The notes beneath the pieces were generated by a model. That model was not told the origin of the DNA and did not search any database. It saw only the letters and a program-made list of their open reading frames with translations. DNA of 64,000 nt from Euonymus europaeus (taxonomy: Eukaryota; Streptophyta; Magnoliopsida; Celastrales; Celastraceae). The translations under genes were made by a program, and so were the position numbers. Below, piece after piece: positions 1 through 64,000 of the stretch. The stretch spans positions 16,201,555-16,265,554 of the forward strand of contig OY756963.1 of assembly GCA_963580455.1 (NCBI GenBank), written 5' to 3'. Positions within the stretch are counted from its first letter, which is position 1, and each line of letters starts with the position of its first letter.

Positions 1-1380
1 AATTTACTTATCCACCCTCCCACGCCTCTGATTGCTCGATCAACTTCATGCTTTGATGATAAACAAGTTAGCAAACAAAAGCATGCTGGTTAAGCAAATA
101 TAATGGTGCGATTCCTCATGGGGAAGCGATAATGTACAAATATTTGCATTTTATTGACTTGACTGTTTTGTTAATATAGTTTAATATGTAACTTGACTTT
201 TTATATAATAAAAATGAGAAATGAAACTATTATGTTGAGAGCAACATAGAAGCCAACAATATTGTTAGGTACAATAAAATGAGAATAACTATATTAAAAG
301 TTTAAAATTAATACGAAAGTCAAAATAACATTTGAAAGTAGTGGAACCGAATCAAAACTTGCCGAAGCAAATCCTACGATTAAAGTTCATATAGAAATCC
401 TACGGAAAATCCTAACTATATAATATCTAGTCATATTCTTATATCCATTGGTCTCTTGCTCACACTACAGGGTGTTAGCCGTCATCTACATACTCACCTA
501 AAAAAGAATTCAAAAGAAAGAGGTGAGCTATAAAGTCTAGTTGGAGTGAAATACTCTTCAAGAACTCATATAACTAATAGATAGATATTTGGGTGGAGGA
601 AACAAAGAATATGATAATGAACGCAAATGAGATACCAAATAAAGTAACACAGAGTGAAATATGATCATACCAACAATACATACATGCATCTGTAATACAT
701 GTAGTATAAATGCAATCACAAACAACTATCCATAAGCACCGCGAAGGGTCAGCCAACACTCAATCTCAACTCGTGGGTGGAAAAAAAAAAGACTACGAAT
801 GGTCTACACCAAAGTGCCTATACAACAATGGAAAATAAATCTTAGATAGTGATCACATCTCATGGTGGGATGTCTCAAACACAACCACTGCTACAAAGCA
901 AACCAACAACTAGGTACAACAAAGGGCCAACCAACAACAACCATGATCGAGCAAAAAGTCCAATTGACAATATCCAAAAACCACAATCGCAAACAAATTA
1001 TGCATGAGTAGCATAAAAATTCTCATGCATTACCACACACCAAAACTGCTAGTAAATATAGTATTATATTATTTAAAATACAACGCATAATTTCTAATAA
1101 ATAATTTCTTGAAAATAGTAAGAAAACCTTTATTTTGATTACACTTTTTATTCAGAATTTGTAATTTTAAATGAGATGGCTATTTTTCTAACCCCTCAAA
1201 ATGAGGGGTTGTGAGGTGTTCACTCACATAAACCCTCCCAACGCCTCTCAACCCTCATAAATACCAAGCAAATATTCACTTTTATGAACCCCTCTCAATC
1301 CAACACCTCCCAACCCCACCTCACTCAACCCCTCCCAACCCTCATGCCAAGCATAACCTTAATGTACGTTGTTCGTATTT
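1..1380. other. AT-rich intergenic DNA, no gene seen
   Basis: I find no coding segment with recognisable motifs here. Between about 1180 and 1360 the plus strand is C-rich, with repeated CCTCCCAAC and CCCCTC words just before the LINE fragment. This could be an old MITE end or simple low-complexity DNA. Confidence 0.5.
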
Positions 1381-1439
1381 CATTTTGTGGGTGTGGAGAC
1401 ATATGGTTATCAATTTGCATTGGTGATGAAGTCGATTCA

Positions 1440-3425
1440 CTAAGTTGTTTGTAAATGCAGAAATCACTGGTCTGTTGAAAGGAATTGCTGTAAAGGCTGA
1501 CATTCTCAATATTTCACACATCCAATACGCTGATGATACATTGATCTTTTTCAAGGCGAAGCAAAAATATATATTGGCAGTAAAGAGATTGTTACGGTGC
1601 TTTCAGATCATCTCCGAGCTCAAAATTAAATTTTTTCAAAAGCTCAATAATTGGTATCGGCATAGATGAAGACTGGACGAAGGAAATAGCCACAAGAAAC
1701 TACTGCCACGCTGAGACCTTACCAGTAAAGTATTTGGGAATGTCTTTGGGAGCTAACTACAAGCTTGCAAAAACATGGAAACCCATTGTTGATCGATTCC
1801 AGCGCAAGCTTGCTGCCTGGAAAGGAAGACAGCTCTCTATAGGAGGAAGAATTACACTCATCAAATCCGCCTTGTTGAATCTTCCTTTATACTTTATGTC
1901 ATTTTTCAAAGTCCCATCCGGGGTGGCAAAAAAACTAGAGCAGCTGCAGAGAAATTTCTTATGGGGGCACTCGTTGGAGAAGAAAAAATTACACCATGTT
2001 AACTAGGCTGTGGTTAAAAGACCAAAAGAAGCTGGGGGTTTGGGAATTGGAGATATCCTACTCAAAAATCAGGCCTTGCTCTTTAAATGGGTATGGCGGT
2101 TCTTGAAGGAAGATTCCACGTTATGGAAGAGGTTAATCACTGAGAAGTACAGCAACGGAAGGCAACTGAAATTTCAGAACATCCCATTTCCAAGTTCTCC
2201 ATCTGCATCGCCTTTCTGGCTTGAGGTTGTAAAATTAATCTATGATCCTGAGACAAATTCTGGTAGAGTAGCAAAGGAAAATGTTGGTTGGGTGATAGGG
2301 GATGACTCAGTTATAAAATTCTGGCATAATGTTTGGGCTTCCAATGTTCCTCTATTTATACAGTTCCAAAGGCTTTATAGACTATCCCTACAACAACATG
2401 AGCCGGTTGCACACATGGGCAAATGGATTAACTTGAGTTGGGAATGAGATTTCAGATGGAGGCGATGCCTATTTCATTGGGAAGAAGTACTACTTGATAG
2501 ATTATTACAATCCATTCAGAGTATCTCTCTTTGCCCCAACAAGGCAGATAGCTTGGTATGGAAAAGCACTACATCTGGTCATTTCTCAGTAAAATCAATG
2601 TATAGCAAGCTACAACTGGGTTTGACCCCTCAAAACATGGCAGCATACCCAGATTTTTACAGCTCTATTTGGAGAGGACTTGCTCCTGCAAAAGTTGAAA
2701 TCTTCTCATGGATACTATTGCACAAAAAATTGCCCAACCGAGCCTCCTTGGCTTCAAAAGGTATCATCACACAGACTGCTAACATTTGTCCCTTTTGCTA
2801 TATGGTTGAGGAAAACCTTGATCATTTATTTTGCCAATGCCTTGGTCTATGCTCACTTTGGTATAAGCTAATTGCATGGTGGGGTCTACAGTGGTGCATA
2901 CCAGGTGAAATAGTATGCTTGTATGAGGTTTGGTGTAGTTTGGTATGGGGTGGTGGTACTCCAAAAAAATGTGGATTTTGTTATTCTATGTGGTAGTTAG
3001 AGCATTTGGAGAGAACGCAATGAGAAAATTTTCCAAGGAAAAATGGTAAATTGGCAGAATACTTTCAATATGTTATTTGTTAGGCTGAGACTTTGGTTCT
3101 ATTATGTTGACCCTCACTTCCCTTACTCAAGTTTCCAACTACAACTCTCTGCAAGTAGTATTAAGAGTTGGACCATGGCAAGGAGAGATTCAGATTCTAT
3201 GCTATGATTCTGATAGTCACATGGACTTCTAGGTGTTATTTTATTTTTGCTTGGACTTGTATTTTTATTGTTCTCATTATCCTTCTTGTTTTGCTTTCTC
3301 TTGATCTGTTTGGCTTTCTCCTTGAAGGCTGATGTAAGCTCATGTTCTCTTGTTCGGTTTTCCTCCGCCATGTGAGAGCTTCTTATTTATATATCTCCTG
3401 AGGCTATGCCTGTTTATCAAAAAAA
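1440..3425 (+). mobile_element. 5'-truncated L1-type LINE fragment (RT plus zf-RVT), decayed
   Basis: This is the 3' part of a non-LTR retrotransposon. The reverse-transcriptase motif QYADDTLIFF lies at about 1523-1552. It is followed by LINE text such as VKYLGMSLGANYK (1724-1760) and LAAWKGRQLSIGGRITLIKS (about 1810-1868). The C-terminal zinc-binding domain typical of plant LINE pol (zf-RVT) follows, with WRGLAPAKVEIFSWILLHKK and a later CPFC...HLFCQC pattern (about 2670-2840). The frame shifts near 1640 and stops at 2004-2006, where tryptophan is expected, and again at 2445 and 2994. The finger through palm upstream of YADD is missing, the usual 5' truncation of target-primed insertion. An A-rich tail (TATCAAAAAAAATC) near 3416-3427 marks the probable 3' end. 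I found no convincing target duplication. Confidence 0.88.
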
Positions 3426-3427
3426 AT

Positions 3428-5790
3428 CATTAAGGATTCATATAGGTGTTTGACTTCTCTTTAGTCGATTTCAATACAGATTTAGGTTGAAAAACTATGG
3501 CTTGGTTTATTGTGTGCATCATGCCAAGCTTGTGCTTTGTACAATAATTTTTGAAAAATGCTAACTGGTAAGGTTTTGTTAATTTGTAAGTTTAAACACT
3601 TTTTATGAAGGTTTCTTAATTGGTAAGGGTTAATAATGTTTTATTGTTTACTTAATAATTGAAGTTTATGATGTAATGTGTCTGTATTGCAAATAAAATA
3701 CTTCTTGATTTTTGTTATTTGAAGATGAAATATAAATGAATTATTATTGAAAATGTTAATATTATTATTTAAATATATTAATATTTATTAAATTGTACTA
3801 ATATCTCTGTATATAATTAACCACGACATTTGAAACAACATTTGTGTTACCATAAAAAATGAACCAAACGCTCCCAATATTTAAACCAGCATATATGTCA
3901 GCATTTAAAATAACAGTTATGCTACCAACATATATGTAAATTATGTGTTACTTTTCAAATTACTTCCCAAACGCAACCTTATGCTTATATATTTATCCAT
4001 ATTAACCCATTTTTGTAATGCATTTGTGTGTTCTGTGCAAACATTTTTCTTATTTATTGCCATCAATACAAATAGCTCCAATGGGCTCCCCCCTCTTGCC
4101 AATGAATAGCCACCTATCATATACCCTTTTCAATGGCCATTCGATATGTCATTCCCCCCTCCTCAATGCAAGCTGCCTAAGCAACAACTTTTGTTAGCCT
4201 TTTCCAACATCTACTCCCCAACAACATCCCACCTTTATTCCTCATTCTACCAATGTAGCCAATCCCATTTCTATCTATAAGGGATTCGCCAACCCTCAAC
4301 TACATTAATTCATCCCACATTTCCTTAAGTTTTAACTATCAAGCCCATTCAATTTTGAATTCCACGCGGTCAACATAAGGTATCAATAGAAATGCATCTA
4401 ATTGGAAAGTAAATGAGAATGTTGCACTTTAAGGAGTTTCACAGGTTCCAATTGTGGGTAATCAATAGGCACGTGCATGATGCATTTTGTTTGAGCATTT
4501 GACATTAATTTTAAGAGGAAGTTCAGGGAGAAAGTGTGTGAAACACGTGAAAATAGATGGTTTGTGATACAAGCAGATGTCTCAAAATAGAGGGCTATTG
4601 TGCAGAGGATTCAATGACTTCTGGAACGATAATTGATAATAAGAGCTCTTATACGGATAATTTGCAACAACCACCATGCCCAACAAATGCGTTGATGATG
4701 CTAACAAAGAAATGCTAGGAAGCCCCCCAAGGAATCTAAACCCTAAGCCCCTAAACATTAGCAACCTCAATTAACAACACATTACCAACAACACTAAAGT
4801 TGAAATTCCAAGTATCATACATAAAGCCCAATATTTTTCACAATAGAGCAACACATAAAATACGAAAACATCCAAGCTTCACAATCCAGTCATGCTACTT
4901 GAAGATAAATCCACATACCAAACTAAATATATGAGAAAAATTATACCAATCTGGTTCTACTTGATGATCGAAAATACTTGACTAAGATATATTCAGGCTA
5001 TTTGACTTCACATCCCTTCTAATGTTTGGTTGAGTACAATGATATGTAGATTAGATAGTGTAATTCTCTATCATTTTCCAGAATGTATAAATGTGGTGAT
5101 TAATATATCCCATTTACCATAAATGTGGTAGTTGGTTGAAGTCTTACAAGTGTAGTTGAGAGGGAGACCAAAATAGAAAAGAGAGGAAAATGCTTGTTGA
5201 TAAATAAATAAATATAATAAATGATTGTTTTGAATGTTAGTTATTTTAGTTATCTTTGAAGTGTGTATAAATGTTGTACCATTGTATATTTAGACTGAAT
5301 TTGAATAAACTACCAACATTAAAGATTTCTATGTTGTTATAATGTTTAAATAGATTTGTTAGAATTTAGAAAATAAAAATTTCAATACTTTGTGAAAGTA
5401 TTCCACCGTTTTTTAAACAAATGAATTTTGTCAAATTGCATGATCCAATATAATTTTTTGTATATTTTATAAATATGGTATGATGTATAGCTCGGCTAAC
5501 GACTCTCCTACATTTCTTTTCTACATGTAGATAATAATAGGGAATAAGAAGAGACGTACGAGCACGATGAGGTGATTGAATTTCACTACTTGTTTTAGTT
5601 AAGTTTAAATATTAAGCATGAATTTCTAAAATAAAATTTATATTTTTGGAGTTATTTATTTATGATTTGGAATAATTTAAATACTGTGGATATTAAATAA
5701 TAAATATATATATATTTGTGCAATCTAATAAAGTTAGTAAATTCCGATGATATGTCGAACACTGTGCTAGTCACTTGTGATGAGGTAACT
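3428..5790. other. AT-rich intergenic DNA with MITE-like scraps
   Basis: No coding evidence. Around 3820-3985 the wording AACCAAACGCTCCCAA and CCCAAACGCAACCTTA resembles ends of short plant DNA transposons, but I could not pair them into a convincing inverted repeat. The rest is AT-rich with no structure I can name. Confidence 0.4.
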
Positions 5791-7070
5791 AAATAGGTAT
5801 GAGTAGTCATTATGTCATGTAATTACCTCGAATGAAGGTGAGGGTGTTAAAGAATCCATTTTGGTGGCCGTCATAGAGGAAACAAATCAAACTTGGAAAC
5901 CCTAATTCCAAAAGAAGAAAAAAATTATGTGTTTGAACGAATTTGACGTAGGGAAAAATAAATGTCATAGATGATGCCAAAGTAAATCTTTGATACCAAT
6001 AAATAAGAACAATACATATAGACTGTAAGAAAGCTTTAAATAGAACCAAAATCAGTGATAAAACGAAGACCCTACATGGACATAATCATACCAAAGCTTT
6101 GTGGTTACCTTCTCGTAGTGTTGATGACAATAATGAAGCTCTCTAACTAAGATGAGCTGCAATTTTCTTCACAGCCTTCACGTAAGCGGCGAATTTATGT
6201 GCCCTACAATAATAGAGAGAAACAACGATCATTTGGCTAGTTTGCACTCTGAAGCCCTAGTCAGTGTTTATGTCAAGAGGAATTCAGAGATAAAAGTGAG
6301 TGAATCAGAGAGTGTAGCTCAGGTCAGCATGTGGTCTTCCTTATATAGGGGTTGAGTGTAACTCCTCTAGACGCTTGAGATTATTATTTAATCCTTGAGA
6401 TTAAACCCTGGGATAGGTTACATCTTAAGCTTCTACCATTGAGACCTTAGGTTAAGACCTTTCTCTTACCCCTGGGTTAAGACTTTTTCCTTACCCCTAG
6501 GTTAAGACCCTTCTCTTGCCCTTAGGTTGGGTTGGTCCTTTTTCTACTCCATAGAGAGCTACCGTATGTATTCTTCTCTCTTTATGCCACATGTCATGCT
6601 GACTAGGCATGACTCATTTTATCATCCACAAAAGCCCCTAGCCTTTGCTTTGTTTTTTTTTCCTTTTATAGAAAATAAGAGATGATTCTTAAAAGTGTTG
6701 TTTGATGAAATCCTTCTTTGTATTGTATATGCTTTCTTCTCTCCTTCAAGAGTTGAATTTTTTTTCACGATTATTGTATAAAGTGTGGTACCAATTTTTT
6801 TATATCTCATTTTATAGCTAGCAAAACATCGAGACATATATATATATATATCTTCTTTTTTCTCTTCAAAACAAGGCTTTGCTCAGCCTTAGTCGGACAA
6901 TCACGTCCAACCGAGGCTTTAAGTCTTGATCGGCTTGTTGAAGCTTTCCACTCTTTATTTTCTTTTTTTTTCTTTAATATATAAAAATATAATCAATATT
7001 TATATATTAATGTACCTTATTCTTGGTTTTTTTCTTGACTATTTGGCCTTCCTTTCTTGGCCTCTCCTCA
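5790..7070. other. Non-coding; short tandem repeat near 6447-6525
   Basis: No gene is recognised. From about 6447 to 6525 a unit of about 30 bp, reading roughly CCCTTAGGTTAAGACCCTTCTCTTAC, is repeated about three times with changes. It precedes the larger degenerate array at 7075-8090. Both probably belong to the untranslated part of one old retroelement; that link is inference. Confidence 0.4.
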
Positions 7071-7074
7071 TTGG

Positions 7075-8090
7075 TAGTTTCATGTGTGGTTAGACCTCGA
7101 CTTCCACGACGCCTTTTTGTCAAGTATATGCAAGATAGATCCTCGTCTTGTATTTGATGTTCCATTTTATACAATGTAAGACCTTGACTTTTTCATACTT
7201 TGACAATTTTTAAGCAAGGTGGCACCTCATGGTAGTAATGCCTTTTTTGCGTACAATGTTCATGAGATTGGATGAAATTCATCCTAGTAATGCCTCCTTG
7301 GCATATCTATGAAGGGTTGGACCTCGGCTTGTGTTGGTGCCTTTCTTGAAACATTCATGTGGGGTTCAACCTCAAGTTAGGTTGGCTCATTCATTGGAAA
7401 ATTGCGGGGTTGGACATTGACTTGGGGTGCCTCCTTCCCTTGGCTTATCCATGTGAGGTTTAGACCTCAACTTAAGGTTTCAAATTTCTTGGCATATCTA
7501 TGCAAAGTTAGATTTCGACTTGAGGCGATGCTTTTTCTCGACATGTCTCTGCAAGGTTAGACCTTCACTTAGGCTCAGAATGATGCCTTCCTTGACAAGC
7601 ATATGCAGGGAAAAGCCCCTAGCATTGAATTATGCCTCTTTGACAATTCTATGGAAGGTTTAACCTTGACTTTGAGTGTGCCTTTCTTGGCACAATCCAT
7701 TACTTGGGGCAATGCCTCTTTCGCATATCCATGCGAGGTTGGATTCTGACTTGGGCAATGTCTTCCTTGACATGCTCATGAAGAGTTAGACCTCGACTTA
7801 TGGTGTCTTCTTTCTTAGGAATATTCATGCGAGGTTAGATCTCAGCCTGGGATGATGTCTTCTTAGGTATATTACTATATTCATGCGAGGTTAGACCTTA
7901 GCCCCTTAGGTGACGCATTCTTTGACATATCAATGCGAGGCTAGATCTCAACTTGGGATGATGTCTTCTTAGGCATATCCATGCTAGCTAAGACCTCAAC
8001 CCCTAGGGTGATGCTTACTTAGGAATATCCATGCGCGATTAGATCTCATGGGTGATGCCTTCTTAGGCATATTCATGCCTCCCTAATGAA
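7075..8090. repeat. Highly degenerate tandem array, unit about 50 bp, about 20 copies
   Basis: The words CATGCGAGGTTAGACCTCGA and CTTGGGGTGATGCCTTCTT, with GGCATATC between units, recur through the whole kilobase, each copy altered. Good copies lie near 7295, 7440, 7728, 7825, 7885 and 7935. Spacing is about 45-60 bp. Copies at the right end resemble each other more than those at the left. No reading frame runs through the array. Arrays like this occur in untranslated regions and LTRs of large plant Ty3/gypsy elements, which fits the nearby primer-binding-site-like motif at about 8625. Confidence 0.75.
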
Positions 8091-8990
8091 TGGATTTCAA
8101 AAAGGAAGTCGTGGTCATCCTCTTTAGGGTATGTTATGGTTTTTTTATGCATGTCCCACTGCAACTCCTTGGTCCTCTTGAAGATCAGCCCTCTTGGAGT
8201 ATAGATTTGGCATCCTTTGAGTTGGGGAACATCCCCTTATTCCTCTTGGGGTGGGGCTCATCTTCCTTCATAATCTTCTAATGCCTTTTCTCTCTGCATC
8301 CTAGGATTGTTTTGAGCCCCTGTCTTCCATTATTCAGCCCTTCATCGATTGCATTGGTACGATAATGCTGACACTTACCCTTCCGCTTGATATAATGAAG
8401 TTGTTTTATCATGGCTTCGACTTCCTCCTGACCAAATTGGAGTTATTCCTACTTTCAGCGTACAACCTCCTCGATCTTTTCTAAGGGGGTACGTTCATTC
8501 CCCTTCCTTTGAGATTGGCTTCCTTGCCCTTCTATGTCCTAGTGGTGCGAGCAATTTATCAACTCTCGAGTTCCTATCTGATGCTATTGACACAACAAGA
8601 GATCCACTGAGTAATGTTCTTTCCCATAGAAGGAGTCAATTGTGGGTGCAATTACATAATAAATTTTATTTTCAAAGATAACAATGTTATTATATTGATG
8701 CCACATGTAATTTTATAACTCACCTCAATTCGAGGTCAAAATATAAAGCACTCCTAAACAGACTAAATTTGTCTCTCAATTGTCTCTTGAGATATAAGTA
8801 TATGGTAAATATAACGATAATATTAACAGTGGGTTTTGTTCCATCGTAGACATCAAACACTTATTGAAACACTAACACTTATTAAAAGAAGTGTTTGAAG
8901 CTAACAACAAATAAACAAACTCATATTCTTAGAAGAAAAAACTCAAATTTTTAGGCCTTCCATTTTACTTTCTACTTTGTCGAACTAAGT
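8091..8990 (-). mobile_element. Probable eroded LTR-retrotransposon leader and LTR fragment
   Basis: At 8622-8639 the plus strand reads TCTTTCCCATAGAAGGAG followed by TCAATTG. This looks like a decayed reverse complement of the TGGCGCCGTCTGTGGGAA primer-binding site seen intact in element 1 at 27532. If so, an element once lay here on the minus strand, with leader sequence to the left (including the array at 7075-8090) and a 5' LTR starting near 8639. I cannot find the second LTR or any gag/pol text, so boundaries and class are tentative. Confidence 0.35.
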
Positions 8991-9005
8991 CGGGTCCGGA
9001 TCCTT

Positions 9006-9080
9006 GATCCATTCAATCTCTTCTCTAGCCCATTGCACGAGATCCATTCAATCTCAACTCAAGCGGCTAGCCCATTGCGC
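9006..9080 (+). repeat. Short direct duplication in the CLPR4 5' leader
   Basis: GATCCATTCAATCTC followed by CTAGCCCATTGC occurs at 9006-9038 and again at 9041-9078, the second copy with a few extra bases between the two words. It lies 50-125 bp before the proposed CLPR4 start, so it is probably in the promoter or 5' untranslated region. A pyrimidine-rich tract (CTCTCTCTCCTCTCCCTCTC) follows at about 9100-9120. Confidence 0.7.
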
Positions 9081-9131
9081 TTCAATTCTCACTTACCCTC
9101 TCTCTCTCCTCTCCCTCTCTCAGCACTACCG

Positions 9132-12100
9132 ATGGACGTCGCCACCGTAGCCGCATCGAGCTTCGCGCTCCGGACGCGTATGGTAGTTCCTCCCCTCTCA
9201 CCTATGCGAACCATTAACCGAAACCTAATTCGAGCTTCATCTTCTTCTTCCTCTGTCCAAACATCTCTCACCACTTCCAGCTTTCTCTCTCCCTTCTCTG
9301 GCGGCACCATCTCCACCGATTTCTCCGGCTTAAAGCTCCGCCACCAGTCCTCGAAGCCCAAGCGAAGCGTCGTCACCATGGTAAAATGCTACCATTAATT
9401 GTATTTTGCGTTGAGTTTCAAAAGTAGGTTCAGAAGTTCACCATTTGATTCCGTCAATTCAGTTTGGTTATCAATGAGGGCTTGATTGAAACGTAAGAGC
9501 TCAATGTGCGATTTCATTGAACTTCTCATCCTGCCTAACATTGGAGACAACTTATAGTTTCCAACAGCTGGGTCACTTGGTCCTCTCCCATGGATTGGGA
9601 ACTGGATCTCTCTTACTCCTTTTGCAACAAAATTTGTAAACCCGGGCCTCTACCACCCTTGGAAGGCCGAAGGATTTACAGAGAGGGCAACTTTTAGTAA
9701 AAAATTTCTCTGCTGCAGTCACTCAAGACACGATCACACGAATAGGGACAGGGGACTTCTGTTAAATGTAATTGGGAAATGCAAAGTCCATATGGTCAAT
9801 AGATGTTCATGTGAAAATATCACATTAAGTCACTTAGCTACATCCTTTGCCTCTGCAAGTGGGCAACTGCACTACAACTATTCAGCTTTTTCGGCTTGAC
9901 GGGTTCTGTGGAATATGAGCTCAAGCCTTGGACCTTGCAGCTACCATATGGGAGCCACTTGTTGGAAAATTCTTGTCTCCTCCATTCCACTATCCTTTCT
10001 TTTATATGGGTTGGAAAGAGAGGAACATCAAATATATGCTCCTTTTCTCTATCAATTCTTATTCCCTGGTCTAGAGAACCCAAAGCCTTTCGCCTTCACA
10101 GCTTTCTTATTTATCATTTATATTAATCAAATTGGTTGATTAGGAAAACTTGTTAGCTCTCTTGCATTGAGATGGAGTTTGGATGAAGAGTTTCCACACA
10201 AATACATCCCCCGACAGCATTTTTCTTCAAAAACAATGTATTGAAGTTGTGGTTTTCCATACACATGCACACCCCCACGCACATGTGTATGTATTTGTCG
10301 GCATGGATTTGGGAAGAGGAGATTCAAATTTTGCTGCAAGCAGCAGGCCTCATTGTGTTCAATATCATTATGTTCTATAGCAAATAAATCATTTACATTT
10401 TGATGAAACTATGCGAATTTTTTTACAGTTATAACTAGGATAAAGGCTTTAATGATGACGATGAAATGGGTTTAAAAGTTAAAGCTCACTGTTAGATGTT
10501 TAAACCTGAAACTCATTAAGTCACTGTATCTTTTGTCTGTTTCTTCTTTTGGCAGTTGAAAGTGTCCTGAAAGATTTTTCTTGTTAAGCATAATGTAATT
10601 GCAGAGTTTGCAAAATGGATGATTCCTTGGTTGTAACTGATGCCTTCTCATGGATATCATTGCCTTGTACCAAAATTATGTGGACAGGTTATTCCTTTCC
10701 AGAAGGGAAGTGCATTGGAGCAACCTCCTCCAGACTTGGCATCTTACTTGTACAAGAATCGAATTGTTTACTTGGGCATGTCTCTTGTTCCATCAGTCAC
10801 TGAGTTGATTCTGGCAGAATTTCTCTACCTGCAGTATGAAGATGCTCAGAAACCTATTTACTTATACATAAACTCTACTGGAACAACCAAGGTACAAGGG
10901 GTTTTATCCTTGTTTAGAATTTGACCAAAAGTTCTATTTACATTTTTATTCAAATGCTTTGTGAACGATGTAGTTCAAAAGTGGATGCTTTTTAGTTAAA
11001 AGTCAGAATAGCTATGCTTGATTTTTCTGTTTATGCCATGCATGTTTTGTTTTCCGCATTTTGGTGTTGGGGGGGAATTCATATTCGTATTCCGCACCTT
11101 GTGCCAAGGTGCAAAACATGTCAGACACTAAAGTTGGATGTTCCTGTGCCTATCAAAAGAGCTGTGATATTGTTAAATATTACTGTACACCGTGAATTAG
11201 GTTTCTAAGCCATCAATTTTGTCTTGATTTAGCTTGCTGATTTCTCGTTGGATAAGTGGTTGCAGTTATGTGCGTTTATCTTGTTGGCATATTCAAATAA
11301 CTTTCCCATCTATGTTAATCCATGAGATTATTCTGAGTGTGATATTGCCATATTGTTGATCACATCGAAACAAGGGAATGAACAAAATAAAGTTTCAGAT
11401 TCCAAAAACGATAGAATCATTGTTCTTTTTTTTTTGTCGGCTCCATAACGAGTGGTTTTCTTTTATAATATTAGCAGAGATTTTAATTATATGCAACAAT
11501 GTTTGTATCCTTTTTTATGATGTCGATTTAGAAAGTACTATCTTTTCTCTGTTCCTCTATAAAGCAAGAGAAAGAATTTCTGTGTGTTTTGTTAAGTAAA
11601 GCACACATTTATTAGAATAAGAAAAAGGCAGCAAGCTGGGCATTGATTTTAATAGAAAAATGGTGACTGGACTAAACTGATGGTTTGGTACAATGTTTGC
11701 TGCAACTAATATTTCTTTTTTTTTTCGTTCATTTTTTCAGGATGGAGAGAAATTGGGTTACGAGACGGAGGCCCTTGCCCTTTATGATGTTATGGGGTCA
11801 TTGCCTTTACCTTTGTCACTAATATTTCAATTTTTTTGTTAGCAATTATATGATTTTACTTTTGTCATGCCTGTCTTGACTCGTTTCAGTATTTATTGGT
11901 AGTTGGTGGTTTGCCTCTACTTAATGTTTGACTGAGGACATAAAGCATTTTTCGTCTTTAAGTTGCTCTAGGGAGTAGGGAATACATGAATGTAATATTG
12001 TTTGTGTCATTGTGTGTGTTGTAAATCCGGATACATGGTGATTACCTTTTCTGTTCATGGTATAGCATGGTTTTTCACTTAATTAAGAACATGCACCTCT

Positions 12101-13770
12101 TTGATTATGTTTGATTTTAATACTGTGGGAGCGAGCTCTTAACATTGTGTTTTGCATGATCTGATTCTTAATAAATGAATGGTCACTATATTGATGCAAT
12201 TAAGCATGACCTGTGATAAGCAGTGGAACAACCTTGACCTCCTGCATGTCAAAAGGAAATTTTTTTAGATATGTGCATGCTCAAGGTCTTCCTACCATTT
12301 TTCTATATGTCGATAAGTTAATCTTCACTTTATGTTATTGAGGATCGGTATTGATACCCCATTATTCTAGGGTATTCTACTTTTGATTAAAATCCTGGGG
12401 ATAATTTTTTTTGTAAACATATCAATAGTTCCTTTGTACCGTCTTTGATTTTGAAATGGTTTCTTTACTGTGTTCTTTGTCTCTAACTGAGCTATCACTT
12501 CTGAGTTCTGGCTACAGGTATGTTGAGCCCCCAATATTTACCCTTTGTGTTGGCAATGCTTGGGGTGAAGCAGCCTTACTTTTGGCTGCTGGCGCAAAGG
12601 GAAACCGTTCTGCTTTGCCCTCATCAACTATCATGATAAAGCAGGTTATTTCATGACCTGAGATGACTAGACTTAAATCCATACAGTGTCTTCTAAAATG
12701 TTACCTGATTTTTATTGCAATGCCAAGTGTAAGAAGTTGACACAATTCCTTAAATTTTTAACTTGAAAATTGTTCTTTCTCTGCCAATATGCAGCCAATT
12801 GCAAGGTTTCAAGGTCAAGCAACAGATATTGAGCTTGCAAGAAAAGAAGTAAATAATGTGAAGGCAGAATTGGTAGGACCACTATTTCTTTAGGTTATAA
12901 ATTTCTTCAAGTTCTATATTTTTTACTCATAATAGGTATTTTTAATTTTGTCAACTATTATAAAAAATGATAGAAAGTTCATACATGAAATTTTATTTGC
13001 ATCTCAAAGTTAAAAAAAAAAGGGACATGTCAAGAACCAAAAGAAAAAGGGACATGTCAAGAACCAAAAGAAAAAGGGACATTTCAAGACACTTGAGTGC
13101 TTTCGTTCTAAAATGTTTTTCCTTTTAGTGGAAATTCCATTTTGTAAAAGAAGTGCTATCATTTTCCTTTTTCATTAGAATGCAGCGGAAGCATCCTCTG
13201 GACAATTTTTTTCCCCTAAACTCTTCAGTATTTTTTTGACAGAAAACACTTTTACATAAGTAGATGAATGTGTTTTCATGTACCTTTTTCTTTTTAATGA
13301 ATATTAAAACAATTAACCATTACTTTTTCAAAACAAAGCGCACCCTTCGCATCTGTGGGGGTTATATTGAGTAGTTAATTTTCCCACATAGGCTTATTCA
13401 CTGGCAGGCAGATGTCAGCAACTTGAGACAGATTTTCATTTAGAAGTTTTGTAATATTAGAGGAAACAAGTAGACCATTCATCATCTAATTTGTGTTCAA
13501 GGTTAAACTCTACGCCAAGCATATTGGGAAATCACCTGAGCAGATTGAAGATGACATCAGGCGCCCAAAATATTTTAGTCCCAGTGAGGCAGTTGAATAT
13601 GGCATCATAGATAAGGTATGTAGTTGTCATAAGAGAGATTTTATTTTCCGGACTTGTTCTTGCTGTTAAAAATTTATAAATCCAAAATTTTTATTTAGGT
13701 ACTGTACAATGAAAGAAGCTCTGAAGACCGTGGAGTTGTATCTGACCTGAAGAAAGCTCAGCTGATTTGA
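9132..13770 (+). CDS. CLPR4: ATP-dependent Clp protease proteolytic subunit-related protein 4 (ClpR4), chloroplast
   Basis: Seven coding exons fit GT-AG introns and one frame: 9132-9380, 10688-10891, 11741-11796, 12518-12644, 12795-12872, 13502-13615 and 13699-13770. They total 900 bp, or 299 residues. Residues 1 to about 75 are Ser/Thr/Arg-rich, as in a plastid transit peptide. From VIPFQKGSA (residue 84) to the C-terminus SDLKKAQLI the protein matches the ClpR4 type of the plant ClpP/R family, about 305 residues in Arabidopsis. ClpR4 is a structural, non-catalytic subunit of the stromal ClpPR core. Consistent with this, the nucleophile region reads GNAWGEA (182-188) where ClpP has serine, and the histidine region reads MIKQP (209-213) where ClpP has MIHQP. 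An upstream in-frame ATG at 9033 exists. I chose 9132 because plant ClpR4 proteins begin with a similar M-x-V-A-A segment. No frame damage is seen. Confidence 0.97.
13021..13088 (+). repeat. 27-bp tandem repeat, 2.5 copies, in CLPR4 intron 5
   Basis: AGGGACATGTCAAGAACCAA plus AAGAAAA is repeated exactly at 13021-13047 and 13048-13074, with a partial third copy to 13088 carrying one change. The first two copies are identical, so the duplication is recent. It lies well away from both splice sites. Confidence 0.9.
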
Positions 13771-14550
13771 CTGTCGTGATCTTGGACTGATGACTGCAAG
13801 GAATATTAGGTAAAGCAAAACCAAGAGTCATTTTGTTGAACCCCCATTTACTGCACTTCTCTGGTAAGATTACCCTGATTTCCTTTTCCAGGAACTCCTA
13901 TAGGATACTTTTGATTGCGTGCCCGTTGTGTATGCCATTCAACAATTGGACCACAGCGTGATTACTGTAGTTGAGTAGGTTGTTGCTTGGGACCAGAAGA
14001 TCTCATTAGTTTGTATAAGTATGGCTTACTTGGGTCTTGGATGCCATATGATTCCCTGATAAAGCATTGACGATCTATATATATATGGTTTGGCTACCAC
14101 TATTGACCATTAACTCGGTCTATATAGGGTGATTCTGCCAAATTTTTTCATTCTTGCATTTGAATTTGGAATCCGCTTACTCGACAATTCGTAAGTGAGT
14201 TTGTTATTTACCATTCAATAATACTCTTATAATGAGATATATATCATTCTCGGGCTTGATAATAGTCTGTAATTGCTAACCCAGAGAAATTTGGGAACTA
14301 GTATAGGGTGTGTGGACAGATCTTCGGGTGTATCGTACCCACTTGTGCTGAACCTTGGCATCATGTTCCTCCCTTCCCATTTCCACTACCAAATATGCTC
14401 CAGCTTCTATTGTGACTGGTAACTACTCTTAAGCAAGGATGAGTTTGTTAGTGTCTATTGTTGTTGTGTGCGGGAGTTGTTCATTTTTTTATTTTATTTT
14501 TTTATCAGTCAACTAATGCATATTTAGGAGAGTAACAAACAGAGAAAAGA
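13771..14550 (+). other. CLPR4 3' untranslated region and intergenic DNA
   Basis: This is the sequence after the CLPR4 stop. AATATTAG and GATAAAG words occur, but I cannot assign a single poly(A) signal. No further coding segment is visible. A trailing non-coding exon is possible, since AG-rich splice-like sites follow the stop. Confidence 0.4.
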
Positions 14551-14964
14551 GGAGTTACCGGCTCTGCTGTATATTTTCTACAGCGGAGCCCTGTAAATCA
14601 ATTTTAGCCATTAAAATATTTTAAAAAAGTATGTCTATACTTTTATCGGTTATTGCAAACGTAATCATTTTTTTTTGTTACAGTGGAGTATGCTGTAAAT
14701 CAATTTTGGGCATTAAATATTTTTAAATATTTACATTTTTATTGGTATTAGTAATGTAATTATATATTTTTTGTTTCAAATAAAAAGGAAATTTAAAATT
14801 CTTTTCATGATAATTTTAGACCATTGAATATAGATTAAAATATATTTTCATAATTTTTTGACTTGTTTCAAGCAAAATATATATTATTGAAATCGTAACT
14901 TTAAAAAACTATTCTATGGTGGGACTCCAATGTTGAAAATCTACGGCAGAGAGCTAGGAATTCC
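14551..14964. mobile_element. MITE-like inverted-repeat element, about 414 bp
   Basis: The left end reads GGAGTTACCGGCTCTGCTGT ATATTTTC. The reverse complement of the right end reads GGAATTCCTAGCTCTCTGCC GTAGATTTTC. They match over about 28 bases with one 2-base gap and a few changes. The interior is AT-rich and non-coding and repeats a CTGTAAATCAATTTT word (about 14592 and 14693). The size and GG start would suit a non-autonomous Mutator-like or similar element. I did not find a clean target duplication, so the family is open. Confidence 0.5.
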
Positions 14965-15115
14965 AGGCTGAACAACAAAACAATCCCTTCAAATAACGAT
15001 ACGAAAATAGTTATGCCTGCTAATATTATATTAAATGTTTTAATCTCCATCATTAAAAAAGAAAATTGCATAAATGTCTATCTAGCGCCAATTAATAATT
15101 TGATGGCATTTGTCT

Positions 15116-15507
15116 CACTACAAGAAATTCGCGAATTATGGACGAAATTTTATGTCGATAATCCTAAAAATTCATCGATAATATTGATTACCAATCGAAA
15201 ATTTATGTCATTAAAACCTTCGTAAATAATCTAAACATTGATGGAAAAATTCTCGTTGGTAATTATCGAGGGATTTTTTCCGTCGATAAATACCAATAGA
15301 AATTTCATCGGTAATCCCTCAACAAAAAAATAAATTTCATCAATAATCTATCTTCAAAAATATAAAAAAAATCCATCTGTAGTTCGTCAGCAAAAATTTT
15401 TTCTCTTAAATTTCATCGGTAATTTGGCAACAAAAAAATAATAAAAGATTGTTGTCATCGCTCTGTTAAATTTTTCGTTAGTAATAAACTAAATTTCACT
15501 TGTCGTG
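15116..15507. mobile_element. Non-autonomous CACTA (En/Spm)-type element
   Basis: The left end CACTACAAGAAATTCGCG is the classic plant CACTA terminus. The right end, TTTCACTTGTCGTG, is a decayed form of the expected TTTCTTGTAGTG. Between them the subterminal word ATCGGTAAT or ATCGATAAT and its complement recur many times (for example near 15175, 15255, 15307 and 15415), as in transposase-binding subterminal repeats. There is no transposase, so it is a deletion derivative. A 3-bp target duplication is not preserved. Confidence 0.75.
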
Positions 15508-15586
15508 CATTAGATTGGACTGTACGATGTCCAGTCCTTTGACCAGACTGGAAACCTTGAAATTCGTTCTTCTAGTTTTTTTCATT

Positions 15587-15590
<4 letters not shown>

Positions 15591-15641
<51 letters not shown>

Positions 15642-15648
15642 GAGAGAG
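15591..15648. repeat. Compound microsatellite (AT)n(AC)n(AG)n
   Basis: An uninterrupted AT run passes directly into AC and then into a short AG run. This is a simple-sequence locus of a kind that is usually polymorphic. Confidence 0.97.
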
Positions 15649-16954
15649 ACTAAGTACTAAATAAAACCAAAAAATGGAAATAGAAACAGCTTTAAGGCTT
15701 TCGAAACTAAAACCATGGGCTAGACTTAATGGGCGAAGCCCACATACATAAAATGAAGCTGAACCCAACTAGCGCCAAATTCACGGGCATCCTTGTTGGT
15801 TTCCAACGGTCGATCCGTTATATCAAAAATGGCGGGAAGAGTTTTGAAGAAATAATAATAAAACGGCGGGAAAAACAAACCCAAATGGATATGATGAAGT
15901 GTCTTTTGGATTAAGGATTGTCCGAGAAGATGAACAACGGTGATGTGATCCTAAGCTTCAATGGTCGGGAGCAGCCAAGTCTCATCAGCTCCGGCGAAAG
16001 GCAAGAATCCTGCTCAAGAAACGACCAAGAGGAGTGCAATGAAGCAAATCCAAAAGTTAAAAACCTACCAAGAAAGTTGGTGTCTTCAATGAAGTAATCC
16101 AAATTTTCCACTGGAAACTTGACTCTGAATGCTTCAAGTGCTTATTTAGACACGGCAATGGAAGGCATTAAAGTGATTTTTCATGGATCCTACTGAGAAA
16201 ATGGAGTCCGACAGAGCCGGTATTGCCTAATCACTATGTTAGTGTAGAAATGTTGACTGAAACATGAAGAAAACTCTGTGAAGTAGAGATGGCTCAGGTC
16301 TTCTTCATTGAAGAGGTTAATGCAAATTTTGGCACTGTAAAAAGTGCCAGAGATGACGTATAATTTTCTTTTTCTTTCTCTTCACAGTATGTGGGTTGGA
16401 ACTTTCTTTATATTCTATTATTCTCTTTCTGAGGGATTTTGAATCTAATCTACCTACTGAGGTATGAGTATGCTAAGTGATCCTCTACCATTTGTCATAT
16501 GGGATGCACTATGTATGTTCACAAACAGTACTCGTAATTTTATAAACAGACGTGCATACACACACAGGTGAACTCCAGAATAAAAGGGGCTTCTCTTTTC
16601 AAATCAAATAAAGCTATGGCCATCTAGCATGTTGTTTAAATCTCGATTTTCTTCGAAGGCAGCACACGATACTGACGATGACAACGACAACGACTGGACT
16701 CTTACTCGAACTGAGATGCAAGCCAAGTATACATATGTTGCATACATAACTCAGAATGTGGCCACTTGTTTTGCACTTTTGAGCAATATATTACATCTCG
16801 TTGTTGACATATACAAAAAGCAACCATCAAACCTCATTCACGAGCTTTTATGCGTTTGATATGCAAAACAAGTTCCCCCCATCATATCGTGACGCAGAAG
16901 CTGCAGCATCTATTATATAGGCCAACTGATAAAAGTATCATTGTAAAAACATTG
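15649..16954. other. Intergenic DNA and probable GATA gene 3' region
   Basis: No coding segment is supported. The stretch just below 16955 is likely to be the 3' untranslated region of the minus-strand GATA gene. The part near 15700-16300 has more balanced composition than its surroundings but shows no motif I recognise. Confidence 0.35.
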
Positions 16955-19900
16955 CTACGGACGATCAAGATGTGGGTATATACTGCTACTACTAGTGCTC
17001 GCCTGTTGGCCAAAACTTATAGTTGGATTAAGGAGCTCTGCCTGTGGGAATGAGCTGTTAGATGGCACATCCAGCAGCAGATCCTGGTCAGGACTTTCAT
17101 CGACAAAATGGAGAGAATCCAGCATGAGAGAGCTACTTTCAGGAGGCAATGCAAATAGGCTTCTTGGACTGAAGCAAGAGCCATCGTTGTCTATGAGTTC
17201 TTTGCTTTCATAGGACGCCTTCATGATAATGCTTTTAGGGCTCTTCATCACACCCATCGCTTCTGATAGATGAAATATAATTTTGAGAACAATTCCATGT
17301 AATTAAACTATTATATGTTTAATAAGCACACATAATAAATAGTTACTGAACAGAAGAAGCAATTTTTATGGAGTAACATAAAGTTTTGTCATTTTGAATT
17401 TGAACACTAGGAACACGGATGCGAGGATGCACTGTTCATTTTTCCAGTAAAAAGAGATCTATAAACCATCAATATTAATGGCCATTATAAACGCAAAAGT
17501 CTATCTTTCAAGACCCAAAACATTGAGTAGTCAATACTAATGTCTGCTCCAAAAAGACAGTTAGGATGGATTACATATGCATCTCAGTTGGTGTCATCGG
17601 TGTTCAGTTATGCTTCACATTGCAAGTATAAAGTTTTACCTTCAAACTTAAAACCAGGGTACAAAAAGATGATAGGAGAAAGGTACCAGAAATAATGATA
17701 GATTGCCTTCAGAAATTTAAATTCTATCAAGCGTTACAAGCTCAAAGATTGAAATATCAAAGCTCAGCCCTTCCTAGTATATTTTGCTTCCACCTTAAAA
17801 ATAAGCTCAACTACATCATATGATATACTCATGCGAAAGATTTGACTAACCTGGAATTTTATGATTTTGACTGTCATGAGATCTCTGGATGACAACTGAA
17901 CTATTTGATGCTATGACATTTGGTAGTCCTCCAACGAGTTTTCCAGTGCTATTCTTATGTTTCTGCAGTAAAAGAAGAGAAATAGTAGGTACCAATGCAA
18001 CTTGATTCCACTCTCCAAATAATTTATTAGTATGTCATTTTCATCCAATAAAACTCATAAAGTGCAGAAAGCAACCCAAACCTTCAGCTGATGATAATGT
18101 TCCACCCATTTGGATTTCATTAAATTGGATAACACAAGCCTTTTCAAAGTCTGACGGTCTTCAGTCTTTGCACCTGAGAAGGAGATATCAAACACTCCTT
18201 CCGCCAGTAGTTGCTGAAAAGAACACAAGTTCTCCTTGAATTGAGGGCTACCGAACATGTTTCCAAGGCTGCAAACGCAAACGCAAAAATACGTTGGCAT
18301 TAATAGATCATGCCTCAACTTCTTGGGAACTTGCTTATTCAGTTTCACCAAACTAAAAGATTATATTTGAATGTAAAAACCTAGGGCAGTCGAATGTCAG
18401 AGTTACAACTCAAGCTAGACTCCAACACTGCAAAAATTGAATTACTACACCTATAAGAGCAACTTTGAAGAGGAGATCTAACAAAAAACAATGCATTGCG
18501 TCTCTTAAATTAACAGATCGTTTATTCTACCAAAGTGACTTAAGATTCGGAAAATAATGGCAGTAGTTAACAAACACAAAATCGAATGAATGCCATATAC
18601 CAACCTATCAGGGAGATTGAAAGTATCAAGTGAAGGTAAATATTTAAATAACTGCTGCTGCTCCTCACTTGACAAGTTTTTTGTGAACTCCTCAAAGTTA
18701 AGAATATCCTACACCAAACACAAACAACAGCTATGATAAGCTAAAGAGCACTTAACGTGTTTCGAATATTACTCAATTAAGACTAAATATCACTTTCCAG
18801 CAGGAAAAGCTGAGAGAGGCAAAAATACCATTTCAGAGAAAGAGGATGTTAGATTCAGATATTGAAATGGACAACAAATATACACCGTTGAAATTAGTTT
18901 CTCTCTTAGCTGATGATATAAGTATCTCTCTTTTGAAGAAACATTCAAATCAATATAGACACTACTTCTAGATTATTGAGAAACTATGTGCAATGTTCAA
19001 AAACAACTTCACAACATCAGATATGTAAGTAATAACTCTGGCTATGTATGCTTCTAGAAGAACCACATATTACTTAGTTGATATTTTCTTTTGCGGAAAG
19101 CAAGCATATCATCAGATAATAACCTGATGTTTGACAAAAGTGGCACCAGAAAGACCATCGAAGGGAATAGAAAGGATGGAAGCTTACATTAAAATCTATA
19201 TTACAGAGTGGTGAACCACGACTTCCCAAAAGCTGTAGCTTTTCATTCTGAAACTTGTCCCTGAAATTCCAAAAAAAAAAAAAATGGACCAATTAACCAA
19301 ACCGAGAGTAAAATTCTTTTTCAATTTATTATTTTCTTGTATAATACAAGTGACTAGAATGTATCTCATCAGCTTTAACTTCAGTCCAATACTTCAAAAA
19401 CATTTGTATCCCATATCACACAGTATGCACAAATAACTTACTTGTAACATGATTCACAACTTACAGTAACTCTAGAATTTGTGGGAAATTACACAACCAA
19501 TGCATTCCAGTATTCTTATTCCATGTTTAAAGACTATATATCCACCAATCCCCATGCATGAATTCATTGATGTGTATCTTTCAGAGGTGGCCTGGATTAC
19601 AACTTCATAATTGAGTTAAAACCTAGTTCAATTACTAACAAACGATTCGCTAAAATTTTGTTTAAGTCCAGATATTATGTATGAGTACCTTTTAGGTTGC
19701 TCTAGTTGCATCCCTTGTCCCATAGCTTGTTTAGCTTTTTCGTTCACAGAACTTGCTGCATTACCACTCTTACTCACATTATCTACAGGAAGGGTAACAG
19801 AACGTGAATATGCCTCGTTTGCCAAGTATTGTCTGTTCTCAACTGACAGAGAACTTGCTTCAGATTCCTCATCTCGAGTTATTGAGCTCGGATGCCTAAT

Positions 19901-22900
19901 AAGAACGCTCCCATGCCCTATCTCAACCGAAACCATTGGTGTTTCACTCTCAAAAAGCAAATCTTCTTCAGAAGATCCAGAGAAGTAAGACTGTTGCTCA
20001 TGCAAAATAGTATATAAGTCCTTTGTAAGTTTCTCAACAGAAGAAGGATTTGAACGATTGACACGGGTCCTCTTCCAAGAAGGAACTGTTGAGTCCCGCA
20101 CAACTGACTGAGCTTGACCTGCAAAAATGTTGAAGAAGAAGCTGTTTAAAGACAACATAATGTAGCAAAGTAGGAATGCGAAGTGTTAAACCTTATTAAC
20201 TTTACATCAGATTTCTTTATCAACAAAAATTGTGATGATAAGTCCTGAGCTACTTAAAACTGAATCTGCATACAGTAATATACAGCCTTCAGTGGGTCTG
20301 CCTTAGGGAAAGCCTGAGATTATATGCTAACGATATATAAAAAATTACATTTAGGAATTTTAGATTAAGAGAACTCAAGGACACAATTTGGTTCCCGTTA
20401 GCAACGGAAATCACCATTGGAGAAGACATGTTCCACAATGATTATTAGTTTATTACAAGGATTAAAAATAGTTCAACTCCCATACGTAAAATTTCTATAG
20501 TATGCAACATATAACTAACTAAATCTTCATTCAAACAATTATCTATCTGCTGTAGAGTAAAGAAGATGCTAATACAAATTTTCAGTTGATATTCAACCTG
20601 TCAAATCACTAGCATCCCCACTGCCAAATTGAGCACAGCTTTCAGAGTTAGATATTGCTGAACCAGAACTTGATCTATTACTAGTATCCTCATCTACGAC
20701 TTTCCGGAAACCATGGCTGTAGTCATGGCCAAACCCTCCATTTATGATGCTATCATGACTTAGCTTTCGTTTCAGAAGTTTCAGTTCTTTGTTCTTATTT
20801 ATAGATATGCTCTTCACTCTGGACACTCTATGATCCTCGTAATCATCGGGTTCTGCGCGAGCATGTAGTGGAGTATAGTTTGCAAGTGTTCCCTTTGTCC
20901 GCCATCGAGATCCACATGCATTACACAATACTGGCTTGTCAGGGGGCCCATTGCGCCAAAGAGGGGTGCCTGTTCCAAAGCTTGGTTGTCAACAATTGAT
21001 GCATATTTAAAAATGCTGTTTAAAAGAATTCCTAAACTAAAAGACGTAATGTCTATGGAAAAAGAGAACTGAGCTCATCCAAAACAAGTAAGAGAATATA
21101 AGAGTCAAGTGATACAGACAATACAAAATATTCAAACAAAGTCAATTGTGTTTTGTCGATATCAGAGAAGTGAAGGTTCAAACTAAGAGAAGTAGCTGCA
21201 TGCCATGAAACAAGCACTAGTCAGCAACTGCTATGTGAATGTTTTTTTCCTTTTCTTTTCATCAACACTGGAAGTTGGAAAATACATCTAGCATTTTATT
21301 CAACTTAACATGAAATAAGGAGAGTGCCTTCTAAGAGTCTACCAAAAAGCATAGTACTGAAAATTTGTGTGCCAATACAAGAAAAATTATATACAAATGC
21401 ACTCTCCTTATTGTACACTGACAAATACCCAGCAGAAACTTAAGAGTGAAGAGTAGCCAGTTGAATGATGTTCACTGATAGAAAGAAATAGTTTATGCGA
21501 CCATTGAGATGCTCATGGGAACAAAAAAAATCGGAAGTAGATATCTTACGGAGACAATGGATACAATACAAGAGGAAATGTCAAAAAAATGCCAATAGTA
21601 TATTATATTTGGGATTGTCCATTCAACATGTAGAGGACTTGGGTGGTTCTCTTTTGGATTCAACAAGCCATCATTTTCAATTCACAATGTACAAGGAACA
21701 GATTCATATTGCATGTCCTCCAAAAGAACAGCAGCCAGAGGTACAATTATTGAAACAGAAATGTCCAAAAGACAGGTAGGAACAAGTATAAATAGTAAAA
21801 AAAAAGGGTTGGGAAATGAAAGCTTATATTTGGAGTACAGCCAGTAGTGGAAATGAAATAGAAAATGAAATGGGACTGCAATCATAAGTATTGTCAAGAC
21901 CAGTGGTACCATGTTAGAATGGATTGGAAATCAGAACACGACAATATTTTTTACTAGAGTTCCCATTCAACATACTGTTCTTCCTATTTAATTTTTCATA
22001 GCATCAGTTAGAATACTGAAACTCCCAAGTTGTAATTACTTGCTTCCCACACATACTACCAGCTTAGGTGGCTAACAGACCATGTTGTGGTTTTCAGTAT
22101 CAGTAGCAACTTCATAAAATCTACTCAGCAAAGCTAGATGTTGCTTGTCCAAAGCTTCTACACTTGATAAAAAATGAGGTTAATGCATAAAAGTATGATG
22201 CAGAAATTATAGGTCCCTGTATAAGAAATCACCCTACTTATAAAGAGGGATGATGGACAAAAAGAAAGATATTAAGCACTTCAGGAATTTGGTAACAAGA
22301 ATAAATATTTCTTGCAGCATTTGAACACAAACAACTACAAGAAGTGGCTTCAAGAATCAAGATGAGTTGGGGTGTTGATGGTGCAGTAGAGAGACTGGTT
22401 CAAAACAAGTGTCTATTGGAATGATTCGCACATTGTGTGGTTACTCCAACATTTATAACCCATAAAAAAACTGTATGCCGCAACTTTTTCAGAAATTGAA
22501 CTGAAGCGCATCAAGTAACAAAGCCACAATCCTAAAAAAGAGGCTTCCATTGAGTGTTGAAGGGAAGAATGAGGAGGACAAACACTCAAAAGTCCAGTAC
22601 ACAAGAGTTAAAAAAGTGTTCGGAACAAATCAGGGACTAATTGTTATAGCCTGGACTACAATTTATGAAAAATAACACTGGAAAATGTCAATCAAAGAAC
22701 TAAAATGAATGTGGAAGGTGTCATTGAGTCAATCCTTCCGTGATTGATCCCCAAAACACAATCGGGAACAGCATTTTAACTTGGCATTTGGGGTTTATAA
22801 GCCATTAAGAGGCAATGTGAATCCTATACAAATCAAATATAGACTCTGTAACGCCCAGAATCCAACAAACTGAAGATTCAATTAGCCCTGGTGGGATACG

Positions 22901-23298
22901 TTGAAATTTCGACCAAAAACTGTAACTAAGAGATAAAAGGTTGAGAAAAAACGAAAATATAGGAATTGGAAACAGCAGAATTCAATCACTACGTCAAGCT
23001 TCATCCAGTAAAAATATTCAAATAGACTTGGACACCTCTGCTTCAAAATCCATATAGCAACACAATTAACATACATAAACGACTCATTCTAAATTTATTG
23101 ACCTTGCCCGGTTAATATCCTCTCTTTTGCTTATAGTTATTCATTTCAAGGCAGAACATTTGTGCTAAGCTAATACAATATTTCCAGATGAAACGAAATA
23201 GACAAGCGAGTTTTTTCTCCTATATTAAAAAGGGAAAAATGGAGAAACAAGAACTCACTTGTAACTCCACAGTGATAGCAAGGCCCTTGCTTTCCCAT
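16955..23298 (-). CDS. GATA26: GATA transcription factor 26/27-like (GATA zinc finger plus DEUBAD-type domain)
   Basis: Eight coding exons fit GT-AG introns on the minus strand: 23259-23298, 20598-20969, 19689-20118, 19188-19260, 18605-18708, 18082-18268, 17851-17962 and 16955-17262. They total 1626 bp, or 541 residues. Exon 1 starts [13 protein letters not shown], and the finger is C7-x2-C10-x18-C29-x2-C32, split by intron 1. It continues with [20 protein letters not shown], typical of the plant GATA26/27 branch. Residues about 306-380 ([20 protein letters not shown], then LFKYLPSLD and [12 protein letters not shown]) form the DEUBAD/ASXH-like domain seen in this branch. The middle is Ser-rich and probably disordered. 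The expected role is a nuclear DNA-binding regulator with a deubiquitinase-adaptor-like C-terminus; the exact partners are unknown. The symbol is by family, and GATA27 is equally possible. Frames are intact. Confidence 0.94.
20970..23258 (-). other. Large intron 1 of the GATA26/27-like gene
   Basis: This 2.3-kb intron separates the two halves of the zinc finger after the first base of codon 14. The donor is A|GTGAG at 23258 and the acceptor is TTGGAACAG before 20969. I see no coding segment or clear transposon inside. Long first introns next to the start codon often carry expression elements in plants, but nothing specific can be named here. Confidence 0.6.
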
Positions 23299-25485
23299 CT
23301 TTCTCTCTTTTCCTTATCGTGGGAAAGTCAAAATCCCAAAAAATTCCCAGCAAAAAGGAAGATAAACTAGTTTATATCGAAAGAGGCTACAGAAGAAAAT
23401 GAAAAAAAATCAAAAATTTGTGAAAATACTATGGTTTTCTTGAGCCCATATACTGCTGGAGTGCTGGGTATAGAAGGCCTTTTTGCAACAAAACCCGGAA
23501 AGAGAGTTTGCAAAAGCCAAGAAACCCAGAAGAGTTTTTGTGTCAAACAGTCCAAAGAAAATTAGGAAAAAAAAACAGCTACAAGAATCAATCTAAAATA
23601 AACAGGAATTTTCTTTGTTTCTATGGGCAATCTCTTAACTGGGAATCTGTCAATGGAGAAGAGAGAAAGTCCATTGAGAGAGGAATCTGATAGATGGGCT
23701 GTGAAAAAGAGGAAGGTGAAATTGAGGGAGGAGAGAGTGTGAATGAATGTACTATGCAATGTATGACCTGACCTCTTGTGGTTGTATTGTCTATGAAGTA
23801 AATGTTTCAGCTTTCTTTACTTTGTGATTTTTCTTGAAAATATTTAGTTATTTTTTTTCCCATCTTATTCACAAAAAAAATATCAGTATATTTTATCTTA
23901 TACAGGGTAGAGGAATATTATTGCACATAACCTGTTGACTGTAGACTTTTCTTCTCTGTTGCAGATAAATTTTCAAAACCCCATATAATAGTATAATAGA
24001 TCTCTAAATTTTCAAGGCATGGAAATCCATAAGCAGAGAGAGAAATAAAGAGGGTTTTTTTTTAAAAAAAAATTAAATTTATGGGGTTCCTTACTTTTCT
24101 CTATCTTTAATTTTCCAGGAAAAATAAAAAATGCTAATTTTGCTTGTTCGTATGTGGGGTGACATAAATGATGTTGATAAATACTGAGTGGGTCTTCAAA
24201 AACAACAAAAAATAAAAAAAATAAAAAAGAAGAATATTTGCCTTAAAGTCACCGCCCCGCGCGATGATTCGTGGTGACAATCCCATTTTGTCACCGTTGA
24301 TCTGGTTTAAGTATTGTAAATTGGGACCCGCATACCATAATTTGCTTTGGCTTTTTGGATCAACTAGCTATCAATAGGGCTGTTATTGAGTGATCTTCAA
24401 ATCCACTGTGGTTTTAGAATGGCCATAGTAAAAGGCAAATCTCCAAAACACCACCACCACGAAGGGAAAAAGTTAAAAAAAAAATTCAATTTTTGTCAAA
24501 ATTTGGATTTTTTTTATTTTGTTTTTTGTTGGGAGTTTATAAAATGAAAAAAAAAAGCCTGTCCATTATGCATAGTGGGTATCACATGAATTTGAGCCAT
24601 CTTTTGTTAGCTTTTTAGGCTATTCTTCTTTGTCAAGTATTGATTGGATTGGATTTTGGAGTTGGCCATAAAGTCTAAAATTTCACTATGAGGAGAAGAG
24701 AGGAGAGGAGGTCCATTCAAAGTTCCTAACCAATGAATTGGAAGGTTCCTTTTCATCAAAGGATTTTTGACCAGCAAATCTACAACTCACCATGTCTATA
24801 TATATATGTGTGTGTTAATATATGATTCACATCGGGCGGCTGGGAATTGTCCATCTCTTGGACTTCACCAAAGCAAAGGGAGTGGGTCAATAAGCCAATT
24901 AAAATGACTTGATGATCCCATTTATTATAATAATAATAATTACACTACACCTCATATAAAATAGCTGGTGTGCTTTAGTTTTCAAAATGCAAAGAGGCAT
25001 GCCATATTTTTTATTTTTTATATATATATATATATATCCGTTTCGAAAATAATTTGACATACATGTTGATAATGTAATTACATTTTTAAATATTGACATA
25101 TATGTTATATGTTGTTTGTATGTACAACTCAAAGAATAATATGCTGAGATGTTGAAATGGACGGTCCAGATTGGTTCCATGGTGACTTCTTTTTTGGGTG
25201 GGGGCCCATCAGAACTCGGTTTCTTCTTTCGTCTTTTTCTTAATTCCTAAAGCCTACTCTCCTACTCCCATGAAATTCGGTTATTTAGGTAACATTTTCT
25301 ACTCACATGACTTCGGTGGGTCCCACAAGCTCAATCAAAGATCTGTCCAGTGCAGGTACCGGCTACAAAGCTGAAGTGCATGATTAAAGCGGTGAGGTGC
25401 CCCATAGAGAACCCTTTTGTATCTTTTCATTATATATATGTTTTAGGTGGAACCAGAAAGAAGCCGTGGCTGTGAAAACCTAATC

Positions 25486-25489
<4 letters not shown>
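23299..25489 (-). other. GATA gene 5' leader and upstream region
   Basis: The first 450 bases to the right of the start codon, read on the minus strand, are rich in TTTC and CTCTC tracts, as in a plant 5' untranslated region and core promoter. Beyond about 23770 the DNA is AT-rich with poly-A and poly-T runs. I could not place a transcription start or a convincing TATA box. Confidence 0.4.

Positions 25490-25552
<63 letters not shown>
25490..25552. repeat. (CT)n microsatellite, about 63 bp
   Basis: An uninterrupted run of about 31 TC dinucleotides. It lies about 2.2 kb upstream of the GATA gene start and could be a GAGA-type element on the other strand, but nothing shows function. Confidence 0.97.
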
Positions 25553-25554
<2 letters not shown>

Positions 25555-26104
25555 GTTTAACCAATGACCCAATTTCCAATTCTTTATTATGTGAATTGAT
25601 AAATTATAATCCCTCCTATGGAATGTCCAAAATAGCCCTCGCAGTCTTTTTATTATTTTCCCCTCAACTTGATTTCTAAACTAATCCATGATCCATCTAG
25701 TGATCTTGACCTTATTTCACATTATTATTCTCCTCTCGCGCGTGTTTGGCTGAAGATTAGCGTCTTCACATGATTTAATGGCGTAGTTATAATAAATGCG
25801 TGGATCATTGTGTCTCTAATGTATGTCTTGTGGGTACGTACTATATATATATATAATAATAATAAATTAATTAATTAATTAATTATTCGAGATTAATGAT
25901 ACTATTGTATAGTAATCAGTGAAAAAGAAAGAGATAGAGAATTGTATAGTGATGTTTCAACATGTTTTAGTTTGAGCACATGAGAGAATGATATAGGATC
26001 CGATTAATACACATGCAATACCAAGGATCGATGATCTAGATCATACAATATATTTATCACATTTCCACTTTTTATTATGTATTTATGTAATGATATGAGA
26101 ATTA

Positions 26105-26260
26105 GGGAGTAGCCCAGTGGTGAACACTCAGTCCAGATACAGTGATATCTGGGTTCCATTTTCATATAGTGTGCACAGATGGGTATGTGAATTTATTAAT
26201 ATATAAAAAATATCATAGTATAATATTTTATTACATCTACCAAATTAACTTGTGTTTCAA
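26105..26260 (+). mobile_element. SINE-like sequence with RNA polymerase III A and B boxes
   Basis: TAGCCCAGTGG at 26110-26120 fits the tRNA A-box consensus (TRGCNNAGYGG). About 30 bases further, GGGTTCCATTTTC (26151-26163) resembles a B box (GGTTCGANTCC), weakened. A TGTGAATTTATTAATAT-type tail follows. The spacing suits a tRNA-derived SINE. The sequence does not fold as a real tRNA that I can see. Ends are approximate. Confidence 0.4.
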
Positions 26261-26263
26261 AGA

Positions 26264-26600
26264 GTGATCAGGGAACATGAATCGTTTAATTTTCAGTATT
26301 TTTTTTTTACATGACCACAAAATCCGTCTTTAATTAAGTATGTTTTATAATAATCAAGTTATTGAAGCAACCACTAAAATTATGACACCATGCGGAGGGC
26401 TGCAATTGGGTGACACAAATCAAGCCACCTACAGATGGATAGAGATGTCGAGCCGATAGATTAGATGCATGCAACCCCCACCCACTTTAGTGTTTAGCTG
26501 ACTAAAAAAAACAAGAGTCTCTATGAACACCACTTTTGTTGCATCATGGTTCATGCCAGTCCACACCTACCCACAACTCATGCCCACACCTAAAGTCACA

Positions 26601-26604
<4 letters not shown>
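26264..26604. other. AT-rich intergenic DNA, nothing recognised
   Basis: No reading frame, repeat or motif I can support. It ends at the (AT)n run that borders the hairpin element. Confidence 0.4.

Positions 26605-26641
<37 letters not shown>
26605..26641. repeat. (AT)n microsatellite
   Basis: An uninterrupted AT run on the left side of the inverted-repeat element. A second AT run (26965-26991) lies on its right side and holds the insertion site of element 1. Confidence 0.95.
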
Positions 26642-26642
<1 letters not shown>

Positions 26643-26649
26643 CTTATCT

Positions 26650-26964
26650 TTTATAAAGAGCTAAGCTTTTGGAGTGTAAGACATTTTTTAAAAAATTTGA
26701 AAAAGTTATGTTTATATTTGATCGGTTTTACGAATCTAATGATATATTTTTTGTTCAAATGCTACCCGAAAAGTGGATGAAACAAAAAATATAGAACACA
26801 AAACATTTCATCAACTTTTCAGGTAGCATTTTATTTTTGTTTGAAACAAAAAATATATCATTAGATTCGCAAAACCGTTCAAATATAAACATAATTTTTT
26901 CAAGTTTTTTAAAAAATGTCTTGTACCCCCAAAAACTTAGGTCCTTATTTTAGGTTCTTATAAG

Positions 26965-26965
<1 letters not shown>
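26650..26965. mobile_element. Fold-back (long inverted repeat) element, about 300 bp
   Basis: The left arm from CTAAGCTTTTGGAGTGTAAG (26661) through ATCTAATGATATATTTTTTG is nearly the reverse complement of the right arm, which ends at CTTAG (26940). The arms are about 115 bases each with roughly 90 percent pairing by eye, around a loop of about 45 bases. The whole unit sits between two AT runs, as for a MITE inserted at TA sites. The RNA would form one long hairpin. Confidence 0.75.
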
Positions 26966-26991
<26 letters not shown>

Positions 26992-26995
<4 letters not shown>

Positions 26996-27528
26996 GATAT
27001 TTATCCACTCCAATCAGAATAAGACATGTGGCAACAGCTGTCAACAGAAGACACCACCTTTCTCGCTGGGAGATTCTCGGTACCGAGCAATAGTGATGCC
27101 CTTCTCGGCTCCGTACCTTCAGGACAGTAACAAGCTCCAAGTAAAATAGTAATTCCTTCATTTGGCAATGTATTATTCACCACCACTCGAATTTTATTAA
27201 TGGAAACCACCTTCACTATATAAAGGGGTTACCCCACAGGTAAAAGGGATCACTTCTTTTACTACAAAACACTCTTTACACATTTCCCTAGAACACCGAG
27301 CTGTGTTTTTCGGAGAGTCGATCTCTGCTAGCATCTGACTTAAGCATCGGAGCGCCAACGCCAGAGAACACTCTCTGGCGGGCCTCTAGCTTACGTTTGT
27401 TCATTTCTACAGGACAACCTCCACCGAGAAGACTGTCTAGACGAAGAGAAAGATCAGGAAGCCGAGGAAGCCCTTGTTCGAACCTATACTGATACGTTTT
27501 TGTACTTTACAAATTTGAGACATTATCA
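26992..27528 (+). repeat. 5' LTR of element 1 (537 bp)
   Basis: It starts TGAGGATATTTATCC and ends GAGACATTATCA. A TATATAA box at 27217 followed by AAGGGG is the likely promoter. CCACAGGT and repeated CTCTCTGGCG words follow. The 3' copy at 35719 has the same length with no indels. Confidence 0.97.
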
Positions 27529-27531
27529 GAT

Positions 27532-27549
27532 TGGCGCCGTCTGTGGGAA
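27532..27549 (+). promoter_or_regulatory. Primer-binding site of element 1
   Basis: TGGCGCCGTCTGTGGGAA lies three bases (GAT) after the 5' LTR. TGGCGCC-type sites of this sort are common in Tat and Athila elements. I do not assign the tRNA primer. Confidence 0.85.
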
Positions 27550-27573
27550 AGATTTTTCCATAACAAAAAAAAT

Positions 27574-28700
27574 ATGGTTCGAACCAGAGCTTTACAAGGA
27601 GAAGGCCAACAGGCTCCAGCAGCCACTACTAACACCGAGCAACAACCCCAACCACTGGTGCAGGATCAGATTGCCATTTTGTTGCAACAGATGAATGTCT
27701 TCGCACAACGGTTGGACATGATTCAAGAGGCACAGGGCCATCAACCTGTCCAAAACGAGAACATTTCTTAGGGGACGAGAAATGAACATTCTCATTTGGA
27801 CGAGTCAAGAAATCCCGATCTTCGAGGAACCTCAGTGACCACTGCTCGGAGGCCTCAACCCACTCATACTTACGAGGGAGACAGCAAGTTCATCGAGGTG
27901 GTAGTGGACCGAAAAATAGCTGCTTTGCAAGGACGCCATTTTTTGGATACCATGGACTGGGATAGGAACTTAACTCCATTGACAGCTGAGGTGTAACGTG
28001 CTCGGGTACCAGCATGGAAAAGTACAACGGGACGGGAGATCCCCTTGACCATGTTATCGGTTTCCAAACCATGATGGAGTTCCAACGAGCATCTCAGGAA
28101 GCTTGCTGCAAGATCTTCCCAGTCTCTCTTGTCGGTGTAGCAAGACGTTGGTTTAGAGCTCTCCCACAGGGTTCTATCAGTAGCTTTGATGATCTCACCA
28201 ACAGGTTCGTTGCTCATTTCGCGAGCTCAAGACCAGTCAAAAAGACCAATGCTACATTGGTGACTATCCGACAAAAGCCTCATGAGAGCTTAATAGAATT
28301 TGTGACCCGATTCAACAATGATTGTTTAGAGATACCAGACCTCCAACTGATCATAGCCATTATAGCCTTCACGTCTGGAGTTCGTCACACAACATTGAAG
28401 CACTCCCTATCCAAGAAGCACCCAAAGAGCATTCTTGAGTTGCTCTCGAGGGTTGAAAAGTACATTACGGCGGATGAAATCATGGCAAAACCACACATGA
28501 CTGAACAATCTCCTGAAAGGTCCCCTCCGAGAAGAAGAAATGATTCTGGTCGACCAAACGAGAAAACAGTAGAGGGAAAAAGGTCGTCCTCTCGAAAAGA
28601 CGAACGGCCGAAGCAAATGCGATATGATTCTTATACTCCTCTTAACACCTCTTTGAAAAGAGTACTGAATGAGATACAGGATCGCGACATCGTCAAATGA
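27574..28700 (+). pseudogene. gag: gag remnant of element 1
   Basis: The start at 27574 gives MVRTRALQGEGQQ. Stops fall at 27769 and 27994, and the frame changes before the capsid-like core at 28014-28700. That core contains MEKYNGTGDPLDHVIGFQTM, then CCKIFPVSLVGVARRWFRAL and LTNRFVAHFASSRPVKKTNA, the standard Ty3/gypsy gag domain. A basic, Ser/Arg/Pro-rich tail follows. The stop at 28698-28700 sits where tryptophan is expected. It would form the particle shell if intact; here it is broken. Confidence 0.9.
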
Positions 28701-28709
28701 CCTCTAAAG

Positions 28710-29682
28710 ATGAAGTCAACTCCTGGGAGGAAAGAGAGTGATAAGTATTGCAAATTTCATCGGGGTCCCGGACACGACATCGATGAATGTCGTCATCTGA
28801 AGGACGAAATAGAGAATCTAATTCAAAGAGGATACCTCAAAAATTTCACCAGCTCGGCAGGGGACAAACGAGAAAGAGAAGGAAGAAGAGACAATAGATG
28901 AGATGAAAGAGAGGATGATAGGCGACAGGAGACGACAAGACGAGTCTCCTCATCATAGAAACCAAGGAACAACAGACACTATAGGCATGATAGTCGGGGG
29001 ATTAGCCTCGGGAGGAGAAAGCTCATCGGGCAGGAGAGCATATGCTCGGATTGTGCATCAGGTTTTGGAGAAGTCAAAGAAACCGAGAATATAGGAAGAG
29101 AAGATAATATTCTCCGAAAGAGACGGGGATGGTTTACATCAGCCACATGATGATGCCTTAGTCATTGAGGCAGTCATCGCCAATTACACGGTGAAGAAGA
29201 TCATGGTTGACAATGGGAGCGCAGCAGATGTTCTTTTCTACCATGCCTTCAAACAAATGAACCTCCCGAGGGAGAGCCTGAAGAAGTTTTCCTCACCCCT
29301 ATACGGTTTCACGGGAGAGCAAGTCGTCCCTGTCGGGATGATCAATCTACCCATAACCTTAGGGGACTATCCGAGGTCAAAACTATTCATGGTGGAGCTT
29401 CTGGTCGTAGATGTGAAGACCCCTTACAATGCATTGATTAGCCGACCACTACTTCACAAAGCTTGAGCGGTTGTTTCCACCTATTATTTAAAGATGAAAT
29501 TCCCCACTGACCGAGGAGTGGGTGAAGTTCAGGGTGACCAGAAGCTCGCCCGTAAGATGTATGTTACAGACCTAAAAGAGAAGAAAAAGCTGGTCTCAGT
29601 CCTAGAATTGTTGGATGATCACAACAACCAAACCTCGAAGCCCTGCCCCGCCGAACAGCTCATCACCATTTCCGTCGAGTAG
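28710..29682 (+). pseudogene. gag zinc knuckle and aspartic protease remnant of element 1
   Basis: A Tat-type knuckle is visible as CKFHRGPGHDIDECRHLKDE, a C-x2-H-x4-GH-x4-C variant, at about 28749-28808. After stops at 28899 and 29092 the protease active site reads MVDNGSAADVLFYHAF (about 29203-29250), with the family's D-N/T-G triad. NALISRPLLHKA (29431-29466) is the usual C-terminal region, with a TGA where Trp is expected. Protease would cut the polyprotein. Confidence 0.88.
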
Positions 29683-29839
29683 GGGACGAATAAGAGATTG
29701 TACTACGGCTCCGAGCTTGGTCAAGACTTGAGCGAAAGCTTGACGAAGTCTTCTTCGAGAAAACATCAGCACATTCGCATGGAGTGCAGACGAGATGCCT
29801 GGTATCGGCGCTGATGTTATCACCCACCATCTTAGCATA

Positions 29840-30545
29840 AAACCTGGCAGCCGACCAGTAAAATAAAAGAAGAGAAATTTTGCACAAGATAGGCAGGAGG
29901 CCATCAAAACGGAGGTCAACAAGCTTTTGGATGCCAAATTCGTTCGAGAAGTACAATACCCAGAATGGCTCTCTAATGTTGTTATGGTAGCGAAACAGAA
30001 TGGTAAGTGGCGTATGTGTGTCGACTTCACCGACCTCAACAAGGCCTGCCCAAAGGACAACTACCCACTGCCAAAGATAGACCAATTGGTAGACGCAACT
30101 TCGGGAAAGGGTCTCCTCAGTTTCCTTGATGCCTATTCAGGTTTTCACCAGATCCAAATGCATCAAGCTGATGAGGAACACACCTCATTTGTTACTCCTG
30201 AAGGTACGTACTGCTATCAAGTCATGCCTTTTGGATTGAAGAACGCAGGAGCCACCTACCAATGACTCGTTAACAAAATATTCTCCCCAATGCTCGGCAA
30301 GACGGTTAAGAAGTACGTGGATGATATAGTTGTTAAAAGCAAGAAACCCGATGATCACTTGGGCGACTTGCAGGAAGTATTTAATGTCTTGAACAAGTTT
30401 AGCATGAAGCTTAACCCAGAGAAATGTGCGTTTGGCGTTTCATCGGGTAAGTTCCTCGGTTTCCTCATCTCCAAACGAGGAATAGAGGTAAACCCTGAAA
30501 AAGTATTGACAATAATCAATATGCAAGCCCCGAGGAACAAGAAGG
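29840..30545 (+). pseudogene. pol: Reverse transcriptase domain of element 1
   Basis: REVQYPEWLSNVVMVAKQNG and CVDFTDLNKACPKDNYPLPK open the domain (from 29947). FVTPEGTYCYQVMPFGLKNA follows. The catalytic box KYVDDIVVKSKK lies at about 30311-30346, with both aspartates kept. One in-frame stop (30264-30266) replaces a residue that is Arg in relatives (CGA to TGA). GFLISKRGIEVNPEK closes the domain. Apart from the stop, the active site is intact. Confidence 0.93.
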
Positions 30546-31075
30546 AGGTTCAACAGCTCACTGGGAGAACTGCAGCTTTAAGCCGTTTTCTCACCAGATC
30601 AGGAGATCAGTGCAAACATTTCTTTGACGCGCTCAAGCAAACGACCAATTTTAAGTGGACTGAAGATTGTCAAAAAGCTTTTGAGGAATTAAAGTCTTAC
30701 CTTAGCCAGCCTCCTCTACTCACTTCTCCGAAAGAGGGAGAACCGTTATTCCTTTATCTAGCCACTACTGAGCACGCAGTGAGTGTAGTGCTCATAAGCG
30801 AGGATGAGGAGAAAATCTAGAAGCCAATATACTACACCAGTAAAGTCCTCACTGAGACTGAGAAGAGATATACCAGGGCAGAGAAGTTGGCCTTGGCATT
30901 GGTAACTGCGGCTAGGAAGTTGCGACCCTACTTTCAAGCTCATACGATTACATTTTTGACCGACCAACCTCTCAAGAGCATACTCCAGAAACCGGATACG
31001 TCGGGAAGGCTCATTAAATGGTCAATCAAACTTAGCGAGTTTGATATCCACTATGAGCCGAAGAAAGCCATCAAA
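30546..31075 (+). pseudogene. RNase H domain following RT, element 1
   Basis: Text such as DALKQTTNFKWTEDCQKAFE and LFLYLATTEHAVSVVLISED, then AEKLALALVTAARKLRPYFQ and SGRLIKWSIKLSEFDIHYEP, is the RNase H-like segment that follows RT in Ty3/gypsy pol. One stop at 30818-30820 (CAG to TAG) interrupts it. The catalytic acid run normally seen in active RNase H is degenerate here, as expected when a second RNase H follows. Confidence 0.88.
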
Positions 31076-31119
31076 GTTCAAGCCCTAGCAGACTTTATCA
31101 CTGAGTGCCAACATCCCCT

Positions 31120-31560
31120 AGGGGAAGAGGCACTACATGACCTATGGGAGCTCTTTGTCGATGGTTCTTCAAACAAGGATGGCAGTGGAGCAGGAATTCT
31201 GCTTCTCGGGCCGGGGGGCTTGAGTACTGAATACGCTCTCCATTTCCAATTCAAAGTTTCCAACAACGAGGCCGAGTACGAAGCACTCCTAGCTGGGTTA
31301 AAGTTGGCAGTTGAACTAGAGGTTCGCAATCTGGTGGTCAACAGCGACTCTCAGTTCGTCACCGAGCAAATTCGTGGCGAGTACGAAGCGAGAGGCTCCA
31401 ACATGATCAAGTATTTGGAGAAAGCCAAGAAACTAATGAGTGAAATCCCGAACGTTGAAATACGGAGAGTGCCCTGAGAAGAGAATCAGCAAGCTGACGT
31501 GCTAGCTCGACTAGCATCGGCCTCTAAAAAAGACAAGGCCTCGTCTGTACGAATAGAGAT
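31120..31560 (+). pseudogene. Second RNase H domain of element 1 (Tat-type dual RNase H)
   Basis: ELFVDGSSNKDGSGAGILLL opens the domain with the first catalytic Asp. NNEAEYEALLAGLKLAVELE carries the catalytic Glu, and VVNSDSQFVTEQIRGEYEAR carries the second Asp. DVLARLAS past the stop at 31475 holds the last acidic residue. A separate second RNase H between the first RNase H and integrase is a known mark of the Tat lineage. The single stop at 31475-31477 fits CGA to TGA. Confidence 0.9.
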
Positions 31561-31564
31561 ATTG

Positions 31565-32849
31565 CCCAAGCCGAGCATCTTCGTTAGGGCTATCATGGAG
31601 ATTAACACGGAACCGTCTTGGATGGATCATATACAAACCTTCCTCACAGATGGAGTGTTACCTGAGGATAAGAACGAGGCTAGAAATCTCCGAGCAAGGG
31701 CAGCGAGGTATTCAGTCATACAAGGAACGTTGTACAGAAGATCTTTCACGCTCCCTTACCTTAAGTGTCTTGCTCAATGGGAGTCCGAGTATGCTCTCCG
31801 AGAAGTGCATGAAGGAGTTTGTGGCAGCCATGCAAGAGTAAGGACCTTAGCTAACAAGGTCTTGCGCTGTGGTTATTATTGGCCGAACATGAGAAAAGAT
31901 GCCGAGGATTTGGTACGTAAGTGCGACAAGTGCCAGAGACATGCTAATATACCACATCTTCCACCATCCGAGATTACTTTTATCGAGAACCCTTGTCCCT
32001 TTGCTCAATGGGGGCTAGACCTGCTGGGACCCTTCCCTTAAGCAACAACTCAAAGGAAGTTTCTTATAGTGACAGTAGATTACTTCACAAAGTGGGTTGA
32101 AGCCGAGTCTCTCGCAACCATCCCCGACCACAAGGTAAAAGACTTCATCTGGAAAACTGTCATCTGTAGGTATGGCATACCTCGGATCCTTATTACAGAT
32201 AATGGTCGACAGTTTGTAAGTGAGAACATCCGAGAATTTTTTGAAGAGCTGGTCATCAATCTAAGAATCACTGCTGTAGCGCATCCTCAAGCTAATGGTC
32301 AGGTTGAAGTAACCAACTGGATCATCCTTCAGGGACTGAAAACTCTTCTAGACCAAGCCCAAGGGGCTTTGGACCGAGCAACTCCACAGCGTCCTCTGGT
32401 CATACAGGACCACGCCAAGAACGTCGACAGGAGAAACGCCTTTCTCTCTAATGTTTGGATCAGAAGCTGTCATTCCAGTGGAGATCGGGGTCCCCACTCC
32501 CCGGATTGTTAACTTCAATGAGTCAGAAAACAATGACTTGCTACTTAACAATCTGGATCTCTTGGAAGAAGCTCGGGAGACTGCTCGGATCAGGACTGCA
32601 GCTTACAAGCAAAGGACAGCTCGTTACCACAACAAGAGAGTCCAAACAAGGAGATTATCTGAGGGAGATTGGGTACTCAGAAAAGCTGCCGCAGCTGGAA
32701 AGCATCTTGGAAAGCTCGAGGAGACTTGGGAAGGCCCTTTTCGGGTTATCAGGGTCATGCTGGATGGAACCTACAAGTTGGAGAATCCCGAGAAACCAGG
32801 AGAGATGCGTCCTTGGAATGCTGAAAACGTCCGAAGATACTACATTTAA
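31565..32849 (+). pseudogene. Integrase of element 1
   Basis: The zinc-binding HHCC is seen as HEGVCGSHARVRTLAN ... CDKCQRH (about 31807-31942). The catalytic core has [26 protein letters not shown] and HPQANGQVEVTN, so all three D-D-E residues are kept. A stop at 32039 (CAA to TAA) and a frameshift near 32368 break it. The C-terminal segment GDWVLRKAAAAGKHLGKLEE ... TWEGPFRVI, with MRPWNAENVRRYYI at the end, is typical. Integrase would insert the cDNA. Confidence 0.92.
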
Positions 32850-33066
32850 CTTTCTTTTGTCGGCATGTATTTAAGAACCCCTTTTAATTTAACTACTCGT
32901 TCCCTACACGGGTCCTAGGACTTTTCTCATTTCAATGAAAGTAGCTCGTTCCCTTATCAAGATTCTCAGTACACTGCTCTGGTACATTACAGCTTATTTG
33001 ATCTGACTTACAATGGCCGAGCACTGTTCCAAGCTTCTCAAATTACAGTGGACGAGAAAAGACTTG

Positions 33067-33174
33067 GGCATGTTACAATTCAATCTCATTGAGTTACAAC
33101 AACCAAGTGAAAACAAGTTGGGTATGTTACAACTCAATCCCATTGAGTTACAACAGCCAAGTGAAAACAAGTTT
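33067..33174 (+). repeat. 54-bp tandem duplication downstream of element 1 pol
   Basis: Two adjacent 54-base copies begin at 33067 and 33121 (GGCATGTTACAATTCAATCT in the first, GGTATGTTACAACTCAATCC in the second), with a few differences. It lies in the non-coding gap between pol and the antisense gene. Confidence 0.9.
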
Positions 33175-33426
33175 GCTACGACCAAGAAAAGTCTAGGCCA
33201 CAACAACTAAGTAGCTGTGCTCGGATCTATTACAATTTAGAATATTTTAAATTACAATATCTGAGCATAAATGAAGACAGATTAATGACAATCACGAAAG
33301 ACGACAAGAAAAAAACTTCATTGATAATTAAGTCATCTACATAGAAAGCAAGGAAACATTTCTAGAATAAGAGGGGAACGATCTAAAAAATTAACTAGTT
33401 CTCTACATCAACTGGCTCCTCGGTGC

Positions 33427-35485
33427 TCAGGCGCTTCTCGGGCTCCTCGCCATGAGCAAGTTCAAGGGGAGCGTTGTCTTCCGTAGGAGCGAGAGGAACA
33501 TCGGTGTCCATATACACCTCGATGTCGTCCTCGTCGTCCCCATCCTCCTGAAGAAGGCGGAACTACTCGTACGCCTTCTCCTTGACAACGTCCACGTCGT
33601 CCTTCCCGGCGAGGCCAGGACACAACTCGTCCATGATCTCCGAGCTCTGACCCTTGCTAGCAAGGAACCTCCGAGCTTCCTTGACAGCAGCCTGGAATCA
33701 GAAAAAGCCCTATTGCTTAAGGGTGAACTAGAATTCCGTGGAGTCCCTGAACTCCTGAAGACCGGATTGGTGACCACTCTCGAACATCCGGGCCCCTTTT
33801 ACTTCAGTGGCCGACCTTTGCTTCTTCAGCTCCTCCTCGGTCTCCTTCAGCTTGGTAGCCAGAAGAGCCTCAGACTCTTGGGCCTTCTCGAGATCCCTCC
33901 GAGAAAGCTGCAATGCCGTCTCAGTCCGACCTAGGGCCCCTTTGAGCAGGTGGATTTCCTAAGCAGCAGTATTCTTCTCGGCCGCCGAGCTCCAGACATC
34001 GATAGAGAGTTTCCTGAGAAGGGAGGCCAGCTAAAAGCAACAATGAAACAAATTATAAAGGAAAACCGAAGAAGAAGATTGACAAAGCTAGGAAAATTCA
34101 ATACCTTCAAAAACTTCACAGCAGAGGCCTCCATTTTTTCCTCGGTAGACATCTCCTCGGTTCACCGCTGATCTGAGGGGAGAGAGTTTCTCAAGCATTT
34201 CCAAGGCCCCTTGAGAGTTGGCCACCGTGTCGGAAAGACGAATGTTCCACTGGGGAGCGTGAATGTTCAGCCTCCCCAGAGGGGCTAGGTTTCACGCGAA
34301 TTCCCCCAGCTTGAACTTTCTTCCTCTTGCTCTGCTCAGCCTCCCCAGAGGGTCCCCTCTTCTGGTGCAAAGCTACCGCCTTTTTCTACATCTTCAAATA
34401 CTCTACAGTCGAAGACATATCTGAAAAATACAGCAACAAGTTAACAAGCAAATTAAGAGACAAAGCAACTACATGGATAAACGGAGCAAGAGCAAGTCCC
34501 CACCTTGCATTGCTCGCTCGGACCTATGTGCCCTTGCAAAGTCTACAGCTCGGCACACGAGGGGTATGGAAGGTTTGGTGAAAGGTTGTTTGAGGGTCAG
34601 ACACCAATCAAGCTCCTCATGAGAAAGTTGAGGCAAACGCTGAAACTTACTGAATTTGGGGAGTGTCCACGATGTCCTAAAACGAAAAACCTCGATCTCA
34701 CCCAAAGGCATCCGAACAAAAAAATAGCTGGATTTCCAATGATGGTTGGAAGAAGAATACTTAGGAGCCACTAGGCCCTTCTTAAGCTTCAAGTAACATA
34801 ACCCAGGGTTCCTCGGTGCTCGGCATAGTGAAAAGATGTGCTGAAGAACATTCGAAGAAAAAGGAACACGGAGCTCGTCACAATAATGGAGTATTGTGCT
34901 GAGGAACACCCAAGAGTTAGAGGCTAAACAGGTAGGGCAGATATCAAACCGAGAAAAGAAGGAACATATTGTCAGAGTCATAGGAATTTGACACCCATAT
35001 GAAAGAGCAGTAGTGGATATGGAAAACTCCCCGTGCTGGGGATTGAAAGGAGAAAACCCCCTCAGACACCGGCTTGTAGGGAAAGGGAATACCGAACAAT
35101 TTGCGTTGAGCTTCCACCTCAGAGGCGGTAAGGCTACAACTTAGGTTTCTAGGCTCCCTAATAGCATCACCTGCTGCTCGGGCTTCCTGTAGGGGAGTCT
35201 CGAACCCAGGAGGGGCGAAGAAGGGGCGTTCTACTAGGGGAAGCCTAAGATTCATCCTAACAGAGGGGAAGTAGAGGTAGATGGAGTAGAACCTAAATCG
35301 GCATTCTCTAACAAATTACCAACACTACTTGAGGAAGGGGAAGACATTTTCTCGTACCTGATAGCGAAGACGAGGACGAGAAATAAATTACGCTCGGTAG
35401 GGGTGAGTTTGTTTGCTCGGTACTCTCTAAGCTCGGGTCTCTCAAATTTGGCAGCAAGTGGTTTTGAAAGCAACGTCTTCACCAT
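33427..35485 (-). pseudogene. Antisense extra gene of element 1, Transposase_28-like, broken
   Basis: Read on the minus strand from about 35485, several frames carry one protein in pieces. There is an N-terminal part (35255-34944) with RKLFGIPFPYKPVSEGVFSF. A middle part (34981-34469) has LASNSWVFLSTILHYCDELR and SSSNHHWKSSYFFVRMPLGE. A coiled-coil C-terminal part (about 33913-33728) has DLEKAQESEALLATKLKETE. The PxQLxPNxWR-like and SSNKGWKxRFFFV-like patterns are those of the plant family listed as 'putative gypsy type transposon' (Transposase_28, PF04195). Frameshifts near 34950 and 35250 break it. The function of this family is unknown. Element 2 carries a relative in the same place. Confidence 0.75.
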
Positions 35486-35705
35486 TTATAGTGGAAGACC
35501 ACCCTGGTCAACGGACCCGATGAAGAGACCTTCGACATCCCCTCATCTGGACCGTTCAGCCTCTGCTCATCGAAAGACCATTGGATCACCTCAGATCTCA
35601 TCATAACCGTTCAAAGTTTCCTTATCAATGCCACCCTCGGGCGAACCAAATGACAGCTAATACAGGCCTATCATTGGTCGTCTATAGCTACCAATCACAT
35701 GCCTG

Positions 35706-35715
35706 AAGGGGCAAA
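35706..35715 (+). promoter_or_regulatory. Purine-rich tract before the 3' LTR of element 1
   Basis: AAGGGGCAAA ends three bases before the 3' LTR start at 35719 and would prime plus-strand DNA synthesis in a working element. Confidence 0.65.
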
Positions 35716-35718
35716 TGA

Positions 35719-36255
35719 TGAGGATATTTATCCTCTCCAATCAGAATAAGACACATGGCAACAGCTGTCAACAGAAGACACCACCTTTCTCGTTGGGAGA
35801 TTCTCGATACCGAGCAATAGAGATGCCCTTCTCGGCTCCGTACCTTCAGGACAGTAACAAGCTCCCAGTAAAATAGTAATTCCTTCATTTGGCAAGGTAT
35901 TATTCACCACCACTCGAATTTTATTAATGGAAACCACCTTCACTATATAAAGGGGTTACCCCACAGGTAAAAAGGATCACTTCTTTTACTACAAAACACT
36001 CTTTACACATTTCCCTAGAACACCGAGCTGTGTTCTTCGGAGAGTCGATCTCTGCTAGCATCTGACTTAAGCATCGGAGCGCCAATGCCAGAGAACACTC
36101 TCTGGCGGGCCTCTAGCTTACGTTTGTTCATTTCTACAGGACAACCTCCACCGAGAAGACTGTCTAGACAAAGAGAAAGATCAGGAAGCCGAGGAATCCC
36201 TTGTTCGGGCCTATACTGATATGTTTTTGTACTTTACAAATTTGAGACGTTATCA
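35719..36255 (+). repeat. 3' LTR of element 1 (537 bp)
   Basis: It is the same length as the 5' LTR, with about 17 substitutions and no gaps. A TATATAA box is at 35944. It ends GAGACGTTATCA and is followed by the target copy ATATA. Confidence 0.97.
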
Positions 36256-36271
36256 ATATATATACATATAA

Positions 36272-36914
36272 TAGACCCTAAAATCTACATTCAATAAAAT
36301 GTCAAAAAAGACCATCGACAACTTGATCAATTGTACTATGTTGAACAAAAGAAGGTCACTGGAGTGAGCCTGAGATGATCAAGTCCGATGACGGGGAGAA
36401 GATTTATAGTGAGAGAAGTAAAGAGATTTTTAGAAAGAAAAGTGGAACAAAATAATGATCGAGAGCTTTTAAGAGGCTTGGATTACTTATAAATATAGTG
36501 CTCCTACCCACATGCTTGACACGTGAGTTGTTTATGTTGGCAAGCATTGAGCTTGAGTTGGGCCGTGGGCCTTTGTCTAACTTCGGTTCATACTTGAAGT
36601 GTCTTTTGTATGAGTGACTCAGCCCTGGGCTTTATAGGACTTTGATGGGCACTTGTGGGTCGTGTATGTCGTACAAGCCTCAATGGGCTTAGGTTTTGTT
36701 GGGCCAGGTAGGTTTGTAGTGACGAAAGGGTTGCGTCGGCCTTCAATCTAGTGGGCTCACTAGCCTTATATGTCAAACAAGTTTTGTGGGCCTTGGTTTG
36801 CTGGGCTCACAAGCCTTAATGTGGAAGGGCTACGTGAATCTCAATCCAATGGGCTCACAAGCCTCGTACGCCTTCAAAGTCCAATTCTCAAGAGGTTGAT
36901 TTTTAGCCCATACA
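36272..36914 (-). repeat. Older LTR of the element 2 family, with purine-tract flank
   Basis: TAGACCCTAAAATCTAC at the left end and GCCCATACA at the right end match the LTR ends of element 2, and the whole segment follows that LTR with many changes. It includes the GTTGGGCC and GGGCTCACAAGCC words. The bases after 36914 (CTTTGTGCTCCACTCTTGAA) match the polypurine side of element 2 in reverse. This is therefore the 3' LTR plus a scrap of interior, not a clean solo LTR. The interior is cut off near 36955, where the PIF-type element begins. Confidence 0.8.
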
Positions 36915-38439
36915 CTTTGTGCTCCACTCTTGAAGTCAAATTCCTTACCTTTAACACATTGTTTGGGAAGAGTGAGGGGAAGTTAATTTTATTACTCTTG
37001 TTTGGATGCTCAAAAAGTAAAGTAAAAATGTATTGTTATGATTTGTAAAGTTTATGTCAATTTACTATTTTACCCTTTTAGCTATAGTAATGATGTTTCC
37101 AATTTCTATACCAATTTCTTACTAGCTTCATTGTATTTTTATTATAAATTAACTTTATCTATAAAAATCCTTATTTATGAATTGACAAAATTATAAATTA
37201 CGTAAATCTCATTTGAGTTAATGAGATAAATTACTAAAATGTCACAGTTGTATGCTTTTGTGCTAACCTCATGAATTTGTGCAGTCAAGCTTTATCCTTT
37301 TTGCTTTACAAATTGCTACGTCTTTGTCTTCCACTAGTTAATGTTGAGTGGTTTTTTGTTCAAGAATTCCACCTTTCGTTTGACAACCAAATTCTACATT
37401 TATTTGTTGCTATCTTTTCCTCAATCATGTTAATAGATATTTGAAGCAAAAGTAATCTAATTTACATGCAAACTACACAACTGCTACCAACAGAGGATAT
37501 TAATCCCAAGACCAAAATAATAACAAGCAAAGTGTCACCACCCATCATTCGAATACATCATAAGTTTTGGACATAATAAATAACAAAATCAGAGTTCACT
37601 TGCAGCATACAAGATTGCCTTACCCAAAAACATTTCAAACCCATACATAATAAGTCTCAATTCCAAGCCAAAACATTTGCACCACCTGCAACACATTCAA
37701 GGTATATCAAATCCATACGCAAAACATCTTAACCCCAAGCAAAAAAAAACTGCATCACCAGCAACATATGTGCCTCAAACCGACACCATGAACGCTCAAA
37801 AAAAAAACTTACATCACCTATTGCCTTTCGACAAAACAGCAAATCAACCACAAATACTTCCATATGAATATATATTTCATCACTAGACAATATCTACATA
37901 AGTACTACTATACCAGAAAAACACAGCCAACATTACCTACTATGCTACAACAAGTTCATCATCTTTGTCAGCACCTCAGCCCGCATAGATAATGGTGTAC
38001 CAAAAAATGACCTCGAAGCATTGTTGTTGTTTATCAGGAACAAGTATGCATCCAACTACATATTCCTATGAAATCCCAACTCCTCAACTGCAGAAAATAT
38101 TTTCGCCTCACTATAAACTCATGCCCTACCCTTTTCAACCACATCGACAACCCTTTCAGCTATCAGATTGCTATCTTTCAATATTTCATTACCTTCTCGC
38201 AGCACATGTGCAACCTCTTTCATGCTCGTAGTCATGCAGTCAAATTATTTTTCCATCGCCGCTACCATCGAAGCCTTACGTTTTTCCCCCTGGAAGATTG
38301 AGTTGCTTTAAACATCGGTGTTGGAGAATAAACTCATATGATTAGTCTCAGTATTTTTAGTGTGAGCCCAATTAAAATCATTATCCAAACCGAAACTATC
38401 TTCATTCAAGTCTAGAGTCCCCTCACTTTGCCACCTCAT

Positions 38440-39018
38440 TACCTTCTCTCTAGCACTCTTGGCCCCTTCACCAGATGCTCAATCCTCCCCATTAATTTCA
38501 TACAGCTTCCCATAGTTCTGCACAGGTTTGTTCATCCACCTTGCTAGTCGACGATTTCGCTTATAATACATAAAATGAAACATCATGATTTTGATATATA
38601 GCATATGGTTTTAATCCCATTATGGTAGTCGGCATACCTGAATAAGATCTAACCAAACCTCATTTGTCGCTTTGAACATGCATGTGTCAGGATTCCAAGC
38701 AATGTCACTCAACCTATGAAATAAATCCTTACATTCACAAAACGTTTTCTTCAAGGTCTTGACTCGATTTTTAATATGGGATTTCCCTAACCTTGTTCCC
38801 AAAATTGGACTCAGTGTTAGCATTATATTCGTGTAGGCTTGGGATGTGAACATACCATCATGTCTATTTCCCTTTCGTCTTCTCTTCCAGTAGCACATCC
38901 ACCAACAAATCATCGGACACCTCATTCCATGTGAAATTGTTGCCAACCTCTTTCCTCTTATTTCAAGACATGATACCCTGCATATTTTAAAATTGGTAAA
39001 TATGTAACATAATAACAA
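38440..39018 (-). pseudogene. Myb/SANT-like protein of the PIF/Harbinger element
   Basis: KSHIKNRVKTLKKTFCECKD followed by LFHRLSDIAWNPDTCMFKAT is the Myb/SANT-like DNA-binding domain found in many plant PIF companion proteins. A second segment, with RWMNKPVQNYGKLYEINGED after a probable intron near 38600-38630, fits the same family. These proteins help the transposase act at the element ends. The first part upstream of SHIKNR is frameshifted (near 38890-38950), so the gene is broken. Confidence 0.7.
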
Positions 39019-39340
39019 TTCATAGGGCAGAACATTATTTTACTCATGATTTAAACACATAAATTATTAAGAAGTAAAATCACATATCTGTCACACCTAA
39101 AACACCACCAATATTCTTATTTCTCATAAGAGAACAAATGTCTCAAAATAAAAAAACACACAAGTAATACAAATGTCTCGAAATAAAAAAAAACACATAA
39201 GTTTGACAAACTTTAAACAAACACAATATTCTCATTTTTTTATTAACTGGTCTCAAATTAAGATCTTATAAACATGTCGCACTATCATGTATGATAGTTA
39301 TTCCACATGTGGGCTGCAATGTTATCTCTCAAAGATGCCC

Positions 39341-40640
39341 CTACACTTGAGTTTTCATTGAGAATTGTCGGTCCATCCCTAGTGTTAACAACTTGATCAT
39401 TTTGTAGTTCACGATAACTTCATTGATAAGTTGTTCATCTAGATCCACATCCATCAAGTAGTTGTGTAATATGCAACATGCTAATATTATCTCCCACGTA
39501 GTTTCTACTGAAAAATAACTCTTGTTTTCGCTTGAAATTATAGGAAACCTCTTCTTTAAGACACCAAAGGCCCTCTCAATGACATTGCGTAGTGATGAAT
39601 GCCACAAATTGAATAATTCCTTTTTCATTTTCTGGTCCATGTGCAGAATATTCCTTCAAATGGTATCAAACACCTCGATATGGTGTGATCAATCCACTTT
39701 TCAGCATGAACCTCGCATCAACCAAGTAGAATTTACCTGATAGTAATTATTAAGAAGTTATGTACTACACAAATTAGATTTTAGGGGGGTTAATGTAAGC
39801 ACACTAACCTTCGAGTATTAAGAGTCTATCTTTCCTAACAAATGCATTTCTCATTATTCGAGAGTCAAATGAAGTCCCTTCCCAACCGGGTAACAAATAA
39901 GTGAATTTCATATCAAACGAACAAGCTCCCAATACATTTTGAGTTGGCCAATCCTTTTTACAGCGAAACCTAGGAGCATCGGCTCGTGAAAATTTGACAC
40001 GAAAATGAGTACCATCAATTGCTCCAACATAATCCGATTAAATTAGAAAGAAAAACAAAAACATTAGATAAGCCATCACTCTTGAAAGGGTTTGAGTTAT
40101 ATGAAATTAATATGATTTCAAGATTACCTTAAAATATGGATGAAATCTAGAACTCTGTTGAATTTGAGGGGCAACATCAAACCCATCAGGTTGTTTGAGA
40201 AATTGATTTTCCAAAGCTATTATGGATCTTAGTACATTGTGAAATTGACGACTTATTGTCTCTTTTGAGCGACAAAAGTAGCACTCAATTGCACGATATT
40301 TCAAATTTTGTCCCAATACATGAAGGAACTTAGCCACCTGCTCTTCTATAGTTGATCTAGAGTAATCTTTTAATAGACCCATTGCGCGTAGTTTAGTGCA
40401 TAATGTCTCAAAAGTAATAGGGTGCATCCTCAAAACATCTACAAACATCTACAACTTGTCGTTGAAAATCTGATCTCACATTCATATCAATTGCACTAGG
40501 CATGTCCCTAATTTGCATAAAAGACTGCCTTATCACTAGCAAATGGACCATATTGCATACAAGCTGCACAACTGCAGTGCGACGCCTATGCTCCCAACTT
40601 TCAACCACTCGACCATGATCTTTCATCCGTATACAAGCAA
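39341..40640 (-). pseudogene. PIF/Harbinger transposase (DDE_Tnp_4 type), broken
   Basis: The N-terminal helix-turn-helix part (40448-40107) has MFVDVLRMHPITFETLCTKL and CYFCRSKETISRQFHNVLRS. After a likely intron (about 40025-40110) the catalytic part shows VGAIDGTHFRVKFSRADAPR (first Asp), KFYLVDARFML (second Asp) and SLRNVIERAFGVLKKRFPII (Glu), then ACCILHNYL. All three acidic residues can be read, but only across a frameshift near 39640 and at least one stop near 39700. It would cut and move the element if intact. Confidence 0.85.
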
Positions 40641-40859
40641 AATCTAAAGTTCTTGAGTTTTTTTATCCATCCCAGGTATTATTTATGTGACAGGAAGATA
40701 AACAATGACTTTAATCAAAGAAAGAAAAATAGAAAATTTTAACTAATCAGTGTCATATGAAAAAAGGACAAAGGAATAATGGAATCTCTAAAGTTATGCA
40801 AGCATCAGAACACCACCACCCCCATAGCATGTAAATACAAAACGAAAATGTATTTTGAC

Positions 40860-41482
40860 TAAAAGGTGTTCTTTGGTAGGACACCTAGTTAAGGAAAAAT
40901 CCCGATCGGTTGTCCTGTAGCAGTTTACCTAGGTTAGGCCCCGAGTATTGGAAAAATTATTTAAATGGTTGACTCTCTTTTTAAAGATGAGGTTCATGTG
41001 CATTCATGCATAAGTATTACTTTGTTGGGCCTCTGCTCACTATGTTCCATGATGCAGGTATTAATTTCTTATATGATTACGTCGACTTTGGAGTTGATGG
41101 TGTGGCCATAGATCCATGAAGATGATGCTCATGTGACGGAAGCTAAGTTTCCATGGAAGAGTGATAAATTAAGTTTTATATTTATTTATGCACTTATAGT
41201 TAATAGATTTGATGTATGGTAATAAGTGTAGGTTCGGGAACAAATATGAAAAGTATAAGATTCACAGTGGTATTCTTAAAAGATATTAATTGAATGTACT
41301 GCTTATTCAATATATATATATAAGATGACGTTTTTATTTCATCTTAGGTTTAATAATTAATTTGGCGTAATTGTTTCTTCAAGTGGTTCTGTATTTAAAT
41401 GTAAGGCGAGTTTATACGGTAATATAAGTAGCATTATGGACTACAAGCCCGGGTATTAGGGTTTCATGGGACGGGGCATTAC
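40860..41482. repeat. Possible solo LTR remnant
   Basis: The right edge, GGGACGGGGCATTACA at about 41467-41482, is a common ending (or, reversed, start: TGTAATGCCCCGTCCC) of a plant LTR class. The text GTTTACCTAGGTTAGGCCCC at 40923 is also seen in such LTRs. The left edge near 40860 is a guess. No coding text is present. Confidence 0.35.
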
Positions 41483-41487
41483 ACAGT

Positions 41488-42051
41488 TGGTGGGGCTCCG
41501 ACGATCAAGTCAATTCAATAGGGTAAAAAAACGATGATCATAGTAGAGATTGGAAAAATAGGGTAAGTGTTTAGCAAGATCTGATGGTTTGGAAGATGTT
41601 TAGGCTTAGGAGTTTGAGAGAGTTTTGTGGGTAGTTTAGCTCTGGAATTAAATGTATATCCCCCTCTCTAGAGAATGGGAGGACTATTTATCATGGATTG
41701 ACCGAGGAAGGTCCCCTTTGTAAATATAGTAAGATTCTTATGGTCTTTATGGTTGAACTGATGGGGGTTTGACATATGATAGGAGAGAATCTGTGTGAAG
41801 TGATAGTTTCTTTACAAAAAACAAGTCAAAAAGTGAGTTTGAGCTTTATGAAATGTAGAAGCATTAAATGAAAACGAAAAAAGTTCAAACAAAGGGGAGG
41901 GTTACCTCTAGCCTTACGACATGTGTTAGATTGACTGTCGGGTTAAAATAGAAATACCTTTTGACATCGGCGAGCTCCTACTACGACGCCTGGAGGTGAG
42001 CTCTGAACTTGATGAGACAAAGAGTTATTTCTTGCATAAGCTCCAGAAAAC
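41488..42051 (-). repeat. 3' LTR of element 3, truncated
   Basis: It matches the right LTR (from 48937) in order over about 560 bases, for example GTAAGTGTTTAGCAAGATCT and TAGAAGCATTAAATGAAAAC. The match stops at CTTGCATAAGCTC. The following sequence is integrase coding text, so about 130 bases of the LTR are missing. Confidence 0.8.
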
Positions 42052-43357
42052 TTTCTAACTTGAGATCCAAGTAGCTTTGGATAGGCTTCTGCCTCTATCC
42101 ACTTTGTGAAATAATCCGTCAAGGTAAGAAAGTGAGTTCTCTATCCATCCCCTATTTCATAAAAGGCCAAGGATATTGGACAGAGGTGATCTCTCTAGTG
42201 GGAGATGAGAACTTTGGGTGAAGCATTGACAGTTATCACACTTCTTCACGTACTCTAGTCCATCAGCTCTCAAAATAGCCCAATAATAGCCTGTTGTCAA
42301 TGCTCTATGAATAAGACTTCTGCCTCTAGAATGATTGTCAGACTCTCCTTTGTGGAGCTCTACTAGCACGTACTTAGGTTATTCCTCGTCAATTCACCTC
42401 AACATAACGCCAGAGAAATAACATTTGTACAACTCGCCCTCGAGGAGTCTAAATCTAGCTGCCTAGGCAACCAACCTCCTAGCTTTATTACGGTGTTAGG
42501 GAAATTCTCCATTAGTAAAATAATGGATGATTAGACATCGCCGATATTCTCCTTTGGTTTCTATAATGGGCAAACTCATAGGCAATACTTCACCACATTC
42601 CTTTTCGCCTATAGCTGGCCACTATAGATACACCAAACGAATCAACCAAGGCTCTTGAGTTTTGAACAATGACCCTAGAGCTGCAAGTGCATCAATGTGA
42701 GAAATTTTCGCTCAAGGGACTTCAGAGAACAAAAATTCTTTGAAAAACTTCTTGAGTCCCTTTACCACCTCTAAGTATGCTATAATCTTTGGCTCCTTTA
42801 CTTGATAATTACATTGTAGGTGACTCGCAATTAGCTGAGAATCTGACAATACTAAAATTTATCAAACTTCTAATTTGTTGATGAGCTGAAGTCCATCAAT
42901 GAGAACTTCATACTCTACTTCATTTTTTGTAGCTTAAAATCCACATCTCATCGCCTGTTGAACGACATTTCCATATGGTGACCGCAGGATAACACCTAGA
43001 CCACTGCCCTTGCAATTATTAGACCTATCAAACCATAATGTCCCAATATCAGAATGTTGATTTAAGCAGCTTTCTACTTCTTTGTTTGAGTCTTTGCCAA
43101 GGGTGAAGTTAAGTAGCACCTGAGACTTGATAGCCATTCTAGATTGATAGGAGATATCATACTCACTAAGCTCAAAACAATCCATTTAAGCAATCTTCTT
43201 AAGAACTTTGGCTAGTGGATAACATTTTTCAACGGAAAGCTTGTCACCACGGAGATTGAATGATCTTGAAAATAGAGCTTCCTGGCTGCCACTACTAGCA
43301 CTAAAGCCAACTTCTCTATCTGATTGTACCTTGTTTCAGCACTCAATAGACTTCTAT
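42052..43357 (-). pseudogene. RNase H and partial integrase of element 3
   Basis: Read on the minus strand, RNase H text comes first (SAETRYNQIEKLAL near 43330), then FELSEYDISYQSRMAIKSQV (43185-) and WFDRSNNCKGSGLGVILRSP, the second RNase H. The integrase zinc-binding part follows, with GYYWAILRADGLEYVKKCDN CQCFTQ (about 42300-42220), and the opening of the core as [16 protein letters not shown] (about 42122-42075). The core is cut there. Many stops and frame changes are present. Confidence 0.8.
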
Positions 43358-45478
43358 TGTCATGCCCTGACCTAGCGAGGGTGCAAAAAATAGAGAAAAC
43401 CCTACTATTTGTACTATATTTACTCTAAAATAACATACTCTCCAAACAAGAATTGAGTAGCATCTCCCCATAAATTGGAGGATGCTACCCTACACAAAAT
43501 ATATAAAACAACAATTCTATAATCCAATCCAACAAACTACAATCATCCTTTATATTCCAAGCCTCTTAGGGATTTCACTACCACTACATATATAATATCC
43601 GCCATAGGAGTCCTAATCGCACGGAGTCCCCTCCTGATCCATCCAAAATAATCATAACAAATATAAATCCAACTTAGTCGAAAATACCTAAAACTAGTAC
43701 CAAATCATAAATAAGAAACAAAAAAAAACAAGATAACTCTATTAGGTCAGACCACCACGATCACGGCTTGTCCTACTGATTTGGAGGACCTGTACTAGTC
43801 GATGGCTCACCTAAAAGGAGAGAAAATAAATAGGGTGATCCAAGAGCTTACTAGGGATATCACAAAGAGTATAATGAAATAGGCATAAATACAACAATAT
43901 GCTATGTAAAAATGTCTCTGTACACCTATTTGAACCTCCAACCTCCCACCTCATGACTTCGATAAGGTCGTGGATCGCTTCCACACCTTTATCCTTTGCC
44001 ATATTCATCAACACCTTAAGTCGATCTCCATAGTAAATCCATGGAGAAGGTGTAAATCCATCATACGATTTTCATTTTCAATTTCAATTTCACTCCAATA
44101 ACACAATCATCAATCTCAAATCACCATTCATAAACATGGAAACACCCAAACCCTTGTCCGGTGATCCACATGCCTCTAAATGCACATTCAAAATAATTTA
44201 AATACAATGTCATAAAATTCACATCAATGAAGGTCCAAATTACGTGTCATTCGAATCTAACACGTTCAAGGGTTAATGCGCATATACATATATAATAATA
44301 ATAATAATAATAATAACAACAACTCAATCGAAGAAATGATCATACAAAATTATAATTTGGTTTTCTACCCACTTTGGAACAATCAAAGTACAACCCAAAA
44401 GAATTGATAAATTAGATAATATACAAAAGATTCAAGAATTATAGGAGTCAAAGCTTTTATGAAGAAGAAAGGTTTAACAAAGAAAAAAAAAATGAATATC
44501 GCTACCTCTTTGTCGACAACGCACTAACTCTACTACAAATGCAAGTATCCTTCAAGTAAATTCACTAACCTATTTAATACAAATAAACTCAATTTAATTT
44601 CATAGATAGAAACCACTAAATTCCAAAATCCAATATTCTACCATCTATCTGATTTCTCTAAAAATCAATGTACTACCATTAATCTGTATTAAATGTCATA
44701 ATTTCAAAATATATTTTTTCCCAACTTAACCCGACCTTTAATTGAACAATTATAAGCTAAGAAATTATTATGTTAGAACTTGTGTTTCCAATTAACTAAG
44801 AGAATAATTTTCCCTTTTATTTTTTTTGAAACCCACACTTGAACCTAACAATTCAACACAAATAAAACCTAATTAAACTAATAGAACAAGAATAATACCG
44901 ATTCATTAGAAATCCCCAAATCCCCATAAAAACCCTAGAACCTCTAGATTCTGGAATCACCTGGAAATGGTTGGAAATCCTTACCAAATAGTGATGGAAA
45001 TTAGATATTGATCTCCAAATCAAGATTGGTGAGGATTTTGGTAGCAAGAATCTGCAACAAGAACAAAAGAAAAGATGGGTTAGAGATGGAAGAAAACATG
45101 AAAAATAAGTGAGAATTTTATAAGAATTTACCTTATCTTGAGGATGGCAAGGAAATTGTTGGAGAGATTGGCTTGAAAATTGAAGATAAAATGGTGTAGA
45201 TTGGAGGAGAAAAGTTGATCTTTGCTTTGCTTTGTTTTTTGCTCTTTCAACCAAATGACTAAATGAAGTCTCAGTCTTCACTTACGGGTGAAGTCCGAGA
45301 CATTTTTTTTATTACTCCTAATTTCTTATATTATTAAAAAACAAAAAATACTTATATATATATATTAAAACTTTATTATTTTTCCCTTTATCCCACATTT
45401 TTTTTAAATACATTTAACTTATTATTTTTCTCTTATTTTATTTATTTGTTTTTTAAATATTTAGGATGGGATTTTACA
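43358..45478. mobile_element. 2.1-kb insertion in element 3, probably a large solo LTR
   Basis: Left of 43358 and right of 45478 the RNase H text of element 3 is continuous (YYVSR on one side, SLLSAETRY on the other), so this segment is a later insertion. It starts TGTCATGCCCTGACC and ends GGGATTTTACA, the TGTCA...TTACA pattern of a common plant LTR class. Nothing inside has retroelement genes. A (TAA)n run lies at about 44292-44325. Five extra bases at the junction would be a decayed target duplication. It could also be another element type. Confidence 0.6.
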
Positions 45479-46500
45479 CCTGCTCACATAGTATACATGC
45501 CACTGTTTGTTCTTTTCCTCTATGATCATAACAACACTCAAAGCTGTCTCAGATATAACAAAGTAAAGGTAGAGTTGTTCTCTAGCAAGCGGTTTTGTCA
45601 ACGATGATAGTGATTTCAAGTACTCCTTCAGCTACTCAATAGCTTCCTTGTACTCATCCGTTCATTCTAAAATTGCTAGTCTTTTTAAGTTTTTTGAACA
45701 AAAATTGACACTTTATTTAAGGATCCGAAAATGAATTTGCTGAGAGTTGCTAACTGACCTATGAACGACTGCACATTCTTAACACTATTTGGCAAAGGGA
45801 GGTTGAGAATAGAATGGATCTAATCAGGATTGGCCTAAATGTCTCTCTGAGTAACTAGGTACTCGAAGAACTTTCCTAATGTCACCCCAAAAGAGCACTT
45901 CTTTTGGTTCAACTTCATGTTATTTTTCTAGAGTAGGTCGAAAGCTTGCTGCAAATGCACTAAGAGCTTAGCAGCTTTGAGAGATTTTACCATCATACCA
46001 TCTATATGGATCTTTATAGTGTCCTCCAGTAAACCAAAAAAAAATTTATTCAGTAACCTTTGATAAGTTGAAACCACATTTTAAGGCTAAATAACATGAC
46101 CTTGTATCAAGAAATTCCCATTTCTATCATAAGTGTTGTGGTCTCCTGATCTTTTGGATGAATCAAAATCTGATTATACCAGGAATAATCATCAATGAAT
46201 GAGAGAAGCTCATATCTTGTTGTGGCATCTATCATCATATCTATATGTGGTATAGGGAAAAGGGTCATTTGGGCAGGCTTTATTGAGGTCTTTGAAGTCA
46301 ATACAACTCTCCCTTTTTCCATTTTTCTACTATACAACCACCACATTAGTAAGAAAATTAGGATATTCGACCTCCCTGATGAAGCCACTGTTAATCAACT
46401 TCTACACCTCAGTTTTGATTGCCTGAATTATTTATGGAGCAAACTTCCTCCTTTTCTTGAAAACTAGAGGATGGCTTGGATCAACCCACAAAGTAGTGTT
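45479..46500 (-). pseudogene. Reverse transcriptase and start of RNase H of element 3
   Basis: On the minus strand the RT text TSKTSIKPAQMTLFPIPHID and YELLSFIDDYSWYNQILIHP (46388-46107) is followed, through frame changes, by the catalytic region. There the box reads IHIDGMMVKS, so the second catalytic Asp is Gly. The part near 45480 (VISETALSVVMIIEEKNKQW) begins RNase H. The gene cannot be functional. Confidence 0.8.
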
Positions 46501-46663
46501 GGTGCTTAGAAAAAAATTCTACAACATGCCCTTTCAATGTCGCTTCTAGGCATGCTCCAACAAACACTGTTCTATTTGGGAATTATATAGAGATCTTCAC
46601 TTTATCAAGTTTGTCCATTTATGGTTCATTAGCAGCTTAACTAGAATCCCCTTGTTGAAGCTA

Positions 46664-47130
46664 CTACACTGACTCTTCAAGTTTTTTCATGAAATTCTTG
46701 TAGCAATTTCTTAAGGCCAGCTGCTCGCCAACCACCTCCACCCCGTCAATATTGGTCCAAAATTTTAGTACTTGATGGTATGTGGATGGCATCGTCCTTA
46801 TCTCATGAATCCATGGGGGACCAAGTATCATGTTATAGGCTGAGGGAGAATCTACCACTATAAACTTTGTGTGAGTATTTACTCCTCCAATTTAGATCGG
46901 GAATGCAATCTTTCTATTAGAGAACTTAGACAAGTCACTGAACCCATAAAGCACTGTAGGCTGCCTAATAATATGATCTATGTCGATCCCCTTCAGCTTC
47001 ACCGAGCTCAGAAATAATAAGTTCGCAAAGCTCACATCATCAATTAAGATTCGCTTCAAATTGATGTTGGCGAGCTAGAGTGCAAATACCAAATCATCAT
47101 GGTGTGGGTGCAAGAGGTGAGTAGCTTTAT
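46664..47130 (-). pseudogene. Protease region remnant of element 3
   Basis: SPSAYNMILGPPWIHEIRTM (46855-46796) followed by PSTYHQVLKFWT is the C-terminal part of the Tat-type aspartic protease and linker. Further right (about 46985-47070), in broken frames, lies the region of the expected active site, too decayed to read D-x-G with confidence. Confidence 0.7.
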
Positions 47131-48936
47131 TATCAACAAAAGTCATCACCCCATTGGTATCTGTCGTCATGCAATGTCTCATCCTATAATTCAGGGTTAA
47201 CTACTTAATTGGCATGAAGATAGACTACAAAATGGGGGAATCCATAATTTCTGGATCTCTGCATATTACATGCATGGTTAGAAGCCCTTCAATCTGCTTG
47301 GGGTCTACATCTACACCATTTGCATATACAACATTTTCCTTCTTAATCAATAAATCTCTGAGGTATCTCCTCATTATTAGGTCGATGACCTCTATTCTCA
47401 AGGAGTTGCAATCCACGATATTTTGCCCATGATTTTGATGGTACTCATACCACTTGGATCCATCTGATTTGAGAAATTTTAGCTTGTTTGGCCATGTGAG
47501 TGAATTCCCCATTGCTTTCATTACCACTACATTCTCTTATGGTTCAATGTTGAGGGAGTAATTAATGACTTTTCTTTGAAAGTCAGGTCTTATTCCTCCT
47601 TGCGCATATTTATTTTGCCCATTTTCACATTTCCTATGAGTTGGGTTTTTTCCCTCGTCAGACATACACGTTTCTCTCCTTTGGTGTCATTGCAAACCGC
47701 TTTTTTGAATCTCCTAGGATCGTCCCATCAAATTTGGACAGTGGTGCTTAGAGTGGCATCCTCCATGGTTTGCCAATCATAGTTAGTCATCTCCTCATAT
47801 AGGTGGTATCTAATAATATCCATTCTTGAAAGCTCGTAAGGCCATTTTGGGATTGAAATTGGGAATGGAAACTATTTCCTTGTTATAACATGTGAGATGC
47901 CAACTAAATCTCCCTACTACTCGCAATATATAGAAGAAATGCATTTACAATTTGTGCATAAGTGAAAATGCTGATATTGGGTACACCAATAAACCTTTGA
48001 AGCACTGTTCTAGCGAAGCTTGAAATTAAACCTTTGCACATGCATGCTTCCTTTAGGTGCTAGGGAATAGCAGTGGCGAGTATCTTTTATTTGCGATGGG
48101 CGACATGTTCTCCAGGATCCATCACTCCTTTATATAGTTTCATGGTAGGAAACATAAACCTAGTGGACAGTTCAGCATAAGCTGTATGTTGTATGAAAGG
48201 GAAATCAACGTAATAGGTGGACAAAGTTTTCTTCAATGAAGTTGTCATCCCTAGTATCTTATTCATCATGGCTTCTATTTCATTTAGGTGACGCGTAAAT
48301 TCACTTTCACCATATTCTCCATCGGCGGCCTGGCGCGGAGGAGTGAATAATTGAGGTATGTTCTATTGAGTACTCTCACTGCCTAATTATCTGGCATCCG
48401 TAGGAGACGATGGTGGAGGTGTTTGCTAATGCTGAAAAGTGTCTCTCCTAGGATGAAACAGCTGTGCAAGAAAGAACTTTGAAAGGGAATGTCCTGTCTA
48501 GTTGAAGTTTGGATTGACAATGATGACATTAGAGGAATTGCAACCCTATTGACCCTAATTGGATCTACAATATTTGAAGCTCGCTCCTCGTAATCCCGTT
48601 ATTCTTTGCCTCCATAGACACTAGACGTATAGTATTCTGGTGAAGTTTGTCCCTTATGGCAGCCAACTAACCCATAATCTCAGCTACATAAATTACTGTT
48701 TAAGACATGGTTAGAGAGTTAATATTATGATGTCTTATGTTGTAGAATTATCAGGGCCCATGAAGGGGGCCAAATTATAGATGCCCGAATCTACAATAGC
48801 TAAGTTCCAAAATTCTAGCTTTTATAGGCCACCGATAACCTCCCAAAAGAGTAGAATGATCTTGATCTTGATCCTGTAAGAAGGTCTCCAACAAAAAACC
48901 GTTAGAAGCCCAAATATCGGTTTAGGGGGTACTGAT
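47131..48936 (-). pseudogene. gag: gag remnant and leader of element 3
   Basis: A decayed zinc knuckle, YEYHQNHGQNIVDCNSLRIE, lies at about 47458-47399, with DLIMRRYLRDLL after it. The core region is readable in short blocks only, for example YKGVMDPGEHVAHRK (48131-48087), which corresponds to the 'Y-x-G-x-x-D-P-x-x-H' opening of gag. From about 48300 to 48936 lies non-coding leader. No clear primer-binding site is left next to the LTR. Confidence 0.7.
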
Positions 48937-49621
48937 TGTTAGGGCTTTGATGATATGGTCAGTTCAGTAGGGTGAAAAGACGGTGACTGTGGTAGAGACC
49001 AGTAAAATAGGGTAAGTGTTTAGAAAGATCTTATGGTTTGGAAAGTGTTTAGGCGTAGAATTTGAGAGATTTTTGGGGTAGTTTGACTTTGAAATCAAAT
49101 GTCCATCATCCTCTTTGAAGAAGGAGGGGGCTATTTATAGTGCATGAGTTGATCTAGGAAGGTCCCCTTTGCTAAATCTAGTAAAGTTCTTATGGATTTT
49201 ATGATTGAACTTATGGGTCTGACATATGATAGGAGAGAATTTGTGTGAAGTTATAGTTACTTTATAGAAAGCAAGTCAAAAGGTGTATTTGAGATTTATG
49301 CAATATAGAAGCATTAAATGAAAACAAAAAGTTTAGACAAAAGAGAGGGTTACTTATAGCATAACAACATGAGTCAGATAGACTTTCAAGGTAAAGCAAA
49401 AATATCTTTTGACATTGGTGAGCTCCTACTTTGACGGTTGGAGGCGAGTTCAAACTTGATGAAATGAAGAGTTTTCTCTTGCATAAGCTCTAGTCTCTTT
49501 GATGGCAAGCTCTATTGGGCTTTGGATCTGTTGGGCCTGAGCTCAATTGGACTTTGACTTGGTCAAATAATGATTGGACTTTGAGTTTATTCGAAAAGTG
49601 GGCCAGCCTTATTTCGATCAC
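48937..49621 (-). repeat. 5' LTR of element 3
   Basis: It begins (plus strand) TGTTAGGGCTTTGATGATAT and shows the same word order as 41488-42051. It extends further, through TTGGGCTTTGGATCTGTTGG and AGTGGGCCAGCCTTATTTCG, to a CA at 49621. The outer end is judged only from the CA and the start of unrelated AT-rich DNA. Confidence 0.65.
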
Positions 49622-49650
49622 TATATTTATAAGGTCATTTTTTACGAAAT

Positions 49651-49652
<2 letters not shown>

Positions 49653-49692
<40 letters not shown>
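49653..49692. repeat. (TA)n microsatellite
   Basis: An uninterrupted TA run just outside the right end of element 3. Confidence 0.95.
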
Positions 49693-49695
<3 letters not shown>

Positions 49696-52440
49696 GGTGT
49701 GTTTTACAACCAATATTATATATGCGGAAATAGGGAGGGAAATATATGACATAGAGTTCTTAAAGGGTGGTGGATGAGTTGTCTTGAATCTTATGGGCCA
49801 TCAAAATACATTTCATAGGAAAAGAGATGGATTTATCACTAGGCCGAATAGACCAAGAAATTAAAATAAGAGGATACAATATGACATTAGAGCCATTGAA
49901 TAGCGCAATTTCATTCCCAGTTTTCATCATTGGTGTCTATTCAAAAATTTTAATTTGCTTTTTTTAAAAAAAATAAAAATTATTTAATTTTGGTTTTATA
50001 TTTTGAAAAAACAATCCTATAATTTTTTAAGACGAAATAGTTGTTTTTAGTCAATTAGAAAATACTCAGACATGACTAATGATTTGATTTTTTTGAGAGG
50101 GGTAATTTAAATTTATGACTAACATTTAAGTATTTTAATTGAGAGCAATTAATAGATTTAGATTTGAAGATGTTGTTTGTGACATGTTATATTTTGTTAG
50201 GATTCTACTTTTGTGTTTAAATAATAATAAAATTGTCTAATTTTAACCATTACTTATCTTTTTAGACAATTCTTCACATATTACAATTTTTCTACTAAAT
50301 CAATCTATTGAAAAAACACACAAAATAAAATCTTATCTAATCTTAGAATATTTAGTAATTTTTTACGAGATTACAATTTTGTTAGATATACCAACTTTAA
50401 ACTTTCCAACTTGACTTGATATGGTGAGTCAGCATATGACATTACAAATGTCAAAGATATCAAAGATACCATAATATCAAAAATATCTTCAATTTGATTG
50501 CCATAAATATGTAGGAATAATAAATAATGAATGAAAATCATGAGGGAACTAAACGGGAGAAAACAACAATTCTATAAAGCGATTAACTTTTGAAGCAATA
50601 CACTATAGAAATGGGTTACAAAGGATTTACAGAACCTTACGTTCTACCTTGAACACCTAGATCAACCGTATGCTTCGAACCATAGTCAGAGTCCACCTTC
50701 TATGTAGTTCACCTTGGAGTCCACCAAGGGTTTGTGCTAAGACAATCTCATTTAGAATCCACAAAAATCGAACCCACCTTGGAGTCCAACAATGGCACTT
50801 TATAGTGACTGTCTTGATAGGCAATTCTTCATAAATGTAGATGTGGTGTTTGCACTCAATCTCTCAATTACAAGAAAAACATGAAACACATAAAATTCAA
50901 AACTTAAATAAATCTCTAAATTAATGTGACTATGAGCTTCAGAAAATTCTTAGGTAGTTGTTATAATTTATATAGACATCTTGTCAAAAAGTGATAAAGG
51001 CAACAAATAAATTGATAAATTATAAAGTTAGATGAAAATTAATAAAAATATTTTCTCTTATTAGGTTGTTGAGTCATAAGTAAGAGACTTTATCCAAGGG
51101 AAAAGTATGGATAGGTCACTCAAAGATATATAAGTGTGTTTGTAATTGGGTTGCCCAAAGAAAAACGTTTCCAATTAAGTTAGTCAATGTTTCAATTATA
51201 TACACATAGAGCACTCCGCCCAATTCCGGTCAATTGCTGACTTGGCATAAACTCGGCACATTGTGCTTAAATAGTTGACGTGGAATTCAATAATAAAAAA
51301 TAAAAGAGGAGCTTCCTAATTTAGTTGGGGAGGATCCTAATAACCAAGGTCCTATATATGATGGGGAACAAGAAGAGAAGTTACAAGAAGTAGTTGTGGA
51401 AGGTGATTCTGATAGTGATTCTAGTCCACTATTCTTGAACAATTACAAGGTTGAAAGGCTAGAGAATTTTGATAACCACCTCCTCCATAGGCTTAGATGA
51501 TAGTCAAGTTGAGCATTCTGCCTGAAGAGTGCCCAAGGGACCAATTCATAATCCAAATTTGGTTTTGAAAGATGTTAGGTTGGAGTTAGGGATGCAATCT
51601 AGTTGTATTGGAAAGTGAATCTCCCTCTAATGAATGAATCTCAGTTATTTTCGCACTGTAATTGTTGTATTGAATCACTCCTATGTAGCATAATCTCATA
51701 AAGATATTTGGTTATGACTATATCAGGTTTTATTAGTTGGCTAGCTTGCATCAATTTTAGTATCGAAGCTGAGTGTGTGCCCTCATGAGTGCCACAAAAC
51801 AGTGATTGGCAATACGGATCTCCGATTCGCATGTTGAACAACTCTTGGAGTCCTTCCTCCAGCGCGTCAAGTTGATTTTTTAGAAGCTTAATATCGTCTA
51901 GGAGCATTTTTTCCCTTCCTCTATCAATGGCGTCAACAATGACCGCCTTCACCTGTGACTAAAGACCCACCCGAAGGTAAGAAGGAGGTCGTTGACATAG
52001 GGGTAAAGCTTCTAGCCTAGTGAACCCCCTAACTGAGCAGATCATGTGCTAGAGTTAATCCGTCCTAAAATTGTTCTCCACTAGCCCAATGCCTTCTACC
52101 CTCACACACCACCCCACGACCTCTTTTGCACTAGTTTCACATACATCTTCTACACACTAACCTTCCACCACTAAGATATCTACCTTCTCTTTGAGCTCCT
52201 ATCAATCAACCTGTACCTCATTTTCGTGAAAACCCACCCACATATTTTTATTGCCAAGTGTATCCCTTAAACCATTCTCCATTTCCACCCATTCTTCATC
52301 CAGATTATCCCCCACAACAATACCCATAAGACCCCCATTTCTCTACCAATGCCTATTATACTGGATACCCTCCACCATTTGGCACAACCAGGTTCCATGG
52401 GGCCTGCAATCATTAATCTGACGTGTCTTAATAGGTGAAA
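49693..52440. other. AT-rich DNA without a recognised gene
   Basis: I see no supported gene. At 50640-50800 the phrase CACCTTGGAGTCCA occurs more than once, a small internal repeat. At 51305-51500 a plus-strand segment is acidic (GEQEEKLQEVVVEGDSDSDS), and at 51641-51952 a minus-strand segment could form a short coiled coil (LLKNQLDALEEGLQELFNMR). Both could be scraps of retroelement gag or linker, unproven. Confidence 0.35.
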
Positions 52441-53231
52441 CTAGAGGTTTATGATTTCTTTAAAAATGTAGAATCACATGAGTTCATGAATTAGTTGACA
52501 ATGGCCTAAGCCTTTATTGATACAATATCTCAGAGGAGACTAAAGTGCAGCTGGTAAATGTAAACTTAAAGGGGCTGAAAAAATTTAGTAGTTGAATATC
52601 TATGAGTAATTATACCGCCTTTAACACATGTCAATCACTGATTAGAATATGAGGGAAAAGTTAGGCAAGAAATATCTCCCAAAGAATTATATATATCGAG
52701 CCTTACAATTTCGTGTTTTACTCAGTTTATGTCATGGACATTTGTCAATAGACTAGTATGCCCATAAATTTCATCACCTGAGTGTTCGAAGTGGAGACAC
52801 GGGAGATGGAGAAATAGAACCTTATGCATTTCATTTATGGCCTTAGTGATGATTTGAAGAAGCATATGCTCTACCTACAACTCTCTATCACCAACCTCGA
52901 GGAGGCTCGCCAAATAACCAAAGAAATTGAGACCCAACTCAAGTTCTCATCTTCTCGCGCTTGCACCAACTCTGTGGATACCCGTCCTATTGATGTAAAG
53001 ATCTTTCATACCAAATCTAAAGTGGCTAGCGTCGCGCCCACATGCACAAACAATTGGGAAAATTCTTTGGAGAAGGTGGCTGACGAGAATGGTCCAATGT
53101 GTTATAATAAATGTAATGGCTTGGGAGCATTAAGCTGTTAAGTGCCCCACCAAGAATCAAAAGGTGGCCCTTCTTTTATGAGAAAGATTTGCTGCAGTTA
53201 TCTCTAGAAGGTGATCTTGAGTTGGACCCTC
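52440..53231 (+). pseudogene. gag: gag fragment of element 4 (Ty3/gypsy), cut by element 2
   Basis: Gag text is readable in pieces: MREKLRQ-like and ISSLTISCFTQFMSW near 52650-52740, then MHFIYGLSDDLKKHMLYLQL (52824-) with TNLEEARQITKEIETQLKFS. A knuckle-like segment MCYNKCNGLGALSC ends at about 53141. The text then runs to 53231, where element 2 begins. Several stops are present. The style (short gag, C-x2-C knuckle) differs from the Tat elements and suits a chromovirus-type or related gypsy branch. Confidence 0.7.
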
Positions 53232-53824
53232 TGTAGACCCTAAAATCTACAATCAAAAGAATGTCAAGAATGGGCTGTCGACAATCTGGTTGAACGCACT
53301 GTGTCGAACAAAGAATGAGATTATTTATAGTGAGAAAAGTGAAGAGGTTTCTAGAAAGAGAAGTGGAGCAAGATAATCATCCAGAGAGATTCAAGAGGCT
53401 TGGACTACTCATATTTATAGTGTTCAGGTCATGTGCTTGGCATATGCACTATGCTAGTTGTCAAGTGTGAATCTTGAGTTGGGCCTTGGGCCTTGTTTTT
53501 TAGAGGTGGTTTGTACTTTATACTTAAAGATGACTAGCCTTTGGGCTTTACCGGGTTTGATGGACTCTAATTTTGTGCCGATCAAGCTTATTAAAATGGA
53601 TGGGCTCATAAGCCTTTATGGGCCAACAGGCCTTTACGTCTTGTGGGCTCACAAGCCTGACGAGGGGCTCACAATCCTTGGTGGGCCAACAGGCCTTTAC
53701 GTCATGTGGGCTCACAAGTCTGATAAGGGGCTCACAAGCCTTGGTGGGCCAAAGGCCTTTACGTCTTGTGGGCTCACAAGCCTTGGTAGTACGACTCATA
53801 AGGGTCCGGTTTTTTGCCCATACA
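53232..53824 (-). repeat. 3' LTR of element 2 (593 bp)
   Basis: On the plus strand it runs from TGTAGACCCTAAAATC to TTTTGCCCATACA. The right half holds about 2.7 copies of a 63-bp tandem unit built from GGGCTCACAAGCC and GGCCTTTACGTC words (about 53600-53785). This array makes apparent open frames that are not genes. Confidence 0.96.
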
Positions 53825-53850
53825 GTTTGTCCCCCACTCTCGAAGGTCAA
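53825..53850 (-). promoter_or_regulatory. Purine-rich tract of element 2
   Basis: On the minus strand the bases just before the 3' LTR read CGAGAGTGGGGGACAAAC, a good polypurine tract. Confidence 0.75.
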
Positions 53851-55162
53851 GTTTCTTGACTTTGAGAGTAGAAGTCATATGTTGGTGGCCCGAGGATCTA
53901 TACCACGAGTCGTGCGACAAAATCTGGTTATTTTCATTCATGTATCATATTGATCAACCAAGGTCTTGGCTTGAATCTTTGGTGACCCACGATTCATCGG
54001 GTGGCCTTGTTACATATTTCGAACAAATAATGAGATTTTGTTACAATTGTAATTGTTAGATTTTGTGCTCCGAATTCTGTTAGGTTCGACCCAAAAAATT
54101 CGCGGTGCAACAAATTTGGTGAAGAATTAATTTTGGACCATTTAAAATTCTACTTTCGAACAATTGATGTTGGTTGAATGAAGCTTCTTACAATATAAAT
54201 TTGGAACTAAAAAGCAGTTCTCACGAACTATTGGTCGAACGGGCATAATATCTACTTATTATGTCTGTCGAAGAGAGGCAATATGATCAACGATAAATGT
54301 TTGACTATGTACTTGTTAGTCCCCCACAATGTCCATCTATTGAGAATAGTATTATGTTATTCTAGAGAGTAGATGTCGTATGGTACAACCATAGTTTTAA
54401 ACTGTCCAAGTTATTAGCTTCATGGTGCATTGATGACGTCGTGCGATGCTTTGGTATAGCCATGTGATGTCTTAAGCCATGTTCAAGTGTAGTAACGTAC
54501 GACAAAGCACATAACGTCCAGCAACTCCATGAAAAATTCATACTTCCCAAACTTTATTATGGAGATTTAAATAAATGGCCACGTGTCTATTGCAACTTAG
54601 GCGGCAACTAAAGGGTTGCCCTAAAAACCACTGACCTTTGATTGTGTCAGTCATTATAACTTATTCACCCGAGGTATTTCCTTGTAGAAACCCTAGGCTA
54701 ACCAAGGTGAAACTCGACATAAACCCGTAGTTAATGTGCCTATATTGGAAGAAATTCTCTTTTGCAAACGTAAAGCTGCTCCTTCCCGTACATTGTTCCT
54801 GCTACGATTTTTTGCTTTCTTGAGTTCTTTGTGATCTACCACGTCCTTCTCTAGGTTTTCTACGTATGCTTCGAAATATCAGGTGATTTTTGTCTTCTCT
54901 GGTTTTTCGTTCATAAATCCTTTTGTTTTTTGTTCTTTCTGGCATTTTCGAAAAAGGAGAGATAATTTTCCTTGGTGAAACTCTTCGACCTTGGAAGCTT
55001 GTTGTTATTTCTATGTTTTTCTCCTACTCTCAATGTCTTAGAAAGTTGAAGCTCTCAAGATTTTTTTGCAAAAGATTGATCGGATTCTCATCTCTTTAAC
55101 AAAGGTTTTGAAGTTTTTCCATAACTTTCTGCAAAGAACTTTCTTGTTTGTGATTCCTTGTT
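53851..55162 (+). other. Non-coding spacer of element 2, upstream of the antisense gene
   Basis: This lies between the polypurine tract and the antisense gene, so on the plus strand it is the upstream region of that gene. Pyrimidine-rich text with TTCTTTGTG and TTTTTGTTC stretches at about 54780-55140 resembles a plant 5' leader. I cannot name a promoter element. Confidence 0.45.
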
Positions 55163-57266
55163 ATGGAGGGTTTAGAGAAGCTGCAAGAATCTGATTTGGA
55201 TGATGTCAGAAGAGAGAGGCGGACAAGAAGTGTCGTACAACAACAGTCAGGGTTGGCGTCTAATATTGTAACTCTCATTGGAGAGTATGCCTTTTTAGAT
55301 GAGGAAGAGGAGAATATTGCGCAACTTCCAATAAAAATTATTGCAAGACACAGTCCAACATGCAACCCTTCAGGTATACCATATTCGCATCCGATTGAAC
55401 AATGTGGGCCGAGTAGAGGCGAAGCATTGCCAGTGCGGGGTGATATATGTGTGTCGCACGAAGTAGAAGGGGGTTCTCCAAAGCTCCTCATCAAGAATCC
55501 CAAATCGATCATTCGTGGTAACGAGATTATTGGTTTGAGATATCTCTACAAAATTCCGGACAGCGTTGAAATTCTCTCGACCAAGGTCAATGAGGGAATA
55601 GATAAGGATATTCCAAACTAGGTTGGGATGTACGAACAACCATTTAAGCATGACTTTCGTTTCCCGATTCCACGGTTTGTCAAAGAAGTATTGGGATATT
55701 TTAGGATTGCTCCAAGTCAGTTTATGCCTAACATATGGAGGTTGCTTTTATCAATCTGCGTACAAGTAGAAAAATATGGACGACCTTTGGGCCTTAGAGA
55801 ATTTCTAAATGCGTACTTCATTAGGGAGCACCCTTTTGAAAGTGGTCGATACAGCACCTACCTTCGTTCGACTGAGAAAGAGCATCTGATCTTGAACTTT
55901 ACTTCCAACGATAGAAACTGGAAGAATCGTTATTTTTTCGTACGGAGGGAATTGGTATTCGATCTGGGTGGTCCGATGGGGGTGCCATGGTCATGGAGGA
56001 TGGCTAGTGAGTATTGATATTTCTTTTTCATACTTCAACTTTACTGAGACTCATTTATCTTGTTTTACAGGGCGAGTTGGATTGAAAGCTCCGATCGTAG
56101 CCAACTTGCGAAAAACTATTGCTACCTTTATTGAAGGACCAACAAAGGAGAGGTCGTGGGAGTTTCTTTTGTTAGAGAACAACCTTGTCAGAAGCTCTCT
56201 TTGGTCGTACGTCAAAGGTATAAACGAAGGTATTCCTATACCGAAACTTCAGGATCTTACTATTTTAACGTCCATCAGGTCGTTTGAACTTTTGAAGTTT
56301 GGACTACTGTTTACAAATCCTTTGTCCATTGAAGAACGAGGACTTGCTGACGACGTAATGACAAACCTCAAAGTCATAGATGACCCAACTGCAGCGATCG
56401 AACAGAGGGGGAATTGACTTGCTAGAGCCAAAATGCCAGATGTGCAAGTTGCTCAAGATGTGACCGAAGAGACTGAAGAAGATGTTGGTGTGGAAATCGT
56501 CGAATGACGAGCTTTATTACCTGAGCCAAAGAAGAACAAAAAACGGGGTCGTACCAGAATGGAGGGTTTCGAATTCTCTTTTCCTGAATGGACCTCCGCA
56601 TTTAGTGATGTGGATGAATTTACATCACTGTCGAGCGACATGATTTTTCCAAAGGATAAGAAGCGTTTCTCCGATGCCACACTTGAAAGTGTTGGTAATT
56701 TTGCTGCGCAAAATCTCTTTCAGGTAATCACTATTAATACATATTTATTTATTATTACATATATTTTTTAAATTGTCATTTGACTGAGCTTAGTTCTTTT
56801 CCAGGCATTTGAAGCAATGTTGTCGTTCAAAGATTCTTATAGGTGCCTCAAAGAAGACCACAACAAGCTAAACAATGATCATGTGGAACTTCAAGATGAA
56901 TTGGATATTCTCAAAGAAGCCAAACAACGGGCCAAGGAAATTGCAGATAATTTAAAGGCTGAGTACGAAGTGGTGAAGAAAGAAAAAGAAAAACTTGAGG
57001 GAGAGCTTAAGGATGTTCGTACGGTGAAGAGCAAGGCGGATGAGAAGATCGCTATGTTGGAAGATCGAGTGCAGGAGGTTGCAGATGATGCGATTATTTG
57101 TACATCAGGAAAGTTAATGAAAGAATATAAAGAAGGAAAGCATACCAATTGGGAGGTTGATAAGCGGATTGCTGAATGGGAGGAGTACTTGAAGATGTTG
57201 GAGGAAGACGAAGCAGAGAAAAAGGCTGAGTCTATTGCTAACCTCCAGGATGTTGTAGATCCTTAG
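55163..57266 (+). pseudogene. Antisense extra gene of element 2: spliced, Transposase_28-like with coiled coil
   Basis: It runs on the strand opposite pol. Three exons fit one frame: 55163-56006, 56071-56723 and 56805-57266 (653 codons). Both introns (64 and 81 bp) have GT-AG ends: GTGAGT with TTGTTTTACAG, and GTAATC with TCTTTTCCAG. The N-terminal third is acidic. The middle, with FRFPIPRFVKEVLGYFRIAP SQFMPNIWRLLL and NRNWKNRYFFVRRELVFDLG-like text, resembles the plant 'putative gypsy type transposon' family (Transposase_28, PF04195). The last exon is a long Lys/Glu coiled coil. Three stops (55619, 56415 and 56505) break it. Two of the three are TAG/TGA where a tryptophan would fit, and one fits CGA to TGA. 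Function is unknown for the family. Confidence 0.82.
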
Positions 57267-57470
57267 GTTGCTTTGTTTCCATTTTCCATGACTATCCAGT
57301 TACTTAGAAGAGGGCTTTACATTTTGTCTTTTACATCCGTTCAACATATGTCGTTCGGTCGGCGTAGTAAGATCAACTTTGTTTATTTAATTTCAGTTGT
57401 TTTGTTTTTCCAGCAGCAAGATTTATTTTGTAAAAATCCAAGATTTTAATTATGTCGAAACAACGAAGCT

Positions 57471-58330
57471 TTATTGCATATGTAGTGAAGGCTCGAAGTG
57501 ATATAACTTCAGATGTCTAGCATTCCAACTATTGTTCAACTCTCGCCCGTCTTTTGTTGTCAATTTGTAGGCTCCGCGTCTGACTATGCCCCTAATATAG
57601 TACGGACCTTCCCATGTCGAACCAAACTTCCCAGCTCCGACCTCCTTGGTATTTTCAAAAATGTGTCTCAATACCCAATCACCTACGTGGAAAACTCTGA
57701 CCCTTACATCTTTGTTGTAGTGTCCTGCAAGCTTTTGTTGGTAGGCAGCGGTTTGTACTAGTGTCGCTTCCCTTTTTTCGTCGAGCGTATCCAGGTTATG
57801 ACCTATCTTATGCTCGTTTGACTCGAAATTGATCCACTGACATCTCGCAGATGGTATGTCAACTTCTATCGGAATTACTTCTTCCAAACCATAATCTAGA
57901 GAAAAAGTAGTTTCTCCAGTTGCAGATTTTGCAGTCGTGCGGTAGGACCATAACACCCCGGGGAGTTCATCAGCCCATCGGCCCTTGGCCTTTTCTAGGC
58001 GCTTTTTCAAAATGTTCATTATGGTTTTGTTCGACGATTTTGCCTGTCCGTTACATTGGGGATTATGCGGTGTAGAAAAAATAAGTTTAATCCCATATTT
58101 GTTGCAGAAATTCTGGAAGTCCCTACTTATGAACTGGGAGCCGTTGTCAGTTACTATTTCTTTAGAAATGCCGAACCGACAAATTATGTTCTTCAAAAAA
58201 AATTCTTCACATGTTGATCCTTTATCAATTTAAAGGACTCCGCCTCTACCCACTTAGTAAAATAATCTGTGAGGACCAATACGTATTGGCATTGCCCAGT
58301 ACCAGCTGGCAACTTGCCAACAATGTCCAT
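57471..58330 (-). pseudogene. Integrase core and C-terminus of element 2, catalytic Glu changed
   Basis: The core opens with [14 protein letters not shown] (first Asp, about 58270), then KEIVTDNGSQFISRDFQNFC (second Asp, about 58165-58100). The third motif reads NPQCNGQAKSSNKTIMN, with Lys where the family has Glu (GCA AAA TCG at about 58047-58039). The C-terminal part, with RVFHVGDWVLRHIFENTKEV and FGSTWEGPYYI, is complete and ends LKLYHFEPSLHMQ. A frame break sits near 58200. Without the Glu it should not be able to insert DNA. Confidence 0.9.
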
Positions 58331-59580
58331 CCCCCATCTCATGAAAGGCTAGGGAGTGAGGGTCGGATGTAACTTCTCATACGGAAGATTTGAAACTTGT
58401 GTGAAACGTTGACACTTATCACAAAGACGAACAAAGTTTGTTGCGTCATACCGCATCGTGGGCCAGAAATAGCCCACAGCCAATGCTTTATTGGCCAAAC
58501 TCCTTCCACCGGAATGATTGCCACATTCACCTTCATGAAAATCAGAGAGAACATTCCCACCTTGCGTGGTAGTGACACATCGCAAAAGTGGTCCAGAATA
58601 TGATTTGCGGTACAACTGCCCTTCATAAACAGTGAAACGGGCGGCTACAGCTTTTATTCTTCTGGCTGTATTCTTATCATTCAGGACAGAGCCAGAATCA
58701 ATGTATTTCAATATATCATCCATCCAGCTTTCACTAGCGTTGGTTGTGTAGACTTGAACTAGGGCGTGAAAGATAGCAGGAGACTCCAGATGTACAACAG
58801 GGATAATTTGAGGCTCGTTCGACTGTATTGAGGACCCCAAACTTGCTAAAGCATCGGCTTGTTTATTCTCATTTCTTGGTACTTGGGATATGGTAAACTC
58901 TTTGAACAAACCTTGAAGTTCTTTTGCTAGATCAAGGTATGCAATCATCCTTGTACCCCTTGCCTGGTACGTGCCCAACAATTGGTTAACCACAAGTTGT
59001 GAATCCGAACGAACATTTATCTTCTCAACTTTTAGTTTCATAGCAAAGCTTAAACCTGCAAGTAATGCTTCATACTCTGCTTCATTGTTCGTGGCTCGAA
59101 AACCACAATGAATAGACTGTTGTACAACATGTCCGTCAGGTGATTCCAAAACCACACCAAGACCGCTGCCATGAACATTGTCGGATCTGTCGACCCACAA
59201 GATCCAAAAATCTTTCACAGGTTTTGATATACACAACAACTCCTGCGATATTTGTTTCTCCACTGCCGAAGCAAATTCAGCAACAAAATCCGCTAGCACT
59301 TGAGACTTTAATGTTGTCCAGGGTATATAATGGATGTCATGCTCGCTTAGTTCAACCGCCCATTTGGTTAGTCTTCCGGCCATATCAGCCTTATGAAGGA
59401 CAATTCTCAAGGGAAAAGTGGTGACTACCATTATGGTGTGACACTGAAAGTAAGGTCGCAGTTTTCGTGCAGCAGTAACCAATGCCAAGGCAAGATTTTC
59501 TAGGTGTGAGTAGCGAGTTTCAGCGTCGAGAAGACATTTACTGATGTAGTACACCGAAATTTGGCAGGCCCCATCTTCTC
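58331..59580 (-). pseudogene. RNase H, second RNase H and integrase zinc domain of element 2
   Basis: A single 401-codon frame (59554-58349) is open. It has MYYISKCLLDAETRYSHLEN (RNase H), then LWVDRSDNVHGSGLGVVLES with NNEAEYEALLAGLSFAMKLK and VRSDSQLVVNQLL (second RNase H, acidic residues kept). The integrase zinc domain HEGECGNHSGGRSLANKALA ... CDKCQRFTQ follows. The stop at 58349 lies at a PWPF-like site (TGG to TAG). This is the best-preserved block of the element. Confidence 0.92.
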
Positions 59581-60150
59581 AAACTAGTATCGCACTGACA
59601 GCTGTTTCAGAAACTGCCAAGTACATAAGTAAAGTTACACCATTTTTCAGCTTTGAGAGAAGCGATTCGGACACCAGATACTGCTTGATTTGTTGGAGTG
59701 CTACCTCAGTTTCATCCGTCCATAAGAAATCCTTGGACTTCCCCAATATATCATAGAATTTGTGGCACTTGTCGGATGAACGTGAGATAAACCTGTTCAG
59801 TGCCGCTATCCTCCTTGTTAGCCGCTGCACGTCCTTTCTACATTTAGGTGAAGGGATATTCAGAACTGCACGGATTTGATCAGGATTAGCCTCAATCCCT
59901 CTTTGTTTAGATCGGTAAAATCTATACAAACCCTTCATTTGCCATTTTTCTTTTTTACGACAACAACATTTGCGAGCCAGTCCGGATATTGCACTTCCCG
60001 TACGGAGCCAATGTTGATCAGCTTTTGGATTTCTTCATTAACTATCTGATTGCGATCAGAGGCGAATTTTCTCCTTTTTTGCCGGACGGGTTTATAGCTC
60101 GAATCGACTTGTAACTTGTGAACAGTAATGTCCGGATCGATTCCAGTCAC
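59581..60150 (-). pseudogene. Reverse transcriptase of element 2 with internal deletion of the catalytic core
   Basis: The N-terminal part reads INIGSVREVQYPDWLANVVV then VKKKNGK and, after a TGA in place of Trp, CIDFTDLNK. The next codons are already QRGIEANPDQIRAVLNI, which in relatives lies after the catalytic palm. About 430 bp, compared with element 1, is missing, including the whole YVDD box. The junction is at about 59901-59910 (plus strand CTTTGTTTAG). RNase H text (NRFISRSSDKCHKFYDILGK) then continues. This copy cannot make a working RT. Confidence 0.92.
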
Positions 60151-60444
60151 GTCTTCGTGTCACCAAGCAAAGCAATCCCGATTCTCCATCAAAAATTTGA
60201 TCAACAATGTTCGTATATTAGCATCGAGTCGTGCACCAATATGAACAATCTGATCCGGATGCTCAGGGTGGACTTGGACATCATCCAAATCTTCCATCTC
60301 CGCTTGATTTTGGTCGACCGGTAATGCGGGGCCAAGCGCTGAATCACTGCGCTGTAATTGCTATAAGTTTTTGGTTTTTCCCTTCAAAGCACTAGTTTAG
60401 CAATTACGAGACGCCAGTTGTTCTCCTCTGATTTCTTTAATCCC
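60151..60444 (-). other. Linker between protease and RT, element 2, decayed
   Basis: This stretch joins protease to RT. On the minus strand it has short acidic text with frequent stops. No domain is recognised. Confidence 0.4.
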
Positions 60445-61227
60445 TCATTTCGTCGGGAATTTGATTACCTGATGGTAAGTAGAGGGGACCGCTTTGAGTT
60501 CATGGATCCATGGCCGTCCTAGAATAGCATTGTAGGGAGACGGGCTATCCAAGACGGAGAACGTGGTATTCAAGTTCAACCCCTCACAATATACTTGTAA
60601 GACAATCTCTCCTACGGTATAAGATTGCTCTCCTCCGAAACCTATCAATATGGTCTGTCAACCATAGATATGAGATTCATCAATCTCCATTATCCATAAA
60701 CAGCTCGAGAAAAGTACATTGGTTGAGCTGCCATTATCGACCAGTACCCGTTTAATGTTGAAGTTGGCTATCATTACACATATTACTAAAGCATCATGGT
60801 GCGGATTGAGCAGCTGAGTGGCTTCATTATCAATGAAATTGATAATTTTCCCCGATGGAGTAGATGCTTTAGTCGAACGCAACATAGGATTCCCAGCTTT
60901 CCGTTCGTTCCTTTTTACAGCAGTGTGCGATATTCCACTAATTTCTGAACCGCTGATAATGACTCCAATATTTTTTATTGCTAGAGGGCGTTGGGGTGGC
61001 GTTAGCTCCCTATTTTTTGCAACAGTAGCCTTCCCTTTATCAGACAAAAGGTCTTTGAGATGTCCTCGATTAAGTAGTTCGATCACCTCATCACCCAAGC
61101 CATGACAGTCTCTCGTTAGATGTCCATTGTCCTTGTGAAAGTCACACCATTTCACGCCATCTCTTCTGTCGTACAGAGATCGCATAGGCCTAGGCCACTG
61201 CACTTTGCTTCCCAGCCTTTTCAACAT
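60445..61227 (-). pseudogene. gag zinc knuckle and aspartic protease of element 2
   Basis: The knuckle is seen as CDFHKDNGHLTRDCHGLGDE (about 61143-61084), followed by VIELLNRGHLKDLL. The protease active site is RVLVDNGSSTNVLFSSCLWI (about 60751-60692). After a frame break, TVGEIVLQVYCEGLNLNTTF and SPSPYNAILGRPWIHELKAV (60619-60508) complete it. A stop near 60658 separates the two parts. Confidence 0.88.
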
Positions 61228-62432
61228 AGAAATCAGACGCGCAGGTTCAACATTGAAAATGTACTCAGGTTTTCGTACCCCACGATACGCTGTTCGAGAA
61301 CGATCATACTAGCGGTTATGATCACTCGCTCTTCCCCTTCCACGAATAGTTTGTTCCGGACGAAGATCGTTAAGAGGTTGTTGCTGCAGTGATGGGGTCT
61401 TGTTTCCATCATCTTCCTCTCACTTGACCTGAGCCCACGCTCGTGCCAACGCATCTTCCGTGTTGGCGCACGGAAATTTAGTTAGCTCTTTATATATTTC
61501 ACTACCAGGTATCATGGATTTACGGAAGGCCGACACCACTGTTTCTTCGTTGCAGTTTGGAATTAAAATTTTCTCCGCATTAAACCTTCCCAAATGGGAG
61601 GGCAAAGTTTGACCAATTGTATGCTAGATCTTGTAGAGGTCGTCCGACGATTTCTTTATCCTGCGACTACTGGCGAACTGTTCCACGAACATGTCAAAAA
61701 ATTGGGCAAATGAGAAGATACTATCATTGGGGAGGTTTATGAACCATTGCAATGCCGAACCGGTTAAGCAGCAACCAAACCCCTTGCACATGCATGCCTC
61801 CCTAGCATCTCTTGGGAAAGATATGGTGAGCATCCTCTGACGGTAATAGGCAATGTGGTCGTCCTGATCCGTGGTACCGTTGAAGTACGCCATATTGGGG
61901 AAGCTAAACTTCCTAGGCATCTCAACTATAGAGATCCACTCGACGAAAGGTGTATCAGCGTAACTTTCTGGTTGGCACTTTTTGATTGGGGTTGGAACTC
62001 TGGAAAGCCTTCGGAGGATGCTTCTACCTCCACCAACCTTTGAGAGTGGGACGACTAGGACACGAGCTCGATTCTTTTGGTGGCTGTATTTGGGCCATGT
62101 AGTTTGGGTGGTGGTGGAGTTGACAATATGGGTAAGCTAGAGTCTAGAAGTGTCGAGCGACTGGAACTCTTGCCTGGCGTCATACCACCAAGGTCGGGGA
62201 AATATTTGATGGGATCACCAAACCGCACTTGGGAGATTTGGGGTTGGTTGGCTGTTTGGGATAGTATTTGGCCAATTTTTTTGTGTAGAGAAAGGTTCTC
62301 TACTCGGAATACAACATTCTCGTCCACTAGGATCGAAGAGCGAGCGGAATGCTGATCCATCTGCTCCTTCATAGCTGCAAGCTGGGCAGCAAGATCCTTC
62401 GAATTGTCTGAAGTCATCGAGAAGCTCTTCAC
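61228..62432 (-). pseudogene. gag: gag core of element 2
   Basis: On the minus strand, an N-terminal variable part (62432-62055) is followed by MPRKFSFPNMAYFNGTTDQD DHIAYYRQRM (61920-) and CCLTGSALQWFINLPNDSIF SFAQFFDMFVEQFASSRRIK, the Ty3/gypsy gag core. The frame then stops (61624). It is readable again as MPSHLGRFNAEKILIPNCNE (61605-) and ALARAWAQVK, after which an Arg-rich stretch leads to the knuckle. At least two stops interrupt it. Confidence 0.88.
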
Positions 62433-62464
62433 AATGCAAGTTCGTACCTAAGGTGATTGTCGAG

Positions 62465-62482
62465 GCCCCACGGTGGGCGCCA
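62465..62482 (-). promoter_or_regulatory. Primer-binding site of element 2
   Basis: On the minus strand TGGCGCCCACCGTGGGGC lies three bases (GTT) from the 5' LTR end at 62486, the same spacing as in element 1. Confidence 0.88.
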
Positions 62483-62485
62483 AAC

Positions 62486-63081
62486 TGTAGACCCTAAAAT
62501 CTACAATCAAAAGAATGTCAAGAATGGGTCGTCGACAATCTGATCGAATGCACTGTGTCGAACAAAGGATGAGATGATTTATAGTGAGAGAAGTGAAGAG
62601 GATTTTAGAAAGAGAAGTGGAGCAAGATAATCATCCAGAAAGATTCAAGAGGCTTGGATTACTCATATTTATAGTGTTCAGGTCACGTGATTGGCATATG
62701 CACTATGCTAGTTGTCAAGTGTGAAGCTTGAGTTGGGCCTTGGGCCTTGTTTTGTAAAGGTGGTTTGTACTTTATACTTAAAGATGACTAGCCTTTGGGC
62801 TTTACCGGGTTTGATGGACTCTAATTTTGTGCCGAGCAAGCTTATTAAAATGGATGGGCTCACAAGCCTTTATGGGCCATCGGGCCTTTACGTCTTGTGG
62901 GCTCACAAGCTTCACGTGGGGGATCACAAGCCTTGGTGGGCCAACAGGCCTTTACGTCATGTGGGCTCACAAGCCTGACGAGGGGCTCACAAGCCTTGGT
63001 GGGCCAACAGGCCTTTACGTCTTGTGGGCTCACAAGCCTGACGTAGTACGACTCATAAGTGTACAGTTTTTTGCCCATACA
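62486..63081 (-). repeat. 5' LTR of element 2 (596 bp)
   Basis: It matches the LTR at 53232-53824 throughout, with about 35 differences and a few 1-2 base gaps, mostly in the 63-bp tandem part. The same GGGCTCACAAGCC-based repeats lie at about 62850-63045. Confidence 0.96.
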
Positions 63082-64000
63082 CCCTCCATTTATAAAGAGT
63101 GATTATATGGAGAACTTAAAGGCCTTTCTCCTCCCCAGTTGTGTGATTCGATAGATTCACTAGGCAAATACAGGAAGATGAAGGTATTGACCGTTAGTTG
63201 TGCACCAGCATTTTTCACACTCAAGTAGAGTTTATGCATGATACAATTGATGTGATCATTGGCAGTGATAGTAGAATGAATGTTATCGCAAAATACTTGG
63301 TGAAGTAGCTAAAACTCCCAACGACAAAGCACCTCACACCCTACCACATGAGTTGGGTCAACAAGACATCTATCTTTGTTGCTTCGCAATGCTTGATTTC
63401 CTTCTCCCTGGATAGATATAAGGAGGAGGTATACTGTGATGTCTTACCGATGATGGCATATCAACTCCTTCTAGGCCGCCCAAAGTTATATGACCGCGAT
63501 CTAGTGGATCATATATGGCACAATAAATACTTGAACTTTTTGTTGGATAAGGGGGAGTATAATTATTCCAAACGTTGCAACCTACTATTGTCTCCTCCTC
63601 ACGGCATCATGCCAATTCTCAGGCCACGAGAAGCCCTTCCCGTACCCCTCAAGTCCTTAATATGGCTCAATTTGGGAGGCCTGTAATTAGTCTCAATGGC
63701 GCCTCCTCTTGATTGTCCAACATTATAGTATCAATTTGGAGACTTGTACAACTCAAACCCCTAAAATTGAAGGCACTTTTAGATGAGCATGTTGCCTTGT
63801 TCCTGGAAAATTTACCTGACCACTTACCTCCCATGAGGCCTATCCAACACGTTATAGATCTTGTGCCCGACTGTAATTTGCCAAACCTTCTCTCATACAG
63901 AATGAGTCCCAAGGAACATGATGAATTGAAGAGGCAAGTAGAGGGTTTATTGTAAAAGTTATATTGGAGAGTGAATATCCCTCTTGAGAGTGACTCTCAA
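63082..64000 (+). pseudogene. Protease and start of RT of element 4, right of the element 2 insertion
   Basis: Across broken frames this reads as a gypsy aspartic-protease region. SWVNKTSIFVASQCLISFSL and EEVYCDVLPMMAYQLLLGRP with KLYDRDLVDH (63348-63540) match the protease C-terminal part and linker. It continues with NLPDHLPPMRPIQHVIDLVP and NLLSYRMSPKEHDELKRQVE (63806-63945), the segment just before the RT palm. The wording 'HxIDLVPG...YRMSPKE' is typical of chromovirus-type and related Ty3/gypsy pol. The window ends before the palm. At 63082 the sequence resumes exactly after the CCCTC target copy. Confidence 0.85.

Follow-up and report, generated by a model that had tools for sequence, protein, structure and literature searches.

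According to the relevant passages of a 2025 review (PMC12786077), plant LTR retrotransposons generally lack introns, Ogre and EVADE being among the exceptions. In the corresponding sections of Neumann 2019 (PMC6317226), the pol order RNase H, second RNase H-like domain, and integrase is that of Ogre and Retand elements, and an archaeal-type second RNase H between RNase H and integrase is a Retand criterion common to Ogre. Antisense open reading frames (ORFs) of the Transposase_28 type (TRP28, PF04195) occur in 97% of Retand clusters, as stated in the survey sections of Vicient 2025 (PMC11963269). The parts of the two surveys that describe their searches report antisense ORFs called without splicing, at a minimum of 250 codons (PMC6317226) or 600 bp, with shorter ORFs accepted for TRP28 (PMC11963269). 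For the maize element Grande, passages of a further review (PMC7264820) report a promoter upstream of gene23 and a nuclear protein product. This 2020 review asks that antisense and spliced transcripts be examined, and the word "intron" is absent from its main text and from the main-text portions of PMC11963269. Outside plants, HBZ of HTLV-1 is described in passages of PMC3185765 as a nuclear protein with an N-terminal activation domain and a C-terminal zipper.

This study analyzed a window of 64,000 nucleotides from Euonymus europaeus (contig OY756963.1, positions 16,201,555 to 16,265,554 of the forward strand), which carries an intron-bearing gene on the strand opposite gag-pol of a retrotransposon. 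We consider it highly probable that this locus is a decayed copy of a Retand antisense accessory gene that is truly spliced in its lineage and whose introns are kept through retrotransposition of the sense strand.

Results

The gene lies in element 2, a complete but old Ty3/gypsy LTR retrotransposon that occupies 53232-63081 on the minus strand. Its 3' LTR (53232-53824) and 5' LTR (62486-63081) are 93.8% identical over 597 columns and have TG...CA ends, and the target-site duplication CCCTC flanks the element on both sides (53227-53231 and 63082-63086). A polypurine tract (GAGAGTGGGGGACAAAC on the minus strand, 53825-53841), whose function is assigned by position only, adjoins the 3' LTR, and the primer binding site region was read from the sequence at 62466-62485 (TGGCGCCCACCGTGGGG on the minus strand). 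Domain searches identified, all on the minus strand, a gag fragment (Retrotrans_gag, E 2.6e-6) at 61624-62136, a pol part at 58349-59578, and the C-terminal part of integrase (rve, PF00665, E 1.9e-11) at 57471-58229. The pol part is a single ORF with RT_RNaseH at 8-79, the second RNase H-like domain RVT_3 at 137-246, and the integrase zinc finger Integrase_H2C2 at 342-392.

We read RVT_3 as the archaeal-type RNase H domain, and element 2 thus has the second RNase H before integrase that is used to recognize Retand. It also has an antisense Transposase_28-type ORF between pol and the 3' LTR, with a domain score below the Pfam gathering score. Because of this pol domain order and the antisense gene between integrase and the 3' LTR, element 2 fits the Retand lineage (Ty3/gypsy, OTA/Tat). 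The 5-bp target duplication and the TG...CA ends are common to many plant LTR elements, and the LTR identity of 93.8% places element 2 outside the identical-LTR class that Vicient 2025 regards as potentially recently active. Tandem units of approximately 63 bp were seen within the LTRs of element 2 (53602-53786 and 62856-63104). Elsewhere in the window, a third direct-repeat pair (41487-42046 and 48936-49493; 79.6% identity, approximately 7.4 kb apart) looks like an older LTR pair.

A first-pass annotation had described a gene of three exons and two small GT-AG introns, located opposite gag-pol between integrase and the 3' LTR. Our analysis confirmed this layout: the gene is on the plus strand and converges with the integrase ORF on the minus strand, from which its stop is separated by 204 bp. 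Exon 1 (55163-56006), exon 2 (56071-56723), and exon 3 (56805-57266, ending in a terminal TAG) sum to 1959 nt, a multiple of three. Intron 1 (56007-56070; 64 bp, phase 1, GTGAGT...TTTTACAG) was placed by the sequence, spliced alignment, and copies in the same genome; a branch-site-like block, ACTGAGACTCAT, begins 28 nt before its end. Intron 2 (56724-56804; 81 bp, phase 0, GTAATC...TTTTCCAG) was placed by the sequence and spliced alignment, and its position recurs in relatives. A motif scan of the region upstream of the gene (53842-55162, plus strand) returned TATAAAT at 54194 and CACGTG at 54580, which are motif matches only; the promoter and 5' leader presumably lie in this region or in the LTR.

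The claim that a single frame is kept from 55163 to 57266 proved wrong. The joined exons contain three premature in-frame stops, namely TAG at 55619-55621 in exon 1 and TGA at 56415-56417 and 56505-56507 in exon 2. The window copy of the antisense gene is dead, a decayed pseudogene. Under neutral decay since insertion, the LTR divergence predicts 2.0-2.75 new stops in the coding length, compared with the 3 observed. Because the expected count is close to the observed one, it is quite possible that element 2 inserted with an intact gene.

The earlier description of the product mostly holds. Residues 1-100 of the exon 1 translation contain 17 D+E and 10 K+R, which makes the N-terminus mildly acidic, and a Transposase_28-like stretch follows; exon 2 encodes a small helical part and a linker; and exon 3 is coiled-coil-like, with a HALZ domain match of 28.5 bits. 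The Transposase_28-like stretch scored below the Pfam cut-off for PF04195 (26.2 bits), reaching 23.7 bits (E 5.7e-5) for the piece after the first stop. When the joined exons were compared with PF04195, exon 1 with X at the stop scored 21.8 bits, again too low for membership. Among relatives in other plants, P0029 (47.3), P0025 (39.6), P0022 (34.9), and P0015 (27.7) passed the cut-off, and P0006 (25.3), P0017 (24.3), and P0001 (22.5) missed it. The structure model of P0001, a hop protein (mean pLDDT 65, pTM 0.44), is confident at residues approximately 100-260, just before the intron-1 site, and over most of one long helix (477-589) that starts near the intron-2 site. Set against the intron sites, these confident regions suggest that the introns roughly mark domain borders. 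Fold searches yielded no confident relative.

The joined window translation, with X at the stops, matched P0001 best (E 9.6e-62, 84% of the query). Because of this match, the antisense coding structure is, judged from its sequence, more than chance. We aligned proteins of other plants to the window with all GT..AG pairs of 50-400 bp permitted as introns. Donor 56007 was chosen in every spliced alignment that used an intron at the intron-1 site; the intron ended at 56076 with P0001, P0005, and P0006 and at 56070 with Xanthoceras P0017 and the hop paralogue P0016, and the alignment of P0015 reached only 55963. Intron 2 was returned as 56724-56804 with P0001, P0005, and P0016 and, from the common donor, as 56724-56867 with P0017. 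Permitting introns raised the score from 481 to 517 for P0001, from 391 to 455 for P0017, and from 354 to 442 for P0016. P0005, P0017, and P0016 opened an additional GT-AG gap within exon 2 (56373-56525 or 56309-56557), which we took for an indel; the gains of P0017 and P0016 derive partly from this gap because it opened in both of their alignments.

A dinucleotide control tried all 256 pairs as splice signals in four local tests. Three of these had 6, 6, and 5 pairs that outscored GT-AG and 7, 4, and 11 that equaled it; no intron was used in the fourth. Protein alignments by themselves locate the insertions with a precision no better than a few bases, and the result of this control meant that the canonical ends had to be judged from relatives. 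The hop isoforms used for comparison are database gene models. P0001, P0002, P0003, and P0005 differ by 41 residues within exon 2 and have alternative N-termini, a pattern that alternative splicing and an upstream intron would produce.

A wider search returned 49 proteins, many of which are located on small ENA contigs and appear to be unspliced ORFs; P0020 and P0021, NCBI-annotated Xanthoceras proteins, both run into the intron. An interruption at the intron-1 site was observed in 13 proteins (P0018, P0020, P0021, P0025, P0028, P0030, P0032, P0035, P0036, P0037, P0039, P0041, and P0043). It takes the form of an in-frame insertion in P0025 and P0037, and in the other 11 the homology starts or stops within two residues of the site. 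The reading frame of hop-like, Xanthoceras, and oak-like elements thus breaks at one common codon, the intron-1 site. P0001-P0013 and five further reference proteins were omitted from this comparison; the other rows stop short of the site or begin beyond it, carry a frameshift, or are annotated gene models that do not reveal their splicing; and the site in two oak references was placed by hand, from reading their relatives.

An intron-blind alignment placed the intron-1 site in columns 352-355 for 16 of 18 rows; in the outlying P0020 and P0037, the indexed residue is the first intron residue, shifted by the aligner. P0018 matches P0001 solely over residues 268-484, the part encoded by exon 2, and its tail is exon 3 out of frame, differing at 3 of 24 positions (shuffled minimum 46%). 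Applied to P0032 and P0043, this test gave 5 mismatches in 24 (shuffled minimum 41%) and 2 in 18 (38%), respectively, and the result for P0039 was not significant.

Within the 443-Mb host assembly, there are at least 146 matches to the exon-1 domain (150 scored of 569 candidates). From these and 20 exon-3 matches, 57 stretches (L009-L065) were drawn and analyzed together with the window; many weak or stop-rich matches were omitted, and L062-L065 were selected for their long ORFs. Splice-site positions were predicted by homology alone, and the number of testable copies, which includes the window, varies because homology must reach the junction. These copies are related to one another, and neither the splice-site counts nor the dN/dS pairs given below are independent.

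Donor 1 was GT in 28 of 49 testable copies (mean 3.0 at 60 neighboring offsets), acceptor 1 was AG in 16 of 17 (mean 0.7), donor 2 was GT in 18 of 24 (mean 1.1), and acceptor 2 was AG in all 13 (mean 0.5), each mean being taken over 60 such offsets. The highest donor-1 neighbor, offset +4 with 30 copies, is the second GT of GTGAGT or GTAAGT. GTRAGT was present in 25 of the 28 donor-1 matches, the rest being L037 (GTGAAT), L058 (GTAACA), and L015, which was artefactually mapped at the acceptor. Twelve of the 21 misses have GT three bases later (L046-L055 and L059 of one subfamily, plus L057); nine of these shifted donors are GTRAGT, and L047-L049 have GTAAAC or GTAAGC. Because of the donor-1 GTs and the 12 donors three bases on, a phase-1 intron within one codon is predicted to be common to three subfamilies. 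Of the other donor-1 misses, L062-L065 are intronless, L022 was mapped at the acceptor, L043 was mis-mapped, and the donor seems to have been lost from L024, L045, and L056. The six donor-2 misses include the window, L024, and L031, all mapped at the acceptor, and L010, with the same GCATTT there. The first-pass annotation would have been undermined by splice sites that are not conserved in related copies; the sites recur at the same place and in the same phase.

Intron length and the branch-site-like block were measured in part of the copies, the others having no donor or no YAG. Intron 1 was 64-70 nt, not a multiple of three, in 16 copies measured in one set, and intron 2 was 67-113 nt, not a multiple of three in 11 copies. 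Multiples of three were window intron 2 (81), five family-B introns (66), and the intron of L023 (69). A stop lies within 15 codons of the intron-1 site in those 66-nt family-B copies and in L023, and the unspliced frame is therefore closed in them too. A block resembling ACTGAGACTTAT begins 27-30 nt upstream of the intron end, with no more than two mismatches, in 14 of 16 family-A and 5 of 5 family-B copies, a count that is descriptive, the pattern having been picked by eye from these introns. The two family-A exceptions are L035, with 3 mismatches, and L011, which has the block and a misassigned intron end. The block was found in none of the 8 family-C copies measured (4-5 mismatches). In L037, the sequence approximately 100 bases past the donor-1 site looks unrelated, and no YAG acceptor occurs 55-100 nt after the donor, possibly through truncation or a nested insertion.

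Scanning of the 58 stretches revealed integrase on the strand opposite the antisense gene in all 36 in which it was found; it was found in no family-B stretch. The best integrase match was to the element 1 piece in the intronless family and to the element 2 piece in the other families. Element 1 (approximately 26991-36255, plus strand) has LTRs of 96.8% identity and an antisense Transposase_28-like ORF at 34469-35140 on the minus strand (PF04195 E 9.7e-4, 19.8 bits, below the cut-off). This ORF aligns to Abeliophyllum P0050 (136-313) through the intron-1 site without an intron. Family D and element 1 lack intron 1, the ORFs of L062-L065 reach 474-522 aa, and a small tree set element 1 apart from the intron-bearing rows with weak support. 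Relatives that stay open through the introns, which the first-pass annotation had named as evidence against itself, therefore exist at the intron-1 site, and they form a separate subfamily (element 1 and L062-L065). The introns are thus not universal, and splicing is not needed in every lineage.

Three further features were observed in and around element 1. Its antisense ORF has a likely frameshift near 35066, and an ORF at 33728-33958 on the minus strand was judged by eye to be coiled-coil-like. Directly beside the element, 36272-36573 contains stretches 75-79% identical to the element 2 LTR and is apparently a related LTR remnant.

We estimated dN/dS by the Nei-Gojobori method and dropped pairs with dS outside 0.05-1.2 or with fewer than 60 codons. 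Median dN/dS of the exon-1 domain was 0.35, 0.12, 0.10, and 0.07 in families A-D (29, 23, 17, and 5 pairs). The median for exon 2 was 0.48 in family A (32 pairs), and that for exon 3 was 0.21 in family A (32 pairs) and 0.26 in family B (20 pairs). The control, read one base out of frame, gave 0.54-1.58, the lowest value being that of exon 3 in family B (11 pairs); owing to the dS filter, the test and the control use different pair sets. The exons look to be under purifying selection. For the window and its three closest copies, dN/dS was 0.36, 0.36, and 0.52 against controls of 0.66, 0.65, and 0.48, and this weak or absent contrast is as expected for recent neutral decay.

Discussion

The recurring splice sites and phase and the apparent selection on the exons give good support to the core of the first-pass annotation, in which the element carries an antisense gene with introns as it moves. 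At the level of DNA, this reading draws on the place of the gene in a full LTR element, its exon-intron structure, the recurrence of its splice sites and phase, a signature consistent with purifying selection, and its decay. We infer that the antisense RNA is made and spliced in vivo. Host RNA polymerase II would transcribe the gene from the strand opposite gag-pol, and the host spliceosome would take the two short introns out of the antisense RNA. Exon 1 would then supply a Transposase_28-like globular domain, exon 2 a linker, and exon 3 a coiled coil, and, by analogy with Grande gene23 and HBZ, the product would regulate the element as a nuclear protein that associates with itself and probably binds DNA. 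Reverse transcription uses the sense genomic RNA, in which the introns appear as CT...AC. From the sequence and the known life cycle it follows that they are copied intact and inherited; the introns would survive since the strand that retrotransposes is not the one that is spliced.

The antisense unit could alternatively act mainly as RNA, with double-stranded RNA formed with the genomic RNA tuning silencing or retrotransposition and any protein being secondary. The convergence of the gene with pol, 204 bp from the integrase ORF, agrees with such a role, which the review PMC7264820 raises for antisense transcripts of such elements, and Ty1 antisense RNA is cited in passages of PMC12786077. However, median dN/dS lies under the frame control in every exon tested and the protein is conserved across genera, both of which point to a protein product, and we regard a mainly RNA-based function as unlikely.

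Capture of a host gene by one element, or a host gene near element insertions, would account for introns and a separate promoter, which are typical of host genes, and the hop copies are annotated as ordinary loci. The abundance of the gene speaks against this explanation, with at least 146 exon-1 domain matches (150 scored of 569 candidates), as does the opposite-strand integrase in 36 of 36 stretches where it was found (of 58); moreover, sections of PMC11963269 report the antisense ORF for all but two of 63 Retand clusters. A host origin of this kind is very improbable. We give still less credence to apparent introns that are insertions into, or decay of, a single old copy and are never spliced. 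The window gene is a three-stop pseudogene, GT-AG ends in one sequence could arise by chance, and the dinucleotide control alone is weak, but many copies and other genera have the same site, phase, and canonical ends, with variable length and sequence between them.

For the spliced Retand antisense gene that we favor, a more tentative account of its history can be given, one that we consider possible rather than probable. The gene may have entered a Retand ancestor at the DNA level with its introns, which were then kept as working parts, and the TRP28 and Smc/Mis12-like ORFs would be exons of one gene. Splicing could serve as a strand check, in which only host-made, host-spliced nuclear antisense RNA, never the packaged sense RNA, would yield protein. 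With entry at the DNA level, retention may span the divergence of the hop, oak-like, and Xanthoceras elements and the host of the window; horizontal transfer may be an alternative. The recurrent intron set argues against entry as a processed mRNA and offers a marker that could be looked for among DNA transposons and host genes. Should the gene be spliced, ORF surveys may undercount it, split "TRP28" from "Smc" ORFs, and misjudge its length. The recurring introns and apparent selection suggest that a gene with introns can pass through the RNA copying cycle of plant retrotransposons.

Comparison with known systems

The closest counterparts are the Retand TRP28 ORFs, which, in the survey sections of PMC11963269, are likewise antisense, lie between pol and the 3' LTR, and have a Transposase_28-type domain; the same sections report further antisense ORFs in this region with Smc, Mis12, and similar matches. 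Those ORFs are ORF Finder calls (at least 600 bp, with shorter ones also considered for TRP28), whereas the domain ORF and the coiled-coil ORF are here exons of one gene. Within the literature searched, what is new is that introns are present, that they recur, and that the domain ORF and the coiled-coil ORF are joined. Grande gene23 (2013) is similarly an antisense accessory gene in a long 3' region, as described in PMC7264820, and differs in that the passages of that review on Grande mention no intron.

HBZ, in the passages of PMC3185765 on its transcripts, is also spliced, antisense, and located in the 3' part of its retroelement. HBZ transcription begins in the LTR, where exon 1 of the main spliced form supplies the start codon, whereas both introns of the window gene are located in the internal region. 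The likeness is one of organization, with no sequence relation claimed, and the regulator features are here a mild acidity and a coiled coil. The Ogre intron (in passages of PMC6317226) and the EVADE intron (in passages of PMC12786077) are likewise introns in plant LTR retrotransposons. Those introns serve expression of the element's sense RNA, whereas splicing of the genomic RNA does not threaten the introns of the window gene, which lie on the antisense strand.
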